Shown: positions 1-64,000 of the stretch, piece by piece
Numbering within the stretch: the first letter of the stretch is position 1
Layout of the letters: each line of letters begins with the position of its first letter
Assembly: GCA_017303755.1 (NCBI GenBank)
Contig: JAFLBS010000001.1
Span: 248,001-312,000 of the forward strand
Length of the DNA: 64,000 bases
Source: Flavobacteriales bacterium
GTDB lineage: Bacteria > Bacteroidota > Bacteroidia > Flavobacteriales > Flavobacteriaceae
Direction of reading: 5' to 3'
Made by a program: the position numbers and the translations under genes
Notes under the pieces: generated by a model
Seen by the model: the letters and a program-made list of their open reading frames with translations, nothing else
Databases searched by the model: none
What the model was told of the DNA's origin: nothing

Positions 1-1913
1 GAGAAGCGCGTCCGAGCGACAGTGAAGTATTGACAATGCGTTTAGTAGACCGTGTATTGCGTCCGCTTTTCCCAGATGATTACCACGCTGAAACTCAGGT
101 GATGATTCAATTAATGTCGCACGACGAAAATGTAATGCCCGATGCACTTGCGGGTTTAGCAGCATCAGCAGCATTAGCCGTTTCCGACATTCCATTTTAC
201 AACTTAATTTCTGAAGTACGTGTTGCACGTGTTGACGGAAAATTTGTAATCAACCCAAGCAGAGCGCAATTAGAATTGTCAGACATCGACATGATGATTG
301 GTGCTTCTTTGGATTCGGTTGCTATGGTGGAAGGTGAGATGAAAGAAATTTCAGAAGCCGAAATGGTAGAAGCAATTAAATTTGCTCACGAAGCCATCAA
401 AGTTCAAATTCACGCTCAATTACGACTTCAAGAAGCCTTCGGAAAAAAAGAAATCCGTACTTATGAAGGAGAAGTTGAAGACGAAGAAGTATACAAAAAA
501 GTAAAAGCTGCAGGTTACGACAAATGCTATGCAATTGCTCAAGAAGCTTCAGGTAAAAGTGAAAGAGGCGAAAAATTTGCCGCAGTAAAAGAAGAATGTA
601 AAGCTTTATTTACTGAAGAAGAATATGCAGAAAACAGCGACTTAGCTGGATTGGTAGGAAAATATTTCTACAAAACTAACAAAGAAGCCGTTCGTAATGT
701 AATTCTTGAAAAAGGCATTCGTTTAGACGGAAGAAAAACAACTGAAATCAGACCAATTTGGTGTGAAATCGACTACTTACCTTCTGTACACGGTTCGTCT
801 TTATTTACACGTGGTGAAACTCAAGCTTTGGCGACAGTAACTCTTGGAACTTCAAGAGAAGCCAACCAAATCGATTCGCCATCAGAACAAGGAGAAGAAA
901 AATTCTACTTACATTATAATTTCCCACCATTTTCTACTGGTGAAGCAAAACCTTTAAGAGGAACTTCACGTAGAGAAGTAGGTCACGGAAACCTAGCACA
1001 ACGTGCGTTAAAAAACATGATTCCTGCTGATTGTCCTTACACCATTCGTATTGTTTCTGAAGTATTAGAATCCAATGGTTCTTCTTCAATGGCAACCGTT
1101 TGTGCTGGTACAATGGCGTTAATGGACGCTGGTGTTCAAATGGTAAAACCAGTTTCTGGAATTGCAATGGGATTAATCACTGATGGTCAAAAATTTGCTG
1201 TTCTTTCTGATATTCTAGGAGACGAAGATCACTTAGGTGATATGGACTTTAAAGTAACAGGAACAGCAGACGGAATTACCGCTTGTCAAATGGACATCAA
1301 AATTGATGGATTGCGTTATGACATTATGGAGCAAGCTTTAAATCAGGCTCGCGAAGGTAGATTACATATTTTAGGTAAGCTTACTGAAACAATTGCTACT
1401 CCTAGAGAAGATGTTAAAAAACACGCTCCAAAAATCATCACCAGAACCATTCCTGGAAACTTCATCGGTGCTTTAATCGGACCTGGTGGAAAAGTAATTC
1501 AAGAATTACAAAAAGCTACTGGAACTACTATTGTGATCAACGAAGTAGACGAACAAGGTGTTGTTGAAATTCTAGGAACAGATCCAGACGGAATTGCAGC
1601 AGTATTAGCTAAAATTGATTCGATTATTTTCAAACCTGTAATGGGCGAATCATACGAAGTGAAAGTAATTAAAATGCTCGATTTTGGAGCAGTTGTAGAA
1701 TACACACAAGCACCAGGAAACGAAGTATTACTTCACGTATCGGAATTGGCTTGGGAACGTACAGAAAACGTTGCTGACGTAGTAAAAATGGGCGACGTAT
1801 TTATGGTAAAGTACTTAGGTGTTGACCCAAAAACTAGAAAAGAAAAAGTGTCGAAAAAAGCACTTCTTCCACGTCCTCCAAGAGAAGAGAAAAAAGACGC
1901 TCCACAAGGTTAA
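1..1913 (+). CDS. pnp: Polynucleotide phosphorylase, 5'-truncated by window edge
   Basis: PNPase degrades RNA 3' to 5' by phosphorolysis in the cytoplasm. The reading frame is open from the first bases (codons from position 3 read [17 protein letters not shown], matching the family's conserved GRPS...R-DR region), so the gene starts upstream of the window; the TTG at 30 is internal. Two RNase PH-type domains are visible (FTRGETQAL and [17 protein letters not shown] in the second), followed by a KH domain with the GPGG loop and a C-terminal S1 domain ([15 protein letters not shown]). It ends in a basic tail and is followed by a clear terminator. Confidence 0.97.
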
Positions 1914-1933
1914 TTGATCTACAATTAATTCAT

Positions 1934-1978
1934 AAAAAACCCTAATTTGAAATTTCAAGTTAGGGTTTTTATTTTTTT
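1934..1978 (+). terminator. Rho-independent terminator after pnp
   Basis: An 11-bp stem, AAAAACCCTAA paired with TTAGGGTTTTT, is followed by a T-rich run. It starts about 20 nt after the pnp stop. Confidence 0.85.
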
Positions 1979-2049
1979 CATACTAAAAGCAAGCAACCTT
2001 TTTGGAATCATATACACTATAGAATATAAACCAATAAAAAAAGGATGTC

Positions 2050-2892
2050 ATGAAAAAATTAACTCTACTCATTTTAGCAAACATTTTACTAGTATTTGTA
2101 TCATGCGATAATAATAATAATGATATAACTAACGACGAACAAGAAGAAAATCTGGTGAAAATAATTACTTTTCAAACCTATTCAAACAACCCGAGTCTAA
2201 ACACCAAAAATGTAAAACGCTTTGAAAATTTCGAAGTAGTCTCTGACTCAACTTTTGACTATCAAAATCAATTTATCTCAAGAAATGTAATAACTACGAG
2301 CGGACTAACTAAAACTTATAAAAGTTTTTTAAATGACGGAACTCTTACTTCTCACAGAGAGGAAAACTACGATTCCCAAGGCAGACTTGTCGGCAGACAC
2401 ACCTATGAACCTGTTTCTGCTCTTTATTTTACTTATGTTTATAATAATGATGGTACTATTGATTCAAGGTATTTTAACGAACTTGATAATCAAACAACCA
2501 CCTTTAGAACTTTTACAAAAAACAATGATGGCTTAATCTTTAAAGAAAACAGTAGCTTCTTTAATCCTACAACTAATCAAACAGAAAATTATGAGGGTAA
2601 TGCTACACTAGATGGCCAAAAATTAATTTCTACTAATTACGCAGGAGTAATAAGTACTTTTCAATATTATCCAAATCCTATGCCTACTAATATGTTGAAA
2701 TCTGTAGATAAACTAAACAACTTGATCATAAGAGCTAATGAGTTAAGATATTTAGCATACAATGGTAACTCCTATTATAAAGCAAGTGATGATTTAATTA
2801 CAACTTTCAATAGTAATAATTATATCACTTATACCAAATCAGTAAGTGCTGATTCAAATATAACAAGAGAATCATTCTACTATTATAATTAA
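2050..2892 (+). CDS. Putative lipoprotein with YD-repeat-like text
   Basis: A 280-residue protein of unknown function. It opens with a lipoprotein signal (MKKLTLLILANILLVFVSC, cysteine at residue 19) and an Asn/Asp-rich linker, so it is probably anchored in the outer membrane or exposed at the surface. The middle contains phrases such as YDSQGRLVGRHTYE and YVYNNDGTIDSRYFNE, which resemble the degenerate YD/RHS-like repeats of Bacteroidetes lipoproteins. It lies 62 nt before a second lipoprotein gene and may share its transcript. No catalytic motif was recognised. Confidence 0.7.
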   Translation: MKKLTLLILANILLVFVSCDNNNNDITNDEQEENLVKIITFQTYSNNPSLNTKNVKRFENFEVVSDSTFDYQNQFISRNVITTSGLTKTYKSFLNDGTLTSHREENYDSQGRLVGRHTYEPVSALYFTYVYNNDGTIDSRYFNELDNQTTTFRTFTKNNDGLIFKENSSFFNPTTNQTENYEGNATLDGQKLISTNYAGVISTFQYYPNPMPTNMLKSVDKLNNLIIRANELRYLAYNGNSYYKASDDLITTFNSNNYITYTKSVSADSNITRESFYYYN

Positions 2893-2954
2893 AAATCAAA
2901 TCACAAGGCAACCTCTTTGCTTTTTATATACTATTTTATAAAACAAAAAATGCT

Positions 2955-4259
2955 ATGAAAAAGATTCACTTAAAAACTGTATTAGGAACACTACTCCTGT
3001 TATTATTCATCAGTAGTTGTACCGATTTAGACGACAATGAGGTTGTTGATTTGACTAGAGAAACCATCAAAAAAGATTCGGAGCTGTTTGGTTTATTAGA
3101 ATCAGTTGTCAATCGTGGTGATGATCCAATTGAAAACACAGTTTGTATTGACTTTATTTACCCATTTAAAGTATTCATTTACGATGTAAATCTTGTTCCT
3201 CAAGGCGAAGTCATCTTGAGTGGAGACGATCAATTTAGTGCTTTTTTGGCTCAGTTACCCAATGATCAATCCATCAGCATCAGCTATCCATTGGAAACCA
3301 CGCTATCAGATGGAACCATTTTTAGTGTAACTAATAATGCCGAATTGAAAATAGCAATTGATTCTTGTTCAAGAGAAGAAATAATCAGTAATTGTAATGG
3401 TATGTTTTGCAACTTGCAAACGCCAACATCACAAACAATTTGTGCTTGGGAGATTCCATACATCGAAGGTGCAAACAATGACTTCGCTGGAGCAGTCTTT
3501 ACTGCTGATGCAACTGGAACCATTACACTTTATCACCACAACACTACGTATAATGGAACTTGGATATTTTTATTTTTAAATGATGAATTACATTTAAACA
3601 TCAACCTCGAAGGAACATCTACAACAGTGCAAAATTGGAATTACAATTTTAAAATTATTTCATTTACTGGTGAAACGATGGGACTTCAAACACCTAGCTT
3701 TTCAAGAACCTTAGTAAAAAAATGTTCCAGCACTCAAGTATACACTATCGGTCAAACAGGTCCAAATGGCGGAATCATAGCTTACGATAAAGGAGCATTT
3801 ACCAATGGTTGGCGTTACATTGAAGTAGCACAAGAAGATTTAATTGTTGAAGAATGGGGTTGTTTGAACGGAGAAGTTAACGACGCTGATTACGAGCTAA
3901 TAGGAACTGGACAACAAAACTCAGTGGCAATTGCTAATTTCCACAATAACTTAAGTAACTATTTTACCAATCCTAGTGTTTGTAGTAGTTTAAGTAACGG
4001 AACCGTTTCTAGCAAAACAGCTCTCCAATTAGTTGTAAACTCCAAAGATGATTGGTTTGTTCCCTCTATGTTGGAATTACTCTTACTGTATGACAATCTT
4101 AAAAGCGTTGGTTTAGGTAATTTTAGCAATGATATATACTGGAGTTCGTCGGAAGAATCAATTTCAAGAGCAAAATGCATTAACTTTAGCAATGGAGAAA
4201 TGTCGGCTCCATTCAAAAATTCACCTTCAATCAAAACAAGACCTATTCGGTATTTTTAA
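2955..4259 (+). CDS. Putative lipoprotein with C-terminal DUF1566-like domain
   Basis: 434 residues with a lipoprotein signal (LLLLFISSC, cysteine at residue 22). The N-terminal half is typical of Flavobacterium surface lipoproteins and has no recognised motif. The C-terminal 160 residues (GPNGGIIAYDKG, WRYIEVA, WFVPSMLELLLLY, YWSSSEES, KTRPIRYF) match the DUF1566/Lcl C-terminal fold, which in other bacteria is found in surface adhesive or fibre-like proteins. The next gene, an ECF sigma factor, starts 11 nt after the stop, so the two may be co-transcribed. Confidence 0.7.
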   Translation: MKKIHLKTVLGTLLLLLFISSCTDLDDNEVVDLTRETIKKDSELFGLLESVVNRGDDPIENTVCIDFIYPFKVFIYDVNLVPQGEVILSGDDQFSAFLAQLPNDQSISISYPLETTLSDGTIFSVTNNAELKIAIDSCSREEIISNCNGMFCNLQTPTSQTICAWEIPYIEGANNDFAGAVFTADATGTITLYHHNTTYNGTWIFLFLNDELHLNINLEGTSTTVQNWNYNFKIISFTGETMGLQTPSFSRTLVKKCSSTQVYTIGQTGPNGGIIAYDKGAFTNGWRYIEVAQEDLIVEEWGCLNGEVNDADYELIGTGQQNSVAIANFHNNLSNYFTNPSVCSSLSNGTVSSKTALQLVVNSKDDWFVPSMLELLLLYDNLKSVGLGNFSNDIYWSSSEESISRAKCINFSNGEMSAPFKNSPSIKTRPIRYF

Positions 4260-4270
4260 AAATAATTTCA

Positions 4271-4819
4271 TTGAATTTAGAGGAAATCATAAAAGGTTGT
4301 AAAAAAAATAGTTTGGTGCATCAAAAGGCGCTTTACAATCTCTATGGAAAAAATTTATTTCAATTGAGTCTGAAATATTGTACATCTGTTGAGGAAGCTG
4401 AAGACAACTTGCACGATGGGTTTATCGAGATTCTTTCCAACTGTAATCGTTTTGAAAACAAAGGCTCATTTGAAGGCTGGATGAAACGAATCATCATCAA
4501 CAAAGCCATTTCAAAGTTTAAAAAAACCATTAATTTAAGTTCTTTGGAATCATCAATTTACCCAATAGTTGATACTGATATTGAAGTTGATACTGAAACT
4601 ATTTCGTTGGATTATTTGTTGAAATTAATACAAGAATTACCCAATCAATACCGATTGGTTTTTAACTTATACGAGTTAGATGATTACAGTCACAAGGAAA
4701 TCGCTGAGATGCTGGGAATTTCAGAAGGAACATCAAAATCAAATTTACACAAGGCAAAATTGATTCTAAAAAACAAACTAACCGAAAACACTCCTAGAAA
4801 ATATAAAAATGGAATCTAA
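4271..4819 (+). CDS. ECF-type RNA polymerase sigma factor
   Basis: A 182-residue sigma-70 family ECF factor. Region 2 includes YNLYGKNLFQLSLKYC, the helix ending EAEDNLHDGFIEIL, and FEGWMKRIIINKAI; region 4 includes LPNQYRLVFNLYELDDYSHKEIAEML and the helix-turn-helix SEGTSKSNLHKAK. The only nearby start is TTG at 4271 (no ATG fits the frame), so the exact N terminus is uncertain. The end overlaps the next gene by 11 nt; that gene encodes the probable membrane partner. The pair resembles the second ECF module at 38.0-40.4 kb. Confidence 0.88.
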   Translation: MNLEEIIKGCKKNSLVHQKALYNLYGKNLFQLSLKYCTSVEEAEDNLHDGFIEILSNCNRFENKGSFEGWMKRIIINKAISKFKKTINLSSLESSIYPIVDTDIEVDTETISLDYLLKLIQELPNQYRLVFNLYELDDYSHKEIAEMLGISEGTSKSNLHKAKLILKNKLTENTPRKYKNGI

Positions 4820-6245
4820 AAAAGACATAGGGAAATTTTTCAGGGAAAATCTAGACCAACTGGATATTGCTCCTTCGGCAATGGTTTGGGATGGAATTGA
4901 AAAAGATTTAAAAGAAAAAAAGAAAAGGAGACCATTCTTTATTTGGTTTTTTATAGCTGCTTTTGTTGGCGGAGCAATAAGCACATACACTGCTCTACAT
5001 TTTGATCAGGTACCGAATAGTAATTCTACGAACGAAAAAAACTCGATTCCATCAGAAACTAATACAAATTCAAATAATAAAATCACAACTGATTATAACA
5101 TCAGCAAACAAAAGAATTCAAAAGAAACTACTGACTCATCTGTTAGCTCAACTTCAGATGATATTAAATCTTTAACAGATACTCATTTGAAAAACACAAA
5201 GTCAAATTCAGCAACTGCAACTGTAGTTACTTCTGAAAAAAATCTTGCAGGAATTGATAAAATTTCAAAGCCAAAAAACAGAATCAACAAAAAACAAAAC
5301 ATCGCTTTTAATTCCAAAAAAGTAAACCAAAAGCAGAACCCAAATTCGGAAAAGGCATCATCTGACCTAATAAATGTGTTGGCTTTAAATGAAAACTCAT
5401 CAGAAAACAACTCAGAAAAAAAGGGTACTGATGTAGAGAAAACAAACCTTCAATCAATTACAGAAGAAAAACTTAACCCAACAGTTATTGATTCTTTACA
5501 AAAGAAAAACAATGCATCGTCTGACAAAGAAAAATCATTAACTGAAACAAAAAAAGACAGTATTTCTGAACTACCTCAGGAAAAAGAGTATAAAATTATA
5601 GTTGCTCCTTATTATGGCTACACTTATTCCGGGAAATTTGGAGGCGGAAATTCACTATCAAATCAATTCAATGTAACAGATGAAGGCGGAAAATTATCGC
5701 AAAATTTTGGAGTTTTAGTACGTTGGATGGGAACTGAAAAAATCGGAATCCAAACCGGAATTGGAACGGTTCAATCGAATCGGTTTACAGAAGTTGAGAA
5801 AAATGGAAACTTCTTTAACATCAACAACAATATAGAACTTGACAATCCTTTGGAAACTTATTCCGTAGCCTTACAAAACGACGAAAAAGTAAAGTTCTAT
5901 GAAGAAAATAGTTACATAGAAGTTCCGCTGGAAGTCTATTATGTGGTATCAAATAAAAAATTGGGTTGGGCTAGCTCGTTTGGTTTGAGTTTTTTCTTTC
6001 TGAATAAAAACAATGTCTATTTAGAATCCGACAACGTTACTAAATTTAGAATTGGTTCTTCTGAAAATAGTGTTCCACAAACATTTACCGCTAACGCTAA
6101 GCTGAATTTGTTTTATAATCTTTCTAAAAGAATTCAATTGGATTTGTATCCAGAATTTCAATTTCAAATTATGAGCCATAAAGATGTTTCTGGTTTTTAT
6201 CCTTATTATCTATCATTAAAGGCCGGAATCAGTTATAAATTGTAA
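4809..6245 (+). CDS. Membrane-anchored protein with long linker and C-terminal outer-membrane barrel (sigma partner)
   Basis: 478 residues with four visible parts. A cytoplasmic N terminus (about 1-38) carries LDIAPSAMVWDGIEKDL, a motif also seen in the partner of the other ECF sigma here. A single transmembrane helix follows (about 41-60, FFIWFFIAAFVGGAISTYTAL). Then comes a roughly 200-residue Ser/Asn/Lys-rich, low-complexity linker, and finally a beta-barrel-like domain (about 260-478) with alternating aromatic strands ending LSLKAGISYKL. It is probably the regulator of the overlapping sigma factor. The layout implies one chain spanning inner membrane, periplasm and outer membrane; this is inferred from sequence only. 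Confidence 0.75.
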   Translation: MESKKDIGKFFRENLDQLDIAPSAMVWDGIEKDLKEKKKRRPFFIWFFIAAFVGGAISTYTALHFDQVPNSNSTNEKNSIPSETNTNSNNKITTDYNISKQKNSKETTDSSVSSTSDDIKSLTDTHLKNTKSNSATATVVTSEKNLAGIDKISKPKNRINKKQNIAFNSKKVNQKQNPNSEKASSDLINVLALNENSSENNSEKKGTDVEKTNLQSITEEKLNPTVIDSLQKKNNASSDKEKSLTETKKDSISELPQEKEYKIIVAPYYGYTYSGKFGGGNSLSNQFNVTDEGGKLSQNFGVLVRWMGTEKIGIQTGIGTVQSNRFTEVEKNGNFFNINNNIELDNPLETYSVALQNDEKVKFYEENSYIEVPLEVYYVVSNKKLGWASSFGLSFFFLNKNNVYLESDNVTKFRIGSSENSVPQTFTANAKLNLFYNLSKRIQLDLYPEFQFQIMSHKDVSGFYPYYLSLKAGISYKL

Positions 6246-6270
6246 TTTATTTATTTTCAGTTTGTTAGTC

Positions 6271-6305
6271 AACCCCAACTTAATTAGTAAAGTTGGGGTT
6301 TTTTT
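6271..6305 (+). terminator. Terminator after the sigma/barrel operon
   Basis: A perfect 10-bp stem (AACCCCAACT / AGTTGGGGTT) with a 10-nt loop and a run of T. It lies between two convergent genes; on the minus strand the stem is not followed by a T run. Confidence 0.88.
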
Positions 6306-6308
6306 CTA

Positions 6309-7379
6309 TTACATTTTCCCCATTTTATTTAAGTGCCGAAAATGCGATACCATCATTTCAAATAACGTTTTGTGATGATAAGGCAATTTATATTCTTGAG
6401 TAGTTTCTTGAATTAATTGATTGATTTCAGAATAATTGGTATGACAAATACCTGGAAACAAATGGTGCGCAGCATGACAATTAGAACCGCCACTTAAAAA
6501 TCGAGCCCACGATTTATCAGCATTCCAATCACAACTCGTATACAGTTGATGAACTGCCCAAGTATGCTCTAAAAATGCTCCTTCGGGTTGTGGATAATCG
6601 GCACCATCAAAAAAATGCGTTCCCACCAACATAATGATAAAAACTAATGATGTAAATGCACTTGCAGACAGATAAACTAAAACGATAAAACCCCATGAAA
6701 AATGAGCAAACAAAATTGGAATAACCAAAACAATTGAAAAATAAAACACTTTATACAACCCAAATCGAGTGAATAGTTCTGGTTTAGAAATTCCCTTTTT
6801 CATCCAATGGTATTCTTTTGAGAACAAATACACCCAATCGCTCATAAAAACAGAATGCAATAAGGTAAACATATAAACAAATGGTGCATAATACGCCTGA
6901 AATTTATGTTTTGGTTTCCATGGATGCGTTGGACTCAATCGCAAAAACGGATTTTTATCAATATCAACATCACTACCTTCAACATTGGCATACAAATGAT
7001 GCGAACGAATATGGCGCAAACCCCAAAGCAAAGGATCAATACCAACAGTCAAAAAACTAAAAAAATGCAGTACACCATTGGCTTTCTTATTTTTAAAAGC
7101 CGTGTTGTGGGAAGCGTCGTGACCAAAACTGAATCCAATTAACAATCCCGACAATTGAAACACAACAAACAGAACCCAAAACTCCATTTTTGTACTAGAT
7201 TCCAAAAACAACAAGCTGTATGAAAAATAGCATACTAATGTCCAGAAAACACCTTTAAACCAAAATCTAAAATCCCCATGAGAAATGATTTTACCTTCTA
7301 GCTTTTGATACACCTTCGATTTAAGTTGGTTATAAAACTCTTTTTCTGTTTCCGATTTTTTAAAATACTTCGCTTTCAT
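6309..7379 (-). CDS. Fatty acid desaturase family protein
   Basis: A membrane di-iron desaturase of about 356 residues, likely introducing double bonds into acyl lipids. The three histidine boxes are present: HDASHN, HIRSHH and HAAHH, with hydrophobic stretches between them. The frame is open upstream to 7493, but the ATG at 7379 (MKAKYFKKSETEKEF) matches the usual family N terminus, and the upstream 38 residues look non-native. It stands alone, convergent with the barrel gene and divergent from rpoD. The exact substrate (acyl-CoA or phospholipid acyl chain) cannot be told from sequence. Confidence 0.88.
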   Translation of the reverse strand: MKAKYFKKSETEKEFYNQLKSKVYQKLEGKIISHGDFRFWFKGVFWTLVCYFSYSLLFLESSTKMEFWVLFVVFQLSGLLIGFSFGHDASHNTAFKNKKANGVLHFFSFLTVGIDPLLWGLRHIRSHHLYANVEGSDVDIDKNPFLRLSPTHPWKPKHKFQAYYAPFVYMFTLLHSVFMSDWVYLFSKEYHWMKKGISKPELFTRFGLYKVFYFSIVLVIPILFAHFSWGFIVLVYLSASAFTSLVFIIMLVGTHFFDGADYPQPEGAFLEHTWAVHQLYTSCDWNADKSWARFLSGGSNCHAAHHLFPGICHTNYSEINQLIQETTQEYKLPYHHKTLFEMMVSHFRHLNKMGKM

Positions 7380-7564
7380 AAATAAATTTTCAAATTTGAT
7401 TGTACTCAGCAAATTTGAATCAAACCCTAAAAAGTGGCGTCCTGAAAGATTTAATCTGTATGAATTCGGACACATTTTTAGAAAATAGTTCAATAATTGT
7501 AACTTTTTTGTAACTGACTACGTATAACTACCTGAACACTTTAAAAGAAAAAGGAGAAAATTAA

Positions 7565-8428
7565 ATGAGACAGCTCAAAATCACCAAGCAGGTAACTAAT
7601 CGTGAAACTGCATCCTTAGACAAATACCTACAAGAAATTGGAAAAGTAGATTTGATTACTGCCGATGAAGAAGTGGAATTAGCACAACGCATCAAAGCAG
7701 GAGATCAACGCGCACTTGAAAAATTAACTAAGGCCAATTTACGTTTCGTGGTTTCGGTAGCAAAACAATACCAAAACCAAGGATTGACATTGCCTGATTT
7801 AATTAATGAAGGAAATTTAGGTTTGATTAAAGCCGCTCAACGTTTTGATGAAACTCGTGGTTTCAAATTTATTTCGTACGCCGTTTGGTGGATTCGTCAA
7901 TCGATTCTTCAAGCGTTGGCAGAACAATCTCGTATCGTTCGTTTACCGTTAAACAAAATTGGTTCTATCAATAAAATCAACAAAATGTACGCTTTATTAG
8001 AGCAATCTAACGAACGTCCACCTTCTGCTGAGGAAATTGCAAAAGAACTAGACATGACCGTAAATGACGTAAAAGAATCCATGAAAAACTCAGGTCGTCA
8101 CTTATCAATGGACGCGCCTTTAGTTGAAGGAGAAGATTCTAACTTGTACGACGTTTTACGTTCAGGTGAATCTCCAAACCCAGACAGAGAGTTGATTCAC
8201 GAATCATTGCGTACTGAAATCGAGCGTTCATTAGAAACCCTTACACCAAGAGAAGCCGACGTTGTTCGTTTATATTTTGGTTTAGGCGATCAACACCCAA
8301 TGACGTTAGAAGAAATTGGTGAAACATTCGACTTAACTCGTGAGCGCGTTCGCCAAATTAAAGAAAAAGCAATCCGCAGATTAAAACATACTTCAAGAAG
8401 TAAAATCTTGAAAACGTATTTAGGTTAA
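7565..8428 (+). CDS. rpoD: Primary RNA polymerase sigma factor RpoD/SigA
   Basis: A 287-residue housekeeping sigma factor of the short Bacteroidetes type, without the long N-terminal 1.1 region of E. coli sigma-70. Region 1.2 is at [16 protein letters not shown]; region 2 has the core-binding and -10 recognition helices ([49 protein letters not shown]); region 3 is [10 protein letters not shown]; region 4 is [25 protein letters not shown]. In Bacteroidetes this factor reads TTTG/TAnnTTTG promoters, and several -7 boxes of that type occur in this window. Confidence 0.97.
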
Positions 8429-8443
8429 TCCTATAAACGCAAC

Positions 8444-8516
8444 AACAGTTTCAAAACTGTTCGTTTTTTGATTGATGATTGAAACTCCGGCTGATTACCG
8501 GAGTTTTGCTTTTTTA
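8444..8516 (+). terminator. Two tandem terminator hairpins after rpoD
   Basis: The first hairpin is AACAGTTT..AAACTGTT (8444-8461) followed by CGTTTTTT. The second is AAACTCCGG-7 nt-CCGGAGTTT (8482-8506) followed by a T-rich stretch. The two together would make read-through from rpoD unlikely. Confidence 0.75.
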
Positions 8517-8544
8517 GGGGAAGCAATCTTACATTTTATTTTTT

Positions 8545-8629
8545 GGCGTGTCCTTTCAGGTCAGGCTATCCGCTCTATCTTTTGCTTCACTGCGTTACAC
8601 AAAAGGATGCCGCTCCTATCCTTCACGCA
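8545..8629. repeat. Structured intergenic repeat, copy 1
   Basis: An 85-nt imperfect fold-back with outer arms GCGTG/CACGC and inner arms ATCTTTTG/CAAAAGGAT. It contains GGCTATCCGCTCTATCTTTT and AAAAGGATGCCGCTCCTATC. Both blocks recur in inverted orientation at 33733-33863, and a diverged relative lies at 13846-13949. A reading frame across 8472-8687 is judged spurious. I see nothing coding in 8429-8784. Confidence 0.65.
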
Positions 8630-8684
8630 AACCTTACTGAAAATTTTGGCATTTAACTTTCTTTATAACCTCATAAAAAAAAAC

Positions 8685-8692
8685 TAATTTTG
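8685..8692 (+). promoter_or_regulatory. Likely -7 promoter box for rpe
   Basis: TAATTTTG fits the Bacteroidetes TAnnTTTG consensus and lies about 93 nt upstream of the rpe ATG. No clear -33 TTTG sits at the expected distance, so this rests on the -7 box alone. Confidence 0.45.
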
Positions 8693-8696
8693 CATA

Positions 8697-8766
8697 GTAC
8701 GGACAACTCGCGAGTTGTCCGTACATAAAACACAACACAATCACTCGGACAACTCGCGAGTTGTCC
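8697..8766. repeat. Two perfect palindromes in the rpe leader
   Basis: The 20-bp palindrome GGACAACTCGCGAGTTGTCC occurs twice: at 8701-8720, where flanking bases extend it to a perfect 28-bp palindrome (8697-8724), and at 8747-8766. Both lie between the likely rpe promoter and its ATG, so they would form two strong hairpins in the 5' leader or act as paired binding sites. Confidence 0.85.
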
Positions 8767-8784
8767 CTACACAACAATATAACA

Positions 8785-9447
8785 ATGAAAAACACACTCA
8801 TCGCACCTTCGGTATTGGCTGCCGACTTTGCCAACTTACAACGCGACATCGAAATGATCAACAACAGCCAAGCCGATTGGTTTCACATTGACGTAATGGA
8901 TGGTCATTTTGTTCCCAATATTTCCTACGGAATGCCAGTTATTCAAGCTATAAAAAAGCACGCTACTAAACCGTTAGACGTTCATTTAATGATTGAAAAG
9001 CCAGAGCGTTACATTGAAACTTTTGCCGAAGTTGGAGCCGATATTATTACTGTACATTATGAATCTACTGTTCATTTACACAGAACTCTAAGACAAATTA
9101 AAGCGACTGGCTGTAAAGCAGGAGTTGTATTAAATTTAACTACACCTGTTTCTGTATTAGAAGACATCTTACCTGAATGTTATATGGTTTTAATCATGTC
9201 AATTAACCCAGGTTTTGGTGGACAAAAGTTTGAAGAAATCACTTATCAGAAAGTAAAAAAACTGAGAAAAATGATTGACGAACAAGGACTAACTACTTTA
9301 ATCGAAATAGATGGTGGCGTCACCGATAAAAACGCGGCTCAATTAGTTGAAGCCGGCGCCAATGTATTGGTTGCAGGCAGTTATGTCTTTGGAGCTGAAA
9401 ACCCGGTACAAACCATAGCCGATTTGAAAAAAATAACTTCAATCTAA
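8785..9447 (+). CDS. rpe: Ribulose-phosphate 3-epimerase
   Basis: A 220-residue TIM-barrel enzyme interconverting ribulose 5-phosphate and xylulose 5-phosphate in the pentose phosphate pathway. Family motifs run in order: APSVLAADFANL, the metal-ligand stretch WFHIDVMDGHFVPNIS, LDVHLMIEKP, MSINPGFGGQKF, and IEIDGGV near the phosphate-binding site. The frame is open from a TTG at 8761, but that lies within the second palindrome; the ATG at 8785 (MKNTLIAPS) is the natural start. Confidence 0.96.
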   Translation: MKNTLIAPSVLAADFANLQRDIEMINNSQADWFHIDVMDGHFVPNISYGMPVIQAIKKHATKPLDVHLMIEKPERYIETFAEVGADIITVHYESTVHLHRTLRQIKATGCKAGVVLNLTTPVSVLEDILPECYMVLIMSINPGFGGQKFEEITYQKVKKLRKMIDEQGLTTLIEIDGGVTDKNAAQLVEAGANVLVAGSYVFGAENPVQTIADLKKITSI

Positions 9448-9453
9448 AAATAA

Positions 9454-9485
9454 AAAAAGCCCTGAGAAATTATCAGGGCTTTTTT
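9454..9485. terminator. Bidirectional terminator between rpe and a T9SS cargo gene
   Basis: A 12-bp stem (AAAAAGCCCTGA / TCAGGGCTTTTT) with a 7-nt loop. A-run and T-run flank both sides, so it can serve both convergent genes. Confidence 0.88.
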
Positions 9486-9501
9486 ATTTAAAGAAAATGA
9501 A

Positions 9502-10554
9502 TTATTCCTTAACTATTTTTAGTGTTTTTTGTTGGTTATCCGATAGCACTTTAATCAAATAAGTTCCCTGTTTTAATTGAGAAACATCAATCTTGACTTC
9601 AGTTTTATTAATTTCCTTAATTAAAACTTGTTGTCCAAGCATATTGTATATTTCAATACTCATTATATCATTCGCACTCGACAAATTTAAAAAATCTATT
9701 ACTGGGTTTGGAGCTATTGTAACTTCATCCTTATAAACATAATCTTCAAGAGATAACGTAGAAGTTCCATTGACTATAAAAGGCAGTGCTAAAGCAACAT
9801 CGGGAGCCGAATTGGGAATTCCGATATCAGTATTAGTTCCCCAACCCAAAACATCAGAAGGAAAGAAAGAAGCAATAACGTTAATTTTTGAGTTGGCTCC
9901 AGCAACCGATCTACTTCCCACTACAGTTACAGGCGGAAAGAAAATTTCGGTGTTATCTGTAGCATGAACCTGAAATTCTACCCAATAATGTCCAGCAGGA
10001 AGAGTTGCATTTAAATTTCCTCTTACTCTAAATACTTTTCGAGAAAAATTAGGTTGCTGTGGAGAAGGAACAGTTGCATTAAAAATACGATAAATAAAAG
10101 CATTTTCGCTATTGGCCGCATCGTAAACATTGGTTGTCAAATCTCCTGAAATCAGAGTTGAAGAGGGCAAAGAAGGATCAGAGTTGTACAATCTAATTTT
10201 TAGTTGATTGATTGGCGGAACTGAACCTGAATAAATGGGCTCATAGCAAAAAAAATCGAAACTAGTAACCGACCACACCTGACCTTCAGGTACTATAAAA
10301 TCATCCGCTAATGCATAATTTAAACTTCCATCAGCATAATAATAACCCGGTAATCCTGCAGTTCCATTTACTTGCGAATTATTCCCTGTATTGTTTTGCA
10401 ATTCACTCCACGAATAACCTGTTGGAGCAGCAAAACCATCCGTTGCAACGGTTCCAGTAGCTAACAAACCATTAGAATACAATTGAGCACTACTATCATT
10501 GACCGACAATAACACAAAACTGAGACAAAACAATGTAAGTAATTTTCCCCCCAT
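9502..10554 (-). CDS. Secreted protein with T9SS type A sorting domain
   Basis: 350 residues, probably exported across the inner membrane by its signal peptide (ending SVNDSSAQ) and then through the type IX secretion system. The C-terminal 70 residues carry the sorting-domain pattern: APNPVIDFLNL, IEIYNMLGQQV, IDVSQLKQGTYLIKV and a basic end. The passenger region (about 25-265) is rich in Ser/Thr/Asn and looks like a beta-sandwich (WSVTSFDFFCYEP, GHYWVEFQVHA). No enzymatic motif was seen. Its presence shows that the organism uses T9SS. Confidence 0.85.
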   Translation of the reverse strand: MGGKLLTLFCLSFVLLSVNDSSAQLYSNGLLATGTVATDGFAAPTGYSWSELQNNTGNNSQVNGTAGLPGYYYADGSLNYALADDFIVPEGQVWSVTSFDFFCYEPIYSGSVPPINQLKIRLYNSDPSLPSSTLISGDLTTNVYDAANSENAFIYRIFNATVPSPQQPNFSRKVFRVRGNLNATLPAGHYWVEFQVHATDNTEIFFPPVTVVGSRSVAGANSKINVIASFFPSDVLGWGTNTDIGIPNSAPDVALALPFIVNGTSTLSLEDYVYKDEVTIAPNPVIDFLNLSSANDIMSIEIYNMLGQQVLIKEINKTEVKIDVSQLKQGTYLIKVLSDNQQKTLKIVKE

Positions 10555-10652
10555 ACTTGACTGATTTTGAAACTTTGGCGCAATTTACATTTATTTTCAA
10601 AAGTCAATTCGTGAAAGCGATTTATTTCATAGAAAATCGACAAACTACATCT

Positions 10653-11075
10653 TTAGTTGTATTGCTCTATTAAATATTTGATTAAATCAGTAGTGGTAAC
10701 TATTCCAACGAGTAAATCACCTTGAACCACAGGTAGCGCATGAAACTCTCTTTTAGAAAGTATTTCGGCCACTTCTTTGATACTTGCTTCAGGCTCTACT
10801 TTAACTAAATTGCGCGCCATCACTTGTTCTACTGAAAACATATTGTAAACAGTTACATCAACAGATTCTTCGTCTTCATCAACAGCATCAGCAAAAGAAA
10901 TACGCAACAAATCGGTATAACTTAACATCCCAACAATTATATTTCCATTAACTACGGGAATGTGTCGGATATGATGTTTTTTAAATAAACTTTCGGCTTT
11001 AGTTAAATCGTCAGTAAGGTTCAACTTAATCACATTTTTAGTCATTATAATTGACACGGGAACATTTTGTTTCAT
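10653..11075 (-). CDS. CBS-domain pair protein
   Basis: 140 residues made up almost wholly of two CBS motifs, which as a pair bind adenosyl ligands. The first reads ESLFKKHHIRHIPVVNGNIIVGMLSYTDL and the second EILSKREFHALPVVQGDLLVGIVTTTDL. An acidic linker (DAVDEDEESVD) separates them. It carries no catalytic domain, so it probably acts as a stand-alone energy or nucleotide sensor; its partner is unknown. It stands alone between two T9SS cargo genes. Confidence 0.88.
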   Translation of the reverse strand: MKQNVPVSIIMTKNVIKLNLTDDLTKAESLFKKHHIRHIPVVNGNIIVGMLSYTDLLRISFADAVDEDEESVDVTVYNMFSVEQVMARNLVKVEPEASIKEVAEILSKREFHALPVVQGDLLVGIVTTTDLIKYLIEQYN

Positions 11076-11170
11076 AATCGTTTCTTTTAAATCATCATTA
11101 AAATTACGATTACTATGTGAGAGGAAATATGATAAAAATCAGAAGAACAATTAATGTTATAAATCGGATG

Positions 11171-12862
11171 TTAGTTTTTTAAAATCATTGTCGAAGAACT
11201 ATTCCCTTCCGATTGAATTCTAATTAAATAACTACCTGATTTCAAAAAACTCAAATTGAGATCTACCTCAGATTGGTTTGAATTTTGTTCGTAAACAACT
11301 TGACCAAGAAGATTATACAGTTGTATGTTATTAATCGATTTATCGCTCTTAATTTTCAGATTATCGACAACTGGATTAGGAGAAACCAAGAAATCATTTT
11401 TATTAAATTCAACGTTATTCAAGGTAGTTTGAACCGTTACAGCCAATCGAGCAATACTCTCATAACCGCCAACTTTTTGAGTGGCAAAATAGGTTGAACC
11501 ATTCTCTAAAACCGTGCTCATAGGCAACGGAATAACACTCGTATTAGTTTCATACCAACTAATATTTTCGCCTGACACTTGAATATCTGCTAAAGTAGCG
11601 CCTTGACTAAAAGATTGGGAAGCATTCCCAGTTGGCGGAGGTAATGGAGCCGCTATTACCTCAATATTACTTAACAGCAATGGATTGCAACTGTAATTGG
11701 GTCCGCCTTCAATATCCCAAACAGTGATTGTGTGCGTTCCTAGAGATACATTTTCAAAAATAGGACTATCTTGTTGCTGTCCACCATCAAGTGAATACTG
11801 ATAAACACCATAACCTTCTATTTCAACCGTAATGATTTGATTTCCCGAATTATTTACGATTGAATATCCAATACCAATAGGCGAAGCTTGTCCTGATTGG
11901 TAAACTACAAAATCTTCAGAAATAGCCGTGCAACCTCCAGCAGTCATACTGTTCATTTCAACAGTAAAAACAGCTGAACTAGTGTTAGGTAATGGAGAAG
12001 CAATTAAAAAATTAGGCGAATTTGCACCAGCTATTAAAACCCCATTCATATACCATTGATACCAATAATCTGGCACCGGAACTTGGGGTGCATTCAAATA
12101 ACTAGTCATGTTTGAAGATTCTAATAAAAGTGCTGTTTCAACAGTATTACTCAAATAATCTACGCAAACAGTAGGAGCGTCATTGGTTATTACTGGAGTC
12201 GGGAGTTGTTCAATAACCACTTCAAAAAATGAAATTGATCCACATCCTGTAGCATTATTAATACACCAATAATAAATTGAACCTGTGCTGGTTTCATAAT
12301 TGGTAGTATTAACTATTGGATTGCTGTAATTAGATGCATCTACGAAAGTAGGATAAAAAACAATAGAGTAATTCGAAGGAGACAAACCATTTAATAATTG
12401 AGTTGTATAACTATTCAAATTAATAGATAAATAACCATCATTAAAATTGGTATCACAAGTTGTTAATAAAGTGGATGGCATAAGGGTTTGTGGAGGTAAA
12501 TTCACCACTAAACCAAAATTAGTTAATGAATATTCAGAAGTAGTAGAATCAGTTACTCTAACCCAAATGGTTTGACCACTAGAACCACTAAAGCTACTTG
12601 GATTTGATATCGCATTTACATTGTTGATCGCATCGCTTTGAGCAACGTAAAACGAAACCGAATAGTTAGACAATGGCGCTGGATTTCCTTGTAATATCAA
12701 TAAACTATAGGAAGTCAAATCAAAAAAATCTACTCCATCCATCAATGGCCCTTCATCACAAATTTGTTGATTACCAATCGAATTGGCAATTGGCGGAACT
12801 ACAACATTTGATAAAGAGAATTGATACGTTAAGAGTACAAAAAGGAGTAAATAGTTTTTCAT
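11171..12862 (-). CDS. Large secreted protein with T9SS type A sorting domain
   Basis: About 563 residues. The signal peptide (MKNYLLLFVLLTYQFSLSNV) is followed by several Ig/PKD-like beta modules typical of Flavobacterium surface proteins (QTIWVRVTDS, YYWCINNATGCGSISFFEVVI, YQYSLDGGQQ, HTITVWDIEGG). The end is a T9SS sorting domain (SPNPVVDNLKI, IQLYNLLGQVVYE, LSFLKSGSYLIRI). The frame opens six codons earlier, but the ATG at 12862 puts the signal peptide in its normal position. Likely surface-exposed or released; function unknown. Confidence 0.83.
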   Translation of the reverse strand: MKNYLLLFVLLTYQFSLSNVVVPPIANSIGNQQICDEGPLMDGVDFFDLTSYSLLILQGNPAPLSNYSVSFYVAQSDAINNVNAISNPSSFSGSSGQTIWVRVTDSTTSEYSLTNFGLVVNLPPQTLMPSTLLTTCDTNFNDGYLSINLNSYTTQLLNGLSPSNYSIVFYPTFVDASNYSNPIVNTTNYETSTGSIYYWCINNATGCGSISFFEVVIEQLPTPVITNDAPTVCVDYLSNTVETALLLESSNMTSYLNAPQVPVPDYWYQWYMNGVLIAGANSPNFLIASPLPNTSSAVFTVEMNSMTAGGCTAISEDFVVYQSGQASPIGIGYSIVNNSGNQIITVEIEGYGVYQYSLDGGQQQDSPIFENVSLGTHTITVWDIEGGPNYSCNPLLLSNIEVIAAPLPPPTGNASQSFSQGATLADIQVSGENISWYETNTSVIPLPMSTVLENGSTYFATQKVGGYESIARLAVTVQTTLNNVEFNKNDFLVSPNPVVDNLKIKSDKSINNIQLYNLLGQVVYEQNSNQSEVDLNLSFLKSGSYLIRIQSEGNSSSTMILKN

Positions 12863-12971
12863 GCTTTTATTTTTTATCAAATCTAAAAAATAAAAACATT
12901 CTATTGAGAAAATTAGACTACAATTTGAGAATCAAATGATTTTGAAATTACTGACCTATTGCAATTTATAC

Positions 12972-13147
12972 TCAGGGATTGGCTGCGCCCATCCCTCAAA
13001 GCTCCGCTTTGAGAAAAGTATACAAACAAAAAAATGCTCAAGCGAGCTTGGAGGTTTCAGTTCATATTCAGGGATTGGCTACGCCCATCCCTCAAAGCTC
13101 CGCTTTGAGAAAAGTATACAAACAAAAAAATGCTCAAGCAAGCTTGG
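12972..13147. repeat. Two 80-bp direct repeats beside tRNA-Arg
   Basis: Copies at 12972-13051 and 13068-13147 differ at only a few bases (for example GGCTGCGCC against GGCTACGCC, and AGCGAGC against AGCAAGC). Each contains a hairpin (CTCAAAGC..GCTTTGAG) and the run AAAAGTATACAAACAAAAAA. Apparent reading frames here simply translate the repeat twice and are not genes. Confidence 0.85.
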
Positions 13148-13170
13148 CATTTTTTTGTTTGTATACTTTT
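13110..13170 (-). terminator. Very long hairpin just downstream of tRNA-Arg
   Basis: A perfect 23-bp stem (13110-13132 with 13148-13170) encloses a 15-nt loop. One arm belongs to the second 80-bp repeat. In the tRNA direction the hairpin starts 7 nt after the mature 3' end and contains a run of seven T, so it probably ends tRNA transcription. Confidence 0.75.
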
Positions 13171-13176
13171 CATTCG

Positions 13177-13250
13177 TGACCGCGAAGGGATTCGAACCCC
13201 CAACCCTCAGAGCCGAAATCTGATATTCTATCCAGTTGAACTACGCAGCC
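13177..13250 (-). tRNA. tRNA-Arg (anticodon UCG)
   Basis: A 74-nt cloverleaf can be folded by hand. The acceptor arm is GGCTGCG with CGCGGTC (two G-T pairs). The anticodon stem TCAGA/TCTGA encloses the loop TTTCGGC, so the anticodon is TCG, reading CGA (and possibly other CGN) codons. The T arm contains GGTTCGAATCC. No CCA is encoded; CGAATG follows the discriminator A. Confidence 0.93.
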
Positions 13251-13359
13251 ATTTTTTAGATTTCTAGATTGTTAGACCTTTTAGACATCTTAGATTTGGT
13301 AAGATTATTTATAAACACAATCTAAGTAGTCTAACTTTCTAAGAAGTCTAATAATCTTT

Positions 13360-13809
13360 CTATCCTAATAACTTTTTAACGATAGTCGAAATGGTTTTAC
13401 CGTCGGTTTTGCCTGCTAATTCTTTAGAGGCAATTCCCATTGCTTGTCCCATAGCGGCCATTCCAGAAAAACCGTTGTCTGCAATAATTTTTGCCACCAC
13501 TACTTCAACATCAGCTTCCGACATTTGAGCAGGAAGAAATTTTTCGATAACAGCTACTTGAGCCAATTCGGGTTCAGCTAGATCAGCTCTTCCTTGCTCT
13601 GTATAGATGGAAGCACTGTCTTTGCGTTGTTTTACCAAACGTTGCAATAATTTGATTTCGTCATCGGCTGATAATGTATCAGAAGCTCCGGCTTCAGTTT
13701 TAGCTAAAATAATTCCGGATTTGATGGCTCTTAATGCTTCTAAAGCAACCGTATCTTTTGCTCTCATGGCGTTTTTCATTTCGTCCATGATTTGTGTTTC
13801 TAAGCTCAT
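13360..13809 (-). CDS. GatB/YqeY domain protein
   Basis: A 149-residue stand-alone YqeY-type protein, similar to the tail domain of the GatB amidotransferase subunit. Recognisable stretches are MKNAMRAKDTVALEALRAIKSGI, LLQRLVKQRKDSASIYTEQGR, IEKFLPAQMSE and MGQAMGIASKELAGKTDGKTIS, ending VVKKLLG-like (IVKKLL). It may act in tRNA-dependent amidation or tRNA metabolism, but the free-standing form has no firmly established role. In Bacteroidetes it commonly follows ftsZ, as here. Confidence 0.9.
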   Translation of the reverse strand: MSLETQIMDEMKNAMRAKDTVALEALRAIKSGIILAKTEAGASDTLSADDEIKLLQRLVKQRKDSASIYTEQGRADLAEPELAQVAVIEKFLPAQMSEADVEVVVAKIIADNGFSGMAAMGQAMGIASKELAGKTDGKTISTIVKKLLG

Positions 13810-13845
13810 TGTTTTGAATTTGGATTATACTACAAAATTGCTGTT

Positions 13846-13949
13846 CTAGCCCTGATTGGAGCAAGTATCCTGTTATTGCGAGAAACGCGGCAATCCTTTA
13901 TAGATTGTTTCCCTATGCTCGCAATGACAGATACTGCGGAAAGCAGGAC
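13846..13949. repeat. Structured intergenic repeat, copy 3, with a nested fold-back
   Basis: The outer arms (TAGCCCTGATTGGAGC... at 13847 and AGATACTGCGGAAAGCAGGA at 13929) resemble the element at 33733-33863. In the middle sits a separate fold-back, ATTGCGAG (13875) paired with CTCGCAAT (13918), containing CGGCAATC and GATTGTTTCC. It looks as if one element has inserted into the loop of another. Confidence 0.5.
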
Positions 13950-14033
13950 GAGTGTTGAAAGAAAAACAATTCATCTGCTCCTAAAAGGCAAGCAAATTTA
14001 GTGATTTTTTTGATTGTAAAAGAGGTAATTTTA

Positions 14034-14073
14034 TAAAAAAATAACCCGAAAACGCTACAACATTTTCGGGTTA
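14034..14073 (-). terminator. Terminator at the end of the dcw cluster, after ftsZ
   Basis: An 11-bp stem (TAACCCGAAAA / TTTTCGGGTTA) with a 10-nt loop. In the ftsZ direction it is followed by a T7 run, 25 nt past the ftsZ stop. Confidence 0.88.
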
Positions 14074-14097
14074 AAGGAACATTTTAATTAACTATAA

Positions 14098-16062
14098 TTA
14101 ATCTACATTATCGTGTAAAAAAGAATTGTTGGAACGCAACTGTACATCGTCGTTGCTGTCAGTACCCAATGACATGCGAGATGCATTTGATGAAGTACTG
14201 TTGTCTGAAATATCAATCCCTAATCGTTTGTAAGCGGGTTCTTTTTCGAACTCTTCTACTCTCGAATTGTTGTTATGGAATTTATAATTGAATTCTTTTA
14301 ATTTACGTCTTCTTTCGTCGGCACGCATTTTTAAAGTCTCTTCAATAGTCATTTCTACTGGAGTTACATCTTCAAAATGAGTAGCGAATTTTGGCTCTTG
14401 CGTTTCTGAAGCTGATTTTAAAGTAAAATCCAATTCGGTATCAACTGGTTCACTTACTACATTTGCAGCAGGTTTTGAACCTATTAATTCAGACTCGATT
14501 TCCATGTATTCTTCTAAAGAATAACGCACCACACCGTCTTTGTTTAATTCGGTTACCGGAACAAACTCTACGTGTTCGTTTACTTTAATATCTTTTGCTT
14601 CGTCTGTTAAATCAAAAACGATTTTATTCTCAACAGGTTCCGCTTTTGGAGCTGGAATATCAAAGGTAAATGTGATTTGCTCTTCTTTAGAAACAAATTC
14701 GGTATCGATTACTTTGATTTCATTTATTTCTTTTACTTCATTTACTACTGGTGATTGGATTTCGAAAGTCATCTCTGTCATAGGTGAAACGATTTCAAAA
14801 GTCACGTCTAAATTGCGGATGAAATCGTTCATTGCCACCAAATCATTTTCGTTGATTTTAGCAACAATTGGTGCTTCGATTTCTTCGTCAATCAATTCAA
14901 AAATCACTTTTTCTTCTACCACTTCCGCTTTCACTTCTGGAACAACCACTGCTGGTTCTTCAACAACAGCCGCAATAGTTTCGATTGGTTTCTGAGTTAA
15001 ATCGCGTACAATTTTCTGATCATCTTCTAATGAATGGATGATTTTCTTTGGCTCAGTATTTACGATTCCGTTTTGTTGTTCTACATTAAAACCCGTTGCG
15101 ATGATAGTAACCGCAACAGCATCACCTAATGAATCGTCTTCACCAACTCCCATGATAATATTGGCATTGAAACCAGCTTCGGTTTGAATGTGGTCGTTGA
15201 TTTCTCCGATTTCGTCAATGGTAATTTCACTAGTTCCAGAAACGATAAGCAACAATACGTTTTTGGCACCAGTAATTTTATTATCATTCAACAAAGGCGA
15301 ATCAAGTGCAGAGATAATAGCATCTTTAGCACGGTTATCACCGCTAGCCGTTGCTGAACCCATGATTGCGGTTCCGCTGTTAGCTAATACTGTTTTAGCA
15401 TCTTTTAAATCGATGTTTTGCGTATAGTGGTGTGTAATTACTTCAGCAATACCACGAGAAGCAGTTGCCAACACTTCGTCGGCTTTAGAGAAACCAGCTT
15501 TGAAACCTAAATTTCCGTATACTTCCCTTAATTTATTATTATTGATAACGATAAGCGAATCGACTTGTTTTCTTAATCTCTCAACACCATTTAAGGCTTG
15601 ATCCGAACGTACTTTCCCTTCAAATTGAAATGGAATAGTTACGATACCGACCGTAAGAATATCTCTTTCTTTAGCCAATTGAGCGATTACTGGCGCAGCA
15701 CCCGTTCCGGTTCCGCCACCCATTCCAGCCGTGATGAACACCATTTTGGTATTGCTATCAAGCATTTGCTCGATTTCGGCGATACTTTCAATAGCCGATT
15801 GTTGACCTACGTCTGGATTTGCTCCAGCACCAAGACCTTCGGTTAAGCTTAATCCTAATTGAATCTTGTTAGGAACTGGACTGTTTTGTAACGCCTGTGA
15901 ATCGGTGTTACAAACAACGAAATCCACTCCTTTGATTCCTTGTTTAAACATGTGGTTAATGGCATTGCTTCCTCCGCCACCAACTCCGATAACTTTAATC
16001 ACATTTGATTGATTTTTGGGTAAATCAAATGAAATGTTTCCAAATTCTGAGTTGCTTATCAT
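14098..16062 (-). CDS. ftsZ: Cell division protein FtsZ, long C-terminal form
   Basis: The tubulin-like GTPase that forms the division ring. The GTP-binding core occupies about residues 10-330, with VIGVGGGGSNAINHM, the tubulin signature GGGTGTG at 115-121, and NNNKLREVYG. Total length is 654 residues against about 380 in E. coli. The extra 250-300 residues form an acidic, Glu/Val-rich, probably disordered linker ending in a conserved-looking tail (PAYKRLGIDISD, then SFLHDNVD). It is the last gene of the dcw cluster, 36 nt after ftsA. Confidence 0.97.
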   Translation of the reverse strand: MISNSEFGNISFDLPKNQSNVIKVIGVGGGGSNAINHMFKQGIKGVDFVVCNTDSQALQNSPVPNKIQLGLSLTEGLGAGANPDVGQQSAIESIAEIEQMLDSNTKMVFITAGMGGGTGTGAAPVIAQLAKERDILTVGIVTIPFQFEGKVRSDQALNGVERLRKQVDSLIVINNNKLREVYGNLGFKAGFSKADEVLATASRGIAEVITHHYTQNIDLKDAKTVLANSGTAIMGSATASGDNRAKDAIISALDSPLLNDNKITGAKNVLLLIVSGTSEITIDEIGEINDHIQTEAGFNANIIMGVGEDDSLGDAVAVTIIATGFNVEQQNGIVNTEPKKIIHSLEDDQKIVRDLTQKPIETIAAVVEEPAVVVPEVKAEVVEEKVIFELIDEEIEAPIVAKINENDLVAMNDFIRNLDVTFEIVSPMTEMTFEIQSPVVNEVKEINEIKVIDTEFVSKEEQITFTFDIPAPKAEPVENKIVFDLTDEAKDIKVNEHVEFVPVTELNKDGVVRYSLEEYMEIESELIGSKPAANVVSEPVDTELDFTLKSASETQEPKFATHFEDVTPVEMTIEETLKMRADERRRKLKEFNYKFHNNNSRVEEFEKEPAYKRLGIDISDNSTSSNASRMSLGTDSNDDVQLRSNNSFLHDNVD

Positions 16063-16098
16063 ACTATTTTGGTTTTGCTTGATTTTGTATTCTATTTT

Positions 16099-17481
16099 TT
16101 ACTCTGCATTGTCAAGAAAGTCTTTGATCTTGTCTACGTACTTATCAAAAAAGGATCTTTTGATTTTTTCGCCCGTAGTTTCGGTGTCTTTGGCTTTCTT
16201 TTCTTCTACATTATTTTCTATTATTGGTGCTGGTTCTTGAACTTCAACCACTGGTTGCGCTACTGGTTTTACTTCTTTAAAAGTATCACGTAGTTCCAAT
16301 TTATAAGCACTTTGAGTGTTGTTGGCAACGCTGTTCATTACTAAACCAACTGCGGTTGCGTACAACGGACTTGAAATTACTTCGCTCGAATTTCCGGCTA
16401 AATGCTCGTTAGGATAACCAATACGAGTATCCATTCCGGTGATGTATTCTACTAACTGCTTGATGTGATTCAGTTGCGAACCACCACCCGTTAGTACAAT
16501 TCCGGCGATTAATTTCTTTTTCGATTCTTCGTGACCGTACGATTTGATTTCGGCGTATACTTGCTCGATGATTTCCACCACACGAGCGTGAATGATTTTG
16601 GATAAATTTTTCAACGAAATCTCTTTTGGTTCCCTTCCACGTAAGCCTGGAATAGAAACTATTTCGTTGTCTTTATTTTCGCCTGGCCAAGCCGAACCGA
16701 ATTTTGTTTTCAGCAATTCTGCTTGTTTTTCAATGATCGAACAACCTTCTTTGATGTCGTCTGTGATTACATTTCCACCAAAAGGAATTACTGCTGTGTG
16801 ACGAATGATACCATCTTTAAAAATCGCTAAATCAGTAGTTCCACCACCGATATCAATTAACGCAACGCCTGCTTCTTTTTCTTCTTGGCTTAAAACTGCG
16901 TCTGAAGAAGCTAAAGGTTCTAATGTCAATCCAGACAATTCAATTCCGGAACTTTGGATGCAACGACCTACGTTTCGTATGGAAGAAGCTTGTCCAACTA
17001 CTACATGGAAACTCGCTTCTAATCGCCCACCGTACATTCCGATAGGTTCTTTGATTTCGGATTGTCCATCGATTTTGAATTCTTGTGGCAATACGTGAAT
17101 AATTTCTTCGCCTGGAAGCATGGCTAATTTATTCACTTGATCGATTAATAATTGAATGTCTTTTCCGCTGATTACTTCTTCTGGATTACTTCGACTGATG
17201 TAGTCAGTGTGTTGAATACTGCGAATGTGTTGCCCTGCGATACCTACAACCACATCGTTGATTTTGTAGCCAGAATTTTCTTCGGCTTCAACAATAGCTT
17301 GTTGGATCGACTGTATGGTTTGTGTGATATTATTCACCACTCCACGAGCGACACCTAAACTTTTTGACTTCCCAACACCTAAAATCTCTAACTTCCCGTA
17401 CTCGTTCTTTTTGCCAATCATGGCAACGATTTTAGTTGTTCCGATGTCTAAACCTACTGCAATATTCTCTTTTTCCATCAT
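16099..17481 (-). CDS. ftsA: Cell division protein FtsA
   Basis: An actin-like ATPase of 460 residues that tethers FtsZ filaments to the membrane. Seen: phosphate-1 motif VGLDIGTTKIVAMIG, the 1C domain insertion region (EFKIDGQSEIKEPIGMYG), phosphate-2 ALIDIGGGTTDLAIF, and the adenosine motif IVLTGGGSQL. The end (SFFDKYVDKIKDFLDNAE) is a plausible amphipathic membrane-targeting helix. Two adjacent Met codons make the start ambiguous by one residue. It follows ftsQ by 4 nt. Confidence 0.96.
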   Translation of the reverse strand: MMEKENIAVGLDIGTTKIVAMIGKKNEYGKLEILGVGKSKSLGVARGVVNNITQTIQSIQQAIVEAEENSGYKINDVVVGIAGQHIRSIQHTDYISRSNPEEVISGKDIQLLIDQVNKLAMLPGEEIIHVLPQEFKIDGQSEIKEPIGMYGGRLEASFHVVVGQASSIRNVGRCIQSSGIELSGLTLEPLASSDAVLSQEEKEAGVALIDIGGGTTDLAIFKDGIIRHTAVIPFGGNVITDDIKEGCSIIEKQAELLKTKFGSAWPGENKDNEIVSIPGLRGREPKEISLKNLSKIIHARVVEIIEQVYAEIKSYGHEESKKKLIAGIVLTGGGSQLNHIKQLVEYITGMDTRIGYPNEHLAGNSSEVISSPLYATAVGLVMNSVANNTQSAYKLELRDTFKEVKPVAQPVVEVQEPAPIIENNVEEKKAKDTETTGEKIKRSFFDKYVDKIKDFLDNAE

Positions 17482-17485
17482 CTAA

Positions 17486-18211
17486 TTATTTTATACAAAC
17501 AACTTGTTGTGTAAACTTCAGATTTATCTTTCTATATTTTTTCAACACACTATCATTGACTTCTTTCTGAAAAAAGGCTTTGTAATTATTGAATTTCTTT
17601 TCAATGTTGATTGGTTTCCCAAACAAAATATCAAAATTGTAATTTCTGTTCTTCATCAAAAGTTCGTCTTTGGGCAAAACTTGAACACCGATGATGTTTT
17701 TTTTCAAAAAATCATCATCGTAAATCATCTTTAAAATTTCAGATAATTTTTTCTTGTTTTTTTCAGTAATTTCCCCCAAAACAAGTGGAACTCTCGCTGA
17801 ATTTAATTCAGAAAGTGGCATCGTACTTCCTTCATAATCAATATAAAAAGAACCTTCGTTAGTAAAAACTCTTGCTATAGGAGTTTTTTGTTTAACAATT
17901 GCTCTCAACGTGCCATCTATAGTCACAAAAACGTCTGATTTTTCAATCATTTTATTTTTGTTGATAGACTTCTCCAATTTGTTCAAATCTACTTCAACTT
18001 TTGCAATGGTTTTTACGTCACTTTTATTTTCTATTAACAATTTATTAACCGCCTCTTGGCTGATAAAATGTTGACTATTATTCACAAAAATTACCTCCGA
18101 TTTTTTGAGCTTTCTATTCAAATTTCTGTTGGCTGTAAAGGAATACAGAAATAATACTAACGCAAACATCAGCACTAATCGTATCGTTGACCAATTGAAA
18201 ATTTTCTTCAT
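17486..18211 (-). CDS. ftsQ: Cell division protein FtsQ
   Basis: A 241-residue bitopic divisome protein. A short cytoplasmic N terminus precedes one transmembrane helix (about 8-26, STIRLVLMFALVLFLYSF). A POTRA-like region follows (VIFVNNSQHFISQEAVNKLL) and then the FtsQ beta domain (RAIVKQKTPIARVFTNEGSF, YIDYEGSTMPL). It lies between murC and ftsA, the usual position, with 12 nt and 4 nt gaps, so it is part of the same transcript. Confidence 0.9.
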   Translation of the reverse strand: MKKIFNWSTIRLVLMFALVLFLYSFTANRNLNRKLKKSEVIFVNNSQHFISQEAVNKLLIENKSDVKTIAKVEVDLNKLEKSINKNKMIEKSDVFVTIDGTLRAIVKQKTPIARVFTNEGSFYIDYEGSTMPLSELNSARVPLVLGEITEKNKKKLSEILKMIYDDDFLKKNIIGVQVLPKDELLMKNRNYNFDILFGKPINIEKKFNNYKAFFQKEVNDSVLKKYRKINLKFTQQVVCIK

Positions 18212-18223
18212 TTTTGTTTATAA

Positions 18224-19576
18224 TTATGCTCTATTTTGAAGCAATTCATTTTTAATTTTTGGCACCATTTCACCAATGTCTCCAGCACCAATTGTAACGA
18301 TGATTTTTGCATCATTTTTAACAATTGTTGAAAGCAAATCCTCTTTCAAAACTAGACTCTTATTTGGATTCGTCATTTTACTCATTAACCACGAAGAAGT
18401 TACGCCTTCCATTGGCAGTTCGCGAGCGGGATAAATGTCCAACAAAATCACTTCATCAAAAGCTGAAAGACTTTTGGCGAAATCATCGGCAAAATCTTTA
18501 GTTCTACTGAATAAATGCGGTTGAAAAACAGCCAACACTTTTTCGTTAGGATACAATTCGCGTACTGCCTGATGCACCGCATTAATTTCCGTTGGATGAT
18601 GCGCGTAATCATCAATATATACCAAATCATTGGTTTTAATTTGGTACGAAAATCGGCGTTGAACCCCTTTGAATGATGCTAACGCTTTAACGATGGAGTC
18701 GGTTGGGGTTCCATTAGTTTTTGCCATGGCTAAAGCGGTTAGCGCATTCATTAAATTGTGTCTTCCGGGCAAACCGAAAGCGATATTCTGTATGGTTTCT
18801 GATGGTGTTTGAACATCAAAAACGTAAGCGCTATTTTCTACTCTGATATTGAACGCTTTGTATGTTGCTTCTTCATTAATAGCAACTGTCAATCCTTCTA
18901 ATGGCAATCCTTTTGGAACAAATAACTTAGTTTTGTCTTCTACTTTATTTGCAAATTCTCTGAATGAATCTTCAATAGCAGAACTGTCTCCATAAATATC
19001 CAAATGATCAGCATCCATCGACGTTACGCAAGCAATATCAGGATGAAGATGCAAGAACGAACGATCAAATTCGTCGGCCTCAACTACTGTAATTGTTTTT
19101 CCACTTCCAATTAAATTGGAATGGTAATTTTCGACAATTCCACCTAAAAAAGCCGTCACATCAGCTCCGCTTTCGTATAAAATATGTCCGAGTATACTTG
19201 ACGTTGTTGTTTTTCCGTGTGTTCCCGCCACTGCGAAGCAAAAAGTATCTTTGGTAATGATTCCGAGTACTTCGGCACGTTTTTTTACTGTATAATTTCG
19301 TTCGAGGAAATAATTCCACTCCGAATGTGATATAGGAACTGCTGGAGTTATAATTACTAATGTATTTTCAACGTAATAATCCTTAGGAATCAAATCGATA
19401 CTGTCTTCAAAATGAATGCTCATTCCACCTGCAATCAATTCGTCAGTAAGCATGGTTGGCGTTTTATCGTAGCCTGAAACCTTCTTTCCTATGTTTTGGA
19501 AATAGCGCGCCAGAGCACTCATTCCGATGCCTCCGATTCCGATGAAATAGACGTTATGTATTTGGTTTAGGTTCAT
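18224..19576 (-). CDS. murC: UDP-N-acetylmuramate--L-alanine ligase
   Basis: A cytoplasmic ATP-dependent ligase adding the first amino acid (L-Ala) to UDP-MurNAc in peptidoglycan precursor synthesis. 450 residues with an N-terminal Rossmann motif GIGGIGMSALA (13-23), the ATP loop AGTHGKTTTSS (117-127), ADEFDRSFL, YIDDYAHHPTEI and FQPHLFSRTKDF. The fold and the MurC-specific DDYAHHP motif leave little doubt. It is 12 nt upstream of ftsQ in the cluster. Confidence 0.97.
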   Translation of the reverse strand: MNLNQIHNVYFIGIGGIGMSALARYFQNIGKKVSGYDKTPTMLTDELIAGGMSIHFEDSIDLIPKDYYVENTLVIITPAVPISHSEWNYFLERNYTVKKRAEVLGIITKDTFCFAVAGTHGKTTTSSILGHILYESGADVTAFLGGIVENYHSNLIGSGKTITVVEADEFDRSFLHLHPDIACVTSMDADHLDIYGDSSAIEDSFREFANKVEDKTKLFVPKGLPLEGLTVAINEEATYKAFNIRVENSAYVFDVQTPSETIQNIAFGLPGRHNLMNALTALAMAKTNGTPTDSIVKALASFKGVQRRFSYQIKTNDLVYIDDYAHHPTEINAVHQAVRELYPNEKVLAVFQPHLFSRTKDFADDFAKSLSAFDEVILLDIYPARELPMEGVTSSWLMSKMTNPNKSLVLKEDLLSTIVKNDAKIIVTIGAGDIGEMVPKIKNELLQNRA

Positions 19577-19579
19577 TTT

Positions 19580-19677
19580 TCAATGGCAAAATTCAATATC
19601 AATTTCAAAATTCAATGGCAAATTCAATATCAATTTCAAAGTTTATTTATTGATTTTTGTTATTGTAATTGATATTG
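19580..19677. repeat. Intergenic CAATATCAATTTCAA repeats
   Basis: The murG-murC gap contains two near-identical units, each CAATGGCAAA(A)TTCAATATC followed by AATTTCAAA (19581 and 19613), then the inverse motif ATTGATATTG. Related text occurs at 40391-40480 and 62981-63018. It probably has no coding role. Confidence 0.7.
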
Positions 19678-20769
19678 TTATTTGATTAATTTTATTATTT
19701 GTTCAACTATATCTTTAGTTGCGTTGGGTTTGGCTAAACTTTTAATGTTTTCGCTTAACTCTTTTTGTTTGTTTTCATTGGAAATCAAATCGGAGAAAAC
19801 TGTTTGAAACGTCGAATCCAATTCGCTTTCTTTTAGTAAAATCGCACCTTTTTTATCGACTATTGCTTTGGCATTTTTGGTTTGATGATCTTCAGAAACG
19901 TTGGGTGACGGAATAAAAACAGTTGGTTTTCCCACCAAGCATAATTCCGATACTGATGATGCTCCAGCTCGTGAAATCACAAAATCGGCAGCAGCATAAA
20001 TCAAATCCATTCGATCGATGAAAGCGACTACTTGAACATTTTCTTTGTCGTTGTATTTTTTATAGTCTTCAAAGTATAATTTTCCGCATTGCCAAAAAAT
20101 TTGAATCCCGTTAGCTAAAAGAAAATCCAATTCCTTTTCGATTAATTGGTTGATGCGACGTGCGCCTAAACTTCCTCCTAAAACCAACAGTGTTTTTTTG
20201 GTTGCATCTAATTTGAAATGACTAATTCCTTCGTTTCGTTTAGAATCAACATCGAGTAAATCTTGTCGAACTGGATTTCCAGTGAATACAATCTTCTCTT
20301 TTGGAAAAAATCGCTCTAAATTTTCATACGCTACACAAATCACATTGGCTTTTTTGCTAAGCATTTTATTGGTGATTCCAGGATGCGAATTCTGTTCTTG
20401 AATTACCGTTGGAATGTTCATGCTATTGGCCATTTGCAATAATGGACCACTTGCAAAACCACCCGTTCCGATGACTGCATCGGGTTTGAATCGGCGTAAT
20501 ATCTTTTTAGATTTCCACAAGCTACTGATTAATTTTAATGGAAACATGGCATTTTGCAAGGTCAACTTGCGTTGAATTCCGGCTATCCAAAGACCTTCTA
20601 TTTCGTAACCTGCTTGAGGCACTTTTTGCATTTCCATTTTATCTTGCGCACCCACAAACAGAAATTCTGCATCGGGGAAACGCAATTTTAATTCATTGGC
20701 AATCGCAATGGCAGGATAGATGTGTCCTCCTGTTCCGCCGCCACTTAATATGAATTTGTGTTTTTTCAT
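19678..20769 (-). CDS. murG: UDP-GlcNAc--undecaprenyl-MurNAc-pentapeptide GlcNAc transferase
   Basis: A 363-residue glycosyltransferase at the inner face of the membrane that converts lipid I to lipid II. Seen: the N-terminal [15 protein letters not shown] loop, [44 protein letters not shown], and the C-terminal donor-binding motif [20 protein letters not shown] with the SEDHQTKNA signature. It lies between ftsW and murC, a conserved position. Confidence 0.97.
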
Positions 20770-20817
20770 TTTTTTCAGTCCCAGCGCTAAAGCGCAGGGT
20801 TATTCAGTAAACATATA

Positions 20818-22104
20818 TTATTTATTCAAAATTGCATTCATTGGATTGTCTTCGATAGAAAAATTCTCCTCTTCATTTCCTGCTTCTTCCTCTTCTTTTA
20901 ACTGTTTATCGATTAATCGCTGTAAGGCTTCTTCTCTTTTTTGTTTTTCTTGTAATTCTTCGGCAATTTCTTCTTCTTTCTTGGTCACGCTTAAGATGAT
21001 TCCGATGGCGATGCACGTCATCCAAACCGAACTTCCACCCGAACTAATTAAAGGCAATGTTTGACCTGTTACTGGCAATAACTCAACTGCAACTGCCATA
21101 TTGATTAACGCTTGAAATATGATAGGAAAACCGAGTCCGATGACCACTAATTTCCCAAACATCGAATTGGCTTTATGTGCTGCTACGACAAATCGGAAGA
21201 GCAACAGCAAGTACATTCCCATTACGGTTAATGCACCTAATAAACCGTATTCTTCAACAATGATTGCATAAATAAAATCGGATGACGATTGAGGCAAGAA
21301 ATTTTTCTGAACGCTTTTTCCTGGACCTAAACCATACACTCCACCCGATGCAATAGCGATTTTCGCTTTTTCAATTTGGTAATCGTCTTCATTGGGTTTA
21401 TCACTTGTAAAGCTGTCGATACGACTGATCCAAGTATCCACACGATTGGGGAAAGCGTCTGGGAAAGCTTTAGCAACTAAGATGAACATTGTTAACACTA
21501 CAACTCCTGAGCCAATGATTAGTCCAATATATTTCAAAGGATATTTGCCTATGAACGCCAACATGGTTACCATTGCAAAAATGAGTGCTGCGGTAGAAAA
21601 GTTAGCTGGAAGAATGAACATCAAGGTTATGAAAACAGGAATCCATAAATCGATGAACGATTCTTTGAAGTTGGGTTCTTTTTCGCGTTTTTTGGATAAA
21701 TAGCGCGCTACATAAATGTACAAAATGATGGCTGCTAACGTAGATGTTTGAAACGATATTCCTATGAAAGGCACTTGTATCCAACGACTGGCATTGGCGC
21801 CTTCAATTACCGTTCCCTTGACTAAAGTATAAATTAGCAAGAGCCAAACGATGGGCAAAGCGATACGTGAAATTCCGCGGAAATAGTGGTACGGAATTTT
21901 ATGCACTTGATAAATGATAAAAAATCCGATGAAAATGTGTGCCAAGTGTTTGATTAAATACGTTACCGCGTTTCCGGAACCGTGACGCATGTAGGCCAAA
22001 TTACTACTCGCGCTAAAAACAGGCATAAATGAAAACAGCGCCAAAAGAGCAACGAATGCCCAAATGACTTTATCTCCTTTTAAACTGTTTATTATTTTTA
22101 GCAT
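20818..22104 (-). CDS. ftsW: Peptidoglycan polymerase FtsW
   Basis: A SEDS-family integral membrane glycosyltransferase that polymerises lipid II at the septum together with FtsI. About 428 residues with some ten transmembrane segments. Family motifs: HIFIGFFIIYQ near the start, GVYGLGPGKSVQKNFLPQSSSDFIYAIIVEEYG, and the end motif GQTLPLISSGGSSVWMTC. The C-terminal tail (about 60 residues, Glu-rich coiled coil) is cytoplasmic. The ATG at 22104 is preferred; the frame upstream begins with a TTG inside the GTTTCAA repeats. Confidence 0.95.
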   Translation of the reverse strand: MLKIINSLKGDKVIWAFVALLALFSFMPVFSASSNLAYMRHGSGNAVTYLIKHLAHIFIGFFIIYQVHKIPYHYFRGISRIALPIVWLLLIYTLVKGTVIEGANASRWIQVPFIGISFQTSTLAAIILYIYVARYLSKKREKEPNFKESFIDLWIPVFITLMFILPANFSTAALIFAMVTMLAFIGKYPLKYIGLIIGSGVVVLTMFILVAKAFPDAFPNRVDTWISRIDSFTSDKPNEDDYQIEKAKIAIASGGVYGLGPGKSVQKNFLPQSSSDFIYAIIVEEYGLLGALTVMGMYLLLLFRFVVAAHKANSMFGKLVVIGLGFPIIFQALINMAVAVELLPVTGQTLPLISSGGSSVWMTCIAIGIILSVTKKEEEIAEELQEKQKREEALQRLIDKQLKEEEEAGNEEENFSIEDNPMNAILNK

Positions 22105-22112
22105 TTTTTCTA

Positions 22113-22171
22113 GTTTCAAGTTTCAAGTTTCAAGTTTCAAGTTGTGAAACCTGAAACCTTAAACTTGAAAC
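22113..22171. repeat. GTTTCAA heptamer array
   Basis: Four consecutive GTTTCAA heptamers (22113-22140) are followed by inverse copies (GAAACCTGAAACC, AAACTTGAAAC), giving a fold-back between murD and ftsW. The same heptamer occurs at 35500-35524 and 58564-58606. Confidence 0.8.
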
Positions 22172-22176
22172 AATGA

Positions 22177-23511
22177 TTATAAATTGCGTACTTCGTTTTT
22201 AAATTGATTTCCTCTGTCTTCATAGTTTTGAAACAAGTCGAAACTCGCACAAGCTGGCGAAAGCAATACTGTATCACCTTTTTCAGCAATGTGTTTAGCT
22301 GTGTGAACGGCATCGCGCATGTTATCCACTTCTACCATCATATCAACGATGTTGGCAAAGGCTTCGATGATTTTTTTGTTATCGATTCCGAGGCAAATAA
22401 TGGCTTTTACTTTTTCGTGAACCAATGACATTAATTCAGTATAATCGTTTCCTTTATCAACACCACCCACTATCCAAACTGTTGGAGTTGTCATGCTATC
22501 CAAAGCAAAAAAAGTAGCGTTTACATTAGTCGCTTTACTGTCGTTAATGTACTGCACATTTTGAATTTTGAGTACCTTTTCCAAACGGTGTTCAACACCT
22601 TGGAAATTGGACAAACTCTCGCGAATGGTTTGTTTTCTAATGCGCATTAATTGAGCCACCGAAGTTGCCGCCATGGCGTTCTTCATGTTGTGTTTGCCTT
22701 CTAATGCGATGTTGGCTGTTTCCATTAAAAACTCTTCTTGATTGATGTTGATTTCCATAATTTGTTTGTTTAGGTATGCTCCGTTTTCAACTGGTTTTGA
22801 AATTGAAAAAGGTATTAATTGTGCTTTCACTTTATTGTTTTGTAACCAATTGGAAATGGCTTCATCATCAGCGTCGTAGATGAGATAATCCTCTTCCGTT
22901 TGATTCATTGTTATTCTAAATTTTGATGCGATGTAATTTTCGTATTTGTAATCGTATCGATCTAAATGGTCGGGACTAATATTGGTAATAATGGCAATGT
23001 GTGGTTTGTAATTAATGATTCCATCCAACTGAAAACTACTCAATTCCAACACATACGAATCGTAGTTTTCTTCGGCTACTTGCCAGGCAAAACTTTTTCC
23101 TATGTTGCCTCCTAAACCTACATTCAATCCACCTTCTTTGAGCAAATGATACGTCAGCATCGTTGTGGTTGTTTTACCATTACTCCCAGTGATTCCGATG
23201 GTGAGTGCTTTGTTGAATGGGTCAGCAAACTCAATCTCGGAGATGACTGGAATTCCTTTTTCGACCAACTTTTTCACTATTGGTGCTTTATCTGGAATTC
23301 CGGGACTTTTCATCACTACATCAGCATTCAGAATTACTTCTTCTGTGTGCTGCTCGTCTTCCCATTTAATTTCATATTGATTAAGAACGTCTCTGTAATT
23401 GTCTTTTATTTTTCCGAAATCGGACACAAAAACTTCGTATCCTTCTTTCTTTCCCAAAATGGCTGTACCTACTCCGCTTTCGCCACCACCAAGAACCACC
23501 AATCGTTTCAT
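22177..23511 (-). CDS. murD: UDP-N-acetylmuramoylalanine--D-glutamate ligase
   Basis: A cytoplasmic ligase adding D-Glu to UDP-MurNAc-L-Ala. 444 residues: N-terminal VVLGGGESGVGTAIL, the ATP loop GITGSNGKTTTT (106-117), ELSSFQLDGI, ITNISPDHLDRY, EHRLEKVLKIQNVQYINDSKATN (the MurD signature) and LLSPACASFDLFQNYEDRG. Its start codon overlaps the mraY stop by one base (TAATG), implying translational coupling. Confidence 0.97.
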   Translation of the reverse strand: MKRLVVLGGGESGVGTAILGKKEGYEVFVSDFGKIKDNYRDVLNQYEIKWEDEQHTEEVILNADVVMKSPGIPDKAPIVKKLVEKGIPVISEIEFADPFNKALTIGITGSNGKTTTTMLTYHLLKEGGLNVGLGGNIGKSFAWQVAEENYDSYVLELSSFQLDGIINYKPHIAIITNISPDHLDRYDYKYENYIASKFRITMNQTEEDYLIYDADDEAISNWLQNNKVKAQLIPFSISKPVENGAYLNKQIMEININQEEFLMETANIALEGKHNMKNAMAATSVAQLMRIRKQTIRESLSNFQGVEHRLEKVLKIQNVQYINDSKATNVNATFFALDSMTTPTVWIVGGVDKGNDYTELMSLVHEKVKAIICLGIDNKKIIEAFANIVDMMVEVDNMRDAVHTAKHIAEKGDTVLLSPACASFDLFQNYEDRGNQFKNEVRNL

Positions 23512-24737
23512 TATCTTAATTTTAAGGTTACAATTGAAACAATCGCTAATAAGATGGTTACAATCCAGAATCGGGTTACGATTTTACTTTCGTGGTAGCC
23601 TTTTTTCTGGTAATGGTGATGCAATGGCGACATCAGAAATACCCGTCGCCCTTCGCCAAATCGTTTCTTGGTATACTTGAAATACGTTACTTGAATAATT
23701 ACTGAAGCACTTTCGGCAAAGAAAATGGCACACAACACAGGTAACAACATTTCTTTACGAACAGAAATCGCCAAAACCGCTATGATTCCACCAATGGTTA
23801 AACTTCCCGTATCACCCATGAATACTGATGCTGGATACGAGTTATACCACAAGAATCCGATTAATGATCCAACAAATGCCGCGATAAATACTGTCATTTC
23901 TCCCGAATTAGGGATGTACATTATATTGAGGTAACTCGAAAAGATAATATTACCCGAAACGAAGGTGAAAATCCCGAGCGCCAGAACAGAAATGGCAGAA
24001 GTTCCGGCGGCGAGACCATCGATTCCGTCGGTCAAATTAGCTCCGTTGGAAACTGCTGTGATAATAAAAATCACTATTGGAATGAATATCAACCAAGCCC
24101 AATTGTGGTAACCATCGCCTGTCCATGCGATGAGTTCGGCGTAATCAAATTCGTTGTTTTTTACAAATGGAATTGTAGTAGCTGTAGACTTATATTCGAC
24201 AGGAACACTAGAAATTACATTTTCTTTTTGATTGAATGTAATGGGTGTAGATGATTTTTCGCGAACCGTAACACTTGGGTGAAAATACAACACCGAACCT
24301 ACTATTAATCCTAAACCGACTTGCCCTATGACTTTGAAAATTCCTTTTAAACCTTGTTTGTCTTTTTTAAATATTTTGATGTAATCATCTATAAAACCAA
24401 TTGTTCCCATCCAAATTGTAGTGATAATCAGCAAGATGATGTAGATGTTATTCAATTTGGTTAACAATAAAACCGGAATCAATGTGGAAATAATGATGAT
24501 CAATCCACCCATTGTTGGTGTTCCTGCTTTTTGAGTTTGACCTTCCAAACCTAATTCTCTTACTGTTTCACCTACTTGTTGATTGCGCAGAAAATTGATG
24601 ATTTTTTTCCCGTAGATGGTGGATATCATCAACGATAAAATGATGGCCAAAGCCGAACGGAACGTAATGTATTGAAACACTCCAGTTCCAGGAACGTCTA
24701 AGGTTTTATCTAGGTATTCAAATAAGTAGTATAACAT
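23511..24737 (-). CDS. mraY: Phospho-N-acetylmuramoyl-pentapeptide transferase
   Basis: An integral membrane enzyme making lipid I from UDP-MurNAc-pentapeptide and undecaprenyl phosphate. 408 residues against about 360 in E. coli. Motifs: [23 protein letters not shown] (catalytic Asp pair), [25 protein letters not shown] and [14 protein letters not shown]. The extra length is an insertion of about 60 residues (near 150-215, [14 protein letters not shown]... to WTGDGYHNW) between transmembrane helices, probably extracytoplasmic; I recall similar insertions in other Bacteroidetes MraY. Confidence 0.97.
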
Positions 24738-24806
24738 AATTATCAGTTTGGTTTGTTATAGTATGAGATTCTTCCTTTGTGAGAATATCACTGTTGAGAA
24801 TCTGTT

Positions 24807-26270
24807 TTATTTGTTTAGTTGTTCTAAATATTCTTTTACAATTTTCATATCGTCAAAATCGTGGCGCACGCCTTGAATTTCTTGATACGTTTCGTGTCCT
24901 TTTCCAGCAATCAAAATGATATCATTGGGATTGGCTAACTGACATGCGGTTTTTATGGCTTGTCTTCTATCAACTATAGAAAGTGACTTTTTAAAATTTT
25001 GAGGCTCCACACCCGCTTCCATTTGGGCGATAATCGTTTCTGGATTTTCCGATCTTGGGTTATCCGAAGTCAGAATCACTTTATCGCTCATGGCAGTTGC
25101 AATGTTCGCCATGATTGGACGTTTGGTTGTATCGCGATCACCACCACAACCTACAACTGTAATCAATTGCTCGTTTTTGGTTCGGATGTCATCAATGGTT
25201 TTTAATACATTTTCTAGTGCGTCTGGCGTATGCGCATAATCAACAATTGCAGTGATTTTAGCAGTTGAAATAATGAATTGGAATCGCCCAGAAACACTTT
25301 CTAATTCGGATAACAATCGCAATACTTCAATTGGTTCTATACCTAACTCAACTGCTGTTCCGTAAATCGCCAATAAATTATAGGCGTTAAAAGTTCCTAT
25401 TAATCGCACCCAAACTTCATTTCCATTGATTTTGAGTAATAATCCACCCAATTGATTTTCAAGGATGACTGCTTTGTACTCAGCATACGATTTTAAAGCA
25501 TACGTCAACTTTTTAGCTAATGTATTTTGCAACATTACCAAACCGTTTTTATCGTCGATGTTGGTTAGTGCAAATGCTGATTTTGGCAGATGATCAAAAA
25601 ATGATTTTTTTACATCTCGGTATTCGGCAAACGTTTCGTGGTAATCCAAATGATCGTGTGACAAATTGGTGAAAACGCCACCTGCAAACTCTAAACCTTC
25701 GGTGCGTTTTTGATGAACACCGTGCGAACTAACTTCCATAAAGCAATATTCGCAACCGATTTCTACCATTTCATTCAAATAATAATTAATGGTAAGCGAA
25801 TCGGGAGTTGTATGAGTCGCTTTGTGCTCGACATCATCAACCATGATTTTTACGGTTGATAGTAAACCTACCTTGTAACCTGCTTTTTTGAATAATTGGT
25901 ACAACAACGAAGCAATCGTCGTTTTACCATTGGTTCCCGTAATTCCAACTAATTTTAACTTAGTTGATGGATTATCGTAATAATTGGTCGACATAAAAGC
26001 CAAAGCCGCGTTGGTGTCTTTTACCTGAATATAGGTAATTCCAGTAACTACAACGGATGGAATTTCATCACAAACAATTGCAACAGCACCAAGATTAATT
26101 GCTTTTTCGATGAAATCATGACCATTTGAAACGGTTCCGCGAATGGCAACAAAAACGTCATTTTCCACAATTTTTCTCGAATCAAATTCGATTTTATTGA
26201 TGGACATTTCTGTTGAACCTTTTACGACTTCAATAGCTACTTTGTATAATATGTCTTTAAGAATAATCAC
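24807..26270 (-). CDS. murE: UDP-MurNAc-L-Ala-D-Glu--meso-diaminopimelate ligase
   Basis: A cytoplasmic ligase adding the third residue of the peptidoglycan stem. 487 residues: VFVAIRGTVSNGHDFI, the ATP loop VGITGTNGKTTIASL (108-122), MEVSSHGVHQKR, FTNLSHDHLDYHE, AIVDYAHTPDALENVL, VGCGGDRDTTKRP and TSDNPRSENP. The DNPR motif is the known signature for meso-diaminopimelate, so the organism's peptidoglycan should contain it. The start overlaps the ftsI stop by 4 nt. Confidence 0.97.
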   Translation of the reverse strand: MIILKDILYKVAIEVVKGSTEMSINKIEFDSRKIVENDVFVAIRGTVSNGHDFIEKAINLGAVAIVCDEIPSVVVTGITYIQVKDTNAALAFMSTNYYDNPSTKLKLVGITGTNGKTTIASLLYQLFKKAGYKVGLLSTVKIMVDDVEHKATHTTPDSLTINYYLNEMVEIGCEYCFMEVSSHGVHQKRTEGLEFAGGVFTNLSHDHLDYHETFAEYRDVKKSFFDHLPKSAFALTNIDDKNGLVMLQNTLAKKLTYALKSYAEYKAVILENQLGGLLLKINGNEVWVRLIGTFNAYNLLAIYGTAVELGIEPIEVLRLLSELESVSGRFQFIISTAKITAIVDYAHTPDALENVLKTIDDIRTKNEQLITVVGCGGDRDTTKRPIMANIATAMSDKVILTSDNPRSENPETIIAQMEAGVEPQNFKKSLSIVDRRQAIKTACQLANPNDIILIAGKGHETYQEIQGVRHDFDDMKIVKEYLEQLNK

Positions 26271-28261
26271 GATAATTCTAATATGATGGTTCCGTTTTTT
26301 TGAATGGCTTCACCGGGTTTCAGTGATTGCGATTTTACTTTTCCGACTCCAATTACTTTTACTTTCAACTTCAAACTTTCCAATAGTGCTACAGCATCCA
26401 TTCCGGACATTCCTTTTAAATTAGGAATGTATTTAGGATTACTGTTGGCTATGTCATTGTATCTATTATAATTAGATTCTTGTGTATTGACTTTTCTATT
26501 TAAATTTTTAACCTCATTAGTAGTTGGCGCGTCGGTAAAAATCTTTTGAGCGATTCTTTTGAAAACCGGCCCAGCCACATCAGCACCATAATATCCCGCA
26601 GAAACATTAGGCTTGTGAACTACAACTATGCATGAATATTTGGGTTCTTCGGCTGGAAAAAAACCAACAAATGAAGAAGAGTAGTACATTTCATCTTTTT
26701 TGTTGTAATTTACCTGAGCTGTTCCTGTTTTTCCTGCCATCGAAAAATCTTTGGAATACAATTTTGAACCTGTTCCACGTTTCACTACATTTTGCAAAAC
26801 CGCTTTGATTTTATTGATGGTTGTTTGATCGCAAATACTTTTATTGATGACTTTCTTGTCGTACTTTTTGATGGTTTTGTTCCACTCTTTGATCTCAGAC
26901 ACAAATTGTGGTTTTACCATTTCACCATTATTGGCGATTGCGTTGTACAATGTCAATGTTTGTAAAGGCGTAATGGCAACACTATAACCAAAAGCCATCC
27001 AAGGCAAGGTATTTTTGTCCCAACCTTTCTCACCAGGTTGATGAACCACTGGAATTCCTTCACCTTTAAAAGGCAATCCGAGAGGTTTGTTCAAACCCAT
27101 TCGGTTGATTCGGTTGACGAATTCCTCTGGATTATTTTTGTAATTTTCATAGACTGCTTGAACTAAAACCGTGTTGGATGAAACTTCAAAACCCTTGGCC
27201 AACGAAATTTTCCCGTAACCTCCTTTGTGTGAATCGCGCACTTTTCTGCCGTTGTATGTAATTTCACCACCGCGACTATCATACACCTTATTAGTATCTA
27301 CTTTTTTATCGTCCAATAAGGCAATCATATCAACTAATTTGAATGTTGATCCTGGCTCATGTGATTCCGCTACAGCGTAATTTATAGTTTCATAGTACGA
27401 ACCATCTTTGGCTCTTCCTAAATTGGAAATGGCTTTTACATAACCTGTTTTGGTTTCCATCACCACTACACAACCGTGATCGGCTTGGTAAAACTCCAAT
27501 TGCTTCAACAAGGCATGATGTGCAATATCTTGTATGTAAACATCGATGGTAGAAATTACATCATAACCATCTTGAGGTTCAACTTCATTGACATCACGAA
27601 TCGGCTTCCACTGACCTTTAGCAATTTTTTGTTTGAGAATTTTCCCGTCTTTTCCGTTTAAATACTTACCGAAAGCACCTTCAATTCCGACTCTTTTCAG
27701 CACACCGTCTTCGTCAATTCGCTCATAACCAATAGTTCGTTCAGCGATTTTACCAATTGGATGTTCGCGGACCGTTTCTTGTTCCACAATGATTCCACCT
27801 TTGTAAGCACCTTTGTTAAAAAGTGGTAGGTTTTTTACATCAACATATTGAGTGTACGTCAATCCTTTGGCTATTAGCAGATATCTATTTTGATTGTTTC
27901 TTGCTTTTCGCAATTCCTCGGCGATAACTGACTTTGGTTTACCTATTAATTTTGAAAGACCTAATGCTAATGAATCAACATTTGCTTTGAAATCTTCGTC
28001 TTTAGGAGCAACAGCATCAAAACGAATAGTATAATTTGGAATTGATGTAGCCAGTAAACTACCATCAGCCGAATAAATATTTCCTTTATTAGCGGGAATC
28101 ACGAAATTTTTTACGGTTCGCTCTTTAGCTAATTTTCGGTAATAATCGCCTTCTACCCACTGAATATTGGTTAGTTTCACAGTAATAGCAATCGCCATCA
28201 AAAACAAGACGAACGCCACGAGATAAATACGATACGATATTTGTTTATCTTCTACTGCCAT
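26267..28261 (-). CDS. ftsI: Septal penicillin-binding protein (transpeptidase) with PASTA domain
   Basis: A division-specific class B PBP crosslinking peptidoglycan in the periplasm. 664 residues: one N-terminal transmembrane helix (about 12-28), a PBP dimerisation domain (NKGNIYSADGSLLATSIPNY), and a transpeptidase domain with the active-site tetrad in EPGSTFKLV (SxxK), SSN in FEVSSNTV, and KTG in MAGKTGTAQ. The last 60 residues form one PASTA domain (IPNLKGMSGMDAVALLESLKLKVKVIG), present in Bacteroidetes but absent in E. coli FtsI. It overlaps ftsL by 10 nt and murE by 4 nt. Confidence 0.96.
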   Translation of the reverse strand: MAVEDKQISYRIYLVAFVLFLMAIAITVKLTNIQWVEGDYYRKLAKERTVKNFVIPANKGNIYSADGSLLATSIPNYTIRFDAVAPKDEDFKANVDSLALGLSKLIGKPKSVIAEELRKARNNQNRYLLIAKGLTYTQYVDVKNLPLFNKGAYKGGIIVEQETVREHPIGKIAERTIGYERIDEDGVLKRVGIEGAFGKYLNGKDGKILKQKIAKGQWKPIRDVNEVEPQDGYDVISTIDVYIQDIAHHALLKQLEFYQADHGCVVVMETKTGYVKAISNLGRAKDGSYYETINYAVAESHEPGSTFKLVDMIALLDDKKVDTNKVYDSRGGEITYNGRKVRDSHKGGYGKISLAKGFEVSSNTVLVQAVYENYKNNPEEFVNRINRMGLNKPLGLPFKGEGIPVVHQPGEKGWDKNTLPWMAFGYSVAITPLQTLTLYNAIANNGEMVKPQFVSEIKEWNKTIKKYDKKVINKSICDQTTINKIKAVLQNVVKRGTGSKLYSKDFSMAGKTGTAQVNYNKKDEMYYSSSFVGFFPAEEPKYSCIVVVHKPNVSAGYYGADVAGPVFKRIAQKIFTDAPTTNEVKNLNRKVNTQESNYNRYNDIANSNPKYIPNLKGMSGMDAVALLESLKLKVKVIGVGKVKSQSLKPGEAIQKNGTIILELS

Positions 28262-28599
28262 AGCTTTTTAAAGAAACTTTCTTCTTTAGGTTTTTTTACT
28301 TTTATTTTTACTGGTGGAACTTGCGAAGGCATAATTCCTCTGACTTCCATTTTTTTCGAAATGGTGGATTCCATTTTGAGTTGCATTAATTCAGAACGAC
28401 GATCTACGAACTCTGAGCGTAATTCTTTTACTTCATTAGTCAAATCGGCGATTTTGAATACTTTTTGCTCAAATCGATGAGTATTGGCAATCATGATAAT
28501 GGCAAGAAGAATCAGAAACAAAATAAAGCGCCAATTTTTGGTGGCGTCTTCATTGACAAGGAATCGTGCTTTTACTATGTTATAAATTCCGCCCTTCAT
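28252..28599 (-). CDS. ftsL: FtsL-like cell division protein
   Basis: A 115-residue bitopic protein in the ftsL position between rsmH and ftsI. A cytoplasmic stretch of about 22 residues precedes a transmembrane helix (about 24-42, RFILFLILLAIIMIANTH). A short periplasmic coiled coil follows (IADLTNEVKELRSEFVDRRSELMQLKMESTISKKM), then a basic tail. FtsL proteins diverge widely; the call rests on topology and position. It overlaps ftsI by 10 nt. Confidence 0.85.
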   Translation of the reverse strand: MKGGIYNIVKARFLVNEDATKNWRFILFLILLAIIMIANTHRFEQKVFKIADLTNEVKELRSEFVDRRSELMQLKMESTISKKMEVRGIMPSQVPPVKIKVKKPKEESFFKKLWQ

Positions 28600-28648
28600 T
28601 TTTTGAGTGTTCAGTGCTCAGTGATAGTATTATTAAAATTCTAAATTT

Positions 28649-29545
28649 TTATTTTTTCTCAGCGATTCGAAGTTTGGCGCTTCGAGCTCGATTATTTATT
28701 TTGATTTCAGCATCGGATGGAACAATTAATTTTCCAACTAGTTTAAATGGAACCGAAAAGTTTCCGAAGAAATCGCGCTCGGGTTCGCCTTCAAACATTC
28801 CGTTTTTCATGAATCGTTTCACCAATCGATCTTCCAATGAATGGTAGGAAATCACGCTCAATCTTCCTTCGGGTTTTAAAACTTCTAATGATTGTTCTAA
28901 AAACTCCTTCAACACGTCCATTTCCTGATTCACTTCAATTCGAATGGCTTGATATATTTGCGCTAATACTTTATTCTTTACTTTTTCTGGCAAATATTTC
29001 CCTAACACTATTTTCAAATCATCAGTTGTACTGATCGCTCTTTTTTCTCTGGCTTCGATAATGGTTCTTGAAAGTAATGGAGCATTTTTCAATTCGCCAT
29101 AATCATAAAACACGCGTTTTAAATTCGCATCATCATATTCATTAATAACTTTATACGCATCCAAATCGTTTTTTTTGCTCATTCGCATATCTAAACCTGC
29201 ATCAAATCGAGTTGAGAAACCGCGTTCTGGAACATCAAACTGATGCGACGAAACGCCTAAATCAGCCAAAATTCCGTCTACTTGTTTTACTCCATAAAAC
29301 CTCAAAAAACGTTTGATGTATCTGAAATTCTCACTAATTAGAGTAAATCGATCATCTGGTAAAGCATTCGCAATTGCATCTTCATCTTGATCAAAACCAA
29401 ACAACTTTCCGTTAGGCCCAAGTCGACTCAAAATTTCTTTTGAATGACCGCCGCCGCCGAAAGTAACATCAACATAAATTCCGTCTGGTTTGATATTGAG
29501 TCCGTCTACTGTTTCTTTTAAAAGAACTGGATTATGATATTCCAT
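28649..29545 (-). CDS. rsmH: 16S rRNA (cytosine-1402-N4) methyltransferase
   Basis: A SAM-dependent methyltransferase (formerly MraW) acting on C1402 in the decoding site of 16S rRNA. About 298 residues. Motifs: EYHNPVLLKETVDGL, SAM loop VDVTFGGGGHSKEIL, GFDQDEDAI, DGILADLGVSSHQFD, ERGFSTRFDAGLDMRM, IRIEVNQEMDVLKEFL and VISYHSLEDRLVKRF. Three in-frame Met codons precede the sequence EYHNP; the last (29545) matches the usual family start. It overlaps mraZ. Confidence 0.96.
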   Translation of the reverse strand: MEYHNPVLLKETVDGLNIKPDGIYVDVTFGGGGHSKEILSRLGPNGKLFGFDQDEDAIANALPDDRFTLISENFRYIKRFLRFYGVKQVDGILADLGVSSHQFDVPERGFSTRFDAGLDMRMSKKNDLDAYKVINEYDDANLKRVFYDYGELKNAPLLSRTIIEAREKRAISTTDDLKIVLGKYLPEKVKNKVLAQIYQAIRIEVNQEMDVLKEFLEQSLEVLKPEGRLSVISYHSLEDRLVKRFMKNGMFEGEPERDFFGNFSVPFKLVGKLIVPSDAEIKINNRARSAKLRIAEKK

Positions 29546-30005
29546 TGTCATCGTCATTTACATTTCCCATCACATCTTCAGCTAAATCAGCAAAATCAAC
29601 AACCGAATCATCAATGGCTTTTTCGTACAATTCTTTATCCCAAATCTCAACTATATTGATGGCTGAGTTCAGCACAACATCTTTCGTGATTTTTGCAAAA
29701 GTTGACAAATCTTTGGCTACCAATAAACGGCCAAGATTGTCAATTTCAACCACTTTCACTCCAGCTGAAAAACGGCGAATGAAATCGTCATTTTTCTTTA
29801 CAAATCGGTTGAGTTTGTTGACTTTTTGCATCATTAAATTCCATTCGCTCATCGGATACAACTCCAAACACGGCTGAAAAACCGAACGTTTCAAGACAAA
29901 TCCATCTTGAATCGATGCAGACAATTGCTTTTTCAAAGGCGCAGGCAAAAGAAGCCTTCCTTTAGCGTCTACTTTACATTCGTATGTTCCTATTAATGAG
30001 TTCAC
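29532..30005 (-). CDS. mraZ: Transcriptional regulator MraZ
   Basis: 157 residues, first gene of the dcw cluster. MraZ is an AbrB-like DNA-binding protein that represses its own cluster. Two tandem SpoVT/AbrB-like half-repeats are visible: IGTYECKVDAKGRLLLPAPLKKQL and FSAGVKVVEIDNLGRLLVAKDL. Its promoter region (30028-30092) contains four GTGG boxes, three of them at exact 10-nt spacing, as expected of an MraZ operator. The 3' end overlaps rsmH by 14 nt. Confidence 0.95.
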   Translation of the reverse strand: MNSLIGTYECKVDAKGRLLLPAPLKKQLSASIQDGFVLKRSVFQPCLELYPMSEWNLMMQKVNKLNRFVKKNDDFIRRFSAGVKVVEIDNLGRLLVAKDLSTFAKITKDVVLNSAINIVEIWDKELYEKAIDDSVVDFADLAEDVMGNVNDDDNGIS

Positions 30006-30027
30006 AACTGGATTTTATGATAATGAG

Positions 30028-30092
30028 CAAAAATATAAAATAATTTACCACATTTTACCACAAAAATCCACTTTGTTAATAAGTTTTACCAC
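30028..30092 (-). promoter_or_regulatory. mraZ/dcw promoter and probable MraZ operator
   Basis: Reading toward mraZ, GTGG begins at 30092, 30071, 30061 and 30051; the last three are exactly 10 nt apart (GTGGATTTTT, GTGGTAAAAT, GTGGTAAATT). MraZ operators in other bacteria are direct GTGG-type repeats at 10-nt spacing. A -7 box, TATTTTTG (30035-30028), follows. The wider gap 30006-30412 holds only this and the hydrolase promoter on the other strand. Confidence 0.75.
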
Positions 30093-30361
30093 TTGATTGT
30101 TCTTTTACCCTAAAAATTGATTTTATGAATTTTGAAAAATAAATACCGAAACCGTTCTTCATTATTGATTTTTAGAAGAATAATTAAGAAAAAGTTAATT
30201 TTACTACTATTATTTTAATGATTTTAGAGTTTTATCAAAACACACAAAAGCTAAATTTGTGTTGATAATTAACGATTTACAGTAATTAAAGGTTATGAAT
30301 TACAAAGAAGTTTTTACAATTGAATGTAAAAATGTATATTAGCAATCTTAGATATATAGTC

Positions 30362-30369
30362 TATATTTG
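30362..30369 (+). promoter_or_regulatory. Likely -7 promoter box for the hydrolase gene
   Basis: TATATTTG matches TAnnTTTG and lies 43 nt before the ATG at 30413. No convincing -33 box was found. It argues against a start at 30320, which would lie upstream of the promoter. Confidence 0.55.
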
Positions 30370-30412
30370 CAGCTTCAATTACGATACAACACAGAAACTA
30401 TTCAGCATAAAG

Positions 30413-31177
30413 ATGGAAAAAAGTTTAAAAACGGAAGGAAAATACACGTATTACGAAATAGGTGAAGGAACGCCAATCCTTGTATTACATGGACTTATGG
30501 GCGGACTGAGTAATTTTAATGCTGTTGCAGAATATTTTTCTCAAATTGGATACAAAGTTGTGATTCCAGAGTTGCCTTTGTACTCACAAAACATACTTAA
30601 AACGAATGTGAAAGCTTTTGCCAAATTTGTGAAAGATTTCATCACTTTCAAAGGTTTTGATCGTGTAATTTTATTAGGAAATTCATTGGGTGGACACATT
30701 GGTTTGTACCATTCTAAAATGTATCCTGAAAAAGTAGCTGGTTTGGTTTTGACTGGAAGTTCTGGTTTGTACGAAAGTGCTATGGGCGACAGTTACCCAA
30801 AACGTGGTGATTACGAGTACATTAAAACCAAAACGGAAGGCGTTTTTTACGATCCAAAAGTAGCGACCAAAGAAATGGTTGACGAGGTCTTTGCCATTGT
30901 AAACGACCGTATCAAAGTGATTAAAACTCTTACTATTGCAAAAAGTGCTATTCGTCACAATATGGCCAAAGATTTGCCAAAAATGCATGTGCAAACGTGT
31001 TTGATTTGGGGAAAAGACGACAAAGTAACTCCGCCAGAAGTAGCTGAAGAATTCCACAAACTGATGCCCAATTCGACATTGTATTGGATTGACAAATGTG
31101 GACATGCAGCGATGATGGAACATCCTGACGAGTTCAACAGATTGCTTCACGAATGGTTGAAAAAAGTAAATTTATAA
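30413..31177 (+). CDS. Alpha/beta hydrolase
   Basis: A 254-residue cytoplasmic alpha/beta-hydrolase-fold protein. Seen: the oxyanion-hole region LVLHGLMGGLSNF, the nucleophile elbow LLGNSLGGHIGLYHS (Ser in GNSLG), the acid region LIWGKDDKVTPPEVA, and the catalytic His in CGHAAMMEHPDEF. All three triad residues are in place, so it should be active, probably as an esterase or lipase-like enzyme; the substrate cannot be told. The start MEKSLKTEGKYTYYEIG is chosen because the promoter box lies just upstream. Confidence 0.88.
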   Translation: MEKSLKTEGKYTYYEIGEGTPILVLHGLMGGLSNFNAVAEYFSQIGYKVVIPELPLYSQNILKTNVKAFAKFVKDFITFKGFDRVILLGNSLGGHIGLYHSKMYPEKVAGLVLTGSSGLYESAMGDSYPKRGDYEYIKTKTEGVFYDPKVATKEMVDEVFAIVNDRIKVIKTLTIAKSAIRHNMAKDLPKMHVQTCLIWGKDDKVTPPEVAEEFHKLMPNSTLYWIDKCGHAAMMEHPDEFNRLLHEWLKKVNL

Positions 31178-31185
31178 TAGTAAGG

Positions 31186-31208
31186 AAGTCCGTTTTGGAC
31201 TTTTTTAT
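31186..31208 (+). terminator. Short terminator after the hydrolase
   Basis: A 6-bp stem (AAGTCC / GGACTT) with a GTTTT loop and a T run. It lies between the hydrolase and engB. Confidence 0.6.
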
Positions 31209-31222
31209 TTTAACAAAATTCA

Positions 31223-31843
31223 ATGAAAATAAATACCGCCGAGTTTGTCATAAGTAATTCTGACGTGAAAAAATGTCCGTTGGAACGCATTCCTGAATAT
31301 GCTTTTATTGGGCGTTCCAATGTTGGAAAATCGTCGTTGATCAATATGTTGACAGGTCGCAATAGTTTGGCTAAAACCTCATCTCGTCCAGGAAAAACAC
31401 AATTAATTAATCATTTTAAAATTAACAACAATTGGTTTTTGGTGGATTTACCCGGTTATGGTTATGCCAAAGTTTCGAAGAAAACCAAAGAAGTTTTTCA
31501 GAAGTTCATTACTGATTATTTTGAAACTCGCGAGCAATTGGTGTGTGCTTTTGTATTGATTGACATTCGATTGGAAGCACAGAAAATTGATTTGGAATTC
31601 ATCACCTATTTAGGCGAAACACAGGTTCCGTTTTGTATTATTTTTACTAAGGCTGACAAGATTGGAAAAACTAAAGTAGACTCGCATGTTGCGGCGTATA
31701 AAAAACAAATTTTAGCCAACAACTGGGAAGAAATGCCTCCGTATTTTGTGACTTCCTCGGTTGATTCTACAGGAAAAGACCAACTTTTAGACTACATCAA
31801 TTCAATCAATGAAGAAGTATTTAAATCAAGCAACGAATTTTAA
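31223..31843 (+). CDS. engB: Ribosome biogenesis GTP-binding protein EngB/YsxC
   Basis: A 206-residue TRAFAC-class GTPase needed for 50S subunit assembly. G motifs: G1 [11 protein letters not shown] (30-40), G2 region SSRPGKTQ, G3 [11 protein letters not shown]4 FTKADK, and G5-like [13 protein letters not shown]. Length and spacing fit the family. A putative outer-membrane barrel gene begins 4 nt after its stop, and the two are probably co-transcribed. Confidence 0.95.
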
Positions 31844-31847
31844 TTTT

Positions 31848-32408
31848 ATGAAAAAGAGTCTTCTTTTACTCACTATATTATTCACTTTTTCATCTATTTT
31901 CGCTCAAGAAAATCAAACAGTTAGTGTAGAAAAATCGATTTTTGGAGTTCAAACCGGTTTATTGGGAATTTGGGGAAACAACGAATCTCGTTTAACCAAT
32001 CAATTCAGTTTACGCAGTGAAATAGGAATGGATATGGGCGTTTTGATTGGTGGAAACAGCGACGATGGTTTTGTTTTGATTCCGGTACTTCGAGTAGAGC
32101 CAAGATGGTATTACAATCTTGAAAAAAGAAGTAGTAAAGGCAAATCCATTTCTAAAAACAGTGGAAACTTTTTTACATTAAGCACCACTTACAATCCGGA
32201 TTGGTTTAGTCTTTCTAACTCAGACAACATAAAAGTGATTAGTTCTATTGCTATTATTCCAAAATGGGGAATCAAAAGAATCTATGGAGAATCGTTTACT
32301 TTTGAAACCGGTCTCGGAGTTGGATATATAAAATCGTTAAACCCAAATTATGATCTTTTGAGTGATGTAGGTGTTGATTTACACTTACGAATAGGCTATA
32401 CTTTTTAA
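31848..32408 (+). CDS. Putative outer-membrane beta-barrel protein
   Basis: A 186-residue exported protein with a signal peptide (MKKSLLLLTILFTFSSIFAQ). The remainder is an alternation of aromatic and glycine strands (GVQTGLLGIWG, LRVEPRWYYNL, IIPKWGIKRIYG, FETGLGVGYI) ending with LHLRIGYTF, a typical barrel terminus. Function unknown. The frame is open 13 codons further upstream, but that would overlap engB and mask the signal peptide, so ATG 31848 is chosen. Convergent with gldC. Confidence 0.78.
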   Translation: MKKSLLLLTILFTFSSIFAQENQTVSVEKSIFGVQTGLLGIWGNNESRLTNQFSLRSEIGMDMGVLIGGNSDDGFVLIPVLRVEPRWYYNLEKRSSKGKSISKNSGNFFTLSTTYNPDWFSLSNSDNIKVISSIAIIPKWGIKRIYGESFTFETGLGVGYIKSLNPNYDLLSDVGVDLHLRIGYTF

Positions 32409-32412
32409 CAGA

Positions 32413-32748
32413 CTACTTTCCTAACTCCAATTTCTCTGCAAAATATTCACAGAAATCACGCATCGTATCGGCCATTTTCTCGTCGTTAGTAGCTCGTTGA
32501 TACGTATCCGTCATTGCCACTAAAGTTTGATGGAAAAACTGCTTCATTTCGTCTACTGGCATGTCTTTGGTCCACAAATCAATACGCAGGGTTTCTTTGG
32601 CGTTGTTATCCCAGATGGAAAGCATAATGGCTTTGGTTTCTTCATTGTTCACTCCGCCGTCTTGTGCAGTCCACGCTAGTGATTCTGGAACACGATTTTC
32701 GTCTAATAGAACATTGAATTTTATTTCGGATTGGATGGAATTACTCAT
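32413..32748 (-). CDS. gldC: Gliding motility protein GldC
   Basis: A 111-residue protein recognised by sequence and by its place directly after gldB. GldC is known in Flavobacterium johnsoniae as an accessory to gliding on surfaces. Features: SEIKFNVLLDENRVPESLAWTAQDGGV, MLSIWDNNAKETLRIDLWTKDMP, FFHQTLVAMTDTYQRAT. No signal peptide is present, so it is probably cytoplasmic. The start overlaps the gldB stop by 8 nt. Confidence 0.9.
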   Translation of the reverse strand: MSNSIQSEIKFNVLLDENRVPESLAWTAQDGGVNNEETKAIMLSIWDNNAKETLRIDLWTKDMPVDEMKQFFHQTLVAMTDTYQRATNDEKMADTMRDFCEYFAEKLELGK

Positions 32749-33712
32749 TTCGTTTAGGTTTGTATTTTGAATTTTCGAAGATTTGTTTTGCGTCGGTTTT
32801 GATCATGTCTTGCAAGGTGACTTTGTCGTTGTTTTCCATGTAGGAACGCACAATTTGCCAACCTACCCAACGACCAATTCGACCTGGCGATTCGTTATCA
32901 ATTTCGAGATAGAATTTAGAAAACGGTGCTAAATTGATGAACTGACTTGGCAGTTTAGAATTCGTACTATACAACAGTTCTTTAGAAATAAAATATTCCC
33001 AGATGTATGCTTCGTTTTCTTTGCTCCATGCGATTTGTTCAGGCGTGTACCCTATTTTTTCAGCATCGGTATAATTGTCGGCGAGTAAAGCATCTTTTAA
33101 GTACAGTTCTTTTCCGTAATAAATCATTTCTGAGAGTAAAGTTCCGTCGTTTTGAACGGGAATTACGCCGAGTGCAAAACTCGAAGCTACTTCAGGAAGA
33201 ATCTGACGTTGTTCGAAATTTTGAGTGATGTATTCGGGAAATTCGGCATAAAATCGGTGGTCTTTACCCAGAAATAATTCTAATGCAATAATTAATTTAT
33301 CGTTGGCATAAATGGTTTTATTGTTGTAATCCATTTCGCCGATGGCAGTATAAATCTCGGGTGTTTTTACCGTTGGAAAATAGTATTTAATGTGTTTGAA
33401 CAACTCTTCAATATCGGCTTGCTGTTCGTTGAAGTTTTTGTATTTTTTTTGAACTTCTTGATACAATTCGCGCCATTGTGGATGTTGCATTTTTTCAAGC
33501 CACACTTCATCGGGTGTTCCTTCTGGGAAAAAGTCAGGATATTCTGCTTTTACGAGTGACAATTCAGAAGGCTTAGCGTCGAAAAAAGCTTGTTCGAAGC
33601 GGTGCAGTTTCATTTGCACTGGAATTTCTTCAACAGCTTGTTCGACTTTACTTTTTTTATCGCACGAGAAAATAGTAAAAACTAAAAGAACTAATAAAAC
33701 GATTTTTTTCAT
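32741..33712 (-). CDS. gldB: Gliding motility lipoprotein GldB
   Basis: A 323-residue lipoprotein essential for gliding in F. johnsoniae, where its loss abolishes cell movement. The lipobox is at LVFTIFSCDKK (cysteine at residue 17). The body includes LHRFEQAFFDAKPSEL, FPEGTPDEVWLEKMQHPQWRELY, IYANDKLIIALELFLGKDHRFYA, and the C-terminal GRIGRWVGWQIVRSYM. The gldB-gldC arrangement, divergent from nadE, matches the gliding locus I recall from F. johnsoniae. Confidence 0.93.
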   Translation of the reverse strand: MKKIVLLVLLVFTIFSCDKKSKVEQAVEEIPVQMKLHRFEQAFFDAKPSELSLVKAEYPDFFPEGTPDEVWLEKMQHPQWRELYQEVQKKYKNFNEQQADIEELFKHIKYYFPTVKTPEIYTAIGEMDYNNKTIYANDKLIIALELFLGKDHRFYAEFPEYITQNFEQRQILPEVASSFALGVIPVQNDGTLLSEMIYYGKELYLKDALLADNYTDAEKIGYTPEQIAWSKENEAYIWEYFISKELLYSTNSKLPSQFINLAPFSKFYLEIDNESPGRIGRWVGWQIVRSYMENNDKVTLQDMIKTDAKQIFENSKYKPKRNE

Positions 33713-33732
33713 TTTTATTCTATGGTTTTAGC

Positions 33733-33863
33733 CCAGATAGTAGCGGAAATCCTTTTGCTATTTTGAAGTAGTTTTTCTTGCTGAAAAAGAGCGACTGGCA
33801 AGAAGCTCCTTTTTTAGTTAGAAAAACACTTTAAAATAGCGAAAGATTGGAGCGAATAGCTGG
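33733..33863. repeat. Structured intergenic repeat, copy 2
   Basis: A fold-back of about 130 nt between gldB and nadE. The left arm (33733-33778) includes AGCGGAAATCCTTTTGCTAT and the right arm (33820-33863) includes AATAGCGAAAGATTGGAGCG; they are complementary over most of about 45 positions. Read on the other strand it shares CTATTCGCTCCAATCTTT and CAAAAGGATTTCCGCTACTA with the element at 8545-8629. Confidence 0.7.
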
Positions 33864-33929
33864 ATACAGCTTTTTATACCAAATACACAACAACCTTGGA
33901 CAAACTACGTATTTTAATTATTAATTATT

Positions 33930-33937
33930 TATTTTTG
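33930..33937 (+). promoter_or_regulatory. Likely -7 promoter box for nadE
   Basis: TATTTTTG matches TAnnTTTG, 39 nt before the nadE ATG. No -33 box lies at the expected distance. Confidence 0.45.
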
Positions 33938-33975
33938 CAAATATACAGTACCAAACTCAAAATCTCCCATTAAAA

Positions 33976-34782
33976 ATGGCTAAAAAAAGCACAATTCAGG
34001 TTGAAAAAGTGAATGATCATATTGTAAATTGGTTAAAAACGTATGCGGATAACGCAAAAGTAAATGGTTTTGTTGTGGGAATTTCTGGCGGAGTGGATTC
34101 GGCCGTAACTTCTACGTTGTGTGCACAAACCGGATTGACGACTTTGTGTGTGGAAATGCCGATTCATCAGCATCCGAGTCAGGTGAATCGAGGTAGAGAA
34201 CACATTGAGCAATTGCAAAAACGATTTCCGAATGTACAACGTGCGGAAACGAATTTGACGAGTGTTTTTGAGGATTTTGTGCAGCAAGTTCCGAATACCG
34301 AAAACGAACATAAATTGTATTTATCGTTGGCCAATACGAGAGCACGCTTGCGCATGACTACCTTGTATTATTATGCAGGAATTCACGGTTTGCTCGTAGC
34401 GGGAACAGGTAATAAGGTAGAAGATTTTGGCGTTGGATTTTACACCAAATACGGTGATGGCGGCGTTGATTTGAGTCCGATTGCCGATTTAATGAAAAGC
34501 GATGTATACGCTTTAGGAAAATTTCTTGAAATTCCGGATTCGATACAAACGGCTGCACCAACGGATGGATTGTTTGGCGATTCGAGAACGGACGAAGATC
34601 AATTGGGTGCAAGTTATGATGAATTAGAATGGGCGATGAATGCAACTGAAAAAGGAGCAACAATTGATGATTTTTCAGGCCGAGAAAAAGAGGTTTTTTC
34701 CATCTACACGCGCCTAAATAAAGCCAATCAGCACAAGATGCAACCGATTCCAGTTTGTTTGATTCCAGTGAGTTATAAATGA
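33976..34782 (+). CDS. nadE: NH3-dependent NAD+ synthetase
   Basis: A 268-residue enzyme making NAD+ from deamido-NAD+, ATP and ammonia. It carries the N-type ATP-pyrophosphatase loop GISGGVDSAVTS (35-46), plus NTRARLRMTTLYYYA, VAGTGNKVEDFGVGFYTKYGDGGVDLSPIADL (deamido-NAD and Mg site) and AAPTDGLF. No glutaminase domain is attached, so ammonia must be supplied directly. Divergent from gldB, as in other Flavobacterium. Confidence 0.95.
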   Translation: MAKKSTIQVEKVNDHIVNWLKTYADNAKVNGFVVGISGGVDSAVTSTLCAQTGLTTLCVEMPIHQHPSQVNRGREHIEQLQKRFPNVQRAETNLTSVFEDFVQQVPNTENEHKLYLSLANTRARLRMTTLYYYAGIHGLLVAGTGNKVEDFGVGFYTKYGDGGVDLSPIADLMKSDVYALGKFLEIPDSIQTAAPTDGLFGDSRTDEDQLGASYDELEWAMNATEKGATIDDFSGREKEVFSIYTRLNKANQHKMQPIPVCLIPVSYK

Positions 34783-34865
34783 TTTTTTAACATTTTTTCT
34801 GCTTGTTTTATTTTTTTCACTATTTTTACATGCAGTTTTTTTAATTTTTTTCTAAAAATAGAATT

Positions 34866-35495
34866 ATGATAAATGTTTGTTTAGCCGATAATTTTCCTGT
34901 AGTTCATTTTGGAGTGAAGTCCTATTTTAAGGAACACCCCGAAATTAGCGTGGTTTCAAACGTTGGTAGTTTTTTTATGGTTCCGGATGCGCTTCGCAAT
35001 AAAGAAATTAACGTTTTGGTAATCGATTTAGAATTGGACGGCTTAAAAAGTATTTACGAATTAAAAGCGATCATCAAAAACTTCCCTAAAACGAAAGTGT
35101 TGATATTCACTAATTTAAATGAGCAAATTTACGCACCTAATGCGATCAAAGCTGGAGTTGCGGGTTATGTTCACAAATCGGCAAAACTGGAAACATTAGG
35201 AACAACGATTATACGTGTTCATCAAGGTTTGGTGATGTTGAGTGAGAGTTTGAAAAAGAATTTGGCGTTGATTGCCAAGCAGAATAAATCAGAGCGTTTG
35301 TACCGAAAATTATCGAACAGAGAAATTGAGGTGTTGCGTTTCTTGTGTGATGGAAAGAAAAACAACGAAATATCGAAAACATTAGGCTTGAACGAAAAAA
35401 CCATTAGTACGTATAAATTGCGTTTGTTGCAAAAATTGAATGTGACAAATTTGGTGGATTTGGTGAATAAGGCGAAGACGTTGGATATTGTTTAG
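34866..35495 (+). CDS. LuxR/NarL-type response regulator
   Basis: 209 residues. The receiver domain (1-125) has Asp8, phospho-acceptor Asp54 (VLVIDLELDG), the Thr of LIFTN and the Lys of YVHKSA. The C-terminal LuxR helix-turn-helix (about 145-205) reads LSNREIEVLRFLCDGKKNNEISKTLGLNEKTISTYKLRLLQKL. Only one acidic residue sits at the first acidic pocket (ADNF), so metal binding may be atypical. No kinase gene lies beside it. The nadE neighbourhood is shared with gliding loci, but a link to motility is only a guess. Confidence 0.88.
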   Translation: MINVCLADNFPVVHFGVKSYFKEHPEISVVSNVGSFFMVPDALRNKEINVLVIDLELDGLKSIYELKAIIKNFPKTKVLIFTNLNEQIYAPNAIKAGVAGYVHKSAKLETLGTTIIRVHQGLVMLSESLKKNLALIAKQNKSERLYRKLSNREIEVLRFLCDGKKNNEISKTLGLNEKTISTYKLRLLQKLNVTNLVDLVNKAKTLDIV

Positions 35496-35499
35496 AACA

Positions 35500-35524
35500 G
35501 TTTCAGGTTTCAAGTTTCAAGTTT
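35500..35524. repeat. GTTTCA-type microrepeat
   Basis: Three consecutive units GTTTCAG, GTTTCAA, GTTTCAA directly after the response regulator; same family as 22113-22171 and 58564-58606. Confidence 0.7.
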
Positions 35525-35650
35525 GCTTCGCCAGTCGCCCTTCGGGCTCGTGTCAGGTTTTATTAAAATATATAATCTCGGTTCTGATGAATCGGGATTT
35601 TTTTTGCTCAAACTTGACATTGTTTCGCCAGTTTGAGCAAAGCTCTAGAG

Positions 35651-35706
35651 TCCGACGAAGAAGAAATCTCATTAAAAATTGATTATGAGATTCCTCCTTC
35701 GTCGGA
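35651..35706. repeat. REP-like fold-back TCCGACGAAG
   Basis: TCCGACGAAGAAGAAATCTC at 35651 pairs, with a few mismatches, with GAGATTCCTCCTTCGTCGGA ending at 35706, around a loop of about 16 nt. It resembles dispersed REP-like hairpins common in Bacteroidetes intergenic DNA. The rest of 35496-35807 shows nothing coding. Confidence 0.65.
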
Positions 35707-35807
35707 ATGACAAAAAAAATTGGAACAATAAAAGTTAATGAAATTTTAAATCTGCAAATCAGTGACACGAGCAAAGCGAACTGACGAAGTAATCTGCGGC
35801 AGATTGA

Positions 35808-37784
35808 TTAGCTGTGTCGTGAGATGACTCTTCCTAGTTTTTTGGAGAACATATTGGTTAATCCTAAATAATCAACTACCATCGAAAGCGTTTCCGAGTT
35901 ATCAGTTTCGGGTTCGGAAGTGACGCTTCCTTTTAATTCTTCAATGATTTTATTGACTAAAAACCAACGCAGCGTAAGTATGGTCTCAGAAACGTATTGA
36001 CTGATGGTTTGGTCTTTTCCTTTTACGTAGATGTGTTTGGTTTCCCAATTGTGCAATACTTCTCGTTCGTCGTTCATCAAAATTGACGTTACTTCATTGG
36101 AAATTTCGGCAGGCAATTGTTGTAAATAATGATCCATTTCGAAATTTTCGTTTTGGTGAAAATAGTTGATTAAATCATTATAGATGGATTTGAAAACTGG
36201 GTTTGCCAATTCGGTTTCGTCTTCTTGTAAACTCAAAAAAATCCGTTGATATACTTTGTAGGTGTTTAATTCTTTTACTTCAGTCATTTCACCATTTTCA
36301 TTGGCTTTCAGAAGTACATCTTCAAATTCTTCTTCTCTATTTCCGTACAATAAAAGTATTTCTATGATTTTTTGTTCAAGTTCAAATTGGATATCAACAT
36401 TAGAACTCAGAGCAATTGGTTCGTTTTTATGAACTTCAAATGCTTTTTGTTCCTCTTTTTGTTTTTTGCCTAATTCCTGAATGTCTTTTTTGGTGATTTG
36501 AGCCAACGTATTGAACAGCACATCTTCGGAAATATCCATAATGCGCGACGTTTCCTGAATGTAGATTTCGCGTTTGATGCGATCGGGAATTTTAGAAATA
36601 CTCGTCACCATATCGCGGATCAAATCGGCTTTTTTGATTGGATCGTTCTTGGCTTCTTTCATCAAAAGAGACGCTTTGAACTGTATAAAATCCATCGCAC
36701 TTTCGTTTAGGTACTTTACCAAATCTTCGTACGACGTTTTTTTGGCAAAACTGTCTGGATCGTCGCCATCGGGAAACGTACAAACGCGAACGTTCATTCC
36801 TTCTTCAAGAATTAAATCGATTCCGCGAATGGAAGCACGCAGTCCAGCCGCATCGCCATCAAATAACACCGTAATATTTTTGGTCAGACGATTGACTAAT
36901 CGAATTTGATCAGGCGTTAAAGCCGTTCCAGATGATGCTACGACATTTTCAATTCCGGATTGATGCATTTGAATCACATCCGTATATCCTTCGACCAAAA
37001 AACAATTATCGAGTTTGGCGATGGCTTGTTTGGCATGGAAAATTCCATACAACACTTTACTCTTGTGGTAAATATCACTTTCGGGCGAATTGAGGTATTT
37101 GGCTGCTTTTTTGTCTTGTGTCAAAATACGACCACCAAAACCCAACACGCGTCCACTCATGCTATGAATCGGAAACATCACACGACCTTTGAATCGGTCG
37201 AACTGTTTGTCTTCACCTACAATGGTGAGACCAGTTTTTTCTAAATACTCTAATTTATATCCTTTCCCTAATGCTTCTTTGGTAAAAGCATCCCATTGAT
37301 TGGGAGAATAACCAAGGTTGAATTTTTTTATGGTTTCGTTGGTGAATCCACGTTCTTTAAAATAAGTATAACCAATGGCCTTTCCTTCTTCATGGTTGAG
37401 AAGCACATCTTGAAAATACTTGCTGGCAAATTCGGAAACCAAATACATACTTTCTTTTTCGTTGGCTTCGGCTTTATCTTCGTCGGATTGCTCGGTTTCT
37501 TCAATTTCGATGTTGTACTTTTTAGCGAGATAACGAATCGCTTCGGGATACGAAAAATGCTCGTGTTCCATGAGGAAAGTCACTGAACTTCCGCCTTTTC
37601 CCGTACTAAAATCCTTCCAAATTTGTTTTACTGGCGACACCATAAACGAAGGCGTTCGTTCGTCTGAAAACGGACTCAATCCTTTGAAATTGCTACCTGC
37701 GCGTTTGAGCTGAACGAAATCACCGATGACTTCTTCGACGCGTGCGGTTTCAAAAACTTTGTCTATGGTTTCTCTTGTTATCAA
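35808..37784 (-). CDS. dnaG: DNA primase DnaG, lacking the zinc ligands
   Basis: 658 residues; makes RNA primers for replication. Overall order is normal: N-terminal CHC2-type domain (1-100), TOPRIM catalytic core (LVEGYTDVIQMHQSGIENVVASSGTALT, VLFDGDAAGLRAS), and a C-terminal helicase-binding region. The zinc ligands are missing, however: the family CPFH becomes SPFS (37-40), and the CxxC after YK becomes DFST (58-61). The basic and aromatic scaffold around them (KGLSPFSDERTPSF, IWKDFSTGKGG) is intact. It stands alone on the minus strand. Confidence 0.95.
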   Translation of the reverse strand: MITRETIDKVFETARVEEVIGDFVQLKRAGSNFKGLSPFSDERTPSFMVSPVKQIWKDFSTGKGGSSVTFLMEHEHFSYPEAIRYLAKKYNIEIEETEQSDEDKAEANEKESMYLVSEFASKYFQDVLLNHEEGKAIGYTYFKERGFTNETIKKFNLGYSPNQWDAFTKEALGKGYKLEYLEKTGLTIVGEDKQFDRFKGRVMFPIHSMSGRVLGFGGRILTQDKKAAKYLNSPESDIYHKSKVLYGIFHAKQAIAKLDNCFLVEGYTDVIQMHQSGIENVVASSGTALTPDQIRLVNRLTKNITVLFDGDAAGLRASIRGIDLILEEGMNVRVCTFPDGDDPDSFAKKTSYEDLVKYLNESAMDFIQFKASLLMKEAKNDPIKKADLIRDMVTSISKIPDRIKREIYIQETSRIMDISEDVLFNTLAQITKKDIQELGKKQKEEQKAFEVHKNEPIALSSNVDIQFELEQKIIEILLLYGNREEEFEDVLLKANENGEMTEVKELNTYKVYQRIFLSLQEDETELANPVFKSIYNDLINYFHQNENFEMDHYLQQLPAEISNEVTSILMNDEREVLHNWETKHIYVKGKDQTISQYVSETILTLRWFLVNKIIEELKGSVTSEPETDNSETLSMVVDYLGLTNMFSKKLGRVISRHS

Positions 37785-37969
37785 TTTTTTAGTTTAAAAT
37801 TGTTTAAAGTTTAAGGGTTTAAAGTTACAAAGATTTAGAATAAAAATGGCGTTACAAATTTTATAAAATCTATGATTTATTGGTTGCCACGAATTCGCGA
37901 ATTTCAAAAATTATGATTTTAAAAATTGTAAAGACGCAATGCAGTGCATCTCTTCAAAATAAACAAAAT

Positions 37970-37997
37970 AAAAAAAGCGTTTCCAAATAGAAACGCC
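37970..37997 (-). terminator. Terminator after the barrel gene of the second ECF module
   Basis: A perfect 7-bp stem (GCGTTTC / GAAACGC) with a 6-nt loop and, in the minus direction, a T6 run. Nearby text at 37931 (AAGACGCAATGCAGTGCATC) looks like a degenerate dispersed repeat. Confidence 0.8.
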
Positions 37998-38029
37998 TTT
38001 TCGAAGTATAAAACTAACCTAAACAAATT

Positions 38030-39070
38030 TTAATTCAAATCGAATCGAACTCCAAGTGACACATTATTTTGTTTGATTGGATTGTTTTGAAATAATGGAT
38101 TCAAATCGTATTTCACATACAAACTGGTTTCTTTGTATCCGATGTACGCGCTAACTCCATAAATGAAGTTACTTGCATTGAAATCTTTTTTAGTTTTTTG
38201 TTTGATGTTGTCGCCATTCTCGTCTTCGTATTTCAAAATTTCTTTGGTTTTTAGACGAATTCCACCGTAACCACCGAAACCAAAACGGAAGGATTGATGT
38301 GACCTAAAAATGGTTTTATCGTCTTTTACTTTTTTACCCGAAAAATCGAATTCTAAATGCATTGGAATGGCCAAATACACATTGCGCAAACGCGATTCAT
38401 CAAGGTCGTATGGACTGGTTTCAAGATTGGTTTGATCACCCGTTACGACAAAACTTCGGTTGTCGGTTGGACGCAAATTATTGTACATTACTGACCAACC
38501 GTATTTAAGATGCAATAAATTACTGTCTTTTGCCAAACGATAGTTGTAGGAAACTCCCCATTCGTAGAAATGTGAACCTAGAAAACGGAAATCAGAATTT
38601 TCAACATCTCCATCAGTTACCAAATTATTCAATCCGGCAGCGAATACAAATTGTGAAGTAGTTCGAGGTTCGCCATTGACTCTTTTAAGTGAATCGTTTT
38701 TCTTTTTCCAATCAAAATTAATTGTATAGCTTCTGTCTTTGGAAACTTCTTTGATTTTTCCGTCAACTTTTTGTTGCACTAAATCTTTTAATTCGGCTTG
38801 AGCAACCGCTACTTTATTTTCGATTATAGTGGCTCTGGCTTCTGCTAATTTTTGTTTTTTCTCGTCGGCTTGAGCTTTGGTAAGCGAACCGTTTTCGAGT
38901 TGTTTATTCACTTCCTCTACTTCAATTTTTAAGGCTTCTTTTTCTTCTTGAGTGATTTTCTCAATCTTCTCAGCAATCGCTCTGGCTTTGGCTTCAAACG
39001 TCTCTTGCGCTGTTAATTTAGCTGCCAAAAGACAAACAGCCAAGGTTAAATAAATAGTAATACTTCTCAT
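38030..39070 (-). CDS. Outer-membrane barrel protein with N-terminal coiled coil
   Basis: 346 residues. A signal peptide (ending LLAAKLTAQ) is followed by a Glu/Lys-rich coiled coil (about 25-105, KARAIAEKIEKITQEEKEAL... AQAELKDLVQQKV). A beta-barrel domain (about 115-346) has strands such as FVFAAGLNNL, WGVSYNYRLA, FRFGFGGYGGIRL and YIGYKETSLYVKYDL, ending VSLGVRFDLN. It lies 28 nt after the putative anti-sigma gene, so it is the third member of the ECF module. The counterpart at 4809-6245 carries its barrel in the same chain as the membrane anchor. Confidence 0.8.
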   Translation of the reverse strand: MRSITIYLTLAVCLLAAKLTAQETFEAKARAIAEKIEKITQEEKEALKIEVEEVNKQLENGSLTKAQADEKKQKLAEARATIIENKVAVAQAELKDLVQQKVDGKIKEVSKDRSYTINFDWKKKNDSLKRVNGEPRTTSQFVFAAGLNNLVTDGDVENSDFRFLGSHFYEWGVSYNYRLAKDSNLLHLKYGWSVMYNNLRPTDNRSFVVTGDQTNLETSPYDLDESRLRNVYLAIPMHLEFDFSGKKVKDDKTIFRSHQSFRFGFGGYGGIRLKTKEILKYEDENGDNIKQKTKKDFNASNFIYGVSAYIGYKETSLYVKYDLNPLFQNNPIKQNNVSLGVRFDLN

Positions 39071-39098
39071 GATATTTGATTTTGATTAATGATGATTT

Positions 39099-39836
39099 TT
39101 ACTCTTGTGTATTTCGGGTGGATAAAGCGACTTTCACTTCCTTGTAATTTTTGTTTACTTTTTGAAGTACTTTTTCTCGAAACGTAAGTTCTAATTCGCC
39201 ATCTACTTGCGATAATAAACTGCTTGCGCTAACAGTCACTTTGGTTGATGGTTTTTGGTTCACTTCGTTTTGAGCGACAACTTCTTTGTTTTCTGAATTG
39301 ATCGGGTTCGAGAAAACAGGAGTTGGATTTTTTACTTCGCTTTTTTGGTTGTTTTGGGCGATTACTTCTTGTTTTGGGCTTGGAGTGTTTTTTTGTTGAT
39401 TTGGCGTCGATTTCTGGGCAATTGATTGATTGGATTTGATGATTGAAACTCTATTTTGGGTTGTAGGTTCTGGATTAAGGGTTGTAGGTTGAGTTGTATT
39501 TTGTTCTGTTTGAACTAACGGTTGCATTTTTTCGGTTGGCACTTCATTTTGAATTTTCTCTGAAGAATTATTTACAGAATCTTTAGTTACTTCCTGATTT
39601 ACAATCGTAGTATCAGGAGTGATTTCTGAAGTGTTTTGATTGAAAAAAAACAAACCAGCAGTTACGAAAACCAAAATGCTTGCAGCAATATACAACCAGC
39701 CAAAAGAACGCTTTGTTTTTTTTTCTTCGGCAACAGAAAGCATGGCGTCCAATCGATCCCAAGCGTTTTCGCTGGGTTGGATTTCGCGAGAGTTCAGTTG
39801 CTCTCTTATTTGTTCTTCAAATTTATTCGGTTCCAT
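39099..39836 (-). CDS. Putative membrane-bound anti-sigma-like regulator
   Basis: 245 residues. The cytoplasmic N terminus (about 1-43) contains REIQPSENAWDRLDAML, similar to APSAMVWDGIEKDL of the protein at 4809-6245. One transmembrane helix (about 46-64, FGWLYIAASILVFVTAGLFFF) is followed by a low-complexity Asn/Gln/Thr/Pro-rich periplasmic tail ending EVKVALSTRNTQE. It overlaps the sigma gene by 14 nt, so it is probably the inhibitor or modulator of that sigma. No classical zinc anti-sigma motif was seen. Confidence 0.72.
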   Translation of the reverse strand: MEPNKFEEQIREQLNSREIQPSENAWDRLDAMLSVAEEKKTKRSFGWLYIAASILVFVTAGLFFFNQNTSEITPDTTIVNQEVTKDSVNNSSEKIQNEVPTEKMQPLVQTEQNTTQPTTLNPEPTTQNRVSIIKSNQSIAQKSTPNQQKNTPSPKQEVIAQNNQKSEVKNPTPVFSNPINSENKEVVAQNEVNQKPSTKVTVSASSLLSQVDGELELTFREKVLQKVNKNYKEVKVALSTRNTQE

Positions 39837-40383
39837 TACTGTAATTTTTTAACTTGTTAATTTGTTCTTGCAACATTTTTCTAGCGTGAGAAAGTTGCGA
39901 TTTTGATGTTCCTTCATTGATTCCCAACATTGCTCCGATTTCGTGGTGTTTGAATCCTTCAATCGCATATAAATTGAACACCATTTTGTAACCATCGGGT
40001 AAATTATCGATTAGAGTTTGTATGTCTTCTACTGAAAATTTACTTTCGATGTTGTTGAAGCTTTCTTCAAAATACGTCTCATCTTCAATAAAAGTCACTT
40101 TTTTCTGGACTCGGATGTACGAAATGCATTCGTTAATCATGATTCTTCTCACCCAACCTTCGAAACTGCCTTTGTGTTCAAAATTTTTCAAATTAGTAAA
40201 CACTTTCATAAAAGCCGTAATCATGATGTCTTCAGCTTGATGAACATCCTTTATATACTGACGGCAAACACTCAACATTTTGGGAGCAAATTTGGAATAA
40301 ATCTTTTGTTGTGCATGTCGATTGTTTTCGACAGCCAACTCGATTAATTCTTTTTCTTCTTGATGTAAGTTAATTACCTTCAT
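39823..40383 (-). CDS. ECF-type RNA polymerase sigma factor
   Basis: About 186 residues. Region 2: QKIYSKFAPKMLSVCRQYI, HQAEDIMITAFMKVF, FEGWVRRIMINECISYIR. Region 4: LPDGYKMVFNLYAIEGFKHHEIGAML and helix-turn-helix NEGTSKSQLSHARKML. It is close in sequence to the ECF factor at 4271-4819, suggesting an old duplication. The ATG at 40383 (MKVINLHQEEKELI) is preferred to an upstream start at 40413. It overlaps its downstream partner by 14 nt. Confidence 0.9.
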   Translation of the reverse strand: MKVINLHQEEKELIELAVENNRHAQQKIYSKFAPKMLSVCRQYIKDVHQAEDIMITAFMKVFTNLKNFEHKGSFEGWVRRIMINECISYIRVQKKVTFIEDETYFEESFNNIESKFSVEDIQTLIDNLPDGYKMVFNLYAIEGFKHHEIGAMLGINEGTSKSQLSHARKMLQEQINKLKNYSNGTE

Positions 40384-40390
40384 GTTAAAT

Positions 40391-40480
40391 TTCAATGGCA
40401 ATATCAATTTCAATTTTCAAATTATTTTATTGATATTGATTTTTGTTATTGCTTTTTGTTATTGCTTTTTGTTTTTGTTT
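40391..40480. repeat. Intergenic CAATATCAATTT / TTGTTATTG repeats
   Basis: Contains TTCAATGGCAATATCAATTT, then an inverse ATTGATATTG and several TTGTTATTGCTTTT units. Same family as 19580-19677. Confidence 0.65.
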
Positions 40481-40545
40481 TTGTGTTCTATTAGTATAGA
40501 CGATTATGGTTTCAAAAGGGTTGCATGAGCTATAAAAAAAATAGT

Positions 40546-41196
40546 TTATTTTTCTGATTTCTCGAATAAATCATAGGGTTTTTCATGAAATTTGGCATCA
40601 AAAAACCGTGCTGTTGTTAGCAAAAATGCAATAAAAATCAACACCATTGCAATTTGAACTATTGAAGTTTTCTGAATTTCAGCTTTAGATTTAACGTCGC
40701 AAATTTCACCCGGACAATATTGTGCTTTTTCTTTGTAGAAAAGACCGTATAGTTTACAACCGATGCAAATTCCGAATGCAGTTTCAAAAAACATAAATAT
40801 CAAGCAAATTAAGCAAACAATTCCGGTAATGTAACTGTACGCATTCACAACAACTAAAAGAACAAACATAACTGAAGAAAGAATAAGCCCAATGATCCAA
40901 GCTACTTTTTTCTGTTGCGCGCCAACGTATTCTGGATTTTGGTTTCGAACGATTAGTCTACCTATTATTAAGGTTGGTGAAAACTTTGGACTTACAAAAA
41001 TTCGAATACTAAAATCGGTTAAAAAAGCTGTTAAGACATATTTTACAGGCACAAAATTTCCTTCAAAAGCAATGAACATTAGTGACAGAAATACGGCCAA
41101 AAATAAGATTCCAGCAGCTGCTCTTATTTCTCTTTCGTTTAAAACTTTGATGTTATAACCTTCAACTTCTTCTCCGAATTGTACTAATTTATTCAT
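40546..41196 (-). CDS. DUF4395-like membrane protein
   Basis: 216 residues with four or more transmembrane segments. Recognisable parts are the N-terminal VLNEREIRAAAGILFLAVFLSL, the middle LTDFSIRIFVSPKFSPTLIIGRL, and the cysteine-bearing FFETAFGICIGCKLYGLFY followed by AQYCPGEIC. This order resembles DUF4395 proteins, for which I know no firm function; the conserved cysteines could mean a redox or sulfur-related role, but that is a guess. It stands between an ECF module and a prenyl synthase gene. Confidence 0.72.
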   Translation of the reverse strand: MNKLVQFGEEVEGYNIKVLNEREIRAAAGILFLAVFLSLMFIAFEGNFVPVKYVLTAFLTDFSIRIFVSPKFSPTLIIGRLIVRNQNPEYVGAQQKKVAWIIGLILSSVMFVLLVVVNAYSYITGIVCLICLIFMFFETAFGICIGCKLYGLFYKEKAQYCPGEICDVKSKAEIQKTSIVQIAMVLIFIAFLLTTARFFDAKFHEKPYDLFEKSEK

Positions 41197-41343
41197 TTTG
41201 CTATAGATTAATTGGTTAGTTCTATTAGCATAGACGAGATGAGTTGAAAAAGAGTTGCATGAGCATTTGAAAATTTTTCAATTTGAAAATTTTCAAATGA
41301 AAAAATTCAGCAAAATCAATGGTTGGAATAATAAAAAAATAAT

Positions 41344-42321
41344 TTATTTTTTTCTTTCGATAACGTAATTCACCATCAAAGTAAGGCTGTCTTTGTATTC
41401 CGATGAAGGGAAATTGTGAAGTAACTGAAGTGCTTCTTGTTGGAATTGCACCATTTTTTGTTCGGCATAAGCCAAACCGTTTTTGTCTTTTACGAATTGA
41501 ATGACTTCTTTGACGCGCTTTTTATCTTTATTGTGGTTTTTAATCGAATTGATGCACCAGCTTTTTTCTTTAGTCGAACAATTATTCAAAGCATAAATCA
41601 ATGGCAAGGTCATTTTTTGTTCTTTGATATCAATTCCAGTTGGTTTCCCGATGGCTTCATCCGTGTAATCAAATAAGTCATCTTTGATTTGAAATGCCAT
41701 TCCGATGAGTTCACCAAATTTGCGCATTTTCTCGACTGTTTCGTCATCTTCTGAAACTGATTTGGCTCCTAAAGCACAACAAGCGGCAATTAAAGTGGCT
41801 GTTTTTTGGCGAATGATTTCGTAGTAAATGGCTTCATCAATGTCCAATCGACGTGCTTTTTCAATTTGAAGTAATTCGCCTTCACTCATTTCGCGAACGG
41901 CAACTGAAATGATTCGGAGTAAATCAAAATCGCCATTATCAATCGAAAGCAACAATCCCTTCGAAAGCAAATAATCACCAACTAAAACTGCAATTTTATT
42001 TTTCCACAACGCATTGATTGAGAAAAAACCTCTTCTGCGATTGCTATCATCTACAACATCATCGTGAACCAAAGTGGCCGTATGAATTAATTCGATTACC
42101 GATGCACCGCGATAGGTTCGCTCATTTACGGTTCCGCCTGAAATCATTTTTGCCGTTAAGAAAACAAACATCGGACGCATTTGTTTTCCTTTGCGGTTGA
42201 CAATATAATAGGTGATTCGGTTGAGTAGCGCAACTTTAGACGACATTGATTCGAAGAACTTCTTTTCAAAAAGTTCCATTTCCTTGACAATCGGCTGCTT
42301 TATTTGCGAAGTAATGTTCAT
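41344..42321 (-). CDS. Long-chain polyprenyl diphosphate synthase
   Basis: 325 residues, trans-prenyltransferase fold. It makes the isoprenoid side chain of quinones or similar from farnesyl-type primers and IPP. First aspartate-rich motif LVHDDVVDDSNRRRG; second IKDDLFDYTDE; also KGKQMRPMFVFLTA and ELIHTATLVHDD. The chain length cannot be read from sequence; menaquinone (octaprenyl or near) is likely for this group. The ATG at 42321 is chosen because the alternative TTG at 42330 lies within a promoter box. Confidence 0.93.
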   Translation of the reverse strand: MNITSQIKQPIVKEMELFEKKFFESMSSKVALLNRITYYIVNRKGKQMRPMFVFLTAKMISGGTVNERTYRGASVIELIHTATLVHDDVVDDSNRRRGFFSINALWKNKIAVLVGDYLLSKGLLLSIDNGDFDLLRIISVAVREMSEGELLQIEKARRLDIDEAIYYEIIRQKTATLIAACCALGAKSVSEDDETVEKMRKFGELIGMAFQIKDDLFDYTDEAIGKPTGIDIKEQKMTLPLIYALNNCSTKEKSWCINSIKNHNKDKKRVKEVIQFVKDKNGLAYAEQKMVQFQQEALQLLHNFPSSEYKDSLTLMVNYVIERKK

Positions 42322-42327
42322 CGACTT

Positions 42328-42335
42328 CAAAGATA
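42328..42335 (-). promoter_or_regulatory. -7 box for the polyprenyl synthase gene
   Basis: TATCTTTG on the minus strand fits TAnnTTTG and ends only 6 nt before the ATG at 42321. Transcription would begin at or very near the start codon, suggesting a leaderless or near-leaderless message. Confidence 0.55.
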
Positions 42336-42400
42336 CAATAATGAAGTAATTTGAAAAATATTTTATGATAGCTTTAAACCTTTTATATTTCGTGTTGTCT

Positions 42401-42408
42401 TACATTTG
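42401..42408 (+). promoter_or_regulatory. -7 box for the lipoprotein gene at 42461
   Basis: TACATTTG fits TAnnTTTG, 52 nt before the ATG. Confidence 0.45.
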
Positions 42409-42460
42409 AATTTCAACTAAAAATCGCGATTAATAACCAAAACTTTAAAAAATATCAATT

Positions 42461-43339
42461 ATGAAAAAAACAACTTCATTTATTTTCGGATTGGCTTTGG
42501 CCTTAACCATTTTCAGTTGTTCTAAAGACGATGACGACTCTACAATGACTGCTGAAGAAGCAACGATTAATGCTAAAATGGACATTGCCAGCGATGATGT
42601 AGCTGATATCGTGGAAGAACAAGAAGCCAGCACCTATTCTAATTCTATAAGTGGAAGAACTGAACAACTTTCACCTTCAACTTTATCAACTTGTGCAACG
42701 GTAACCAGAGTTCCTGCTTTTGGAACTGCTATCACTCCGGGAACATTGGTTACAAAAACTATTGATTTTGGTACAGTGGGTTGTGCTTTGGCGAATGGGA
42801 ATGTGGTAAAAGGAAAAATCATTATTTCTTTTACGTTCCAACCAGATGCTACTACACATACTATTAATTATACTTTTGATGATTTCTACCACAATGCTAT
42901 CAAATTTGTAGGTTCAAAAGTATTTACCCGAACCATGACTGTTGGCACTGATACTAACCCAAGTCATCCAGTGGTTACTATGGACATGGACATGACTGCC
43001 ACTTTCCCAAGCGGAAATTCATACACAAGAGTTGGGCAACGAGTAAGAGAAATTATTGAAGGCTACAGTACACCAGCGTTTGCTGATAATGTGTACCGAG
43101 TAACTGGAAGTTGGACTACTTTATTCCCAGACTCATCTCTTCGAACAAGCACAATTACTTCACCTTTAAAAGTAAAAATGAGTTGTATTGCTGCGAATAA
43201 ACCGTTGTTGGTTCAAGGTGTAATTACTATTACTCGAAACGATAATGTTTCAACCTTAGATTATGGAGATGGTACTTGCGATAATTTTGCGGTTTTCACC
43301 TTCAATGGAACATCGTATACGATAGTAATTGGAAACTAA
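42461..43339 (+). CDS. Putative lipoprotein, unknown function
   Basis: 292 residues. The lipobox is at LALALTIFSCSKDDDD (cysteine at residue 20); the Ser-Lys-Asp-rich start after the cysteine is typical of surface-exposed Flavobacterium lipoproteins. The rest is Thr/Ser/Gly-rich beta-type sequence (TKTIDFGTVGCALANGNVVKG, IISFTFQPDATTHTINYTF) with four or five further cysteines. No domain was recognised. A terminator follows. Confidence 0.72.
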   Translation: MKKTTSFIFGLALALTIFSCSKDDDDSTMTAEEATINAKMDIASDDVADIVEEQEASTYSNSISGRTEQLSPSTLSTCATVTRVPAFGTAITPGTLVTKTIDFGTVGCALANGNVVKGKIIISFTFQPDATTHTINYTFDDFYHNAIKFVGSKVFTRTMTVGTDTNPSHPVVTMDMDMTATFPSGNSYTRVGQRVREIIEGYSTPAFADNVYRVTGSWTTLFPDSSLRTSTITSPLKVKMSCIAANKPLLVQGVITITRNDNVSTLDYGDGTCDNFAVFTFNGTSYTIVIGN

Positions 43340-43357
43340 AAACCCTAATTATAAAAC

Positions 43358-43388
43358 AAAAAACTCTCTGCACAACAGAGAGTTTTTT
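43358..43388. terminator. Bidirectional terminator
   Basis: A 13-nt arm (AAAAAACTCTCTG) pairs with CAGAGAGTTTTTT around CACAA. It lies between the convergent lipoprotein and rlmN genes and can serve both. Confidence 0.88.
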
Positions 43389-44423
43389 TTATTGTTTATT
43401 GGCCAATTGACCGCAAGCTGCATCGATGTCTTTTCCGCGACTGCGACGCACTTTGGCTACGATATCGTATTTGGATAATTCTTTAATGTATAAATCGATG
43501 GCGGCATCTGAAGCTTGCTGGAACTCGCCATCATCAATTGGGTTGTATTCGATTAAATTGACTTTACACGGAACGTATTTGCAGAATTTAACTAAGGCAT
43601 CAACAGCTTCTTTAGTGTCATTGATTCCTTTCCACACTACGTATTCATAAGTAACTTTACTTTTGGTTTTTCGGTACCAATATTCGAGTGATTCTTTCAA
43701 ATCTTTCAGTGGAAAATTTTCAGAGAACGGCATGATTTTGGCGCGAACCTCATCGATAGCTGAATGTAAGGAAACGGCTAGTTTAAATTTCACTTCGTCG
43801 TCGGCCATTTTTTTGATCATTTTTGGAATTCCCGATGTGGAAACTGTGATTCGTTTGGGCGACATTCCTAAGCCTTCATCCGAAGTAATTAAATCAATTG
43901 CTTTGATGACGTTGTTGTAGTTCATGAGTGGCTCGCCCATTCCCATAAAAACAATATTAGAAAGCGGACGATTATGGTACAAACGACTTTCTCTATCAAT
44001 GGCTACAACCTGATCGTAAATTTCGCCTGGCTCTAAATTACGCATGCGCTTCAAACGAGCAGTGGCGCAAAAATTGCAATCCAAACTGCAACCTACTTGT
44101 GAAGAAACACAAGCTGTTGTTCTGGTATTCGTTGGAATCAAAACACTTTCCACAATCAAACCATCGTGCAAACGGACTGCGTTTTTTACGGTTCCGTCTT
44201 CGCTGCGTTGCATTTGATCGACTTTGATGTGATTGATGACAAAATTCGCTTCGAGCATTGCGCGCGTTTCTTTTGAAACGTTGGTCATGTCGTCAAATCC
44301 GTGAGAACCTTTACTCCACAACCATTCGTATACTTGATTGCCACGAAAGGCTTTATCGCCATTGGCCACAAAAAAATCGCGTAATTGCTCTTTGGTTAAG
44401 CTTCTAATGTCTTTTTTCTCCAT
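43389..44423 (-). CDS. rlmN: Dual-specificity 23S rRNA/tRNA adenine-C2 methyltransferase RlmN
   Basis: A radical SAM enzyme, about 344 residues, methylating C2 of A2503 in 23S rRNA and A37 in some tRNAs. The cluster motif is CSLDCNFCATA; also CVSSQVGCSLDCNFC, NIVFMGMGEPLMNYNN, ITVSTSGIPKMI, LAVSLHSA, and the C-terminal CGQLA with the catalytic second cysteine. Two adjacent Met codons (44426 and 44423) are both possible; a further upstream start at 44444 is ruled out because the promoter box lies at 44431-44438. Confidence 0.96.
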   Translation of the reverse strand: MEKKDIRSLTKEQLRDFFVANGDKAFRGNQVYEWLWSKGSHGFDDMTNVSKETRAMLEANFVINHIKVDQMQRSEDGTVKNAVRLHDGLIVESVLIPTNTRTTACVSSQVGCSLDCNFCATARLKRMRNLEPGEIYDQVVAIDRESRLYHNRPLSNIVFMGMGEPLMNYNNVIKAIDLITSDEGLGMSPKRITVSTSGIPKMIKKMADDEVKFKLAVSLHSAIDEVRAKIMPFSENFPLKDLKESLEYWYRKTKSKVTYEYVVWKGINDTKEAVDALVKFCKYVPCKVNLIEYNPIDDGEFQQASDAAIDLYIKELSKYDIVAKVRRSRGKDIDAACGQLANKQ

Positions 44424-44430
44424 CATGCCG

Positions 44431-44438
44431 CAAAGGTA
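44431..44438 (-). promoter_or_regulatory. -7 box for rlmN
   Basis: TACCTTTG on the minus strand fits TAnnTTTG and ends 4 nt before the first Met codon, so the message should begin at or next to the start codon. Confidence 0.55.
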
Positions 44439-44578
44439 AGTCAAAATTGGCTATTTTAAAATTTGCTTTAAATTTAGCTTACCCATTAACATACACTAAA
44501 AGGGAGTAATAATCGTTGAGTCAAACAAGAGATTTTTTTATTTTAAGTTGAGTATTGTTTACTACTTGGAAGAATAAA

Positions 44579-45091
44579 TTATTCTGAAATTGATTTAGAA
44601 TTATTTTTAATAGCATCTCCGTAATTAGAAACACTTCCTGAACCCATTATTTCGCTATTGATTTCTCCATCGCAATTTACAACCACTTCACCTCCATTTT
44701 TTATAATAATATCAGTTTTGTATGATTTAAAGAACTGACCCTGAAATTTAGAATCGTTATCTATGCTAATTTTCAATTTTTGGGTTTCGTTGAATCCGAA
44801 TGACGCTTTACTTCCTTTTGACAATTGACAATTAAATTTAGCATCACTCACACAATCGTCATCAATTATAACTGATGTATTGTTAATAAGTTCAATTGAC
44901 TTTAAGTCATTGGTTCCGATTACAATTGTTTTACAATCATTGTTGTATATTGACAGTGTTTGTTTAAGCAGAGTATAATTAAGTTTTTCAACATCTATAC
45001 AAGAGATAAAAGGAGCTTCAGAGTTGACAATGCTAATACTACACATACCATTCACTTTTAAATTGTAGAATTTTTCGATATTTTTTTCCAT
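44579..45091 (-). CDS. Repeat-rich DUF2807-like protein, last gene of the RiPP operon
   Basis: 170 residues without a signal peptide or transmembrane segment. The sequence is made of short alternating beta-type repeats rich in Asn, Ser and Ile (NDCKTIVIGTNDLKSIELINN, DSKFQGQFFKSYKTDIIIKN, GGEVVVNCDGEINSEIMGSGS), similar in style to the head domain of DUF2807 adhesin-like proteins, though those are usually exported. It begins 6 nt after the adaptor gene, so it is co-transcribed. Possible roles are immunity, scaffold or peptide binding; none can be shown from sequence. Confidence 0.6.
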   Translation of the reverse strand: MEKNIEKFYNLKVNGMCSISIVNSEAPFISCIDVEKLNYTLLKQTLSIYNNDCKTIVIGTNDLKSIELINNTSVIIDDDCVSDAKFNCQLSKGSKASFGFNETQKLKISIDNDSKFQGQFFKSYKTDIIIKNGGEVVVNCDGEINSEIMGSGSVSNYGDAIKNNSKSISE

Positions 45092-45097
45092 ATTCTT

Positions 45098-45583
45098 TTA
45101 TTTAAAAAGTTGTCTAAATAATGATTCTTCTTGAATTAATATTTTGGCTTTTCCTTTATAAAAAGGTTTTACCTGAATTTCTTTATTCATATTTGTAATG
45201 ACCTGAAATTTTATCTCTGCATGAACTTCAAATTCAGAACTTGATGAAGTTGGTTGGTCTATTGATGAAATTTCAGCATCTATTGAACCAAATGAGTTTT
45301 CTGGAAAGCTGACTAAAGACACCTTGATTTTGCTCTTTTCCTTTATTTTAGTGATCAGTTCTTGAGGAATCTTACATTTGAAAACAAGAGTGTTTTTTTT
45401 GTCAGAAGGATAAACCATTCCATCACTTTGATAATAAACAGGATAATTAACTTGCGTACTCGTCCAAAGAATCAGCAGAAAAACCAATAGTAAAATTACA
45501 CTACCAAATCTTATATACCATTTGGGTATGTTTCTCAATATTTCATGAGTCTGATTATTTATATTGTCAAAATTTATTGGCAT
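45098..45583 (-). CDS. Very short HlyD-like membrane fusion protein
   Basis: 161 residues against 350-450 for normal HlyD-type adaptors. One transmembrane helix (about 26-43, FGSVILLLVFLLILW) after a cytoplasmic start (NQTHEILRNIPKWYIRFG), then a single beta domain with the adaptor-like end VKPFYKGKAKILIQEESLFRQLF. The lipoyl domain and long coiled-coil hairpin that reach TolC are missing, while the N- and C-terminal parts are preserved. It lies 5 nt downstream of the ABC exporter gene and surely works with it. Confidence 0.7.
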   Translation of the reverse strand: MPINFDNINNQTHEILRNIPKWYIRFGSVILLLVFLLILWTSTQVNYPVYYQSDGMVYPSDKKNTLVFKCKIPQELITKIKEKSKIKVSLVSFPENSFGSIDAEISSIDQPTSSSSEFEVHAEIKFQVITNMNKEIQVKPFYKGKAKILIQEESLFRQLFK

Positions 45584-45588
45584 ACTAT

Positions 45589-47835
45589 TTATTTTTCAAG
45601 TTCTAATTGATTTTTTACTAAATTATAGTAAGCACCTTTTTTTGCTACTAGTGATTTGTGATTTCCTTTTTCAATTATTTCGCCTTTATCAAGAACTATT
45701 ATCTGATCTGCATTTTTAACTGTACTAAGTCTGTGGGCAATTGTTACAACCGTTTTACCGTTAAAAAAAGAATCTAAATTTTCCATGATAATTTTTTCAT
45801 TATTAGCATCTAAAGAGCTTGTTGCTTCGTCAAAAAATAGATAATTTGGATTTTTATATACTGCTCTTGAAATTAAAAGTCGTTGAATTTGACCGCCACT
45901 CAAACCACCGCCATTAGCGCCGAGTAAAGTCCCTAAACCAGATGGAAGACCTTTAATATAATCTGTAATATTAGCAACCTCAATTGATTTATATAATTGT
46001 TCTTTATTAATTTCATTACCATCTACGGCAATATTTCTGGCAATAGTATTAGCAAAAATGTATCCGTCTTGCATAACTGTACCGCATTGTTTTCTCCAAT
46101 ATTTACTATCTATACTATTGATGTCATTCAGACCTATTTTTATATTTCCCTCAAGTGGCTGATAAAACTTGAGTAATAATTTAAGTAGTGTTGTTTTTCC
46201 GCTTCCACTAGTTCCGACAATAGCGGTTATTTTGCCTTTGGGTATTATTAAGTCAATGTTTTTTAATACTGTAGGAGAATGTGGCCCACCGTATTTGAAA
46301 GAAACATTATCCAATACTATATCATCGTGAATATCAGTGTTTAGCGGATTAAACTCAAAATCTCCCATTTGAAACTCTTCCTCAGACTCTTTTGAATGAA
46401 TCTCTCTTAAGCGTTCGGTACTTATTTTTGCATCTTGCAATGAACGGAAGAAATTGATGAGTTGTCTTAGAGGTTCATTAGTTTGTCCGATTATGTATGA
46501 TATACTTAGCATCATACCAATTGTTATGTTTCCATTAATAACTTCAACAGTAGCGATATAGGATATTATTATATTTTTTAATTGAGTGATAAAATTGAAC
46601 CCAATTCTTTGATACTGATCCAACAAAAGGCTTTTGGTATTAATTTTAAACAATTTTGCTTGAATTCGTTCCCAATCCCAACGTTTAGATAGTTCACTGT
46701 TGTTCAGTTTGATTTCTTGCATTCCGGCAACAATTTCCATGATACTATCTTGATTGTCTCTTAGACTTTGAAATCGTTTATAATCTAAGTTCTTTCTTTT
46801 TTTCAAAAACAAGACTACCCAAATACAAGATAAGACACTGAGAGAGAAAAAAACGGCGAATATTTTCCAGTTGTAGATTGTTAAGACAACTGAAAAAACA
46901 ATAATATTAATTATTGAAAAAACAGAGATTAAAGCTGTACTTGTTAAGAAATTTTCAATTCTATAATGGTCATTGATTCGTTGAGTTATATCTCCGGTTG
47001 TTCTTGAATCATAAAATTTTACTGGAAGTTTCATTAATTTTACGAGAAAATCTGAGATAATTGCCAGTGAAATTCTTGTGTTTACGTGTAATAATATCCA
47101 ATTCCTAATTAACTCAACAGCTGTTTCACCTATGAATAGTACAAGTTGTGACAGAAGAATTAGAAGAACAATATTTAAATTTTTATTGGCAACTCCATTG
47201 TCTATGAGATTTTGCATCAAATAAGGAAAAAGCAATGAGATGCCACTTCCAATCAACATTCCTATAAAAAGTTGAATAAAATATTTTTTATAGGGTTTTA
47301 TGTATTTGATTAGAAACAAAAGCCCTTTATTCTCTTCATTAGTCTTGTCTTCAATCTCTTCATCCTCTTTGTAAAAATCTTCGGTTGGAACCAACATTAA
47401 TGCAATTCCCTTATCAGTATTGTTAGTTTGCCAACTTTTTATAAAGCTTTCTTTATCAATTTCTATTAAATCATGAGCTGGATCGGCAATTGAAAACTTA
47501 TATTCTTTTTTTCGGGAGAAGAGCGAACTTGTTTTTTTAATTTTATGTAAAACTACAAAGTGATTTTGATTCCAATGCAATATTGCTGGAAGAGGACAAT
47601 CTTCAATTAGTTGTTCGATTGTGATTTGAACCATCATAGATTTGAGTCCAATCCTCTCACAAGCTTCGCTCATATCAAGAAGACTTACACCTTGTTTTCC
47701 AATAAAAGAGATTTGTCTCAAATAGTCCAAATCGAAATCTCTTCCATAATAATTGCAAATCATTCTTATACAGGCTGGACCACAATCCATTCTATCATAC
47801 TGAAAGTGATATGGAAATTTCGAATTGATACTCAT
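45589..47835 (-). CDS. Peptidase-containing ABC exporter (C39 bacteriocin type)
   Basis: 748 residues in three parts. The N-terminal C39 cysteine peptidase (1-140) has catalytic Cys18 in RMDCGPACIRM, the His region LHWNQNHFVVLHK and Asp in IADPAHD. A six-helix transmembrane domain follows (about 180-460). The ATPase domain (500-748) has Walker A GTSGSGKTT, signature LSGGQIQRLLIS, Walker B YLFFDEATSSLD and H-loop IAHRLS. C39 exporters cut after a Gly-Gly leader while exporting the peptide; the two peptides encoded upstream have exactly such leaders. Confidence 0.95.
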   Translation of the reverse strand: MSINSKFPYHFQYDRMDCGPACIRMICNYYGRDFDLDYLRQISFIGKQGVSLLDMSEACERIGLKSMMVQITIEQLIEDCPLPAILHWNQNHFVVLHKIKKTSSLFSRKKEYKFSIADPAHDLIEIDKESFIKSWQTNNTDKGIALMLVPTEDFYKEDEEIEDKTNEENKGLLFLIKYIKPYKKYFIQLFIGMLIGSGISLLFPYLMQNLIDNGVANKNLNIVLLILLSQLVLFIGETAVELIRNWILLHVNTRISLAIISDFLVKLMKLPVKFYDSRTTGDITQRINDHYRIENFLTSTALISVFSIINIIVFSVVLTIYNWKIFAVFFSLSVLSCIWVVLFLKKRKNLDYKRFQSLRDNQDSIMEIVAGMQEIKLNNSELSKRWDWERIQAKLFKINTKSLLLDQYQRIGFNFITQLKNIIISYIATVEVINGNITIGMMLSISYIIGQTNEPLRQLINFFRSLQDAKISTERLREIHSKESEEEFQMGDFEFNPLNTDIHDDIVLDNVSFKYGGPHSPTVLKNIDLIIPKGKITAIVGTSGSGKTTLLKLLLKFYQPLEGNIKIGLNDINSIDSKYWRKQCGTVMQDGYIFANTIARNIAVDGNEINKEQLYKSIEVANITDYIKGLPSGLGTLLGANGGGLSGGQIQRLLISRAVYKNPNYLFFDEATSSLDANNEKIIMENLDSFFNGKTVVTIAHRLSTVKNADQIIVLDKGEIIEKGNHKSLVAKKGAYYNLVKNQLELEK

Positions 47836-47847
47836 TTACTCTAATTT

Positions 47848-49113
47848 TTATTTTTTAAAACTCTCTAATTCAATTGCATAATCTGGTTCTTCCATTTGTA
47901 ACATTTCATCTTCAATCATCTGAAGTGCTTCATGATAGGTGATTTTTTCAACTTCCATTTCTTTTATGAATTCTTCAGGTAATTCATTGATAACTGTATT
48001 TTGAATATGAGTAATTAGTTTTAATAAGTCGTTGCAGTAAACTGAAGGATTGTTGAATCCATTTTTACTACTGTATCTATGAGGAATATATCCGCCACCA
48101 CACACTTCTTTTACTGGGCATGCAAGACATTTTTTTGCTACTTTGATATGACTGTAATGATACATTTTGGCCAAGTCAGTTTGCATTGCATTATTAAATG
48201 AATGAGTAGCCACGTTGGCTCCAGCCTTTGTAAATCCGTCGCCACAGGCTTTTAGCACGTCTACAGCTTCAATTTCTCCATCAGTTTCAATAACTAATAA
48301 TTCATTTTTTTCAGAACCCAGATGGTCAAAACTAATATCATTACCAAGTATTAATCCTGTTATGAATTCGAATATCCTAACTCTTAGTCTACCATCATTC
48401 TCTTTAAACCAAACATCAAACATTTTGATTAGCCAATCGGCATAGGGATGATCACTATTTTCATAATGTTTTGCTGGAGGTGGATTGTCATAGGTATAAT
48501 CTGGCAATAATATATCAATACTAGTAATTCCAAGCATTTTAAACTGGTTGTAAATTTCAACTGGATCAGAATCAATATTTAAAACACAAAGTACACCTGG
48601 CTTTCTGATAAGATGTTCTGATTCCTGAGCTATTTTTAGTCCTTTAATAACATCATCATAGGTACCGTTACCTTTAAAATCTAATCGGTACATATCATGT
48701 GCTTCTTTGGTTCCGTCTAAGCTTATACCAATATCAAAATCTAATTCTGCTAGCGTTTTGCACCATTCTTCATTGATCATCATTCCGTTGGTTTGAACTG
48801 AAAATGAAGGTGTAACTTCTGGCATTAATATTTCATTTGCCTTAGCAACAATCATTCTAAAAAAATCCTGCCCTGCCAAGAGAGGTTCACCACCATGTAA
48901 TGAAAAAACATATCTATTAATTCCGTTTTCTATACAATGCTCTCGCACTCTGTTCATCATTTCGACAACAGTCTTTTCACTCATTTTTTTGGGTAACTTC
49001 AAATATGAGTTATCACCCAAGTTATACATATAACAATAAGTACAGTTAATATTGCATCTACCGGTAATTTTTACAACTACCATATAACATTTTAAGTTTT
49101 CATTTGTATCCAT
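47848..49113 (-). CDS. Radical SAM/SPASM peptide maturase, FxsB-like
   Basis: 421 residues. The radical SAM cluster motif is CNINCTYC (Cys20, 24, 27) followed by YMYNLGD. The barrel has FSLHGGEPLLAG, FSVQTNGMMINEEW and DIGISLDGTKEAHD. The C-terminal SPASM region with auxiliary-cluster cysteines (about 329, 332, 338 and 360) reads CLACPVKEVCGGGYIPHRYS then NPSVYC, closely resembling FxsB-type maturases as I remember them. Those enzymes form three-residue cyclophane links in their peptides. It is placed between the precursor genes and the exporter, 12 nt from the exporter. Confidence 0.92.
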   Translation of the reverse strand: MDTNENLKCYMVVVKITGRCNINCTYCYMYNLGDNSYLKLPKKMSEKTVVEMMNRVREHCIENGINRYVFSLHGGEPLLAGQDFFRMIVAKANEILMPEVTPSFSVQTNGMMINEEWCKTLAELDFDIGISLDGTKEAHDMYRLDFKGNGTYDDVIKGLKIAQESEHLIRKPGVLCVLNIDSDPVEIYNQFKMLGITSIDILLPDYTYDNPPPAKHYENSDHPYADWLIKMFDVWFKENDGRLRVRIFEFITGLILGNDISFDHLGSEKNELLVIETDGEIEAVDVLKACGDGFTKAGANVATHSFNNAMQTDLAKMYHYSHIKVAKKCLACPVKEVCGGGYIPHRYSSKNGFNNPSVYCNDLLKLITHIQNTVINELPEEFIKEMEVEKITYHEALQMIEDEMLQMEEPDYAIELESFKK

Positions 49114-49137
49114 CTGTTTTCTGTTTAAAATTGTTAA

Positions 49138-49170
49138 TAATGCCGTTGCCTTTGAAAAACAACGGCATTA
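49138..49170 (-). promoter_or_regulatory. Hairpin between the precursor genes and the maturase
   Basis: A perfect 11-bp stem (TAATGCCGTTG / CAACGGCATTA) with an 11-nt loop in the 70-nt gap. There is no clean T run after it, so it looks more like an attenuator or RNA-stability element than a full terminator; it would let the peptide genes be expressed above the enzymes. Confidence 0.65.
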
Positions 49171-49183
49171 ATTTGAACCGCAG

Positions 49184-49372
49184 TTATCTTGTAGATTGAC
49201 TGTGAGTTTGGCTGTGTCCTGAACCAGATTGACTATGAGTTTGGCTATGTGGTTTTAAACCTCCTAGCACATTCTCACCCATGTCTTTAATTGCAGAATT
49301 TTCTAACTTCTCGAAAGCGTTAGGCATTCCTTTCAATTTTTCTGGATCAAGTCTAAAGTTTTTCTTACTCAT
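49184..49372 (-). CDS. RiPP precursor peptide B (His-Ser-Gln repeat core)
   Basis: 62 residues. The leader (1-38) includes AFEKLENSA and ends in GENVLGG, a double-glycine cleavage site (GG at 37-38). The 24-residue core holds four HSQ triplets, at residues 42, 46, 53 and 57, set in two HSQTHSQS blocks split by a Gly/Ser spacer. Leader residues KLENSA and ENV(L/I)GG are shared with precursor A. It is the substrate expected for the adjacent maturase and C39 exporter. It lies 81 nt after precursor A. Confidence 0.85.
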   Translation of the reverse strand: MSKKNFRLDPEKLKGMPNAFEKLENSAIKDMGENVLGGLKPHSQTHSQSGSGHSQTHSQSTR

Positions 49373-49453
49373 GATTGAAAAATTTTATTGTTACTACTAT
49401 GCATTCAACACCAAGCCATGAAAGCCCTTGGCTAATAGGTATCAAACAGAAAT

Positions 49454-49660
49454 CTAGTTTCTAGTTTGACTGTGAGTTTGGCTATGACCTGACTGACTGT
49501 GCGTTTGTCCATGACCTCCACTTTCACTGAAAGTTTGTCCGTGAACTCTCGCTCCTCCAATCACGTTTTCAACCACTCCACTTAGTGCTGAATTTTCAAG
49601 TTTTTGAAAAGCATCTTTGAGCTTTTCTTGACTCTCCTGATTAAATCGAAATTTTTTCAT
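49454..49660 (-). CDS. RiPP precursor peptide A (His/Phe-Gly/Ser-Gln/Glu repeat core)
   Basis: 68 residues. The leader (1-36) contains AFQKLENSA and ends ENVIGG (GG at 35-36). The 32-residue core has six triplets: HGQ at 40, FSE at 44, HGQ at 50, HSQ at 54, 59 and 63. One triplet replaces His with Phe and Gln with Glu, which shows that the pattern is aromatic-small-Gln/Glu rather than a plain His repeat. Such aromatic-x-polar triplets are the known target pattern of cyclophane-forming radical SAM enzymes. It is the first peptide gene, 108 nt after the receptor gene. Confidence 0.87.
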   Translation of the reverse strand: MKKFRFNQESQEKLKDAFQKLENSALSGVVENVIGGARVHGQTFSESGGHGQTHSQSGHSQTHSQTRN

Positions 49661-49768
49661 CGTTTTAATTGTTTAAATGTTAATACTTATTTAGAAATAG
49701 GTCGACACTATTTTTCTGTAATCAAAAGATCATTTTATGAAAAGTAAAATTGTTGACGCTTGAAAGAT

Positions 49769-52159
49769 TTAGATTCTCTTTCTCTCTGATTCATTACCAC
49801 TATTTCTGTCTCTTGTTTTATCTACTTTATTTTTCGAGAATTTATAAGACAGGCTGAAAGTGACTATTCTACTGTCATTCCTTTCGATAAATCCGTTGTT
49901 TTGATCCAGATAATCAACATCAATTTTGTAAAAAGTTCTATAGAAAATGTCGTTTACATTTAAAGAAACGTTGAGTTTATTTTTGTAGAAACTTTTCCTA
50001 ATACCTGCTGACAAATCAAAAGTGCTTCCGATTTCATATATTCCTTGAACGGACTTAGTAGCATATTTTAAAGACAATTCGCTTTTAAAAGTTTTATCTT
50101 TTGAGAGGACAAAAAAGTTGGATAAAGAAGTATAGAACCAAGGCGTTTCATTATTGAAGGTTGAACCTAAATAAGCCGAAGCTTCTTTTCGCATAGCAAA
50201 CTGAGAAAACAAACTTCCTTCATACCATTTTTTATAGGAAAATGAGGCAATAACGTGAAATCCGTAGTTAATACTTTTATCGAGATTTACTTGATTGTTT
50301 ACCAATGTGTTTGTGTTATTATCTTGTTCTGTTATATTGGTAAACACATCATCAACATGAGTATAGTACAGTGTAAAAAAGTATTTCGATTTTAAACTGT
50401 AAAGCAACTCAATGTTGTGTGTAAACGAAGGGTTTAAAAATGGATTTCCTTGCAAATAAGTGTTGGGTGTAGTATAAAAACGGAATGGATTCAATCTCCA
50501 ATAGTCAGGTCTAGAAATTCTTTTTCCGTAATTTAGATTGATTTTGTTGGCATCGTTTATTTGATATTGCAAATAGATTGTTGGGAAAAACTTAAAATAA
50601 TCTCTTTCTGTTGTTTGGTTATTTGTTTGAGAGTATCCTTCTGTTAGTGTGTATTCGCCACGAAGTCCAACTTCATAATCAATTAATTTAAACAATGTAG
50701 AATAATAGCTAAAGTACAATGCGTGATTATTCTCTTTGTAGGTGAAAATATTTGATTTGTTTTGATCAATAATTAAATTATTATTCACGATATCCCAAAA
50801 CTTCAAATCATTGTCGGTATTGATGTAACTGTATTTGTAGCCTGTATCAAACCCTGACTGATCGTTTATTGGGTTAGAATAATCTGACTTAAATGAATTA
50901 ATTGTGATTTCTTGGTTGGAATTATTAAGTGTATTAAATATTTCATTAGAAAAAACAGCGTCTGGTGAGTACGAATTTGAGAGAATATTTTGATCTCCAC
51001 CCGATTTAAAAATTGTTTTATCAATGTCAAAACTCAAGTATTTTCCTAATGAGTCAATTACTCTTTTATAGTTAAGGTTGAATGAATTGAGGTTTCTGTT
51101 GGGTTCATTTAAATTTTGGGTAACAATGGTTGAATCTAAAATTTGATTGGAATAAATTTCAGCATTGATTATTCTATTTGCTCTTGACCTTCCTGTAGAA
51201 CCATCGTATTGAAAACTAATTAAATCTTTATTTGAGAGATCATAATCAAGTACAAATTTGTAATTATGGCTTTTACTTCTATTGATGCGCTCATGATGTA
51301 AGAGCCAATTACTTGTATTAGAATTAGTGTTATAATTTATATATTCTTCTTCCAACATCAGGTTTTTTGAAAAATCGTTAGAATATTGCGCATTTATTCT
51401 AGCTTTTTTTTCAGTTGTATTTACTGTAATACCTGAACCAAATTTAGGAAAAGTGCTTTGTCTGTAATTTGATCGAACAAGCACATCGTAACCCAAAATC
51501 GATTTCTTTTTTGTAATGATATCAATTACTGCGGCACCTTCAGCGTCAAATTTTGCGGGTGGATTTGTGTACACTTCAATTTTTACGATGTCTTCTGCAG
51601 CTTTACCTTTAAAGAAATCGGCTAAATCATTTCCAGAAAGTTTAACAATTTTGCCATCAACATAAATTATTGCTCCTTTACCCATTGCGGTTATAAGACC
51701 ATCATTACTAACTCTGACACCGGGTGCGTTATTTAGTATATCGAAAAAATCGCGTCCATTTGAAGTGATAGAATTTTCAACATTGAAAACAAAACGATTG
51801 ACTTTTCTTTCAATCAATTTTTTATTTGGCGCTATAATTACTTCTTTAAGGATATTATTGGTATCCACTTTCAAAACACCTAAATTGGTGCTCTGGTTGA
51901 TTAGAATTTCTTGAGTTAAAAGTATGTTCCCAAGATGTCGAATTTGTAGTATACTTTTTTCGCCAGGAACTTCTAAGGTGAAATTACCATTGTTATCTGT
52001 TAATCCTACTTTAATAATTTTATTATCATCATTGAGGATAGAAACTTCAGCAAACTCGATAGGTTTGTCGTTTAAATCATGAATTACGCCAGTAACATTC
52101 AGTTGACTATAAACTGGAAGCCCTAACAATAAAATCAAAAATTTGAAGTAAAATTTCAT
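49769..52159 (-). CDS. Outer-membrane receptor-like beta-barrel protein
   Basis: 796 residues. A signal peptide (ending LPVYSQ) is followed by a CarboxypepD_reg-like domain (21-105, NVTGVIHDLNDKPIEFAEVSI), a plug-like domain (about 130-220, GRDFFDILNNAPGVRVSNDGL, AIIYVDGK, VEVYTNPPAKFDAEG-like), and a large barrel of the OMP_b-brl_3 type (DANKINLNYGKRISRPDYWRLNPF, YLQGNPFLNPSF). It resembles TonB-linked receptors but shows no obvious TonB box. Placed directly upstream of the peptides, it may export, take up or give immunity to the product. Confidence 0.88.
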   Translation of the reverse strand: MKFYFKFLILLLGLPVYSQLNVTGVIHDLNDKPIEFAEVSILNDDNKIIKVGLTDNNGNFTLEVPGEKSILQIRHLGNILLTQEILINQSTNLGVLKVDTNNILKEVIIAPNKKLIERKVNRFVFNVENSITSNGRDFFDILNNAPGVRVSNDGLITAMGKGAIIYVDGKIVKLSGNDLADFFKGKAAEDIVKIEVYTNPPAKFDAEGAAVIDIITKKKSILGYDVLVRSNYRQSTFPKFGSGITVNTTEKKARINAQYSNDFSKNLMLEEEYINYNTNSNTSNWLLHHERINRSKSHNYKFVLDYDLSNKDLISFQYDGSTGRSRANRIINAEIYSNQILDSTIVTQNLNEPNRNLNSFNLNYKRVIDSLGKYLSFDIDKTIFKSGGDQNILSNSYSPDAVFSNEIFNTLNNSNQEITINSFKSDYSNPINDQSGFDTGYKYSYINTDNDLKFWDIVNNNLIIDQNKSNIFTYKENNHALYFSYYSTLFKLIDYEVGLRGEYTLTEGYSQTNNQTTERDYFKFFPTIYLQYQINDANKINLNYGKRISRPDYWRLNPFRFYTTPNTYLQGNPFLNPSFTHNIELLYSLKSKYFFTLYYTHVDDVFTNITEQDNNTNTLVNNQVNLDKSINYGFHVIASFSYKKWYEGSLFSQFAMRKEASAYLGSTFNNETPWFYTSLSNFFVLSKDKTFKSELSLKYATKSVQGIYEIGSTFDLSAGIRKSFYKNKLNVSLNVNDIFYRTFYKIDVDYLDQNNGFIERNDSRIVTFSLSYKFSKNKVDKTRDRNSGNESERKRI

Positions 52160-52203
52160 CTAACAGAGTATTTACTTCAAATCTAAATCTATTTAAAAAC
52201 GGG

Positions 52204-52233
52204 GCATTATACTTTTACTGCCGTAATTGTTAA
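52204..52233 (-). promoter_or_regulatory. Shared 30-bp motif, copy upstream of the receptor/peptide operon
   Basis: In gene direction: TTAACAA, four bases, then GGCAGTAAAAGTATAATGC, ending 44 nt before the receptor ATG. The same two blocks at the same spacing occur at 55225-55254. A probable binding site of the adjacent response regulator or a special promoter; it contains TATAAT. Confidence 0.65.
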
Positions 52234-52257
52234 AAATTTATTTTTTTAATAAAATAA

Positions 52258-52926
52258 CTACAGAATTATACCTAAACCTCTCGAAACCTTGATGATATCT
52301 TCGTCGCTTCCGTGTTCTACATCTAAACAGGTTTTTATTCTTGACTTTCTTTTATTGATAGTATCCAAGGCTAGCGGAATGTATTCAGGAAGTTTTTTTG
52401 TTTGAACACCTTGGGCAATGAGATAGATTATTTTTTTGTCAATCTCATCAAAATAGAAATTAAGCTTTTTGAAAACATCTAAAGCATTTACAACAGTTTG
52501 CGAGTAGTAAACTTTATTATTTATAAACATTTCAAAGGCTTTATTGAGTTCTTCAAAATCAAAATCAATTTTTACTAAAACACCAATTGGGCGAATTAGA
52601 TTGATCATATTAGACAAAACAATAGGTTCAACATGTGACGTCAATATTACTATTTTGGCCTCTTTATTGATTTTTAAAATATACTTGGCCAAATCTTCAC
52701 CATTCATAAGTCCCTTTTCTTTGTATTCTGGCATACTTCTATCAATAAAAATAAAATCAAAATAATGACTATTCTCAGGTTTACTTAACACTGAATAGGC
52801 TTTTTCTATAGAATTACACAACACTGATTCAACTTCAATATTTAAAGTGTTTTGATTTAATATAGCATCGTATCCGAATAAAATAGACTCATGGTCGTCA
52901 ACCATTAAAATTTTAATTTTGCTCAT
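52258..52926 (-). CDS. LuxR-family-like response regulator of the RiPP island
   Basis: 222 residues. Receiver domain (1-135): Asp10-Asp11 (MVDDHES), phospho-acceptor Asp62 (IFIDRSMP), Thr of ILTSH, and Lys in LVKID. The C-terminal domain (about 155-215) has a LuxR-like helix-turn-helix (DEIDKKIIYLIAQGVQTKKLPEYIPLALDTINKRKSRI), which is diverged. It overlaps the kinase gene by 14 nt, so the pair is translationally coupled. The likely target is the 30-bp motif found before both operons. Confidence 0.88.
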   Translation of the reverse strand: MSKIKILMVDDHESILFGYDAILNQNTLNIEVESVLCNSIEKAYSVLSKPENSHYFDFIFIDRSMPEYKEKGLMNGEDLAKYILKINKEAKIVILTSHVEPIVLSNMINLIRPIGVLVKIDFDFEELNKAFEMFINNKVYYSQTVVNALDVFKKLNFYFDEIDKKIIYLIAQGVQTKKLPEYIPLALDTINKRKSRIKTCLDVEHGSDEDIIKVSRGLGIIL

Positions 52927-54925
52927 TTGTAGGTATAATAATAATTAATTCTGTACCATTATTTGTTTTGCTTTTTAGTTCAAAAGTTCCGTTCAGCAAC
53001 TTTACTCTATCTGTTATATTTGACAACCCAATACCTTTTTTGATTTTTGTCACATCCACTCCAATTCCGTTATCAATTATTCTCAAACGAAACTTTCCTT
53101 CAAATAAATCAGCAAAAACACTTGCTTTATTTGCTTTTGAATGTTTAGTTATATTTTGCAAACCCTCTTGTATGATACGATAAACATTTATTTTGAAAAC
53201 ATTATTTATTTCACTCCATATTATATCATTATCCACTTTTAGAGAAATTTCTATAGAATCATTTGAAGTCTCTTTCACTAAATTTTCAATTAGCAATAGA
53301 AAACTCTCTTTATTAAAGTATATATCTCTATTCAAATCGTGAGAGATATCTCTAACTTCTCTTTCTAGTTCTTTTAGTTGTTCTAAATATTTAATCGAGT
53401 TCTCAATTGTTGCTTTATCATGTTTTACTTTTAGAATTGATAAATTTAATCGTATACCTAATAATCTACTTTGAATTCCGTCGTGTAACTCCTTTGAAAT
53501 TCTACTTCTCTCACTATTTCTTCCCTCTTCAATTTTATTTTGCTGATCTATCATCAAATTAAAAATCTCTTCATTTGACTTTTGTTGCATTTGATTTAAC
53601 AACAATATCTTATGATTTGATTTTTGCCTGTAAATTATATACAATAACGATAAAAAAACTATTAAAATGGTAGAAAAAATTGCAATTAGTGTTCTTTGTC
53701 TACTAATTTTTTCTTTTTCAAAAATCAGCTCATCTGTTTCGTACTCAATACGAATGAACTTATTGCGAATCAATCGCTCTTTGTTGAGTAATTTATCTTT
53801 TAATGAAATAATTTCATTTTTATAGGCAACCCTATTTGTGGGCTCACAAAGGGATAAAAAATCCAACAAAACCATTTCGTCTCGATAACTTTTTACCTCT
53901 TTAGAAAGTTCCAATCCTTTATTAAAATAATCTAAAGCATGAGTTGTATCTCTTTTGGATAGATTAAACTCTCCTAATCGGGTATAACTTATTATGACTC
54001 CAAGCTTATTCGAAAGACTGTCTCTTATTTTTAATGGGACTAGAAAATCTTTCTCTTCAACTAAATCATGATTTTGAAATCTAGAGTAGGTAAGATTATC
54101 CAATAAAATTGCGTAAGAAAGTAAGTTTATTTTTTTAAGATTCGGGGTATTTAATCCTTTAACAAAACTCTCTATCGCTTTTGTGTGTTGCTCCGATTTT
54201 TGATATACTATTCCAATGTTGTTGTAGGTTTGTGCAAACAAATCGTTAGAGTCAAATTCATCTTTACTTCTATTCAACTGCTCTAAAGCCATCCCGTAAT
54301 AATAAATAGCTTTCTCAAAATCATTCAACTCATAAAATACCAATCCTAAGACATTATAACAGTCAAAAATCAATCTTTTATCATTAAAATTTTTAGCTAA
54401 TTTTAGTGCTTTTACCGCTTGGATTTCGCTCTCGGCAAAATTATTCTCATACAACTGAAGCTTAGCCATACTTAAAATAACTTGACCTATTTTTTCTTCT
54501 TGTTTGGTAGTTTTCAGCCATTTAACAGCTCTAGTGTAGTACAAGTAAGAGCTATCATTTGTTGCAAATTGAAAATGATAATCACCAATATCTCTGTAAT
54601 ATCTAGCAATTAACACGCTGTCTTTTGAGATTATAGACAATTTTAAATTCTTACGGCAAGTAGCTATGTAATCTTGCCATATTCCAAAATTATAATAATG
54701 GTTTGATAGTTTCCTCAAATAAATTCTATAAGTAGAATCTTTATCCTTTTGCTCTAAAATGGTTTTATATTTCTGCAAAGAAATTTTAACCGCAGCCGAA
54801 TAATAATAAGATCCATCTATAGACTGCGATATACTATCAAGAGATTTATAATCCTGATCAACCTTAATCGCTTTATCCTTACATGAAACAAAAAAAAATA
54901 TAACTATTAATACAAAACGATTCAT
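52913..54925 (-). CDS. Histidine kinase with periplasmic TPR sensor and lipobox-like start
   Basis: 670 residues. The N terminus (LIVIFFFVSCKDK, Cys15) looks like a lipoprotein signal. Several TPR-type helix pairs follow (about 110-350, for example VLGLVFYELNDFEKAIYYYGMAL and TYNNIGIVYQKSEQHTKAIESF). A transmembrane helix lies at about 412-432, then a coiled coil, a HisKA_3 domain with phospho-His481 (RISKELHDGIQSRLLGIRLNL), and an HATPase domain (IIQEGLQNITKHSKA, RIIDNGIGV, GIGLSNITDRVKLL). The TPR region is thus outside the cytoplasm and probably senses a peptide or protein. Confidence 0.92.
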   Translation of the reverse strand: MNRFVLIVIFFFVSCKDKAIKVDQDYKSLDSISQSIDGSYYYSAAVKISLQKYKTILEQKDKDSTYRIYLRKLSNHYYNFGIWQDYIATCRKNLKLSIISKDSVLIARYYRDIGDYHFQFATNDSSYLYYTRAVKWLKTTKQEEKIGQVILSMAKLQLYENNFAESEIQAVKALKLAKNFNDKRLIFDCYNVLGLVFYELNDFEKAIYYYGMALEQLNRSKDEFDSNDLFAQTYNNIGIVYQKSEQHTKAIESFVKGLNTPNLKKINLLSYAILLDNLTYSRFQNHDLVEEKDFLVPLKIRDSLSNKLGVIISYTRLGEFNLSKRDTTHALDYFNKGLELSKEVKSYRDEMVLLDFLSLCEPTNRVAYKNEIISLKDKLLNKERLIRNKFIRIEYETDELIFEKEKISRQRTLIAIFSTILIVFLSLLYIIYRQKSNHKILLLNQMQQKSNEEIFNLMIDQQNKIEEGRNSERSRISKELHDGIQSRLLGIRLNLSILKVKHDKATIENSIKYLEQLKELEREVRDISHDLNRDIYFNKESFLLLIENLVKETSNDSIEISLKVDNDIIWSEINNVFKINVYRIIQEGLQNITKHSKANKASVFADLFEGKFRLRIIDNGIGVDVTKIKKGIGLSNITDRVKLLNGTFELKSKTNNGTELIIIIPTNEQN

Positions 54926-54990
54926 TGAAACGAACTTTTTGTAAAAATAATTATATTTTAAAGAAAAGTAACTTGAAACGGACTCTTTAT

Positions 54991-55146
54991 TTAGTCGTTC
55001 TTTTTTGGAGGAATCGCTATCCCTTCATTATTAAACTGAACATCATGAAAATTACTGTTTTGATTTTGAGGGATTTCGTCTGCTGTACATGAAGATAAAA
55101 GACTCAATAAAACTACTGAAACTGCTAAAAGAATTAATTTTTTCAT
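54991..55146 (-). CDS. 51-residue lipoprotein upstream of the kinase
   Basis: Too short for usual gene callers. It begins MKKLILLAVSVVLLSLLSSC, a textbook lipoprotein signal with Cys20, and the mature part is only 32 residues (CTADEIPQNQ..., ending IAIPPKKND). It lies 65 nt before the kinase gene, on the same strand and downstream of one copy of the shared 30-bp motif, so it is probably first in the regulatory operon. Small lipoproteins with a Pro/Lys-rich end are, as I recall, found near similar kinases; it could be a ligand or accessory of the TPR sensor. Confidence 0.7.
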   Translation of the reverse strand: MKKLILLAVSVVLLSLLSSCTADEIPQNQNSNFHDVQFNNEGIAIPPKKND

Positions 55147-55224
55147 TGCTATAATATTTAAAAATTACACATTACAGAAAGCGCTCTACTTTCCGAAAAA
55201 AAATTAATTATTAAATACTCCTTA

Positions 55225-55254
55225 GCATTATACTTTTACTGCCTTTTTTGTTAA
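55225..55254 (-). promoter_or_regulatory. Shared 30-bp motif, copy upstream of the regulatory operon
   Basis: TTAACAA, four bases, then GGCAGTAAAAGTATAATGC, identical in both blocks to the copy at 52204-52233. It ends 78 nt before the ATG of the small lipoprotein. Confidence 0.65.
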
Positions 55255-55418
55255 TTTTTTAATATTTTAATATTATATATTGCAACATTGTTTATAAAAT
55301 TCATTTTTATCCGCATTTGTCGTTATTTACAAAACAAGCAACAGTTAACACACAAACAGGTGAAAACTAAAAGTTTATTGAAATAAGATTAAATGAAGAA
55401 ACTATTTTTAGTGGCGTT

Positions 55419-57113
55419 TCACCCTCGGTAGATTAGAAAATTATTAACTACCAACACATCCAGGTCAGTTTGATTAAAAAGTGATAACGCCTCCTGCGGA
55501 GTTTCTACAATTGGCATTCCTTTTCGATTAAGGCTTGTGTTAAGAACAACTGCAATACCCGATTCGTTTTCAAAGGCTTCTACCAATTTATAAAATCGAG
55601 GATTCCATGATTTTTCAATAGTTTGAACGCGTGCCGAACCGTCTTGATGTGTGACGTTACAAAGTTGTTGGAGAAATTCTTTTTTAGTTCGATCCACAAG
55701 AATCATGTACGGACTGTTGCGTCCTACTTCAAAATACTCGTGAACTTTTTCTTTTAAAACTGCTGGAGCAAACGGACGAAAATCTTCTCTAAACTTGATG
55801 TTTCGATTGATGTGGTCTTTCATTCCGATTATGCCTGGATGAGCTATAATACTTCTTCTTCCTAAAGAACGAGGTCCAAATTCTGAACCCGATTGAAACC
55901 AAGCAATTGTCTTACCTTCGTTGAGTTTTTTGGCACAGTAGTTTAGTAACTCCTCTTCATTATGAAATTCTATTTTTGAATAATCCTCTGATGAAATAAG
56001 CGCTTCTTCTACTTCTTTCTTCGTATAATTTTTCCCAAAACACGTGCTTCCATCGTGTTCTGCTTTTGGCATTTTTAGGTGTTCTAACCAACCGTAATAG
56101 GCGCAACCCAAAGCCAAACCATTGTCGGCTGCTGCGGGTTCGATGTAAAGATTTTTAATCAAATTTAAATCTTCGAGTTTGGCATTCGCAACAGCGTTTA
56201 AAGCCACACCACCCGAATAACATAAATTTTCGTTTGGAAACTGTTCTACTCTATTTTTAATGCAATGAATCACGGCTTTTTCAACTTGTTCTTGCGCCCA
56301 TTTGGCTACATTAGCGTAATAGTCAAAATGCTTTTTGAAGTATTCATAACCTTGCGATGGATTGGTGAAATGGTGTTTCCAATCGTCTTTGACCAATAAT
56401 CGTCCTGAATCAAACTCAAAAGCATCGAAGTTGTAAATACCAGATGTTCCGAAAGGCGCCAAACCCATTAATTTCCCAACATCGTCCATATCACCAAAAA
56501 CATAGTTACTGATGGAAGCATAAAATCCGCCAATGGAATGTTGTGTCGTTGGTAATTGAAATTCACTCGTCGATTGCTCTGCCATAACACTAAAATCCTT
56601 AATCAACGGAATGAGTTTTTGACCATCAAAATGATAAAAACTGTCTTTTTCGCATTGCATTTGATTGATTTCGAAAAAAGAAGCATCAATACTATTTTTT
56701 TGCTCAGGATGTAATTCAATGAATTGGTCTAATGGACTTCCACAACCGTCAATCACCATTACATTACAATCGGAAAACGGAGAAGTTCCCACTGCGCTGT
56801 ACGCATGCGCCAAATGATGAGAAATGTCTATGATTTTTGGTTGATTTGTATCGACGAACAAGCGCTTTCCTTTAAAAAAATCGCGTTTTGGAAGTGTAAA
56901 ATTTTCGCATTGAACCACAATCGCAATATCTTCTAAAGAAATCCCTTCCGCATCCAAACAATAGTGAATGGCTTCGGAATCGTTTCCGCCATCGTGTTTG
57001 ATACGAGTTATACGCTCTTTTTCGATAGCAACACACACTTTCCCATCTTTCAATAAAACAGCCGAACCGTTGTGTGACAATCCAGTTCCGAGTACATATA
57101 TAGGTTTAGACAT
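55419..57113 (-). CDS. NodU/CmcH-type carbamoyltransferase
   Basis: About 564 residues. These enzymes transfer a carbamoyl group from carbamoyl phosphate to a hydroxyl of a sugar or secondary metabolite. The N-terminal Kae1-like ASKHA domain has ISHHLAHAYSAVGTSPF, VMVIDGCGSPLD and NLCYSGGVALNAVANAKL; the C-terminal domain has FGPRSLGRRSIIAHP, FRPFAPAVLKE and VLNTSLNRKGMPIVETP. The frame opens at 57176, but the ATG at 57113 (MSKPIYVLGTGLSHNGSAVLL) fits the family. It stands alone, so the substrate is unknown; cell-surface glycan is a reasonable guess. Confidence 0.92.
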   Translation of the reverse strand: MSKPIYVLGTGLSHNGSAVLLKDGKVCVAIEKERITRIKHDGGNDSEAIHYCLDAEGISLEDIAIVVQCENFTLPKRDFFKGKRLFVDTNQPKIIDISHHLAHAYSAVGTSPFSDCNVMVIDGCGSPLDQFIELHPEQKNSIDASFFEINQMQCEKDSFYHFDGQKLIPLIKDFSVMAEQSTSEFQLPTTQHSIGGFYASISNYVFGDMDDVGKLMGLAPFGTSGIYNFDAFEFDSGRLLVKDDWKHHFTNPSQGYEYFKKHFDYYANVAKWAQEQVEKAVIHCIKNRVEQFPNENLCYSGGVALNAVANAKLEDLNLIKNLYIEPAAADNGLALGCAYYGWLEHLKMPKAEHDGSTCFGKNYTKKEVEEALISSEDYSKIEFHNEEELLNYCAKKLNEGKTIAWFQSGSEFGPRSLGRRSIIAHPGIIGMKDHINRNIKFREDFRPFAPAVLKEKVHEYFEVGRNSPYMILVDRTKKEFLQQLCNVTHQDGSARVQTIEKSWNPRFYKLVEAFENESGIAVVLNTSLNRKGMPIVETPQEALSLFNQTDLDVLVVNNFLIYRG

Positions 57114-57224
57114 TACTGATTTCTTTGTGCTAAAAATAGTGTTTAAATTGCAATTGACAAGGATTTTGCATTGCATAAAACGGTTTGGCAGGCACGATTT
57201 TGAAGCTATAATTTTATTTTTTTG

Positions 57225-57335
57225 GCCACGAATTCACAAATTAATTACAGTATAATTTGATTTTATTCGAATGTTCATCTAAGATGAACAAATTTTATGT
57301 TCTAAGCTATATTTTTTAATTCGTGAATTCGTGGC
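57225..57335. repeat. Inverted repeat GCCACGAATTC
   Basis: Arms at 57225-57243 (GCCACGAATTCACAAATTA) and 57317-57335 match at 18 of 19 positions when one is inverted, enclosing 73 nt of AT-rich DNA. A related GCCACGAATTCGCGAATT occurs at 37885. The rest of the gap 57114-57422 holds only the promoter noted separately. Confidence 0.75.
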
Positions 57336-57390
57336 AGAAAATTTACCACATCATTTATCACATTTTATTAAAAAAAACTGACTTATTCTG

Positions 57391-57398
57391 TACATTTG
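57391..57398 (+). promoter_or_regulatory. -7 box for the O-methyltransferase gene
   Basis: TACATTTG fits TAnnTTTG, 24 nt before the ATG at 57423. It supports that start over the TTG at 57396. Confidence 0.6.
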
Positions 57399-57422
57399 AG
57401 GCAAAAACAAATTTTACATATC

Positions 57423-58064
57423 ATGCATTTTCTATCGGAAGATTTAGAGATTTACATCGAAAACCATTCGCAAAACGAACCTGAATTATTAGCGCAACTC
57501 AATAAAGAAACGTATCAAAAAATATTGTTGCCGCGTATGTTGAGTGGTCATTTTCAAGGAAGAGTTTTGAGTATGTTGTCGAAGTTGATTCGACCTACGA
57601 CTATTTTAGAAATCGGGACTTACACGGGTTATTCTGCATTGTGTTTGTGTGAAGGAATGCAGGAAAATGGCGTTTTACATACCATTGACATCAAAGAAGA
57701 ATTGGTAGATTTTCAACGTAAATACTTTGACAAATCGCCTTGGGGAAATCAGATTATGCAACATTTAGGCGAAGCATTGGATATCATTCCGAATCTCGAT
57801 TTGAAATTTGACTTGGTTTTTATAGATGCTGATAAAGAAAACTACATCCACTATTTTAATTTGATTGTTCCTAAGATGAACAAAGGCGGAATCATCTTAT
57901 CCGACAATGTATTGTGGAGCGGAAAAGTGGTAGAAGAAGTACATCCGAATGATATTTCTACGAAAGTACTATTGGAGTACAATCATCTTTTAAACACCGA
58001 TGCGCGAGTAGAAAGTGTGTTACTTCCTATTCGCGACGGTTTGACAGTGAGTCGCGTGCTTTAA
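57423..58064 (+). CDS. SAM-dependent O-methyltransferase (COMT-like)
   Basis: 213 residues, class I methyltransferase of the metal-dependent catechol/caffeoyl-CoA type. Motifs: RMLSGHFQGRVLSMLSKL, ILEIGTYTGYSALCLCEGM (SAM loop), HTIDIKEELVDF, LDLKFDLVFIDADKENYIHYF (metal and substrate region), and KGGIILSDNVLWSGKVVE. The substrate is unknown but should have adjacent hydroxyls. Its stop codon overlaps the convergent DUF2892-like gene by four bases. Confidence 0.92.
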   Translation: MHFLSEDLEIYIENHSQNEPELLAQLNKETYQKILLPRMLSGHFQGRVLSMLSKLIRPTTILEIGTYTGYSALCLCEGMQENGVLHTIDIKEELVDFQRKYFDKSPWGNQIMQHLGEALDIIPNLDLKFDLVFIDADKENYIHYFNLIVPKMNKGGIILSDNVLWSGKVVEEVHPNDISTKVLLEYNHLLNTDARVESVLLPIRDGLTVSRVL

Positions 58065-58246
58065 TCTTTTACGCCTAATTTACTCAAAATATCTTCCATT
58101 AAACACCATTTCGTGATGGACGATTGCAATAAATTGGCACCAACAAAAGCGGTAAACCACAACCAATTTATACTGACATAAATTGCTAAAAGCACACTGA
58201 TTAGGACAAAAGTTCCTGCGATGGCTCTGATGATTCTGTTTTTCAT
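58061..58246 (-). CDS. Small DUF2892-like membrane protein
   Basis: 61 residues from the ATG at 58246 (the frame reaches a TTG at 58264). Two predicted hydrophobic helices (IIRAIAGTFVLISVLLAIYV, and WLWFTAFVGANLLQSSITKW) with CLMEDILSKLG after them match the inner-membrane protein family DUF2892. It starts 1 nt after the preceding gene's stop codon, so it is the last gene of the efflux operon. Function unknown. Confidence 0.78.
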   Translation of the reverse strand: MKNRIIRAIAGTFVLISVLLAIYVSINWLWFTAFVGANLLQSSITKWCLMEDILSKLGVKD

Positions 58247-58247
58247 T

Positions 58248-58553
58248 TTAATTTGTTTTTTCAATATTTAAAACGGCAATATGAATGTGCGAAAGTGTTT
58301 CTTGTTTGACATTGAACTCTTTCACCGAATTGCAGACGATATCCACATTCTCTTTAGCTACAAAAGCGTAAAATAGTATCGATTCATTTTCGTTCATTTC
58401 GGTTCCGAACCAATTGCTTTCAATAGCATCATCTGAGGCATCGCGAAAACCCGTTACTTCTTTGTATGAATACGTTTTTACTTGCGCTTTTTTCAAAATG
58501 CTTTTGACTTCTTTTTCAAATTCGGCTACTGCTGTGATTAATAATAGTTTCAT
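58248..58553 (-). CDS. Small PII/CutA-like protein of the efflux operon
   Basis: 101 residues, cytoplasmic. The pattern MKLLLITAVAEFEKEVKSILKKAQV, SYKEVTGFRD, ESILFYAFV and LSHIHIAVLNIEKT looks like a ferredoxin-like PII or CutA fold, and I recall similar small proteins (DUF3240-like) beside metal-type RND pumps. The call rests on overall shape; no T-loop signature of true PII was recognised. It lies between the pump gene (58-nt gap with GTTTCAA repeats) and the DUF2892-like gene. Confidence 0.55.
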   Translation of the reverse strand: MKLLLITAVAEFEKEVKSILKKAQVKTYSYKEVTGFRDASDDAIESNWFGTEMNENESILFYAFVAKENVDIVCNSVKEFNVKQETLSHIHIAVLNIEKTN

Positions 58554-58563
58554 ATTTTTTTTT

Positions 58564-58606
58564 GTTTCAAGTTTCAGGTTTCAAGTTTCAGGTTAGCAAC
58601 TTGAAA
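58564..58606. repeat. GTTTCAA/GTTTCAG array
   Basis: Four 7-nt units alternate GTTTCAA and GTTTCAG (58564-58591), followed by the inverse AACTTGAAAC. Confidence 0.8.
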
Positions 58607-58611
58607 CTAAA

Positions 58612-61600
58612 TTAATTCTCCCATTTTTTTCTTTCAGTGATGTAATAAATCAGCGGAACTACAATCAATGTTAGTAATGTAGAAACAATTGCTCCGAATA
58701 CTAACGAGATAGCCAATCCTTGAAAAATGGGATCAAAAAGGATGATGGATGCTCCAATAACCACCGCGCCTGTTGTTAATAAAATGGGTGTTGTTCGCAC
58801 CGCGCCCGCTTCGATAATGGCTTGTTTAAGTGGAATTCCATCATTCAAACGAATTTCGATAAAGTCGATGAGCAGTACCGAATTTCGAACCATTACTCCA
58901 GCCAAAGCAATCATTCCGATGAAGGAAGTTGCAGTGAAAAACGCACCTAACAACCAATGTCCTAATACAATTCCGACTAATGAAAGTGGAATCGCCATCA
59001 TCATCACCATTGGCGTTTTGAAATTTTGGAACCAACCAACAATCAACATGTAAATAATCACGATTACCACTAAAAACGCAGCACCTAAATCGCGGAAAAC
59101 TTCTAATGTGATTTGCCATTCGCCGTCCCATTTTACAGTGAAATCACTTTCATCGGCTGGTTGTTCCATATACAATTCGTTGACTTTATAGCCTTTGGGC
59201 AGCTTCATTTTTTGCAGTTTTTCGTTCATTCCCAAAATCGCATACACCGGACTTTCCAAAGCGCCCGCCATATCAGCTGTAACATACACAACGCGTTTTT
59301 GATCTTTTCTGTAAATGGTTTTCTGTAAAGTATCGGTCACCACTTTTACCAAATCAGAAACGGGAACTACGTTACCATAACTGCCTTTAATTTTTAAGTT
59401 TTGGATATCTTGTAACGAGGTTTTGTCTTTGTCATCCAACGAAAGCACAATCCCAACATTATCGTTAGAACGCTCATCGTACAAGTTGGAAACGGGATAT
59501 TCTTTTAACAAATACGTCAAATTTCCAACTACTTGTTGAGGCGCAATTCCGTTTAACATTGCTTTTTCTTTGTCGACTTCCAATTTGTATTCGGTTTGGT
59601 TATCTTCTACCATCCAATCGATATCAACGATATCAGTAGTGTTTTCTAAAATAGTTTTTACTTGATTGGCTACTGCAATTTGATCTTTGTAGTTCGGACC
59701 ATAGATTTCGGCAACCAAAGTGGATAATACTGGCGGTCCAGGTGGAACTTCGATAATTTTCACATTGGCTCCGTATTTCTTGGCAATTTTTTGAACTTCG
59801 GGACGAACAATTTTGGCGATGTCGTGACTTTGTAAATCGCGGTCTTCTTTGTGGAGTAAATTCACTTGAATATCGGCCATATTGCTTCCACCACGCAAAT
59901 CGTAGTGACGCACTAAACCGTTGAATGTGATTGGTGCAGACGTTCCGATGTAATTTTGGTAATTCACCACTTCAGGAATGGTCGACAAATACTGAGCGAT
60001 TTCTTGGGTAACTGCAGCGGTGCGTTCTAACGTAGTTCCTTCGGGCATATCAATCACCACTTGGAATTCATTTTTATTATCAAAAGGCAACATTTTTACA
60101 GCGACCGATTTGGTGAAAAACATCATCACCGAACCTAATAAAAGTAACACCGTAATTCCCAACATCAAGCGGCGTTTTTTCGAACTTTCTAAAAACGGAC
60201 GTTCCCATTTGTTGTAGATTTTGTAAATCCAAGACGTTTCTAATCCTTGTTCGGCTTTATGTTCTTGTTCGTCTTTTTCATGTAATAAATGATATCCTAA
60301 ATAAGGTGTTACAGTTAATGCAACAAACAACGACAACAACATCGCAATCGAAGCGCCAATTGGCATCGGACTCATATATGGACCCATCATTCCCGACACA
60401 AACGCCATTGGTAAAATAGCCGCAATAACAGTAAAAGTAGCCAGTATAGTAGGATTTCCGACTTCGTTAATGGCATAAATTGCGGCTTGTTTGAATGGCA
60501 GTCGCTTCATTTTGAAATGACGGTGCATGTTTTCGGCGATGATGATACTATCGTCAACTACAATTCCGACTACAAAAACTAGGGCAAAAAGGGTGATTCT
60601 ATTTAATGTATATCCCAATAAATAATAGGAAAATAACGTCAATGCAAACGTCAACGGAACCGAGAAAAACACGACCAATCCGCCGCGCCATCCCATGGCT
60701 AACATTACTAAAATAGTTACTGCTATAATAGCGATTCCTAAATGCATCAGTAATTCGCCTACTTTATGAGACGCAGTTTCGCCATAATTACGTGAAACTT
60801 CTACATGTACGTCATCAGTAATAACAGTGCGTTTTAAATGTTCTACTTTTTCTAAAATCTTCTCAGAAATTTTCATGGCATCGGCGCCTTTTACTTTCCC
60901 AATGGAAATGGTAACCGCAGGATATTCCGAATTATTTTTAGCGAAACTTTCGTTGGCTTTTCCGTACCCAAACGACACATAACTTCTAGGCGTTGACGGA
61001 CCATCTTGTACCGAAGCAACTTGTTTTAAATAGACTGGCATATTGGAATTAACACCAACCACTAAGTTTTCAATATCTTCTGAAGTAGATAAAAACTGAC
61101 CTGTTGTTACTAAAAACTCTTGGTCGCCCGACACAAAACTACCCGATTGTGAGCTTCCGTTATTGGCTTGAATCATTTGCATAATTCCAAGCGCATCAAC
61201 ACCATTTTCGGCCATCTTATCTTTGTCGAGCACTACTTTTACCTCACGATTTCGTCCACCGATTTCTTTGGTAATCGCAACGTCTTTTACTTTTTCGATT
61301 TCAGAAGTCACTTCTTCAGCGATTTGTCGGATTTCAAAATCGTTTAGTTTCTCACTCCACAGTGTTAATCCTAACATTGGAACATCATCGATGGAACGTG
61401 TTTTCACCATGGGTTTGTATACGCCTTGCGGAAACATATTTTCGTATTTGGCCAATTCGTCGTACAATTTCACGTACGAGCGTTCGACATCCTGACCCAC
61501 AAAAAACTGAACAATAATCATCGCCTGACCATTCATCGCCATACTATGAACATGTTCAACTCCTTTGATGTTCGAAATAATTTTTTCTAAGGGTTTTACG

Positions 61601-61803
61601 ACTCTACTTTCCACTTCGGCCGGACTTGCGCCAGGATAACCGACCATCACATCCGCCATGGGAACGTTGATTTGCGGTTCTTCTTCGCGCGGAATTAAAA
61701 ACGAACTGTACACACCAATAATCATCAGCGCGACCATCAACAAAATGGTCAATTTCGAGTTGATGAAAAAATGGGCTATTTTACCTGATATACCTTCTTG
61801 CAT
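58612..61803 (-). CDS. RND-family efflux pump, AcrB/CzcA-like
   Basis: A 1063-residue inner-membrane proton-driven transporter with twelve transmembrane segments in two halves, each with a large periplasmic loop. Motifs: IPREEEPQINVPMADVMVGYPGASPAEVESRV near the start, the TM4 charged motif VFVVGIVVDDSIIIAENMHRH, LSLFVALTVTPYLG, and the second-half IGMIALAGVMVRNSVLLIDFIE. The DD pair in TM4 is the proton relay. The substrate (drug or metal) cannot be fixed from sequence. It sits between its adaptor gene and the small PII-like gene. Confidence 0.95.
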   Translation of the reverse strand: MQEGISGKIAHFFINSKLTILLMVALMIIGVYSSFLIPREEEPQINVPMADVMVGYPGASPAEVESRVVKPLEKIISNIKGVEHVHSMAMNGQAMIIVQFFVGQDVERSYVKLYDELAKYENMFPQGVYKPMVKTRSIDDVPMLGLTLWSEKLNDFEIRQIAEEVTSEIEKVKDVAITKEIGGRNREVKVVLDKDKMAENGVDALGIMQMIQANNGSSQSGSFVSGDQEFLVTTGQFLSTSEDIENLVVGVNSNMPVYLKQVASVQDGPSTPRSYVSFGYGKANESFAKNNSEYPAVTISIGKVKGADAMKISEKILEKVEHLKRTVITDDVHVEVSRNYGETASHKVGELLMHLGIAIIAVTILVMLAMGWRGGLVVFFSVPLTFALTLFSYYLLGYTLNRITLFALVFVVGIVVDDSIIIAENMHRHFKMKRLPFKQAAIYAINEVGNPTILATFTVIAAILPMAFVSGMMGPYMSPMPIGASIAMLLSLFVALTVTPYLGYHLLHEKDEQEHKAEQGLETSWIYKIYNKWERPFLESSKKRRLMLGITVLLLLGSVMMFFTKSVAVKMLPFDNKNEFQVVIDMPEGTTLERTAAVTQEIAQYLSTIPEVVNYQNYIGTSAPITFNGLVRHYDLRGGSNMADIQVNLLHKEDRDLQSHDIAKIVRPEVQKIAKKYGANVKIIEVPPGPPVLSTLVAEIYGPNYKDQIAVANQVKTILENTTDIVDIDWMVEDNQTEYKLEVDKEKAMLNGIAPQQVVGNLTYLLKEYPVSNLYDERSNDNVGIVLSLDDKDKTSLQDIQNLKIKGSYGNVVPVSDLVKVVTDTLQKTIYRKDQKRVVYVTADMAGALESPVYAILGMNEKLQKMKLPKGYKVNELYMEQPADESDFTVKWDGEWQITLEVFRDLGAAFLVVIVIIYMLIVGWFQNFKTPMVMMMAIPLSLVGIVLGHWLLGAFFTATSFIGMIALAGVMVRNSVLLIDFIEIRLNDGIPLKQAIIEAGAVRTTPILLTTGAVVIGASIILFDPIFQGLAISLVFGAIVSTLLTLIVVPLIYYITERKKWEN

Positions 61804-61876
61804 GTTTCTTTGTTTAAATGTTTAAGGTTTAAAAGTTTAAAATTGTTAACCAACTAAAACTTAAAACCGTAACTGA

Positions 61877-62971
61877 TTACTGAACACTGATTTTTGCTCC
61901 GTTGAATAATTTGCCTTCTGCAGAGATGATGTACTTCTCATTAGCACTCAAACCTGACAACACTTCAACTTGATTGCCGAATGACTTCCCGATGCGCAAC
62001 CAGCGTAAAATGGCTGTATTTCCATTTCCAACAGTGTAAATTCCGGTGAGTTGACCTTGTCTAACTAAAGCGCTTTCAGGAACCATAACTTTATCGGAAA
62101 CAGTTGTTGTACTTTCTTTTTTATTTGCCACAGGAAACTGAACATTGACAAACATTCCAGATAAAATTGATTTGTCAGTTTGAGTGAGATTTACTTTTAC
62201 CAAATATTGTCCACCTGTATTTTTGGCTGAACCACTCACTTCGGATACTTTTCCAGTTACTTCTTTATTCAATGATTTCACCATTATTTTTACCGCCATT
62301 CCGTTGGTAATTGACGAAATATCACTTTCAGAAACCATCGCAGTAACTTGCATGCGGGATGCACCTTCGATACTTACTAAAGGCATTCCAGGATTGGCCA
62401 TATCGCCTTCTTTCACAAAAGTGTTGGTGATTTCACCCGAAAATGGAGCTGTAATGTTTGAGTAACTAAATTGCGCCATGACTTCATTTCGCATTTGACG
62501 CGCACCTTCTAAAGTCGCTTTGGCCATTTCATAACGCGCGGTCATATCGTCCAATTCTTTTTGAGATGCACTTTGTTGAGCGTATAAATTGACAAATCGA
62601 TCGTAATCTTTTTTAGCATTGTTGTACGCTGCAGTCGCTTGCAAAATGGAAGCATCTACTTGAGCTTTTTTGGCGTGTAAATCGGTGTTGTTGATACTGA
62701 CTAATAATTGTCCGGCTCCAACTTTTTGCCCGACTTTTACATGTACTTTTGTTACATACCCCATCATTCGAGTGCTTAAATTAGCACTGTTTTCAGCTTC
62801 AATTTTTCCACTTGCTGTTACAAACGGACTGTTATTGTCGTTGTTGATTCCGCTTACTTGAACAGCAATTGCGGGTTCATTGTTGGCGGTTTCTTTTTTG
62901 TCATTTCCACACGAGAAAAGAGTGAGAACTAATAAAAAGACAGTTAGTATTGAATATATTTTCTTCATCAT
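61877..62971 (-). CDS. RND periplasmic adaptor (membrane fusion) lipoprotein
   Basis: 364 residues. The lipoprotein signal has its cysteine at LTLFSCGND (about residue 21). The coiled-coil hairpin is flanked by lipoyl halves (VKVGQKVGAGQLLVSINNTDL and FSYSNITAPFSGEITNTFVKEGDM), followed by beta-barrel and membrane-proximal domains (LTQTDKSILSGMFVNVQFPV, PESALVRQGQLTGIYTV). Unlike the mini adaptor at 45098, it is full length. It joins the RND pump to the TolC-like channel encoded on either side. Confidence 0.93.
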   Translation of the reverse strand: MMKKIYSILTVFLLVLTLFSCGNDKKETANNEPAIAVQVSGINNDNNSPFVTASGKIEAENSANLSTRMMGYVTKVHVKVGQKVGAGQLLVSINNTDLHAKKAQVDASILQATAAYNNAKKDYDRFVNLYAQQSASQKELDDMTARYEMAKATLEGARQMRNEVMAQFSYSNITAPFSGEITNTFVKEGDMANPGMPLVSIEGASRMQVTAMVSESDISSITNGMAVKIMVKSLNKEVTGKVSEVSGSAKNTGGQYLVKVNLTQTDKSILSGMFVNVQFPVANKKESTTTVSDKVMVPESALVRQGQLTGIYTVGNGNTAILRWLRIGKSFGNQVEVLSGLSANEKYIISAEGKLFNGAKISVQ

Positions 62972-62980
62972 TTTAAAATT

Positions 62981-63018
62981 TATATTGATTTTTGAAATTG
63001 ATATTGTAATTGATTTTT
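62981..63018. repeat. ATATTGATTTTTGAAATTGATATTG text
   Basis: Inverse orientation of the CAATATCAATTTCAA family found at 19580-19677 and 40391-40480, in the gap between the TolC-like and adaptor genes. Confidence 0.55.
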
Positions 63019-64000
63019 ATTTAGTTAAAAACTGTAAATACTGTTTAGTGAAATTGTATTCGAAAATAGCTTGCAGATGTTCTAATTCTTTTTGAATCAT
63101 TTGTGTTTCTGACGTTAGTAAATCGGTGGTTTTTTCTAAACCTTGTGCGTAACGATTTTGGCGAATACGGAATGCTTCTTGCGACTGTTCAAAAGCCAAT
63201 TGCGAGAGATTTACTTTGTTTTCGGCATCTTTAAGCTGGCGACTTGTTTTATTTACTTCGAGTTGACTTTGTTTTTTGTATTGGTCCTTTTCAGTTTCAG
63301 ACTTTTGAAATTCGGCTTTGGCTTTATCGTATTTTCCGATGGATTTGTAACCATCAAAAACATTCCACGATAATTGAGCACCTACTAAATATCCTTTAGC
63401 AGAGGTTCCGAAAAGGTTTTTATCGTACAATTCATAACTACCAAAAGCATTCAATCTTGGTAAAAAAGTAGTTTTGGCTGATTGTAGCATTTTACCATAC
63501 GCTTCCGATGATTTACTCATGGCCTGAATGTCTTTTCTACTGTCGGAAAGAGTTGGATTAACCGTTTCAATTGTGATGGTGTTTTCAAGTTCTTCTGTTG
63601 GTTTGTACAACTTATCTTTAGCATCTTCATTCAACAAAAAAGCTAGATAATCCGAAGCATTTTGCACATTACTTTTGGCGTACTGCAATTGATTTTCGAT
63701 TTCATTCACACGCACTTGAACATTCAATACGTCTGTTTTTTGCAACATTCCATTTTTGAAATAATTCTGCACCAATTTCAAATTTTCCTTGGCTGTTGTG
63801 TTGGCTTTTTCTAAAACTTTTACCGCTCTGTAAGTCAGCTGTAATTGCATGTAAGCTTTGGAAACTTCCAATTCCAAATACTCTTTAGTGCGTTCGGTTT
63901 GCAATTGATAGGCTTCCATTTTGGCTTTTGCTGCTTTGCGTTCGAACCAACCATCTACATTAATTAATGGTTGTTGGATTTCAAATTTGGTGGCAAAATT
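63017..64000 (-). CDS. TolC-like outer-membrane efflux channel, 5'-truncated by window edge
   Basis: The frame is open to the window end (upstream residues read FATKFEIQQPLINVDGWFERK before the Met at 63919, which is internal). Long helical stretches typical of TolC-type channels are present: YLELEVSKAYMQLQLTYRAV, NYFKNGMLQKTDVLNVQVRVNEIENQL, PRLNAFGSYELYD, LVGAQLSWNVFDGYK, and FRIRQNRYAQGLEKTTDLL. It is the first visible gene of the efflux operon. The start lies beyond the window. Confidence 0.93.
   Translation of the reverse strand, partial: NFATKFEIQQPLINVDGWFERKAAKAKMEAYQLQTERTKEYLELEVSKAYMQLQLTYRAVKVLEKANTTAKENLKLVQNYFKNGMLQKTDVLNVQVRVNEIENQLQYAKSNVQNASDYLAFLLNEDAKDKLYKPTEELENTITIETVNPTLSDSRKDIQAMSKSSEAYGKMLQSAKTTFLPRLNAFGSYELYDKNLFGTSAKGYLVGAQLSWNVFDGYKSIGKYDKAKAEFQKSETEKDQYKKQSQLEVNKTSRQLKDAENKVNLSQLAFEQSQEAFRIRQNRYAQGLEKTTDLLTSETQMIQKELEHLQAIFEYNFTKQYLQFLTK

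Follow-up and report, generated by a model that had tools for sequence, protein, structure and literature searches.

The question raised by this locus is whether a row of adjacent genes constitutes one system for the production of a modified peptide, what the product would be, and how its synthesis might be controlled. Ten open reading frames occupy positions 44579–55146 on the minus strand of the window (the whole 64,000-nucleotide stretch of DNA that was analyzed). The first-pass annotation had given these ten genes, in the same order, as a possibly undescribed RiPP system, and all ten were recovered from the ORF list of the window, Pfam matches, and motifs. That interpretation is partly supported: the FxsB-like maturase, the Gly-Gly peptides, and the C39 exporter are present, and a literature search, with coverage short of most subscription papers, found no description of this gene composition. 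The parts are of known kinds; no name was found for their combination or for the nearly all-His peptide. As judged from the sequence, the locus is probably a horizontally acquired, regulated RiPP island of the triceptide type.

Organization and Borders of the Island

The features of the island, all on the minus strand, are as follows.

55225..55243, minus: 19-bp element GGCAGTAAAAGTATAATGC, copy 1; precedes the lipoprotein-kinase-regulator unit, with a TAATTTTT box 18 nt downstream
54991..55146, minus: tiny lipoprotein, 51 aa (ORF; lipobox followed by C-T-A-D-E)
52913..54925, minus: TPR sensor histidine kinase (Pfam TPR, HisKA_3, HATPase_c; H-box ELHDG)
52258..52926, minus: response regulator (Pfam Response_reg; full-length NarL-type matches weak)
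52204..52222, minus: 19-bp element, copy 2; precedes the barrel-peptide-maturase-exporter unit, with a TAGATTTG box 18 nt downstream
49769..52159, minus: outer-membrane barrel (PF14905, 319.9 bits; TonB-receptor-like)
49454..49660, minus: precursor peptide 1 (leader ...NVIGG; core HGQ FSE HGQ HSQ HSQ HSQ)
49184..49372, minus: precursor peptide 2 (leader ...NVLGG; four HSQ in the core)
49138..49170, minus: 15-bp RNA hairpin in the gap between precursor 2 and the maturase (–18.6 kcal/mol)
47848..49113, minus: radical SAM/SPASM peptide maturase, predicted FxsB/YhhB type (Pfam, family models, motifs)
45589..47835, minus: C39 peptidase-ABC exporter (Pfam; catalytic motifs)
45098..45583, minus: mini adaptor (one membrane helix by eye, and the C-terminal HlyD-like part only)
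44579..45091, minus: DUF2807-like (head GIN domain) protein (24.8 bits; no signal peptide by eye)

The Pfam matches in the island are TPR/HisKA_3/HATPase_c, Response_reg, OMP_b-brl_3, Radical_SAM, Peptidase_C39 with ABC, and DUF2807. The 19-bp repeat, the hairpin, and the island borders were absent from the first-pass annotation.

The GC content of the island is 30% (0.301), against 36–37%, and the junction was found without the island in 10/10 same-genus genomes fetched. Eleven same-genus relatives had been matched, of which 10 entered the junction sample along with one genome from outside the family. The island was most likely acquired horizontally. A carbamoyltransferase-like gene at 55419–57176 was not adopted as part of the system, with its GC content of 0.378 against 0.301 for the island; it is likewise absent from the compared junctions.

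Precursor Peptides and the Triplet Rule

The two precursors share Gly-Gly leaders, and precursor 2 matches precursor 1 with an E value of 1.2e-13. Their cores together contain nine His in regular H-S/G-Q triplets, and Q/E is found at +2 of all ten H/F residues (10/10), a result reached in 0 of 20000 shuffles. The tandem repeats in the window also give 7/10 at –2, and the relatives are therefore a better test of the triplet rule. In 31 hand-picked relatives, 80 of the 96 aromatic/His residues obey the +2 rule, and none of seven other offsets exceeds 34%. The rule is weaker (47/83, with 34/78 at –2) in 24 precursors left out of the hand-picked set, and among 82 candidate ORFs collected by rule, without selection, it holds for 140 of 244 residues, with no other offset above 33%.

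The hand-picked set omitted near-duplicates (L015, the second of L019, L022, L025, L028, L070, L071, L085, and extra copies of L013/L017) and misfits or unsure cases (L005, L009, L012, the minus-strand type of L013/L015/L017, L018, L027, L029, the second of L031, L080, L081, and L087). The count of 24 excludes L029, the second of L031, and one of L009. L078, L079, L086, and L088 were removed as duplicates of L028, L024, L010, and L008, respectively.

The core triplets of the relatives include WEE/WGE/WAE in L010 and YSQ/YTE/YGQ in L020, and no HSQ repeats were found in the relatives' precursors. HSQ-repeat peptides, proposed earlier as a search mark for the family, were consequently ruled out as a family marker. 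When the 33 named loci were filtered for three His triplets, only two short ORFs passed (in L001 and L023); both are on the strand opposite to the maturase and are not precursor-like. A search with precursor 1 of 189 sampled genus genomes, its own included, matched only itself and precursor 2. Since most aromatic/His residues of the relatives' precursors follow the +2 rule without HSQ repeats, the target of the maturase looks like a general ring-X-polar triplet, filled here with His. If this reading is right, the triplet rule should help to find precursors for a wide range of Bacteroidota maturases whose scores are below the present family cut-offs.

The regular His triplets in the two cores and the neighboring barrel could also point to metal handling, in which a poly-His product chelates copper, zinc, or nickel, is exported, and is taken up again through the TonB-receptor-like barrel while the kinase senses metal or envelope stress. 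Noursin, a His-crosslinked RiPP, is reported to bind copper (PMC10206099). However, Trp, Tyr, or Phe replaces His on a like chassis in the relatives (L010, L020), which makes metal binding unlikely as the function of the family, and no match to a metal transporter or metal regulator was obtained among the ten proteins. We regard metal handling as unlikely.

Family of the Maturase

The maturase has the motif CNINCTYC at residues 20–27, which supplies the CxxxCxxC of a radical SAM enzyme, and further Cys at 290, 329, 332, 338, and 360, as in radical SAM/SPASM proteins. The best models are NF041707 (YhhB; 346.1 bits, cut-off 445) and TIGR04269 (FxsB; 340.4 bits, cut-off 370, model span 4–362 of 363), and the next radical SAM family scores 200 bits. 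The FxsB-like assignment made earlier thus holds, though the scores are below both cut-offs; neither cut-off was reached by any of eight related maturases tested. The nearest solved chain is ChlB (PDB 9gm3), at 221.7 bits. These matches argue that the enzyme is most likely FxsB/YhhB-like and of the cyclophane-forming, triceptide type.

Radical SAM enzymes also catalyze further types of reaction. With the maturase under both family cut-offs, another reaction on the triplet (an ether link, a C–N link to His, or epimerization) might give a product that is not a triceptide, and a related radical SAM enzyme is reported to form an ether crosslink (PMC9055067). We consider this quite improbable: cyclophane formation is the chemistry of both top-scoring families and of ChlB, the nearest solved chain, and i to i+2 is the spacing given for three-residue cyclophanes (PMC11002830).

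Conservation of the Neighborhood

Within 9 kb of the maturase and on the same strand, the C39 exporter was found in 33/49 related loci, the PF14905 barrel in 29/49, and both in 25/49, as compared with 0 of 20 control loci, which are all from Flavobacterium and were picked as kinase/regulator homologues rather than at random. To these, tblastn added C39 genes in L005 and L009, where antisense ORFs had hidden them from the ORF survey. Exporter and barrel are both absent from the maturase strand in 12/49 loci (L006, L016, L021, L023, L025, L027, and L080–L085). L025 lies near a contig end. The neighborhood of the closest maturase, L001, has neither the barrel nor the kinase trio.

Homologous clusters consistently without peptides had been named in advance as contrary evidence; instead, a precursor-like short ORF was recognized by eye in 43/49 related loci, with a strict Gly-Gly not in all of them. 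None was recognized with confidence, by eye, in L003, L007, L021, L023, L083, and L087. Under the rule-based selection, 9/62 related radical SAM genes have no candidate ORF, and the only candidates of several others are not precursor-like.

The hairpin has a z score of –4.5, and none of 200 shuffles equaled it. A hairpin is found in the same place between precursor and maturase in 24 of 28 relatives folded, several of which are close kin. For this analysis, 30 of the 49 loci were chosen for having a recognized precursor, and L010 and L082 were dropped with a gap under the limit. The hairpin is possibly a processing or partial-termination site.

Gly-Gly leaders and C39 exporters also occur without maturases. 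It is very improbable, however, that the precursors are plain, unmodified bacteriocins beside a chance maturase, as relatives in different genera show both the triplet rule and the gene order precursor-hairpin-maturase-exporter.

Export Machinery and Associated Proteins

The exporter contains DCGPAC and NHFVVLH, with the C39 Cys and His, as well as Walker A and LSGGQ. Together with leaders that end in NVIGG and NVLGG, these motifs agree with the earlier pairing of Gly-Gly peptides and a C39 exporter. The mini adaptor (161 aa) has a weak match to TIGR01843 (14.8 bits, model 307–409 of 422 only), and when it was aligned with longer homologues only the C-terminal HlyD-like part was left; Pfam gave no lipoyl/hairpin part in this protein and no TolC-like (OEP) gene among the island proteins. 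The cluster therefore does not contain the full-length HlyD adaptor and TolC partner of canonical type I secretion. If the triceptide reading is right, the shrinking series of adaptors raises the question of how a peptide exits a Gram-negative cell without a full HlyD–TolC duct. An OEP gene is located outside the island, at 63017–63919.

The N-terminus of the barrel is carboxypeptidase-regulatory-like. The DUF2807 match is marginal (24.8 bits, gathering threshold 24.2), and a search of 149 other genus genomes gave weak homologues of this protein in 4. It was rejected as a conserved member, since none of the ORFs from the related loci matched it.

Probable Regulation of the Island

The kinase has an N-terminal lipobox, FFFVSC, recognized by eye; no separate HTH was matched by Pfam in the response regulator. 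The 19-bp element was detected through its repetition. Exactly two identical copies occur in the 4.07-Mb genome, one ahead of the kinase unit and one ahead of the barrel-peptide unit. The one further site, on contig 8, was rejected as a third operator, since it has 3 mismatches and a reversed-pattern control yields 2 such sites. Both copies are followed by a TAnnTTT box at the same distance, and any shared offset was obtained in 22 of 20000 shuffled pairs. The box of copy 1 is TAATTTTT, not a full TAnnTTTG, and copy 2 has an additional TAnnTTT at offset 13. We infer that the element is a candidate operator for the response regulator.

The lipoprotein-kinase-regulator trio also adjoins the barrel-peptide-radical SAM-C39 genes in L070 and L076, where the regulator adjoins the barrel and the kinase is again preceded by an ORF for a tiny lipoprotein. 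Of 18 control loci with a kinase, 9 have such an ORF ahead of it by a regular-expression search, including the second copy in this genome, L153. Among 348 sampled genus genomes, 313 have a homologue of the regulator and 294 one of the kinase, and all 20 kinase/regulator loci fetched (20/20) are without maturase, exporter, barrel, and adaptor. These 20 control loci led us to reject the trio as specific to RiPP loci. By this comparison, the trio occurs throughout the genus, mostly as a stand-alone module, and appears to have been recruited here. No description of it was found in the literature search, which fell short of most subscription papers.

It could be argued that the trio is an unrelated neighbor that inserted next to the RiPP operon or was carried along with it: its homologues are widespread in the genus at loci without RiPP genes, and L001, L069, L071, L073, and L075 hold RiPP genes without the trio. 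Against this, the exact 19-bp element is common only to these two promoters genome-wide, with equal spacing; low GC3 is shared by the kinase, the regulator, and the RiPP genes; and the regulator adjoins the barrel in L070 and L076. An unrelated trio therefore seems rather improbable. Kinase control of the island, as first proposed, is supported by the shared element and by the trio beside two other clusters. To call this regulation the system's own was an overstatement, given the homologues in most genus genomes and the 20 loci without RiPP genes. If this reading is right, the candidate operator makes the input of this widespread Flavobacterium module searchable.

Proposed Mechanism

In the triceptide reading, the FxsB/YhhB-type maturase would act on the two Gly-Gly precursors. 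From family and motif, the ring of residue 1 (His/Phe) may be joined to the β-carbon of residue 3 (Gln/Glu) by the C(sp2)–C(sp3) link of triceptides. Up to six rings in precursor 1 and four in precursor 2, one for each successive H-S-Q, H-G-Q, or F-S-E triplet, would give a string of three-residue cyclophanes. The hairpin behind the precursor genes may hold the level of peptide above that of the enzyme. The C39 exporter, as its motifs predict, would cleave after Gly-Gly and export the core with the mini adaptor, and at the outer membrane the associated barrel could let the mature peptide out, bind it as a receptor, or confer immunity. Sensing would fall to the TPR kinase with the tiny lipoprotein; their signal would come from the envelope and could be the peptide itself. 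The regulator would bind the 19-bp element and, through –7 boxes whose distance from it is fixed, activate both units.

The job of the product is most likely inter-bacterial, as an antibacterial or a signal peptide with receptor-coupled self-control. A more speculative extension, to which we give limited credence, is a self-sensing Gram-negative circuit with the peptide as signal. Imidazole cyclophanes would be exported by a hairpin-less adaptor, caught by the system's own barrel, and reported via the tiny surface lipoprotein to the lipid-anchored TPR kinase, whose regulator would fire two identical operators; a genus-wide module would then have been captured by a mobile peptide system. For a multi-cyclophane RiPP in which nearly every ring would come from His, the locus is a specific case open to testing, with an outer-membrane partner encoded alongside and a candidate operator already mapped.

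Relation to Known Systems

The YhhA/YhhB triceptide system (NF041707), reportedly the work of Sugiyama et al. 2022, represents the best-matching maturase family. Xenorceptides, of the XncB type, are named together with the triceptides. YhhB is reported to accept His and Tyr at residue 1 and to link them to residue 3, which is Arg in that system and Gln/Glu in the window (PMC11002830). FxsB and ChlB are, like the window enzyme, radical SAM/SPASM proteins, and both are cyclophane formers; the title of the ChlB paper describes that enzyme as a "multiple cyclophane synthase." ChlB derives from a fused rSAM-HExxH protein (PMC12636437), whereas the window enzyme is unfused, and no HExxH match was found in the island with Pfam and the family models. 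HExxH-model candidates in the L033 and L070 clusters are below the cut-off (37.1 and 31.6 vs 40). Xenorceptides are described as BamA-directed antibacterials (PMC12971899).

ATP-grasp (graspetide) loci are reported to have the C39 exporter, HlyD adaptor, SPASM maturase, and PF14905 barrel as frequent partners, and an OmpR-type regulator is described as specific to their Bacteroidetes branch 5 (PMC8939145). In graspetides an ATP-grasp ligase matures the peptide, whereas no such match was obtained among the ten proteins of the window.

A Spirosoma oryzicola plasmid (NZ_CP089546.1) has in one row a histidine kinase, a regulator, two short Gly-Gly peptides, a radical SAM protein, and a C39 ABC protein, so that a different kinase-regulator pair heads the precursor-radical SAM-C39 row. 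It differs from the window in its His_kinase/LytTR regulation, in its cores, and in having no PF14905 barrel annotated in 19 kb. A 238-aa hypothetical protein occupies the adaptor position.

Gene Content of the Island

The ten genes named in the first-pass annotation were all found as open reading frames, collinear on the minus strand, with the domains that had been assigned to them. Active-site motifs were found in the maturase, exporter, and kinase.

54991-55146, minus, tiny lipoprotein
52913-54925, minus, TPR kinase
52258-52926, minus, response regulator
49769-52159, minus, barrel
49454-49660, minus, precursor 1
49184-49372, minus, precursor 2
47848-49113, minus, maturase
45589-47835, minus, C39 ABC exporter
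45098-45583, minus, adaptor
44579-45091, minus, DUF2807-like protein

The whole genome, that of a Flavobacterium (4.07 Mb, 15 contigs), contains one match to the maturase. The island is well supported as a RiPP system. From the protein families involved, the peptides would undergo ring formation, cleavage at Gly-Gly, and export, and linkage suggests that the barrel and kinase would handle the same peptide.

Precursors and the Triplet Rule

Both precursors carry a common leader (E 1.2e-13 between the pair) ending in NVIGG or NVLGG. Core 1 contains H-G-Q, F-S-E, H-G-Q, and three H-S-Q units, and core 2 contains four H-S-Q units. Q or E is found at +2 of 10/10 H/F residues and, owing to the tandem repeats, at –2 of 7/10. 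Among 31 hand-picked precursors from related loci, Q/E/K/R/N is found at +2 of 80 of the 96 aromatic or His residues; at the remaining seven offsets between –4 and +4 the share is at most 34%, shuffled cores gave 27%, and 0/20000 shuffles reached the +2 value. The hand-picking was checked by scoring the last 26 residues of every 40-110 aa ORF that starts with ATG and ends no more than 420 nt before a related maturase, non-genes included, and the values were 140/244 at +2 and ≤33% at other offsets. By the same ORF rule, 9 of 62 maturase genes have no candidate precursor. The 24 recognized precursors omitted from the hand-picked set gave 47/83 at +2 but also 34/78 at –2, and thus the triplet rule, as judged from these sequences, holds well among the closer members of the family and less well in the Mucilaginibacter/Cytophagales type. 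The latter has two precursor types, one (GGDKEYKP...) that fits the rule poorly and one whose core opens with a single triplet (FVE, WRE, FIE, or WLQ). The GGD(K/R) type is paired with the single F/W-x-E/Q type in L005, L009, L012, L013, L015, L017, L018, and L204 (a Spirosoma plasmid).

Triplets in precursors of related maturase loci
L002: W-T-Q, H-G-N, F-S-K
L010 (Kordia), 8743-8931: four W-x-E in tandem (WEE, WGE, WGE, WAE)
L020: Y-S-Q, Y-T-E, Y-G-Q
L033: H-S-K, Y-S-Q, Y-S-R

A search for HSQ-repeat peptides near the maturase had been proposed; HSQ occurs in 0/55 of the relatives' precursors (31 + 24). The best internal clue is that the single F-S-E stands in register with the H-S-Q units, which suggests that the enzyme may read "ring-X-polar" rather than "HSQ". 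The homologous clusters, which the first-pass annotation needed to carry peptides, have a precursor-like ORF in 43 of 49 loci (by eye).

Maturase

The top models for the maturase are YhhB (NF041707, 346.1 bits, cut-off 445) and FxsB (TIGR04269, 340.4 bits, cut-off 370), followed among radical SAM families by XyeB (199.6 bits); 8/8 relatives tested also fall below both cut-offs. YhhB attaches Arg to Tyr at C3 and to His at C2, linking residues i and i+2 (PMC11002830, a review, excerpt). A short ORF ahead of a distant maturase in Tateyamaria sp. (L027:8638-8904) has repeated G-H-A-R-S-L units, and H-A-R fits this His-X-Arg link. The closest solved chain is ChlB (9gm3, 221.7 bits), which is tied to a fused rSAM-HExxH protein and named a multiple cyclophane synthase in a title from the reference list (PMC12636437, a preprint, excerpt).

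A tree built from 62 maturases places the window enzyme as sister to that of L001, a Chitinophagales MAG (65% identity, support 100/100), and the best sampled Flavobacterium maturases are 48% identical. This is a sign of possible horizontal movement, to be read with caution as L001 is a MAG. The distribution is patchy: 19/348 genus, 4/299 family, and 10/296 order genomes sampled (E 1e-60), each count including the genome of the window. Two or three related maturase genes are present in L002, L003, L004, L007, L013, L015, and L017, with precursors partly not found.

An antibacterial role would be reasonable for the island peptide by analogy, because xenorceptides have BamA-directed activity (PMC12971899, excerpt). 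It is also possible that the product binds metal, as His-crosslinked noursin binds copper (PMC10206099, excerpt), but relatives without His argue against metal binding as the family function.

Regulatory Elements

A 15-bp hairpin lies between precursor 2 and the maturase (–18.6 kcal/mol, z –4.5, 0/200 shuffles). The equivalent gap is structured (z ≤ –2) in 24 of 28 folded relatives, mostly as one hairpin of differing sequence; no such structure was found in L005, L012, L014, and L018. The hairpin most likely sets the precursor-to-enzyme ratio.

Exact copies of a 19-bp element, GGCAGTAAAAGTATAATGC, precede the lipoprotein and barrel genes. No further copy with ≤2 mismatches exists elsewhere in the genome, and a single site was found at 3 mismatches versus 2 for a reversed-pattern control. 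TAnnTTT, the core of the Bacteroidota –7 consensus, follows the element by 18 nt in both promoters (TAATTTTT and TAGATTTG), with an additional TAnnTTT at offset 13 for copy 2; any common offset arose in 22/20000 shuffled promoter pairs. Such an arrangement would be expected if one activator bound ahead of both promoters, and the response regulator is the obvious candidate for that activator.

The Kinase Trio

The island was said to have its own two-component regulation. The kinase and regulator do lie within it, but the trio of tiny lipoprotein, kinase, and regulator is not specific to RiPP genes. Regulator homologues (E 1e-12) occur in 313/348 and kinase homologues (E 1e-60) in 294/348 sampled genus genomes, and the maturase, exporter, barrel, and adaptor are found in 0/20 fetched kinase/regulator neighborhoods; the trio is therefore a genus module, mostly without RiPP genes. 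By a simple lipobox rule, 9/18 kinase-bearing control loci have a tiny lipoprotein gene ahead of the kinase. One of them is this genome's second trio copy, whose lipoprotein resembles that of the window by eye. In L070 and L076 the trio adjoins a barrel-precursor-rSAM-C39 cluster; the tiny lipoprotein again stands before the kinase, and a further regulator, LytTR in L076 (Pfam) and in L070 (by eye), lies in between. Since these loci belong to different maturase clades, and their nearest sisters (L069 and L071; L073 and L075) have no trio in the stretch fetched, repeated recruitment is suggested. A weaker kinase/regulator pair is found near L087. The similar gene row on the Spirosoma plasmid is headed by a different kinase type; this kinase-rSAM-C39 row (L204, NZ_CP089546.1 14020-33186) adjoins a lantibiotic dehydratase, an HlyD adaptor, and a peptidase.

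The lipoproteins of L149-L168 (control loci) and of the window (54991-55146), accompanied by a TPR kinase and a NarL-like regulator, often end Pro/Lys-rich. The trio is possibly an envelope-stress or lipoprotein-derived signal system. The window lipoprotein begins C-T-A-D-E, like the acidic surface-export signal with the F. johnsoniae consensus SDDFE (PMC5080379, excerpt), and so may be displayed at the surface.

Island Borders

The GC content is 30.1% over 44.5-55.4 kb versus 36.1% to the left and 37.4% to the right. GC3 is 0.22-0.27 in seven island genes tested, including the kinase and regulator, versus 0.38-0.41 in four flanking genes. In 10/10 fetched Flavobacterium genomes, rlmN and the O-methyltransferase gene (at 57396 in the window) are neighbors, 54 bp to 4.5 kb apart, and the gap contains no match to the maturase, exporter, barrel, kinase, regulator, or carbamoyltransferase-like gene. 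The RiPP genes and trio, low in GC and GC3 alike and missing from this junction in relatives, thus appear to have been acquired as a single unit, and the junction (window 44444-57396) is a variable site. The eleventh genome fetched belongs to another family and has rlmN alone. The gene between island and O-methyltransferase (55419-57176), which by eye we take to be carbamoyltransferase-like, has a GC content unlike that of the island.

Export Neighborhood

Within 9 kb of the maturase on the same strand, a C39 exporter is found in 33, a PF14905 barrel in 29, both in 25, and neither in 12 of 49 distinct maturase loci; tblastn adds C39 in L005 and L009. Neither was found in 20 control loci centered on kinase/regulator homologues. 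The adaptors range from 432 aa with HlyD_3 (L028) through 238-239 aa (L004, L009, L012, L018) to 161 aa in the window and 159 aa in L001. What the short ones retain is a membrane helix (by eye) and the final portion of HlyD. The partners listed for ATP-grasp graspetide loci likewise include a C39 exporter, an HlyD adaptor, and a PF14905 barrel, with TonB-receptor relatives most often found in Bacteroidetes (PMC8939145, excerpt), so the gene set appears to be an export chassis general to Bacteroidota RiPPs, in which the maturase can be exchanged.

By the aKG-HExxH hydroxylase model, the L033 and L070 clusters each have a candidate gene, unlike the window. The TIGR04267 scores are below the cut-off of 40 (37.1 for L033:10282-11409 and 31.6 for L070:10203-11264), and both candidate peptide hydroxylases sit between maturase and exporter. 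Directly right of the island, genes for an RND pump, an HlyD-type adaptor, and a TolC-like OEP are located at 58612-63919, and the OEP is possibly a nearby outer-membrane channel.
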